DNA from: an uncultured Faecalibacterium sp.
Lineage (GTDB): Bacteria; Bacillota; Clostridia; Oscillospirales; Ruminococcaceae
NCBI GenBank assembly: GCA_934561555.1
Contig: CAKTGQ010000033.1
Span: 1 to 17,067, forward strand
Direction of reading: 5' to 3'
DNA: 17,067 nucleotides
Made by a program: the position numbers and the translations under genes. Below, piece by piece: positions 1-17,067 of this stretch. The notes beneath the pieces were generated by a model. It was not told where the DNA came from. It ran no database searches and worked only from the letters and a program-made list of their open reading frames with translations. The first letter of the stretch is position 1; each line of letters begins with the position of its first letter.

Positions 1-65
1 GCGCACCCGCCGTCCGGCTCGATACAGACAGCAACGTATCCGTTTGCCCTATGATGCACCGCCAT
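1..65 (-). CDS. possible partial open frame running off the left edge
   Basis: Downstream of the Orf8-like gene on the minus strand, a frame is open from just after a stop near 130 to position 1, reading through HLEKYARRTMAVHHRANG and YVAVCIEPDGG. The first ATG is at 63-65, but the only Shine-Dalgarno-like match (AGGA) lies only 2 bases before it, which is too close. I do not recognise the protein. It is not the excisionase that follows orf8/orf10 in Tn916. It could be the start of a gene cut by the window edge or chance coding in GC-rich DNA. Confidence 0.22.
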   Translation of the reverse strand, partial: MAVHHRANGYVAVCIEPDGGC

Positions 66-114
66 TGTCCTGCGGGCATATTTTTCAAGGTGCAGTCCCG
101 AAACGTGGAAAGGG

Positions 115-360
115 TCAGACCGTTTCGGCTTTGGTTACAATAGAAGAAATCAGTTTGATTTCCAGATGGCGTTTCATGTACTCGTCTATGCACACATGAG
201 GCTGACCGTGCTTGTCATAGAGAATGCCTGTACAGAGCTTGTTGATATAACCTCTGTAATGTCGCAAAACCTGTTCAACTGCATCGGTGTCCCCAGCGCA
301 GGCAGAGCGAATCACCGAGAGCGGTAAAAACTCTCTGCTCGTGTGTTCATAGGAGTTCAT
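115..360 (-). CDS. Tn916 Orf8-like helix-turn-helix domain protein
   Basis: This 81-residue protein matches the short helix-turn-helix family (HTH_16 type) found just after the sigma-like gene in Tn916-family elements. Residues about 12-45 hold the family signature, LPLSVIRSACAGD followed by AVEQVLRHYRGYI. The C-terminal part (IDEYMKRHLEIKLI) resembles the tail of Tn916 Orf8. The family resembles sigma-factor region 2 and is thought to act with the Orf7-like protein to activate expression of excision and transfer genes; that role is inferred. The ATG at 358-360 lies 6 bases after the stop of the sigma-like gene, and its ribosome site (GGAGGGAGG) is within that gene's last codons, so the two are probably translationally coupled. 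Confidence 0.85.
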   Translation of the reverse strand: MNSYEHTSREFLPLSVIRSACAGDTDAVEQVLRHYRGYINKLCTGILYDKHGQPHVCIDEYMKRHLEIKLISSIVTKAETV

Positions 361-366
361 TTACGC

Positions 367-798
367 CTAACCTCCCTCCGGCAAGTGCGCCTTTAGCTTT
401 TTTTGCAGCTCGTTCAGCGTTTTTGTCCGGTGGCGCTGTACAGCACTCCGGGACATTCCCATGAGGTCGCCAATCTTGCCATCGCCCAGTTCCAGAACGC
501 AAAACAGAATCAGAATGCTTTGTTCTTGCTTTGGCAGAGCGGCAAACGCATTGGCAACAAGTTCATTGTCGATGTGCAGATCACAGCCGTAGGATGAAAA
601 TACAAATTCTTCACTTGGATAATGGTCTACACTCGTGAGCTGCCCCAGTTCTTCCAACGAAAGAACGCTGAATGACTTTTCACGGTCAAGCAGACGTTTC
701 TTATTTCGGTGATAGTTCCGGGCCTCATTTCGCAGCACCGCTTTGCAGAACGCATCGAATCGGTACTGTTCGCCATCGTTGCGAGGGATAGCTTCCAT
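367..798 (-). CDS. Tn916 Orf7-like sigma-70 family regulator
   Basis: I place the start at the ATG at 796-798, preceded by GGGGGTGAGAAG, giving 143 residues. An upstream extension to 1071 is open but has no ribosome site and reads like noncoding DNA. The length matches Tn916 Orf7 (about 140 residues). Residues about 12-45 (FDAFCKAVLRNEARNYHR) form a degenerate region 2. Residues 78-135 form sigma region 4, with a helix-turn-helix at about 106-131 (DGKIGDLMGMSRSAVQRHR) and the phrase ALPKQEQSILILF before it. Orf7-type proteins act in the cytoplasm as transcription activators of the element's transfer functions. It is co-directional with the Orf8-like gene and probably shares one transcript. 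Family is clear; the target promoters are not visible. Confidence 0.9.
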   Translation of the reverse strand: MEAIPRNDGEQYRFDAFCKAVLRNEARNYHRNKKRLLDREKSFSVLSLEELGQLTSVDHYPSEEFVFSSYGCDLHIDNELVANAFAALPKQEQSILILFCVLELGDGKIGDLMGMSRSAVQRHRTKTLNELQKKLKAHLPEGG

Positions 799-866
799 CT
801 TCTCACCCCCTTTCCGTGGGGATGTCGGGTGGATTTTTCCCTTTCCGCTAATATGACACCTGAAAC

Positions 867-909
867 ACCCGATTCTGCCCGCTTTTTTGAAAATTTCCAA
901 AAATATTTT
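867..909 (-). promoter_or_regulatory. weak promoter candidate with AT-rich palindrome upstream of the sigma-like gene
   Basis: On the minus strand TTGGAA and CAGAAT are separated by 17 bases, giving four of six matches to each sigma-A box. They lie about 70-100 bases before the sigma-like ATG. The -35 box overlaps an AT-rich palindrome at about 893-911, whose core CAAAAATATTTTTG is perfectly symmetric, flanked by TTTC and GAAA. This could be a promoter with an operator, but AT-rich palindromes also arise by chance. Confidence 0.25.
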
Positions 910-1000
910 TGAAACAGGCAGCTTTTCAGGCGGCAATAGAAAAGCCCAGCAGACCGAAAACGGCCAACCGGGCATAATGGCAGCACGAAACGCGCAGTAC

Positions 1001-1102
1001 CTACATCGTATAGTACATAGTAAAAGCCCTGCTGACCCTGTGCGGGAGCAAGGCTTTTTTTGACAGTTCAAAGCTGGGCGTTCGATAGAATATCAGGCGC
1101 AT
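1001..1102 (-). CDS. 33-codon candidate leader peptide upstream of the sigma-like gene
   Basis: An ATG at 1100-1102 follows AGGAGG by 8 bases, the best-placed ribosome site in this 520-bp intergenic stretch. The frame reads MRLIFYRTPSFELSKKALLP then HRVSRAFTMYYTM and stops at 1001-1003. The peptide is basic and resembles no family I know. It lies between a minus-strand terminator (1154-1196) and the sigma-like gene, and its codons 15-28 form both arms of a hairpin (1022-1058). That arrangement resembles translation-coupled leaders such as the one before tet(M). Evidence is the ribosome site and position only; it may be noncoding. Confidence 0.35.
   Translation of the reverse strand: MRLIFYRTPSFELSKKALLPHRVSRAFTMYYTM
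1022..1061. terminator. hairpin inside the candidate leader frame; terminator-like on the plus strand
   Basis: The arms AAAGCCCTGCT (1023-1033) and AGCAAGGCTTT (1047-1057) pair at 10 of 11 positions. On the plus strand a run of seven T follows (1055-1061), as in an intrinsic terminator, although no plus-strand gene ends here. In the minus transcript the stem is 12 pairs, because the mismatch becomes a G-U pair, but only UUUU follows. It may work as an attenuator of the minus transcript. Confidence 0.5.
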
Positions 1103-1153
1103 GGCAGCATCCTCCTATGGCCGCCATACGGACGATGAAACGCTTTGATAAGC

Positions 1154-1196
1154 AAAAAGAGCCGGCGGCCTTGATTTTCTCAAACACCGCCGGTTC
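1154..1196 (-). terminator. intrinsic terminator, minus strand
   Basis: In the minus transcript GAACCGGCGG (plus 1187-1196) pairs with CCGCCGGCUC (plus 1159-1168), nine Watson-Crick pairs plus one wobble, around an 18-base loop, followed by UUUUU. It lies 83 bases beyond the first terminator after the KTR gene and about 50 bases before the candidate leader peptide. It is either a backup terminator or an attenuator for a transcript that starts between 1197 and 1278. Confidence 0.7.
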
Positions 1197-1278
1197 AAAA
1201 TGGGCGCAAAGAGTCACCTGCTCCAACCAACGGCTTTTTTATTTCCCCTTAGTCGGGGCAGGTTCTCATCATATACTG

Positions 1279-1329
1279 AAAAAAAGAACCGATAATCACA
1301 AGTGAATTCACCTTGTGCATTACCGGCTC
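1279..1329 (-). terminator. strong intrinsic terminator of the cargo operon
   Basis: The minus transcript folds GAGCCGGUAAUGCACAAGG against CUUGUGAUUAUCGGUUC around a short loop containing GAATTC, followed by seven U. The stop codon of the KTR gene lies inside the 5' arm, so translation ends within the hairpin. It closes the seven-gene operon. Confidence 0.85.
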
Positions 1330-1505
1330 TGCGTCTGTGCGTCTGGCTCTTTGATAACAGATATATTCAGTTGTCGTGCGGAGATCAATGTTTCATGCTT
1401 GCATTTGGGACAGTACAACGGGAAGTTTTCAAGAACTGTATCTTCTCGTATTCGTACTCGCGTTTTGGAATCGCATACTGGACACAATATCCATGTTTCG
1501 ATCAT
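1320..1505 (-). CDS. cysteine-rich KTR domain protein (Tn916 Orf6-like)
   Basis: This 61-residue protein has two CxxC knuckles, CPVC at residues 8-11 and CPKC at 32-35, with the family signature KTR at 14-16 and the phrase EDTVLENFPL between them. This is the small cysteine-rich KTR family, which follows tet(M) in Tn916-like elements (Orf6). The four cysteines probably bind one zinc ion; no biochemical role is known to me. Its ATG at 1503-1505 overlaps the TGA of the DUF3784 gene (ATGA), so it is translated with the cargo operon. Its stop codon is in the operon's terminator hairpin. Its position beside the Orf7-like region is the same as in Tn916. Confidence 0.9.
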   Translation of the reverse strand: MIETWILCPVCDSKTRVRIREDTVLENFPLYCPKCKHETLISARQLNISVIKEPDAQTQSR

Positions 1506-1876
1506 TGCTTTGTACCGTCATTCTTGCAGTTCTTGAAACCACGCATAGCAGCCCAAATGCCGATAACAATGATATATGCACAGATACCCAGCGCGACAAT
1601 AGTTATTTCCGTGCCATAGTCCGAAATAGTGATATTCTGTATCGCCGGGATGGCCCGAAATTGAATGTACGATGTCAAGGCCAGCAACCCAACATCGACG
1701 AAAATCATAAGCAATCCAGTCTGCTTGCTTACCTTTTCCTTATCGTATTTCGCACGTTCTTCGGGGCTTTTCGTATTAAATCCTGAAACCAACATACTTC
1801 CTTTGCCCGTCAACAAGATAATCGTAGCGATAATAGCGATTGCCACAATCACCCACATAATCCAGATAAACCACAT
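1502..1876 (-). CDS. DUF3784 family membrane protein
   Basis: I choose the ATG at 1874-1876 (124 residues), because GGGAG lies 8 bases before it; a TTG six codons upstream is open but less well served. Predicted membrane segments are at residues about 3-23, 55-70 and 91-111. Between the first two is the family phrase LLTGKGSMLVSGFNTKSPEE, typical of DUF3784, a small membrane family common beside transporters in Firmicutes. Its function is unknown. It follows the ABC permease by 25 bases and overlaps the KTR gene by four bases, so it belongs to the cargo operon and may be an accessory to the transporter. Confidence 0.75.
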   Translation of the reverse strand: MWFIWIMWVIVAIAIIATIILLTGKGSMLVSGFNTKSPEERAKYDKEKVSKQTGLLMIFVDVGLLALTSYIQFRAIPAIQNITISDYGTEITIVALGICAYIIVIGIWAAMRGFKNCKNDGTKQ

Positions 1877-1901
1877 AATCAAAACTCCCTTCAATCCTTG
1901 A

Positions 1902-3521
1902 TTAAACTTTGTAATATAAATACTGACCTTTTTTGTCTACCCACGTCACCATTGCTAAAAACAACAGTAAAATGATTGCACAGGCAATCCAACTCCCGAT
2001 AAACAAAGAACTTGGGAAAAATCTCAACAACAAATATGCCGTTCCGCAGGTAACTACAACTCCAATCAATGCTGTCAAAATCGCTGGTAGGCTTTGCTTG
2101 ATAATGTGGGTGACATTCTCCCATTCAAAATTTGGGAAAATAAGATTTAAGATGTAGCCTATCATTCCAATCAGCACCGAACATAGCAAAGGAAAAGCAT
2201 ACCCCAGCATAGCTTTAGGGAAAGACCATTGCAAATACAATGCCATGATGGTATTCAAAACAAAAATTGTCGGTACAGACATTGAGAGATGGTGCAGCAG
2301 CTTTACTCGAAAGAGGCTCTTTGCCGCAATGGGTAAGGATTTCAGTATTTCAATCTGTTTCCCCTCGATAGAAATACTGACATAGGTTGTGCAGGATATT
2401 GTTGTCAAGATAGAAAAAGCATATATGAACAGCACATCATAATCAGCAAAAGGCACCTGAAAATATTCGGCCAACTGATAAATGTATGGTGTGATCTTAT
2501 CCGACATTAAAACAACCAGCAGAACAAAGACCGCAGCAAAAAGCAATCCGCAGGCGGTATTGGTTAGATATACTGGAAGCGAAAAATAACGTGTGCGCTC
2601 TCTTTCTAAAAGAGCAGATACCGGGCTGTGCTGTTCCGTGGTTTCTTTGTTCCAATCGACGGGCTGACTTTTTGAGCCTTGTATTGCATCATTGCTATAC
2701 CAGTTACGAAATATTTTGATTAGACCATAGAGCAGAGTAACGCCTATCAGGAATACCCCGCCGAAGTATAAACCTATCAACAGATAGTCCCCGTTAAGCA
2801 ATCGGTGAATATACCGGCCTGCATAAAGTGTAAAAGTCGAGGTAGAAATAACATCCCCAAAATTTCCGGCAGCTATATCAGGGAATTTGCAGAACATAAA
2901 GATCATAAATGCAAACAAAACCAGAATAGCCGCCGCTGCCTTTAGTCGGGCGATACGAGCAGAGGAACTTTTCAAGATGCGGTAAATCTGTGTTCCGATC
3001 ATTGTTCCCAAAAGGCCGGGAATGACAGGAAAGAGGATTGTTATTTCAAGCACAATTAGATAAAACGGAAATCCCATATCTGCGGTCAGGCCAAACAGCA
3101 CCATCATAGGAAGCAGCAGAGCCGCAGTAAGGGCTACTTCAACTATAAACAAGACACTCAATTTTGAGAGTATCAATGTACGCAGCGGAATTGGAAGCGC
3201 AAGCACACTGTCAATGTTAGTATCGCTAAGGAGCAGGCCGCTTCCCCAAAAAACACTAATCGCAATATTGAGTATCACGCAGATTAGCGCCATAGGAACA
3301 ACAAGTTCTATGACTACTTCTTCCAACGACCACGCAATAGAATAAATGATTTTCAAGGAGTAAATCAGGTATGCAAGCAATCCCATTAGGATCGCGGCTA
3401 TAAGCATATACAAAGTGATCGTTTTTGTGCGGTTCTTTGTATCTGCATATCGAAGCTGATTGGCATGAGATAGCTGCAAAAGATTATTCCTTAGTAGGGG
3501 TAACAGAAATTTCATCGCCAT
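1902..3521 (-). CDS. ABC transporter permease subunit (exporter type)
   Basis: This 539-residue hydrophobic protein has about twelve predicted membrane segments in two similar halves, split by a hydrophilic stretch near residues 275-305 (SKSQPVDWNKETTEQHSP). The second half contains EGKQIEILKSLPIAAKSLF, a motif seen in large ABC-2-like permeases that couple to a separate ATPase. It overlaps the ATPase gene by 38 bases, so the two products are made together and most likely form one exporter in the cell membrane. Substrate is not readable from sequence; next to SdpI-like and DUF1648 proteins a toxic peptide or membrane-active drug is my inference. The start at 3519-3521 is four bases after GGAG; the ATG two codons later (spacing 10) is also possible. 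Confidence 0.82.
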   Translation of the reverse strand: MAMKFLLPLLRNNLLQLSHANQLRYADTKNRTKTITLYMLIAAILMGLLAYLIYSLKIIYSIAWSLEEVVIELVVPMALICVILNIAISVFWGSGLLLSDTNIDSVLALPIPLRTLILSKLSVLFIVEVALTAALLLPMMVLFGLTADMGFPFYLIVLEITILFPVIPGLLGTMIGTQIYRILKSSSARIARLKAAAAILVLFAFMIFMFCKFPDIAAGNFGDVISTSTFTLYAGRYIHRLLNGDYLLIGLYFGGVFLIGVTLLYGLIKIFRNWYSNDAIQGSKSQPVDWNKETTEQHSPVSALLERERTRYFSLPVYLTNTACGLLFAAVFVLLVVLMSDKITPYIYQLAEYFQVPFADYDVLFIYAFSILTTISCTTYVSISIEGKQIEILKSLPIAAKSLFRVKLLHHLSMSVPTIFVLNTIMALYLQWSFPKAMLGYAFPLLCSVLIGMIGYILNLIFPNFEWENVTHIIKQSLPAILTALIGVVVTCGTAYLLLRFFPSSLFIGSWIACAIILLLFLAMVTWVDKKGQYLYYKV

Positions 3522-4218
3522 TCATCTCCATAAATACTTCTTCCAAACCCTTTGTTCCAACGATTTCTGTTGTCCTGCCGGAATACAGTAATTGTCCATG
3601 CTTAATAACGGACACTTTATTGCACACCTTTTCTACCACATCAAGAATATGGCTTGAAAACAGAACGGAATTTCCACTTGCACAGAGTTCTTTCATCTGC
3701 TCTTTCAGGATCACAAATGCCTCCGGGTCTAATCCGACGAAAGGTTCATCCAATATCAGCAGTTTAGGCGTGTGTGAAAAGGCGGCAATCAGCGCAAGTT
3801 TCTGTTTCATGCCGTGGGAGTAAGAGGAAATCAAGTTATTCAAATGCGGCCCCATCTGAAAAGCCAAGGCCAATTTCTCGAAGTTTTGTTTCCGCATCTT
3901 GGACGGTACTTCGTAAATATCACAGATAAAGTTGATATACTGCAATCCTGTCATATACTCGTCAAGCTGGGGATTATCTGGCACATACGCCATCTTCTGC
4001 TTACAAGCCAACGGTTCTTTTAGGACAGAAGTTCCATCCAAAAGGATTTCTCCCTCGTCAATGCCGATGATACCTAAACAGGCTTTCAATGTTGTGGTTT
4101 TGCCAGCTCCATTCTTTCCGATGAAGCCCATTATGTCGCCATCTTCCACGACAAAACTAAGGTTGCTTACAGCCTTTTTCGCACCGTAGCTTTTGGATAA
4201 GTTCTTGATTTGTAACAT
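3484..4218 (-). CDS. ABC transporter ATP-binding protein
   Basis: This 244-residue protein is a complete nucleotide-binding domain. Walker A is GKNGAGKTT (residues 34-42), the signature loop is the variant YSHGMKQK (133-140), Walker B is LLILDEP (153-159), the D-loop follows as GLDP, and the switch histidine is H190 (FSSHIL). It hydrolyses ATP to drive the overlapping permease. AAGGA lies 5 bases before the ATG. The 89-base gap to the DUF1648 gene upstream is the only sizeable gap in the operon; it holds a run of ten T on the minus strand and a third copy of the operator-like repeat. The family resembles exporters linked to antibiotic and lantibiotic resistance, but that gives no substrate. 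Confidence 0.92.
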   Translation of the reverse strand: MLQIKNLSKSYGAKKAVSNLSFVVEDGDIMGFIGKNGAGKTTTLKACLGIIGIDEGEILLDGTSVLKEPLACKQKMAYVPDNPQLDEYMTGLQYINFICDIYEVPSKMRKQNFEKLALAFQMGPHLNNLISSYSHGMKQKLALIAAFSHTPKLLILDEPFVGLDPEAFVILKEQMKELCASGNSVLFSSHILDVVEKVCNKVSVIKHGQLLYSGRTTEIVGTKGLEEVFMEMNGDEISVTPTKE

Positions 4219-4233
4219 AGCATTCCTTGCCTT

Positions 4234-4254
4234 TATTTAGAAAAATTTCAAAAT
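4234..4254. promoter_or_regulatory. third operator-like repeat, inside the operon before the ABC genes
   Basis: Read on the minus strand, this 21-bp site (ATTTTGAAATTTTTCTAAAT plus A) matches the two repeats at the operon promoter at 18 of 21 positions. The motif is near-palindromic, so orientation matters little. It ends about 6 bases before the ABC ATPase ribosome site. TTGAGT and TAAATA 18 bases apart overlap it, but a start there would fall on the ribosome site, so a promoter is doubtful. AT-rich chance similarity cannot be excluded. Confidence 0.45.
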
Positions 4255-4307
4255 GAAACTCAAAAAAAAAATAACCGTTCCGCCACCAAAGTTCTTGTTG
4301 GGGAAAT

Positions 4308-4616
4308 TCACTTCATCCCCAAATAAATCATGATGCCCGTTGCTACGAATGCAACAACAGCCATGATATAGTACATATACGGCTTTGCATTCTCTTTCTG
4401 CCTTACGGTAAAGCCAGAAATGAGGTTCAGCAGGACGCAAGCCACAGGGACGCCGAACACTACAACATTGCGGGGCCAGAAAGAATTTGCAACTCCGGTA
4501 GAATCAAAGTGGACGGGGATAGACGCCGGCAGGCGGTTATAGAAAGCGAGAAAGACTACCAGCGTCAATGCACACAAAATGGTGCTGATAACAATATGCT
4601 TCGTTGCGGACTTCAT
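4308..4616 (-). CDS. DUF1648 domain membrane protein
   Basis: This 102-residue protein has membrane segments at about 8-26, 50-70 and 81-99. After the first comes the DUF1648 signature, LPASIPVHFDSTGVANSFWP (residues 29-48), which pairs PxxIPxHF with a downstream GxxN. In Bacillus SdpI-type immunity proteins this domain is usually the N-terminal part of the same chain as the SdpI domain; here it is a separate gene directly after the SdpI-like gene, with its own ribosome site (AGGAGG, 8 bases before ATG). It may form a complex with that partner in the membrane. Role in immunity is inferred from context. Confidence 0.82.
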   Translation of the reverse strand: MKSATKHIVISTILCALTLVVFLAFYNRLPASIPVHFDSTGVANSFWPRNVVVFGVPVACVLLNLISGFTVRQKENAKPYMYYIMAVVAFVATGIMIYLGMK

Positions 4617-4630
4617 AAGTATTACCTCCT

Positions 4631-5227
4631 TTAATTGCTTCGTTTCCTCTTAAAATAGAGGACAAGCGAATAGACCAACGGGACAATGCCAACCAGAAAA
4701 ATGATTAGCGGAACGGTTACAAAAACAAGATTGTGTAGTGGATGAAGAATGCTGACAATACCGGCTAATATCCATGTGTAGCCGCCCAGCCGATGCGTCT
4801 TGTACCAGCCTTCTTCATCATTGAATAACCATGGAAACTTTAGCCCGATATAGGGGTTGATGTGGTTTTTGGGGAAATAATTGCCGCTGACAATAAATAA
4901 AATGCCAATAAAGACATACCAATAAGTATCTTGCATAGTCTTAGCGGGAAAAAGTACGGAATATACCTGCGGGATCAAATATACAACTCCCGCAATCGGC
5001 ATAATCCATTTACCCAAAGATACTAACGCCTTGGCTCCGTTTGTCGAAGCGATTTTGATACTAAGCGCAAGGTTCAGAACAATATTCAGCAAAACGGCAA
5101 TCACATAGAGCAGAATATAGTTTTCGTTGCTGGCCTCGCCCATGTGGGACAGAGCGAATGCTACGATGGACAAAATAATGCAAATTGTACTTGTCAGAAA
5201 CAAGGTTCGTTTATTTTTGGGGTTCAT
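4631..5227 (-). CDS. SdpI-like immunity/signalling membrane protein
   Basis: I start the gene at the ATG at 5225-5227, 8 bases after AGGAGG, giving 198 residues; an ATG further upstream would overlap the repressor gene heavily. About six membrane segments are predicted (near 9-27, 37-57, 72-92, 101-115, 150-163 and 168-191). Residues 116-149 hold the SdpI family pattern: NYFPK, NPYIGLKFPW, then W with THRLGG. In Bacillus subtilis SdpI protects cells from the toxin SDP and, when it binds toxin, sequesters the repressor SdpR at the membrane. The gene overlaps the ArsR-like repressor gene by 17 bases, the same pairing as sdpR-sdpI. Whether it detects a peptide or confers immunity in this host is inference. 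Confidence 0.83.
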   Translation of the reverse strand: MNPKNKRTLFLTSTICIILSIVAFALSHMGEASNENYILLYVIAVLLNIVLNLALSIKIASTNGAKALVSLGKWIMPIAGVVYLIPQVYSVLFPAKTMQDTYWYVFIGILFIVSGNYFPKNHINPYIGLKFPWLFNDEEGWYKTHRLGGYTWILAGIVSILHPLHNLVFVTVPLIIFLVGIVPLVYSLVLYFKRKRSN

Positions 5228-5495
5228 CTTTATCCTCCTGAAATTGCATAAGCCACATGACAACACTTTCAAATACCGATGTATTGATTTCATAATAGAT
5301 GTATTTCTGATAGCGTGTTTCAAAAATCAAATCAGCCTTTTTTAGAGTGGAAAGGTGGTATGAAATAGTGGCATTAGTCAAGTCAAATTCTGCGGCAATT
5401 TCACCGGCTGACATCTTCCGTTTTTGTTTTAGTTTCAGTAGTATCTCCCGTCGGACAGGATCACTTAATGCTTTGAAAATATTAGGTAAACTCAC
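5211..5495 (-). CDS. ArsR/SdpR-like winged-helix repressor
   Basis: This 94-residue protein starts at GTG (5493-5495), preceded 8 bases upstream by AAGGTG. It has the ArsR fold: LSDPVRREILLKL (10-22), then the helix-turn-helix SAGEIAAEFDLTNATISYHL (29-48) with recognition helix about 41-53, then a wing ending in KYIYYEI. It has no cysteine at all, so it lacks the ELCVC metal site of ArsR/SmtB sensors. That fits SdpR, which is an autorepressor controlled by its membrane partner and not by metal. It is the first gene of the cargo operon and probably binds the repeats at 5522-5542 and 5584-5604, repressing its own promoter. Confidence 0.88.
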   Translation of the reverse strand: MSLPNIFKALSDPVRREILLKLKQKRKMSAGEIAAEFDLTNATISYHLSTLKKADLIFETRYQKYIYYEINTSVFESVVMWLMQFQEDKDEPQK

Positions 5496-5521
5496 AGTGC
5501 TTTCACCTTTGCCCCCCTGTT

Positions 5522-5542
5522 ATTTTGAAAAATCTCTAAATG
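5522..5542. promoter_or_regulatory. operator-like repeat 1, over the transcription start
   Basis: The site reads ATTTTGAAAAATCTCTAAAT plus G. It differs from repeat 2 at one of 21 positions and is an imperfect dyad. It begins 9 bases downstream of the -10 box, so a bound repressor would cover the transcription start. The repressor gene starts about 27 bases further on. Confidence 0.65.
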
Positions 5543-5550
5543 ATATTTTC

Positions 5551-5578
5551 ATTGTAGCACAATAAGAAAGAAAGTCAA
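5551..5578 (-). promoter_or_regulatory. cargo operon promoter
   Basis: On the minus strand TTGACT (plus 5573-5578) and TACAAT (plus 5551-5556) are 16 bases apart, and TGC before the -10 box gives an extended -10. This is a strong sigma-A promoter. It fires toward the ArsR-like gene, and the start would be near 5544. It sits exactly between the two operator-like repeats. Confidence 0.75.
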
Positions 5579-5583
5579 CACTC

Positions 5584-5604
5584 ATTTTGAAAATTCTCTA
5601 AATG
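5584..5604. promoter_or_regulatory. operator-like repeat 2, upstream of the -35 box
   Basis: The site reads ATTTTGAAAATTCTCTAAAT plus G. With one base added on the left it forms a 22-bp imperfect palindrome, CATTT to AAATG, with 9 of 11 half-site pairs. It begins 6 bases upstream of the -35 box. Its distance from repeat 1 is exactly 62 bp, close to six turns of B-DNA, so two repressor dimers would lie on the same face. Confidence 0.65.
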
Positions 5605-5683
5605 GCTTTCTTATGGGCTGTTCAGGATGGCCCAGATTAGTCTACTCTGGTGTCATGGTTATGTATTGCCATAATCAAATAAA

Positions 5684-5754
5684 CATGAATTATAAAATGT
5701 AGACAGAACGGACATAGCAACATTTCGCCAATCGCTCATGAACTATAAAATGTA
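5684..5754. promoter_or_regulatory. two 18-bp direct repeats upstream of the XRE gene
   Basis: CATGAATTATAAAATGTA (5684-5701) recurs as CATGAACTATAAAATGTA (5737-5754), one mismatch in 18, 53 bp apart. Both contain TATAAA, usable as a -10 box, but neither has a good -35 box at the right distance. The second copy ends 4 bases before the ribosome site (GGGTGA) of the XRE gene. They are candidate operators for that regulator. Confidence 0.5.
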
Positions 5755-5769
5755 TATGGGTGATGCAGA

Positions 5770-6138
5770 ATGGCGAAAATTGAGGACTGTCCCGGCTTTG
5801 AAACGTTCGGAGCGGATGTCAAGGCAGCACGAAAGGCAAAACAGCTTTCCCGCAGTGCGCTGGCTGACATGATACATTGTGACAGCCGGTATCTTGCGAA
5901 CATTGAGAACGAAGGCACGCTGCCCAGCCTGCCGGTGGTGATTCAGCTGATAAAAATATGTGGTCTGCCCGTGGAGCGGTACTTCAACCCGGAACTCATG
6001 CGGGAAGAAAGTGCGGAACGTCAGCGGGTCAGCCACAAGCTGCAGCTTTGCCCGGAAGAATACTTACCCATCGTAGAAGGTGCCATTGACGGTGCGCTGC
6101 GAATCCATGAACAGGAAAAAGAGCCCGCGTGTGTCTGA
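5770..6138 (+). CDS. Tn916 Orf9-like XRE-family regulator
   Basis: This 122-residue protein has a Cro/C1-type helix-turn-helix at residues about 12-66: FGADVKAARKAKQLSRSALA, then DSRYLANIENEGTLPSLPV. Phrase for phrase it resembles Tn916 Orf9, with RYLxNIENxGxxPSL being the shared core, and the C-terminal half continues with a helical segment as in that protein. Orf9 is regarded as a repressor of the divergent orf7 region in Tn916. GGGTGA lies 6 bases before the ATG. As in Tn916 it points away from the orf7/8-like genes, but here a 4-kb cargo operon separates them. An intrinsic terminator follows at 6157-6189. Confidence 0.9.
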   Translation: MAKIEDCPGFETFGADVKAARKAKQLSRSALADMIHCDSRYLANIENEGTLPSLPVVIQLIKICGLPVERYFNPELMREESAERQRVSHKLQLCPEEYLPIVEGAIDGALRIHEQEKEPACV

Positions 6139-6156
6139 TTGCCACGCATGGTCATT

Positions 6157-6189
6157 GAGAGGATGCAAAAAGCGTCCTCTTATTTTTTT
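6157..6189 (+). terminator. intrinsic terminator after the XRE gene
   Basis: GAGAGGATGC and GCGTCCTCTT form a 10-bp stem with one G-U pair around a five-A loop, followed by A and then seven T. It ends the XRE transcript, so mobC and the relaxase need their own promoter. Confidence 0.85.
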
Positions 6190-6247
6190 GTATTTTGCGG
6201 GCAAAACGGGGGTGTTGTGGTGTCATAGTAGTGGGGAAAGGTAACGT

Positions 6248-6305
6248 AGCAAGCATAGGGAGTGTAGCCACTCCCGGCAGAAATGCTTGCTGGGGAGTAC
6301 CCCAG
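6248..6305. other. candidate origin of transfer (oriT): three inverted repeats
   Basis: AGCAAGCAT (6248-6256) pairs perfectly with ATGCTTGCT (6283-6291). Nested in it, GGGAGTG (6258-6264) pairs with CACTCCC (6269-6275) around TAGC. Next to it, CTGGGG (6290-6295) pairs with CCCCAG (6300-6305) around AGTA and shares two bases with the outer repeat. No U-run follows, so these are not terminators. The cluster lies 25 bases before mobC, the usual place of oriT in mobC-relaxase modules. The nick site cannot be fixed from sequence. Confidence 0.7.
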
Positions 6306-6329
6306 ACCCCCAAGAAACGAGGTGAAACT

Positions 6330-6659
6330 ATGACGAACCGAACCCGAAAAATTGTTCTGCGTGTTCCCGTGACGCCGGAGGAACAGGAACTTATCCGGCA
6401 GAAGATGGCTCTGCTGCACACACGGAATTTTTCTGCCTACGCCCGGAAGATGCTGATAGATGGTTATGTTGTCCACATCGACACCACTGACATCCGGGCG
6501 CAGACCGCCGAATTGCAGAAGATTGGCATCAATGTCAACCAGATCGCGCGGCGGCTGAACAGCATGGGGCCGCTGTACACACAAGACGTTGCGGACATCA
6601 AAGGAGCGCTGGCACAGATATGGCAGTTACAAAGATACATCCTATCAAGTCAACGCTGA
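6330..6659 (+). CDS. mobC: MobC-like relaxosome accessory protein
   Basis: I start at the ATG at 6330, after GAGGTGA with 4 bases spacing, giving 109 residues; the open extension to 6195 covers the oriT-like repeats and has no ribosome site. The N-terminus, KIVLRVPVTPEEQELI (7-22), looks like a ribbon-helix-helix DNA-binding segment. Residues 65-77 (IGINVNQIARRLN) are the hallmark of the MobC/NikA-like family. Such proteins bind oriT, bend or open it, and bring in the relaxase. The last 40 bases overlap the relaxase gene, so expression is tightly coupled. Confidence 0.9.
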   Translation: MTNRTRKIVLRVPVTPEEQELIRQKMALLHTRNFSAYARKMLIDGYVVHIDTTDIRAQTAELQKIGINVNQIARRLNSMGPLYTQDVADIKGALAQIWQLQRYILSSQR

Positions 6660-7948
6660 AAAAGGCACTGGACTACATCGAGAATCCAGCCAAGACGGAT
6701 GAAAAAATGCTGGTGTCCTCCTTTGCCTGCTCCTATGAAACCGCCGACATCGAATTTGAACTGCTGCTATCACAAGCCATGCAGAAAGGCAACAATCTGG
6801 CCCACCACCTGATACAGTCTTTTGCGCCGGGCGAAACCACGCCGGAGCAGGCCCACGAGATTGGCCGGCAGCTTGCAGATGAAGTCCTGCAAGGCAAATA
6901 CCCGTATGTGCTGACCACGCACATTGACAAAGGGCACGTCCATAATCACATCATCTTCTGTGCTGTGGACATGGTGAATCAGCGAAAGTATGTTTCCAAC
7001 CGACAAAGCTATGCCTACATCCGGCGCATCAGCGACCGGCTGTGCAAGGAACATGGCCTGTCCGTGGTAATGCCCGGCCAAGACAGGGGCAAGAGCTATG
7101 CCGAGTGGGACGCGCACCGCAAGGGCACGAGTTGGAAGGCGAAGCTGAAAGCCGCCATAGATGCAGCCATTCCGCAGGCCAAGGATTTTGACGATTTTCT
7201 GCGGCTCCTGCAGGAGCAGGGCTACGAGGTAAAGCGTGGCAAGTATGTTTCGTTCCGTGCGCCCGGACAGGAACGGTTCACCCGCTGCAAAACACTGGGA
7301 GAAGCCTATACCGAGGAAGCTATTACCGAGCGCATTAAAGGACGGTCCGTGGAACGGAAGCCCAAAGAAAACCATAAAATTTCGCTGCGGATTGATTTGG
7401 AGAACAGCATCAAGGCCCAGCAGTCCGCAGGGTATGAGAAGTGGGCAAAACTCCACAATCTGAAACAGGCTGCCCGGACGCTGAACTTTCTGACGGAGCA
7501 TGAAATTGATAGTTACCCGGATTTGGAAAGCCGGGTGGCCGAGATCACCGCCGCCAGCACCGAAGCTGCCGCCGCATTGAAAGCAGCAGAGCGCCGGCTT
7601 GCTGAAATGGCCGTGCTGATAAAGGATGTCACCACCTGTAAAGAACTGCGCCCACTGTTGCAGGAGTATCAGCGGGCTGCTGACAAAAAGCAGTTCCGAC
7701 GTAAGCATGAAGGAACCTTGATTCTCTATGAAGCAGCGGCGAAAGCTCTAAAAGAGCAGGGCTTTCAAAAGCTGCCCGACCTCTACGCCCTGAAAAACGA
7801 GTATAAGCAACTGGCCGAGCAGAAAGACCAGATGCAGCGGCAGTACAATGATGCCAAACGCCAGATGCAGGAGTATGGCATCATAAAGCAGAATGTGGAC
7901 GGCATTCTGCGGACAGCACCGGGAAAGGAGCAGATGCAGGAACGGTAA
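6620..7948 (+). CDS. mobA: MOBP-type relaxase (MobA/VirD2-like)
   Basis: The 442-residue protein is a transesterase that nicks oriT and stays bound to the 5' end of the transferred strand. The N-terminal relaxase domain spans about 1-240. Y19 (ALDYIENP) is the likely nicking tyrosine. The metal-binding motif HIDKGHVHNH (101-110) shows the HxDxxHxHxH pattern of this family. Residues about 300-430 are rich in A, E, K and Q and predicted to be coiled coil. Its length is usual for Tn1549-like relaxases. GGAG lies 13 bases before the ATG, within mobC. It must act with the type IV coupling protein, which is outside the window. The gene is on the opposite strand to the rest of the transfer genes seen here. 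Confidence 0.93.
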   Translation: MAVTKIHPIKSTLKKALDYIENPAKTDEKMLVSSFACSYETADIEFELLLSQAMQKGNNLAHHLIQSFAPGETTPEQAHEIGRQLADEVLQGKYPYVLTTHIDKGHVHNHIIFCAVDMVNQRKYVSNRQSYAYIRRISDRLCKEHGLSVVMPGQDRGKSYAEWDAHRKGTSWKAKLKAAIDAAIPQAKDFDDFLRLLQEQGYEVKRGKYVSFRAPGQERFTRCKTLGEAYTEEAITERIKGRSVERKPKENHKISLRIDLENSIKAQQSAGYEKWAKLHNLKQAARTLNFLTEHEIDSYPDLESRVAEITAASTEAAAALKAAERRLAEMAVLIKDVTTCKELRPLLQEYQRAADKKQFRRKHEGTLILYEAAAKALKEQGFQKLPDLYALKNEYKQLAEQKDQMQRQYNDAKRQMQEYGIIKQNVDGILRTAPGKEQMQER

Positions 7949-8059
7949 ATCTGCACAAAATATTGTTCGGATTTTTGAATCCCAAACGCTTAGACCGGGT
8001 GGCGTTTCCGCCCGAAATCATGTAAAATAGACTTAGACAACGAAAGCGAGGAACCCTCT

Positions 8060-8956
8060 ATGGCAGAAGTGAACGATAACGGCTCTATCCAGCTTTTTGA
8101 AGATCAGAAAATCCGTACTGCATGGGATGCAGAAAAGGAAGAATGGTATTTTTCGATTATTGATGTTATTTCTGTTTTAACTGGAACAGCCAATCCACGG
8201 CGTTATTGGAGCGATCTTAAGCGTAAGCTGAAAGCTGAGGGGGCAAATGAGTTGTACGAAAAAATCGTACAACTGAAAATGTTGTCCTCTGATGGAAAAC
8301 GGTACAAGACAGATGTCGCCAACACCGAACAGCTTTTGCGTATCATCCAGTCCATCCCGTCCCCGAAAGCTGAACCGTTCAAGGCATGGCTGGCAATGGT
8401 GGGCAAGGAACGCATCGAAGAAACCATCGACCCGGAGCAAGCTATTGACCGTGCGCTTGATACCTATTTGAAGAAAGGCTACTCCGAAGAATGGATTCAC
8501 CAGCGGCTTTTGGCAATCCGCATCCGCAACGAACTAACGGACGAATGGAAGAAGCGCGGAGTGCAAAAGGGCAAGGAGTACGCCATCCTGACCGATGAAA
8601 TCTCCCGCGCATGGTCCGGCATGACCACGGGGCAGTACAAGCGGCTGAAAGGTCTGACAAAAGAAAATCTCCGGGACAACATGACCGATTTGGAACTTGT
8701 GCTGACCATGCTGGCGGAAGCATCTACCACGGATATTTCCAAGACTGCAAAGCCGCAGACCTTTGAAGAAAACAAGCAGGTTGCTAAACGCGGCGGCAAA
8801 GTGGCCGGCATTGCGCGGCAGGCTCTTGAAGCGGAAACCGGCAAGCCCGTTATCACAGAAAAGAATGCGTTTGACTTCCAGCAGCTTGTGACCGACATTG
8901 TAGAAGATGCCGCCGAACTGCCGGAAAATCCCACCGAGAAAAAAGATAAAGACTGA
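8060..8956 (+). CDS. Bro-N domain protein (phage antirepressor-like)
   Basis: This 298-residue protein opens with a Bro-N domain (about 10-115): IQLFEDQKIRTAWDAEKEEW, then FSIIDVISVLTGTANPRRYW and TEQLLRIIQSIPSPKAEPF. Bro-N domains bind DNA and occur in phage antirepressors and viral BRO proteins. The central part (about 125-225, with IRNELTDEWKKRGV and ILTDEISRAWSGM) and the C-terminal part (with QVAKRGGKVAGIAR) are conserved in a widespread bacterial subfamily whose function is unknown to me. It follows the relaxase by 111 bases. TAAAAT near 8022 could be its -10 box, with no clear -35, and a GGGTGG-CCGCCC hairpin stands just before. A terminator follows at 8964-9009. Confidence 0.82.
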   Translation: MAEVNDNGSIQLFEDQKIRTAWDAEKEEWYFSIIDVISVLTGTANPRRYWSDLKRKLKAEGANELYEKIVQLKMLSSDGKRYKTDVANTEQLLRIIQSIPSPKAEPFKAWLAMVGKERIEETIDPEQAIDRALDTYLKKGYSEEWIHQRLLAIRIRNELTDEWKKRGVQKGKEYAILTDEISRAWSGMTTGQYKRLKGLTKENLRDNMTDLELVLTMLAEASTTDISKTAKPQTFEENKQVAKRGGKVAGIARQALEAETGKPVITEKNAFDFQQLVTDIVEDAAELPENPTEKKDKD

Positions 8957-8963
8957 TACATGA

Positions 8964-9009
8964 AAATAGCCGGACACAGCAGCCACAAGGCCACCGTGTC
9001 CGGCTATTT
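8964..9009 (+). terminator. terminator after the Bro-N gene
   Basis: AAATAGCCGGACAC (8964-8977) and GTGTCCGGCTATTT (8996-9009) form a perfect 14-bp stem around an 18-base loop. Only three T close the stem on the plus strand, and AAAA flanks it on the other side. It lies eight bases after the stop, so it probably ends the plus transcript; it could work from both sides. Confidence 0.72.
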
Positions 9010-9014
9010 CTGTG

Positions 9015-9061
9015 TTGACAATGGCACATTACTTTCACTGAAAATAATGTGCCATTGTTAA
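9015..9061. repeat. long inverted repeat between convergent genes
   Basis: TTGACAATGGCACATTA (9015-9031) and TAATGTGCCATTGTTAA (9045-9061) pair at 16 of 17 positions around a 13-base loop that itself contains TTTC and GAAA. There is no U-run on either side, so it is not a standard intrinsic terminator. It ends 11 bases before the stop of the minus-strand TTRAP gene. Confidence 0.8.
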
Positions 9062-9071
9062 GCTGGCGGTA

Positions 9072-9272
9072 TTATTCACCCGTAAAATCAAACCTCTGCC
9101 CGTCAAAGTCAGCATCGGTCATGTACTCTAACTTTGTAATGGTTCCATTCGCCAGCCGCCGCATTTCCGTATCCATGTCCGGCAGGACGGCCAGCATCCG
9201 CGCCATCGTCCGGCGGCGGTCAGAGGTGTGGTACACACAGATCAAATTTTCTTCTTCTACGCTGAAATTCAT
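9072..9272 (-). CDS. TTRAP-type transposon-transfer assisting protein
   Basis: This 66-residue acidic protein starts MNFSVEEENLICVYHTSDRR and contains the segments MARMLAVLPDMD and ITKLEYMTDADFD, the layout of the putative transposon-transfer assisting family (TTRAP). The family occurs across Tn1549-like elements, usually next to ArdC or relaxase genes; no mechanism is known to me. GGAGG lies 8 bases before the ATG, and the gap to the upstream gene's stop is 3 bases. It is the last gene of the right-hand minus-strand operon, which ends at the long inverted repeat. Confidence 0.78.
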   Translation of the reverse strand: MNFSVEEENLICVYHTSDRRRTMARMLAVLPDMDTEMRRLANGTITKLEYMTDADFDGQRFDFTGE

Positions 9273-9275
9273 GCG

Positions 9276-10220
9276 TTAGACCTCCATTTCGTATTGTTTG
9301 CTGCAGGCCGCTGCTTTTTTCGGGCTGGCGGTCTGTTTCGTTTCGGAAAGCTGCTTGCGGACAGAAGCACGGGGTTTGCGAATGTTCTTATCTCGGTTCT
9401 CGTTTTTGTCAACCAGCGCGTAGATGCCAAAACGGTCTTTTACGCTGGACAGATGTAAAGATTTATACGGCAGCATGGCAAGCAGCTGGTCAGTGTCCCG
9501 GCTGGATGCCAGCTTGGTGAAATAGGGCGATACCTCTACCATGAAATGATTCTTGTCCGGGCTGTTGGGAGCAGCCAGACGCTTCATATCGGCTACGATA
9601 CGCTGTGCCTCGGCCTCGATCAGCCCGGTGTGCAATGCCGCAAGGTGTTCTTTGAAATCACCGGGTCGTGCAGGTTCCCGGCTGCGCTGCTCCTGCCGGA
9701 TGACCGCTTGCAGAAGCTCCGGGTCGCGGGGCTGCATTTCATACCGCACGAGTGCCCCGAAATATTTGTCCGGGTGGCTGTCGAAATGCTCTTTCGGGCC
9801 AATCTCCCGCATCCCGCTTTCGTAGATCAGGCGGTTGGCGCCCACGGACAAGGCTGCATCCCGGATATGCTGGAAGTGCTGCTGATAGTCCAGTTCATAC
9901 AGATTGCCTTGCACAGTTCCGTTGGCCGCGCCGGTCAGCTCCACCGCATAGGCAAGAATCCTGTCATGGGTCTGTTCGCCGCAGAATTTCCATGTGTTGT
10001 AGGCTTGCGTGTCTTTGAGCAGCACGTCCCGTTCCCGGAAGCAGAATGTTCCAGAGGGCCGGGACAGCCACAACAGCAGCTTATCTTCCGGCTGGTCGCT
10101 GCGGGCGGCCTCCCGCAGCATCTTGATGTCGTAGGAAAAATCGCTCTGGTAGTACGCGGTGTTCTGGTGCATGATGGCTTCCAGCGCAGCGATCACATCC
10201 ATATTTTCAAACTTTTGCAC
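9276..10220 (-). CDS. conserved element protein of unknown function
   Basis: The 314-residue protein starts at GTG (10218-10220), 8 bases after GGAGG; the GTG is 3 bases past the stop of the ArdA-ArdC fusion gene. I do not recognise a catalytic motif. The N-terminal half (about 1-150) is rich in aromatic residues (QNTAYYQSDFSYDIKMLREA and LWLSRPSGTFCFRERDVLL). The middle contains ALSVGANRLIYESGMREI and HPDKYFGALVRYEMQPRD. The C-terminal 60 residues are basic (RDKNIRKPRASVRKQ), suggesting nucleic-acid contact. There are no signal peptide or membrane segments. Its place between ArdA/ArdC and TTRAP suggests a role in establishment of the element in the recipient, which is inference. Confidence 0.7.
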   Translation of the reverse strand: MQKFENMDVIAALEAIMHQNTAYYQSDFSYDIKMLREAARSDQPEDKLLLWLSRPSGTFCFRERDVLLKDTQAYNTWKFCGEQTHDRILAYAVELTGAANGTVQGNLYELDYQQHFQHIRDAALSVGANRLIYESGMREIGPKEHFDSHPDKYFGALVRYEMQPRDPELLQAVIRQEQRSREPARPGDFKEHLAALHTGLIEAEAQRIVADMKRLAAPNSPDKNHFMVEVSPYFTKLASSRDTDQLLAMLPYKSLHLSSVKDRFGIYALVDKNENRDKNIRKPRASVRKQLSETKQTASPKKAAACSKQYEMEV

Positions 10221-10223
10221 GGC

Positions 10224-13200
10224 TTATACCTCCAATTCCTTTGTCTTTTCCCGTGGCGGCGTTCGCTTGCTCTGCTCCTTTTTTGCGGCATCCAGCTGTG
10301 CCCGGATGGACGGCTTTTTCGTTTTTGCGGCGCGGGACTTCTTGGCTTTCGGTGTCTTTTCCTCGGCCTTGACTGCGGCGGCAAGGTCCGTCAGGGAAAT
10401 TTGTTCTCCGGCCTTTGCCTTGGCCTCCAATTCGCCCAGAGAGGGCGCATTGTTCAGCACACCATCAATCATATTTTCGTTCTGTTCGGTGGAAAGTTCT
10501 GCGGTGCGCAGCGGGTTTTCCAGCAAGAACTCTGGCACCTGCTGGAAGCCCACACTGTCGCAGTAGTGGGCGGTATCCTGCCCGTTCTGATGCAGCACCA
10601 CCACATCCGAAACAGACAGCGAATGCCCCTTGAAATCTGCCGGATGGTCCACATTGAATGTGCGGTAGATGTCCTCCAACGTGGTGCCAGCAGTCAGCGG
10701 TGCGGCGTATACTTCCGTATAGTTGGCCTTACCCACGGTCAAACCGGCAGCCTGCAGGCGGTCGTAGGGCTCAAAACGGTAATCACGGGTGGAATCTTCA
10801 TTGCGCAGCTGGTAAATGGAAAAGTTGTCCTGCTGCGGTGCTTCAAAGCCTGCCGCCGCGTATTCCTTTACGGTCATTCCAGCAGCGGCCGCTTCCTGCT
10901 CGATCTCGGTCTGCACCTGCGCCTTGTAGTCCTGCAAGCTCTGGTCAAAATCGGCCAGCTTGGGCGACTCCGGCAAGTTGTACTGGCCTTGGTTGAGCAG
11001 CGGGCGGCAGTCCTGCACATAGGCCACAACAGCGTTGTAATAGGCAGTCTGTTCCGGCGAAGCGTTCTGCCCCTCCCGCAAAGCGGTGGTGGCTGCCTGC
11101 TCCATGGCCGAAAGGTTACAATGCTGTTTGAGGTATGGGATAAACTCGGTCAGCACCATTTCCCGCTCTGCCTTGTCCTGCTCCCACGCTTCCGGGCCTT
11201 TGTTGTGCAGAACAAAATTCTTCCAGTTCTCGTCCTTGGCGTAGTATTCGTGGTAGCTTTGGATGTGCTGAATCAGGGAGCCGTCCCCGTCACCAAAATC
11301 CTGCCGCCCCTCGTAGTTGTCCGGCTGGCCGTTCAGGGTAAAATCAATACGGAATGCGGTCTTGTCGTACCAGCCGCCCTCGTAACCATCCTTTTCCCGT
11401 TCCGTGTGCTGGGCGGTGTCCAGTTCTTCAAAAACGCGATTTGCCACTGACAGCGGCATAGTTTCGCCGTTCTGCAGCTTGTCACTTTCACTCCACAGAA
11501 TCGTGACCGTGGGCTCTGCGGCGGGGTCTGGAATTTTAACAGGTGCGGGAACTTCGTTGGCCTTTTCCGCCGCCTCTTGGAACGCCGCCAGCTTATCGCC
11601 CAATAGGACTTCCGACACCACAGCTGTCTGCCCCAGCAGGTTAAGTGCTTCCTCTCCGGCATCTTTCAAGGTCAGACCGGGCGCGTCCAGCTGTCCACCG
11701 TCCAGAGCCTTGTTGTCCGGGCCGTACAGGGTATAGTCATAGCCGGAATCACAGGTCTGGATGAACAGGGTGCTGCCGTTGTCCAGCGCAAATGCGGCTT
11801 CCTGTGCAGCGGAAAGGTCTGCTTCCCGCTGCTGGCGCAGTTCTGCCAGATGTTCATCCAGCGCAGAGATCAGCTCATGGGCTGCGCTGCGGATAACTTC
11901 CAGAGAGGCTTTCAGTTCGGCCAATTCCCGGCCCGAACTCCACCCGGCCACATAGCCAAACGAATACTCGGATGTGTCCAGCCCATAGTGCTGGCAGACA
12001 GCATAGGCCACGCTTTCAGCCTGCACCTCGCGGGTGCGGCTGTCCGGGCGGTTGGTCTGTTCCGGGTCATCCGGGTCGATGGCGTGCAGCTTGGCATGGG
12101 CAATCTCATGGATAGCCGTCTTGATGGTCTGTAACTGGCTCATGCCCTCTTGGATGGCAATGCGATTGTTGAGCAGGTGGAAGTAACCGTGCGCCTCTCC
12201 CTCGATGTCCTCAAACCCGATGGGCACCGGGGATGCCTGCTCCAAAGCCTTGAAAAAATCTTGATAGTCCTGCACACTGCCGGAAAGTTCGTTCACTGCG
12301 ATGGACGGCAGCGGTTCGCCCTCGGTCTGGCTGACATCGAACACGGACACCACCTTGAAAGCCGGAATCTGCACCGTCTTTTCTTCCGTCAGCAGTTTGC
12401 CGTCCTTGTCCAGAATCGGCTTGCCCTGCTCGTCCAGCTTTTCCATCTTCTGCTTGACTTTGTACGGCGCAGGAGCAAGGATTTTGATGCCCTTTTCGCC
12501 TTTCTTCACGGTGCGGTGGAATGTGTCCTTCCACTTGTTGAAGCCTGCCACCAGCTGCCCGCCCTGCATGGCGATCAGCAAGGTGTTGTTGAAGCTGTAA
12601 TTGTGGAATTTCGCCATCGTGGTAAGGTAGGCTTTGTAGCGGTCGCTGTCGAACAGCTCTTGAATCCCTGTTTCCAGCCGGTCCGTAATTTCTTTCATGC
12701 GTTCTACGCTGTCCTTGCCGTTCAGGATAATGGGAAGAACTTTCTGCGGTTTTGTTTCGGCTTGAACAGGCGACGGGATGTTGACCGCATCCCGCAGGAT
12801 TTCCGGCGCAGGAAAGGACAGCACCCGGTATTCCTCCGGCACGGGCTGGCCCTCGTGGACTTTCTGCCACTCGTCCCCACTTTTGACAAGATAGCCGTAT
12901 TGGGTGAACGCGCCCTGCTCCTGCTGGGCCACATACCGGCCAAACTGCGCCGTGTCGATGCCGCCTTTCCATTCCTCCGGCATATCCACCATGCCGGAGC
13001 GGTTCAGGTAGTAGTCACCCAGTTGGGCAGGCCCGTGTACCTCCGGCAGATGCACATAATAGTCCACGTTTTCGGGAACGTCGGTAATTCTCCCGATGCT
13101 GGAAAGCTCACTCTGCGGGGCTTGCAGAGCGGCGTTCAGTTCTGCGCGTTCCCCCGCAGAGAGTGTTTCCAGCCGTGCGGCCAGAAAATTCAGCTCGTCC

Positions 13201-13418
13201 ACACTGGATGCCAGCACCATGTTGTAGGGAATCGCAAAACGCTTTTCTTCTTCGGCAAAGTAGCCGGAAATGAAAAGGCCCTGCGGGTTATCGGACGAAA
13301 TGCCGATTTGCCGCAGGGCCGCTTGTACCTGTTCGGTTGTGGTGGGAAGGTCTAGCCAGACACCATCCCTGCTTTGCTGCTGCCGATTTTGCAGCTGGAT
13401 GGCAAATAATTCGCTCAT
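10224..13418 (-). CDS. ArdA-ArdC-YodL multi-domain antirestriction protein
   Basis: The 1064-residue cytoplasmic protein is a fusion. Residues about 15-200 resemble ArdA, the DNA mimic that blocks type I restriction enzymes: acidic, with DELNFLAARLETL (74-86), LGDYYLNRSGM (133-143) and FGRYVAQQEQGAFTQYGYL (159-177). Residues about 236-365 match the ArdC single-strand DNA-binding domain (YNNTLL-type phrase FHNYSFNNTLLIAMQ, then GFNKWK and VKKGEKGIKILAP). Residues about 375-530 form a zinc metallopeptidase with HEIAH at 437-441 and E468 as likely third ligand. Residues about 864-968 resemble a YodL domain. The C-terminus (1015-1064) is Lys/Ala-rich. ArdC-type proteins protect incoming single-stranded DNA during conjugation. 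GGAG lies 9 bases before the ATG. Domain limits are estimates. Confidence 0.87.
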   Translation of the reverse strand: MSELFAIQLQNRQQQSRDGVWLDLPTTTEQVQAALRQIGISSDNPQGLFISGYFAEEEKRFAIPYNMVLASSVDELNFLAARLETLSAGERAELNAALQAPQSELSSIGRITDVPENVDYYVHLPEVHGPAQLGDYYLNRSGMVDMPEEWKGGIDTAQFGRYVAQQEQGAFTQYGYLVKSGDEWQKVHEGQPVPEEYRVLSFPAPEILRDAVNIPSPVQAETKPQKVLPIILNGKDSVERMKEITDRLETGIQELFDSDRYKAYLTTMAKFHNYSFNNTLLIAMQGGQLVAGFNKWKDTFHRTVKKGEKGIKILAPAPYKVKQKMEKLDEQGKPILDKDGKLLTEEKTVQIPAFKVVSVFDVSQTEGEPLPSIAVNELSGSVQDYQDFFKALEQASPVPIGFEDIEGEAHGYFHLLNNRIAIQEGMSQLQTIKTAIHEIAHAKLHAIDPDDPEQTNRPDSRTREVQAESVAYAVCQHYGLDTSEYSFGYVAGWSSGRELAELKASLEVIRSAAHELISALDEHLAELRQQREADLSAAQEAAFALDNGSTLFIQTCDSGYDYTLYGPDNKALDGGQLDAPGLTLKDAGEEALNLLGQTAVVSEVLLGDKLAAFQEAAEKANEVPAPVKIPDPAAEPTVTILWSESDKLQNGETMPLSVANRVFEELDTAQHTEREKDGYEGGWYDKTAFRIDFTLNGQPDNYEGRQDFGDGDGSLIQHIQSYHEYYAKDENWKNFVLHNKGPEAWEQDKAEREMVLTEFIPYLKQHCNLSAMEQAATTALREGQNASPEQTAYYNAVVAYVQDCRPLLNQGQYNLPESPKLADFDQSLQDYKAQVQTEIEQEAAAAGMTVKEYAAAGFEAPQQDNFSIYQLRNEDSTRDYRFEPYDRLQAAGLTVGKANYTEVYAAPLTAGTTLEDIYRTFNVDHPADFKGHSLSVSDVVVLHQNGQDTAHYCDSVGFQQVPEFLLENPLRTAELSTEQNENMIDGVLNNAPSLGELEAKAKAGEQISLTDLAAAVKAEEKTPKAKKSRAAKTKKPSIRAQLDAAKKEQSKRTPPREKTKELEV

Positions 13419-13438
13419 TTGGTCACACTCCTTTTTTG

Positions 13439-13540
13439 CTATCCTACGGATAGAGAGAGCCGGTTATGGCAAAATGAATGCTTCACCTTACCATAACCGG
13501 CCCTCGTAATTTTATTATGAACTTATCCGAAATCTGTTAA
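13439..13540 (-). promoter_or_regulatory. leader of the ardA-ardC gene: promoter candidate and two hairpins
   Basis: On the minus strand TTAACA (plus 13535-13540) and TAATAA (plus 13512-13517) are 17 bases apart, a fair sigma-A promoter overlapping the Mrr stop codon. Downstream, GCCGGTTATGG (13459-13469) and CCATAACCGGC (13491-13501) form a perfect 11-bp stem without a U-run. Then CTATCCGTAGGATAG (13439-13453) forms a 6-bp stem just before the ribosome site. The structures could regulate translation of the antirestriction gene. Confidence 0.42.
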
Positions 13541-14286
13541 AGGGACATATAAATATACCCATACGACTTTTCGAGCCGTTCAGGTGGAATTGTGATATTG
13601 GAATTTGCAAGAATTTCGCCAAATTCTTTTAGACCTGCTGTTACTTGATCTGAAAGAAAAGTTAGATAGCTTTCGATTGTTGTGAACTCCGACCCTTTAT
13701 ACCAAAAATCCGTTAAAGAATCATTTTCTTTCAAATCTTTTCTAGTGATTTCCCAACAGGTAGTACGCAAAGGCCTGTATTTGTCACAAGCCTTTAGATA
13801 GCGTCCGACATCTTCATCTTTTAAGTCATCAAATGGAAAATGAAGAGGACTGGTGTATTCAGACAATGGAACAGATTCCTTTTTGAGCTGCTTTAATCGC
13901 GTCAATGTCCATTTGTCGGCAATTATATTTGTAAATTCATTCCACGTCATCAAGCGTACATTTGAAAGATTTGCAGCCTCAATCGCGCCGGATTGGAAGC
14001 CGGCTTGTGAAATCAAAAGACCCAATGATGCGCCAGAATCTTGTACAACCGTTCGGAATGCGTGCACTTTTTCTTTTGGAACTGAAGAATTCCAGAATTT
14101 ACATTCACACACAATTCTTTTAACTAGTTCGTCAGGAGATTCGACCAAAACATCAACTTCCACTTTGCCACGGACGGTATCAATTGTGCAAGGACTGACT
14201 GCTCGATATCCCGATTGATTCAAAAGCAACGCAACATCATCTTGTAACTCTTTCCAAGTAGCTGGACATCTATCTGTGAATTTCAT
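13537..14286 (-). CDS. Mrr-like PD-(D/E)XK restriction endonuclease
   Basis: I prefer the ATG at 14284-14286 (249 residues), which follows GGGAG by 8 bases; a TTG six codons upstream is less likely. The N-terminal domain (about 8-118) is Mrr-like: WKELQDDVALLLNQSGY, then VEVDVLVES with D45 and CECKFW with E61 and K63, giving the PD-(D/E)XK catalytic triad, followed by GLLISQAGFQSGAIEAA. Mrr enzymes are type IV restriction enzymes that cut modified DNA. The C-terminal half (about 125-249, with CWEITRKDLKEND) is not familiar and could be a sensor. The gene is more AT-rich than its neighbours and stands alone between topB and the antirestriction fusion, which suggests it arrived as cargo. TATAAT (plus 14334-14339), within the last codons of topB, may be its -10 box. 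Confidence 0.82.
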   Translation of the reverse strand: MKFTDRCPATWKELQDDVALLLNQSGYRAVSPCTIDTVRGKVEVDVLVESPDELVKRIVCECKFWNSSVPKEKVHAFRTVVQDSGASLGLLISQAGFQSGAIEAANLSNVRLMTWNEFTNIIADKWTLTRLKQLKKESVPLSEYTSPLHFPFDDLKDEDVGRYLKACDKYRPLRTTCWEITRKDLKENDSLTDFWYKGSEFTTIESYLTFLSDQVTAGLKEFGEILANSNITIPPERLEKSYGYIYMSL

Positions 14287-14329
14287 TACGGCATCTCCCT
14301 GCAAAGTTCCTTTGGTTAAGTTTATTCTA

Positions 14330-16414
14330 TCACATTATAGAATCTGTCGCAATTCGATAATTGACGTACTTACCTCCCGTATCTGCCAGAAGCACCGTTG
14401 CATCATAGGTTTTACCTATTTTCTCGGAGTAGAGGTCCTTGACCTTTGCCTTGCCGTTTTTGAGCAGAGCGGCGGCGATCTTCGGGGTGAACGCCTTTTT
14501 CCGCTGCTCAAAGAAACGGTCATTTTTCCACATCACGAACTGACAGCCACGGTTCCCGCAGTAGAAGTTTTTCTTGCCCTCATAGACATTTTCTTTGCAC
14601 CGGGGACACTTGCCGATGATAACCCGTTCCGACTGGAACAGGTTTTGCTTGTCTGCGCTGATGCAGGAATAGGTCTTGACCAGCTGGCGCACCTGCGCTT
14701 CAATTTCGGCCATGAACTCGTCCGGGTCTGCATTGCCCTTGGCAATCTCGGTCAGACGGTTTTCCCATTCAGCAGTCAGAGCGGGAGAGGTCAGGCTTTC
14801 CGGCAGAACCACCGCCAGATTGATACCGTCCTTGGTAGGGACAAGTTGTTTGCCCTTGCGCTGCACAAAGCCCATTTGCACCAGCTTTTCCAGAATCGCG
14901 GCGCGGGTGGCAGGAGTGCCCAGCCCCTTACGTTCTGCGTTTTCCGGCATATCCTCGGCCCCGGCCCGCTCCATTGCTGACAGGAGCGTATCTTCTGTAT
15001 AGGGTTTCGGCGGGGACGTGAAATGTTCCGAAATATCAGATACAACAGAACAACTTTGTCCCTCGGTCAGTTCCGGCAGGGTGTTCAGGGCTTCCGTTTC
15101 TTCGTCACTGTCTGCTTTCATGGTGGAGCGGAACCGTTGGTCGATCTCTTTCCAGCCGGGGACAAGAACAGTCTTTCCTTTGGCGGTGAACTCATTCCCG
15201 GCACAGGAGAACGCAGCGGTCACGGTTTCGTATTCATGGGGTGCAGCCACGGCGCAGAGCAGCTTGGAGCAGACAAGGTTCAGCAGCTTGCACTCACTCT
15301 CGGCAAGACCCGCGAAGCCCTGCTTTGCAAATTCGGCCGTGGGAAGGATGGCGTGGTGGTCCGATACCTTTTTGCTGTTCAGCACCCGGCCCACTTCCGG
15401 GGTCAGCGCAAGCCCTTGGGCAAAAGGTAGCAGACCCAGCAGGTCAGACACAAGATGTTGTGCCGTCCGGCCCATGTCCTCGGTCAGATATTGGCTGTCT
15501 GTGCGGGGATAGGTCAGCAGTTTCTTTTCGTAAAGCTGCTGGGCATAATCAAGGGTCTGCTTGGCCGTGAACCCGAACAGTCGGTTTGCCTCCCGCTGCA
15601 AGGTGGTCAGGTCATAGAGCTTGGGCGGCTGTTCCGTCTTTTTCTCTCGTTTGACAGAGGTACAGACGGCGGTTGCACCCGTGCATTTTTCTTTGAGAGA
15701 ATTTGCGGTTTCAGCCTCCGAAATATGCACACTGTCCGCTTTCAGGCTGCCGGACTGGATGCCGACTGTGTAATACTTTTCTTTTTGAAAGCGTAGAATT
15801 TTTGCATCCCGGTCCACTAGCATTTTTAGTGTCGGGGTCTGCACCCGGCCCACCGTCAGGGTCTTGTGGTACAGCACCGAAAACAGCCGCGTTGCGTTGA
15901 TGCCCACCAGCCAATCCGCTTTTGCACGGCAGAGGGCCGATTGATACAGAGCATCGTAGTCCGAATCTGGGCGCAGGTTTGCAAAGCCCTCCCGGATGGC
16001 GGCATCCTCCATGCTGGAAATCCAGAGCCGCTTCACGGGTTTCGTGCAGCCGGCCATTTGGTAGACAAAGCGGAAGATAAGTTCACCCTCCCGGCCTGCG
16101 TCGGTCGCGGCGGTCACACTGTCCACGTCCGGGCGGTTGAGCAGGGTGCGGACAATTTCAAACTGCTGTTTCTTTTCATCTGGCACGATGAACTGCCACG
16201 GCTGGGGCAGGATGGGCAAATCCTCATACCGCCACTTGCAGTATTTTTCATCGTACTGGCCTGCCTCTGCAAAGGACACCAGATGCCCGATGCACCAGCT
16301 GACCAGATACCCGCCGCCCTGCCAATAGCCGGTTTGCTTTTCGGTGGCCCCGATCACGGCGGCAATGCTGCGGGCCACACTGGGCTTTTCGGCAATCACC
16401 AGCTGAACGCTCAT
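14330..16414 (-). CDS. topB: DNA topoisomerase III (type IA)
   Basis: This 694-residue enzyme passes single DNA strands through transient nicks and is a standard part of Tn1549-like transfer regions, where it may act on the transferred strand or resolve intermediates. The TOPRIM domain has E9 (IAEKPSVA) and DAGREGE (105-111). GRVQTPTL (189-196) and the active-site tyrosine Y302 in TYPRTDS (301-307) mark the type IA core. The C-terminus has a four-cysteine zinc knuckle (C603, C606, C619, C624) and a short repeat of the topoisomerase C-terminal type. Full length for the family. AGGAGG lies 7 bases before the ATG, which overlaps the stop of the CD1107-like gene (ATGA), so the two are co-translated. 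Confidence 0.95.
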   Translation of the reverse strand: MSVQLVIAEKPSVARSIAAVIGATEKQTGYWQGGGYLVSWCIGHLVSFAEAGQYDEKYCKWRYEDLPILPQPWQFIVPDEKKQQFEIVRTLLNRPDVDSVTAATDAGREGELIFRFVYQMAGCTKPVKRLWISSMEDAAIREGFANLRPDSDYDALYQSALCRAKADWLVGINATRLFSVLYHKTLTVGRVQTPTLKMLVDRDAKILRFQKEKYYTVGIQSGSLKADSVHISEAETANSLKEKCTGATAVCTSVKREKKTEQPPKLYDLTTLQREANRLFGFTAKQTLDYAQQLYEKKLLTYPRTDSQYLTEDMGRTAQHLVSDLLGLLPFAQGLALTPEVGRVLNSKKVSDHHAILPTAEFAKQGFAGLAESECKLLNLVCSKLLCAVAAPHEYETVTAAFSCAGNEFTAKGKTVLVPGWKEIDQRFRSTMKADSDEETEALNTLPELTEGQSCSVVSDISEHFTSPPKPYTEDTLLSAMERAGAEDMPENAERKGLGTPATRAAILEKLVQMGFVQRKGKQLVPTKDGINLAVVLPESLTSPALTAEWENRLTEIAKGNADPDEFMAEIEAQVRQLVKTYSCISADKQNLFQSERVIIGKCPRCKENVYEGKKNFYCGNRGCQFVMWKNDRFFEQRKKAFTPKIAAALLKNGKAKVKDLYSEKIGKTYDATVLLADTGGKYVNYRIATDSIM

Positions 16415-17067
16415 GTTTCATCCTCCTGTCCGTCCTCCGAATGAATCTCGATTTCAGCCGGTTCCTCGTCTGCATCCTCGTCCTCGCCAAAATCGTACTC
16501 GTCCAGATCATCGTGCCCGGTGGTATCGGCCTTGGGCTTGCGGAACTTGAAATAATAGAGGGCCGCGCCGCCGCCAGCCAGAGCCAGCACCAGCAGGATA
16601 ATCAGACTGCCCATGTTGGACTTCGGCTTTTCCTGCGGCGTTTCGGTGTCGGTTTTCACGGCTTCCGGGGCCGTGCAGTTACGCAGGCTCTTTTCACACA
16701 AGGGGCAGTTTTCGTTGACGTTTCCGGCCTCACATTTCACCGTGCAGGTGCAGACTTCGGTTTCCTGCGGTTCTTCATCCAGCAGAGCCAGCAAGTCGGC
16801 ATCATCCACTTGGTTCAGGAAGTGGACAGAGGTTTCTTTGTCCTCGTTGGCGCGGTCAATGAGGATGTAAAAATAATTCCCGGCCTTGGTGGTCACGGTG
16901 ATAAGCTGCTTGTCGCCGTAAAAGTCATCCACCAGTGTTGCATTGCCCTTGGGCGTGATGGGCACACCCTCCGGCTCCATGCCGCCCGTGGTGGGTTCTT
17001 CTTCGATAATCTCCGGCAGAGGTTCCGGGGCAGGGTCAGAGCCGCTTGCAAAAGCGGGCATGGAAAA
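16411..17067 (-). CDS. CD1107-family mobile element membrane protein (DUF4366), partial
   Basis: The frame is open to the right edge, so the N-terminus is missing. The first visible codons read FSMPAFASG, which looks like the end of a signal peptide with cleavage after AFA, so the ATG at 17059-17061 is probably not the true start. From that Met, residues about 40-100 form the conserved outer domain (ATLVDDFYGDKQLITVTTKA, then FYILIDR). Six cysteines follow (C104, C106, C110, C119, C122, C129). One membrane segment is at 152-171 (LIILLVLALAGGGAALYYF), and a very acidic cytoplasmic tail ends the chain. This is the DUF4366/CD1107 family of Tn1549-like elements, presumed to be a surface part of the conjugation machinery. 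Its exact role is unknown. Confidence 0.88.
   Translation of the reverse strand, partial: FSMPAFASGSDPAPEPLPEIIEEEPTTGGMEPEGVPITPKGNATLVDDFYGDKQLITVTTKAGNYFYILIDRANEDKETSVHFLNQVDDADLLALLDEEPQETEVCTCTVKCEAGNVNENCPLCEKSLRNCTAPEAVKTDTETPQEKPKSNMGSLIILLVLALAGGGAALYYFKFRKPKADTTGHDDLDEYDFGEDEDADEEPAEIEIHSEDGQEDET

Follow-up and report, generated by a model that had tools for sequence, protein, structure and literature searches.

Which mobile element carries an operon made up of an SdpR-family repressor, an SdpI-family membrane protein and a putative ABC exporter, and what would such a load do for the cell that receives it? In the 17,067-nt stretch of DNA analysed here (the window), the initial annotation had assigned the operon to a Tn916-like element, in the tet(M) position. 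Gene order and protein identity show instead that it sits in an element of the Tn1549/CD1107 type: across the window, the genes are collinear with those of Tn1549, the vanB2 element for which we used the copy in the Enterococcus faecalis plasmid pMG2200 (NC_011642), and the Sdp operon occupies its vanB slot. The shared order is HTH_16, sigma, load, XRE, MobC, relaxase, TTRAP, a 314-aa protein, YodL (YodL/ArdC in the window), TopoIII and CD1107, with protein identities of 55-84%; XRE, MobC and the PF03432 relaxase adjoin the load, TTRAP, YodL, TopoIII and CD1107 lie farther out, and the HTH_16 and sigma genes stand on the opposite side. The sigma-like protein is under the Pfam cut-offs and over that of NCBIfam TIGR02937. 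The two elements differ in the load, which is vanB in Tn1549 and the Sdp cassette with the DUF3784 and KTR genes in the window, and in the additional BRO-N and Mrr-like genes of the latter. The element probably belongs to Faecalibacterium or its kin. Positions 1-7000 of the window had no match in phage records; they matched 15 plasmid records, 14 of them enterococcal and via the MobC/relaxase region only, and one via the KTR gene.

That a Tn916-like element had its tet(M) slot refilled is hardly tenable. The KTR, Orf7-like and Orf8-like genes on which that assignment relied are indeed present (PF14205, TIGR02937 and HTH_16, respectively) and are of Tn916-related kinds, but the genes from XRE to CD1107 match Tn1549 in order. 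The Tn916 order is load, KTR, Orf9, Orf7, Orf8; its load-KTR-Orf9 part was observed beside tet(S), and the order is not that of the window. The supposed Orf9 homolog shares 77% identity (90/117) with the XRE protein encoded next to MobC on pMG2200, in its Tn1549 copy, versus 33% (30/90) with the Orf9-like protein from the tet(S)-KTR neighbourhood, and was therefore rejected as an Orf9; it also lies across the load from the expected side, since beside tet(S) the Orf9-like gene comes after KTR.

Comparison with relatives identifies the slot as a cargo bay, much as had been proposed for the presumed Tn916-like host. The nearest sibling element (G001) has a backbone 96-98% identical to that of the window and a BceRS/BceAB-like load in place of the Sdp cassette; it carries a large serine recombinase at the end where Tn1549 has an integrase and an excisionase. 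Both bay edges are visible in 16 of the 29 relatives fetched, and 15 of these 16 bays hold other loads. Sister bays contain Bce-like and further ABC sets, MATE and MFS transporters, and radical-SAM proteins matching PF04055, which we take to be Cfr/RlmN-like. The terminator-like hairpin at the left bay edge is kept in G001 (-23.9 kcal/mol, z -3.39). A simple promoter/terminator scan, which does not list this hairpin, gave no excess over shuffles (9 observed versus 11.4 shuffled promoters, 5 versus 5.0 terminators), and our promoter and terminator calls therefore rest on folding and on conservation. In elements of the Tn1549 type, the vanB bay emerges as a general port for self-regulated resistance-like or immunity-like cassettes that move among commensals.

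Table 1. Features of the window, with positions, strand and supporting matches; operators and promoter are predicted
Feature	Position	Strand	Support
Orf8-like HTH_16 protein, backbone side of bay	115..360	-	PF12645; 60% to Tn1549
Orf7-like sigma-70 region 4 protein, backbone side of bay	367..798	-	TIGR02937; 65% to Tn1549
Terminator-like hairpin, backbone side of left bay edge	1157..1203	-	-21.3 kcal/mol, z -2.83
Cys_rich_KTR protein (Tn916 Orf6 family), 61 aa	1320..1505	-	PF14205, 110 bits
DUF3784 membrane protein, 130 aa, outside shared cassette	1502..1894	-	PF12650
Double-length permease, putatively ABC-2 type, 539 aa	1902..3521	-	PF16949, 22.3 bits, under cut-off 25.7
ABC exporter ATPase, 244 aa	3484..4218	-	PF00005
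Operator O3 (predicted SdpR site), 89-bp gap before ATPase gene	4234..4255	.	1 mismatch; in gap, 8/8 five-gene loci
DUF1648 protein, 102 aa, separate gene	4308..4616	-	PF07853
SdpI-family membrane protein, 198 aa	4631..5227	-	PF13630, 60.6 bits
SdpR-family ArsR-type autorepressor, 94 aa	5211..5495	-	NF033789, 119 bits, cut-off 100
Operator O2 (predicted SdpR site), downstream of -10	5521..5542	.	1 mismatch; site in 8/8 five-gene loci
Predicted SdpR promoter, TTGACT-16-TACAAT	5551..5578	-	-10/-35 kept in 8/8 loci
Operator O1 (predicted SdpR site), upstream of promoter; right edge of mobile cassette	5583..5604	.	dyad, 0 mismatches
Scar upstream of cassette, containing the 3'-terminal 33 nt or so of a foreign HTH_16 gene	5607..5676	-	
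XRE regulator, right side of bay	5770..6138	+	77% to Tn1549 XRE
MobC/NikA-like protein	6342..6659	+	PF21983, PF05713; 84% to Tn1549
MobA/VirD2-type relaxase	6620..7948	+	PF03432; 82% to Tn1549
TTRAP, 314-aa protein, YodL/ArdA/ArdC polyprotein (backbone)	9072..13418	-	PF14203, PF14191, PF07275, PF08401; 60-66% to Tn1549
DNA topoisomerase III and CD1107-like protein (backbone)	14330..17061	-	PF01131, PF14283; 77% and 55% to Tn1549

Every operon gene named in the initial annotation was recovered by profile matches at 1320-5495 on the minus strand, its total of seven being the six genes listed plus KTR. SdpR and SdpI exceed curated cut-offs, and sdpI overlaps the 3' end of sdpR by 17 nt. The SdpI protein matches PF13630 and has no N-terminal DUF1648 domain, which is encoded by a gene of its own; at eight of the nine chromosomal loci checked PF13630 and PF07853 reside in a single ORF, and one protein (P0194) is a natural fusion of the two parts. 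Such a split SdpI would act, if at all, as a pair with the DUF1648 protein. No DNA homologous to the DUF3784 gene was present in L032-L034 and L037. A comparison of the seven operon proteins with PADLOC models gave matches for two of them, the ATPase (best mad3, 5.6e-25) and SdpR (best Csa3, 5.8e-14), which cover the ATPase and HTH parts; a known anti-phage defence system was rejected.

The ATPase matches DrrA, GldA and gallidermin-type NCBIfam models under their cut-offs. The permease gene, whose start overlaps the ATPase gene, has an alternative start at the second Met (537 aa), and the structure model of its product is of moderate quality (pLDDT 72, pTM 0.51). Foldseek alone found no significant match for this model; VIA-align returned fold matches mainly to the C-terminal half (289-539), with the N-terminal half barely covered. 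The mycobacterial efflux pump Rv1217c/1218c is among the PDB relatives, and identity to the ABC-2 (type V) exporters NosFY, Rv1217c/1218c, PmtCD and ABCG is about 8-16% in structural alignments. A permease profile had no match among PDB sequences up to an E-value of 1, and none of the 85 stretches of viral contigs that matched its pattern was confirmed.

The Sdp cassette, which spans about 1895-5609, is found outside such bays as well, and comparison of its copies indicates that it moved between elements independently of their backbones. It is 95-96% identical in L034 and L035, the backbones of which are only 73-75% identical, and its homology stops at 5605-5613 in L032-L035. The scar immediately upstream is identical to L035 at 70/70 positions and is 97% identical over 39 nt to the HTH_16 end in L034, with no match to the HTH_16 gene of the window itself. 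Of the five closest relatives found, all with a permease identity of 75% or more, three lie in the same kind of bay, one stands among chromosomal genes and one has large serine recombinases in its surroundings, so that the operon does not show the mainly chromosomal distribution, detached from Orf6/7/9-like genes, that had been named as contrary to the cargo proposal.

In all eight related five-gene operons, which amount to about three diverged lineages rather than eight independent ones, the dyad CATTTnGAnAnTTTTCnAAATG occurs both in the SdpR promoter and ahead of the exporter gene. Of 24 SdpR loci that lack the exporter, 11 likewise carry it upstream of SdpR (0.01 in shuffles), the other 13 having no site at the stringency used, and none of 21 stretches without SdpR contains it. 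At the level of the motif, then, the SdpR promoter carries a dyad operator, and the recurrence of the dyad in promoter and exporter gap, together with its association with SdpR, makes the exporter very probably a part of the SdpR regulon. In the SdpR promoter region, matches to such promoters are not in excess over shuffles; at O3, no promoter was evident in the simple scan. O3 might alternatively act at the RNA level, as a hairpin between cistrons that governs how stable the transcript is, which we consider quite unlikely: in L039 the site does lie within a long perfect palindrome (RNA fold -22.9 kcal/mol, z -6.3), but folding is not in excess in the window (z -0.45) or in L036 (z -0.82), where the operator letters are kept and agree with the promoter sites. 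These z-scores reject the hairpin in the window and in L036, but not in L039. The right edge assigned to the operon by the initial annotation, 5604, coincides exactly with the end of the upstream operator O1.

The load resembles an inducible immunity or resistance determinant, and the cassette looks like a self-contained, switchable shield against a membrane-attacking peptide, made up of a sensor, a repressor and an export pump. The reading we favour, with a probability of roughly 0.55, is that an independently mobile cassette in a Tn1549/CD1107-type bay confers orphan immunity that is inducible and directed against a membrane-active peptide. SdpR, bound to O1 and O2 on either side of its own promoter and to O3 before the exporter gene, would keep the operon low; an arriving peptide would be bound by the SdpI/DUF1648 pair, which would then pull SdpR to the membrane and open the operon, after which SdpI would neutralise the peptide and the ABC exporter would clear it from the membrane. 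Because Pfam recognised no toxin gene, sdpABC included, beside the cassette among the 19 window proteins, the immunity would be acquired rather than self-immunity. Acquired orphan-immunity clusters are known for type VI toxins, and the cassette, if this reading is true, would be their peptide counterpart.

A general efflux module, in which SdpR and SdpI would sense membrane perturbation and the exporter would pump small amphipathic compounds such as drugs or bile salts rather than peptides, appears rather unlikely to us. The under-cut-off matches of the ATPase to drug-exporter models such as DrrA, the presence of Rv1217c/1218c among the PDB relatives, and the MATE and MFS transporters among the other loads of the bay are all consistent with it; on the other side, the only SdpI/SdpR function studied, as represented in the available part of PMC1626106, is to sense the SDP peptide toxin and confer immunity against it. 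In L033 and L036, the flanks of which were judged by eye, the operon lies amid chromosomal genes, as would suit a host export or membrane-maintenance operon that merely hitchhikes in the bay, secreting an endogenous peptide or lipid with SdpI as a stress sensor and with no role in immunity. Its recurrence in exchangeable bays beside resistance-like loads, and the near identity of copies from different backbones, instead suggest a trait that can be transferred and selected for, and no biosynthetic or precursor gene was recognised inside the cassette, which renders the hitchhiker distinctly improbable.

If orphan immunity is indeed the role of the load, gut Firmicutes might gain defence against the SDP-like peptides of their rivals by conjugation, through a cassette that shuttles between bays of different backbones and combines an SdpI receptor split in two with an SdpR regulon of two tiers; we put this forward tentatively. 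The two tiers would be the promoter operators and the separate operator gating the ABC exporter. The cassette would provide a concrete handle on the peptides used in gut commensal warfare, as a sensor-repressor pair with a written-down predicted operator is convertible to a reporter for ligand finding.

In B. subtilis, SdpI is described as both the immunity protein and the receptor that sequesters SdpR (PMC1626106, available part). The window shares with the sdpRI operon of that account an SdpR-family autorepressor followed by SdpI, and differs in having DUF1648 as a separate gene, an added ABC exporter with its own predicted operator, and no recognised sdpABC genes nearby. Accessory modules of ABC type have already been published for such elements: in the case of C. 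difficile elements, Brouwer et al. proposed that they confer antimicrobial-peptide resistance (PMC3158075). The CTn elements resemble ours in having interchangeable accessory modules, which there contain ABC transporters, two-component systems and sigma-like genes, while the modules described in the available part of that paper include no SdpR/SdpI module. In the titles and abstract starts of the open PMC papers that our literature searches listed, we recognised no SdpR/SdpI and ABC exporter cassette in such elements; within that scope, the SdpR-controlled cassette of split SdpI and exporter appears new, as does its dyad. SdpI is called a lipoprotein in PMC13343845 and a polytopic membrane protein in PMC1626106, going by the available parts of both; the SdpI of the window fits the polytopic membrane protein family, as in the latter.

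Nine genes run leftward in the window, from 5495 to 115, and those from SdpR to Cys_rich_KTR follow one another in a single string, in which neighbouring genes overlap or lie close together except at the ATPase gene, which is preceded by a gap of 89 bp. To the right of the operon, on the opposite strand, lie XRE, MobC, relaxase and BRO-N genes, followed by leftward genes for TTRAP, a 314-aa protein with no Pfam match, a YodL/ArdA/ArdC polyprotein, an Mrr-like protein, TopoIII and CD1107.

Genes and predicted operators of the window
Feature	Position	Direction
SdpR-family repressor	5495-5211	leftward
SdpI	5227-4631	leftward
DUF1648 protein	4616-4308	leftward
ABC ATPase	4218-3484	leftward
Permease, 539 aa	3521-1902	leftward
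DUF3784	1894-1502	leftward
Cys_rich_KTR	1505-1320	leftward
Sigma-like gene	798-367	leftward
HTH_16	360-115	leftward
BRO-N protein	8060-8956	rightward
Mrr-like restriction endonuclease (PF04471)	13537-14304	leftward
Dyad O1	5583-5604	
Dyad O2	5521-5542	
Dyad O3	4234-4255	

The predicted SdpR promoter (TTGACT-16-TACAAT) has a 22-bp dyad on each side (O1, O2), and a third, O3, precedes the ATPase gene; a scan of the window found the dyad in these three places (six strand matches; shuffles, mean 0.07). With up to three mismatches, dyads in all eight five-gene loci (the window, L032-L036, L038 and L039) are confined to the SdpR promoter, with two copies in five loci and one in three (in L038 the upstream sequence is just 89 bases long), and to the exporter gap, with one copy each; the Tn1549 copy in pMG2200 and the sibling element in genome G001 yielded no sites. 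These loci represent about three diverged lineages: L032-L035 share 90-96% identity with the window, and L038 and L039 share 78% with each other. The pattern, fixed beforehand, was then applied to 40 of 56 SdpI places, the G095 cassette itself being among those omitted, and to five exporter-only loci. A dyad lies within 160 nt upstream in 11 of 24 loci with an SdpR match (200 rounds of shuffling: mean 0.01, maximum 1/24) and in none of 21 stretches without one; the other 13 SdpR loci have no dyad at the set stringency, some having a looser one. The placement of the dyads and their association with SdpR loci strongly predict that the dyad serves as operator for SdpR-family repressors and that the SdpR regulon includes the exporter. 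No promoter was evident in a scan at O3. A run of 7-10 T before O3 on the coding strand (window 4256-4290) is kept in all eight five-gene loci, and RNA folding at the exporter-gap site supported a hairpin in one of three loci tested (L039).

SdpI of B. subtilis is described in PMC1626106 as an immunity protein that is also a receptor sequestering SdpR at the membrane. In the window, SdpI and DUF1648 are separate adjoining genes; since DUF1648-like and SdpI-like matches fall within one ORF in 8/9 chromosomal SdpR/SdpI loci checked, and relative P0194 is a natural SdpI-DUF1648 fusion, the comparison suggests that the pair may do the work of a single SdpI. Because the operon combines SdpR and SdpI with an exporter that has the same predicted operator, and because Pfam recognised no toxin gene among 19 window proteins, we read it as inducible orphan immunity against a membrane-active peptide, the best reading, at a probability of roughly 0.55; a general efflux role, its main rival, seems less likely. 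In the open PMC literature, the sole literature covered, we recognised neither the Sdp-type cassette of the window nor an SdpR operator at an exporter.

Among the genomes compared, G001 is the closest (38% of sampled words in common), and its element aligns with the window by blastn over 1-1206 (95.9%) and 5685-8120 (97.8%), with no alignment between; on the right, a clean pairwise match starts only at about 5737. The left edge coincides with a terminator-like hairpin, which is part of the backbone. The G001 load is a BceRS/BceAB-like set made up of response regulator, kinase, ABC ATPase and an FtsX permease of 839 aa. A relaxase search of 297 genomes from the family gave 33 matches, of which 29 were analysed (two in G052 and one each in G682 and G685 were left out). 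Bay edges were taken to be sigma/HTH_16 on one side and MobC, whether or not accompanied by XRE, on the other; loads were typed by Pfam searches of representatives and by BLAST of the loads against each other. Both edges were seen in 16; the remaining 13 have no sigma-plus-HTH_16 edge in the analysed stretch, or a contig end cuts the bay. Loads other than the Sdp cassette occupy 15 of the 16: Bce-like sets (L086, L089), MATE (L088, L104), ArsR plus ArsP (L094), radical-SAM proteins with 98.8-100% mutual identity (L090, L091, L092, L103, L110; in L103 adjoined by MFS), ABC plus ABC-2 (L105), and ABC exporter sets with AraC-like regulators (L093, L097, L098, L102; of these, L093 alone was tested for Trep_Strep). 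In the sixteenth bay, L087 (= L034, Angelakisella massiliensis), the Sdp cassette and a two-component/ABC/ABC-2 set stand in tandem: at L034 8030-19300 the order is Sdp cassette-KTR-sigma-HTH_16, then that set with a second sigma-HTH_16 pair. Loads seem to stack behind HTH_16. The retained G001 backbone and these loads bear out the initial annotation's proposal that the slot is a cargo bay. The idea is not new, since Brouwer et al. (2011, PMC3158075) describe, for C. difficile elements, accessory modules that vary among copies otherwise alike, contain ABC transporters and may act in antimicrobial-peptide resistance. The radical-SAM bays lie on five different contigs, with a KTR gene adjoining, and the L091 protein is in two pieces, split by a transposase-like ORF.

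The cassette itself is 94.5% identical to the window in L032 (1895-5605), 90.3% in L033 (1895-5609), 95.3% in L034 (1914-5609) and 96.1% in L035 (2241-5613, contig end) by blastn; the XRE-MobC-relaxase DNA beside it is only 73.3% (L034) and 74.9% (L035) identical. A conserved backbone with another load (G001), set against a load conserved across backbones that have diverged (L034, L035), is a double dissociation by which, as judged from sequence, the cassette moves independently of the element. The shared unit extends from just past the permease stop to O1, leaving out DUF3784, which L034 and L037 lack; after the permease, L033 has a YhfC protein and a DUF3887-like protein (the latter below cut-off), and L032 has near-identical ORFs. 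Among the five closest relatives (L032-L035 and L037, the G095 cassette included), the setting is the bay in three (L034 on both sides; L035 and L037 on one side each, with a contig end on the other), so that among these relatives the operon is not mainly chromosomal. In L032 it lies in a stretch with large serine recombinases (Pfam was run on one of the four); in L033 its neighbours are enolase and other genes judged by eye to be chromosomal. The setting of L036 (permease 49%) was also judged chromosomal by eye; more distant permeases are at 29-31% (L038, L039) and 30% (L040, exporter only). Close copies are uncommon across species (1/394 genomes of the order, 0/398 of the phylum; E 1e-60), yet two clusters of permease sequences have 1127 and 1981 members. 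Window 5607-5676 equals L035 in 70/70 nt and includes an HTH_16 gene end, 97% identical to L034 over 39 nt, with no match to the window's own HTH_16; in L035 the piece is longer and matches L034 at 89% over 250 nt. On the simplest reading, the cassette would formerly have stood behind another module in a tandem bay like the present L034. In L032 (4490-10163), the cassette with YhfC/DUF3887 lies between two partial, same-orientation copies of an OmpR-type winged-helix gene (the first, PF00486), and a truncated HTH_16 is found about 1.9 kb upstream.

The bay had been taken for the tet(M) slot of a Tn916-like element. In the Tn1549 copy of E. faecalis pMG2200, the integrase and excisionase genes are followed by HTH_16, sigma, the vanB operon, XRE, MobC, relaxase and, further on, TTRAP, a hypothetical gene, YodL, TopoIII and CD1107; protein identities to the window are 60% (HTH_16), 65% (sigma), 77% (XRE), 84% (MobC) and 82% (relaxase) at the load edges, and 64% (TTRAP), 61% (314-aa protein), 60-66% (YodL pieces), 77% (TopoIII) and 55% (CD1107) beyond. 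The window XRE is only 33% identical to an Orf9-like protein adjoining tet(S) and KTR. The bay is therefore the vanB bay of Tn1549, and not the tet(M) bay of Tn916. Its host is probably Faecalibacterium or kin, since a 670-aa Faecalibacterium sp. MAG protein joins DUF3784 to the permease, the latter matching at 100% identity over 98% of its length. The window differs from Tn1549 in having BRO-N after the relaxase, where Tn1549 has a VLP-domain protein and an HTH protein, and the Mrr-like gene between the YodL polyprotein and TopoIII, where the pMG2200 annotation has no gene. The sibling element in G001 (L086 9292-11422) has a large serine recombinase (PF00239/PF07508) at its end, directly adjoining a tRNA-Leu gene, whereas Tn1549 ends with integrase and excisionase.
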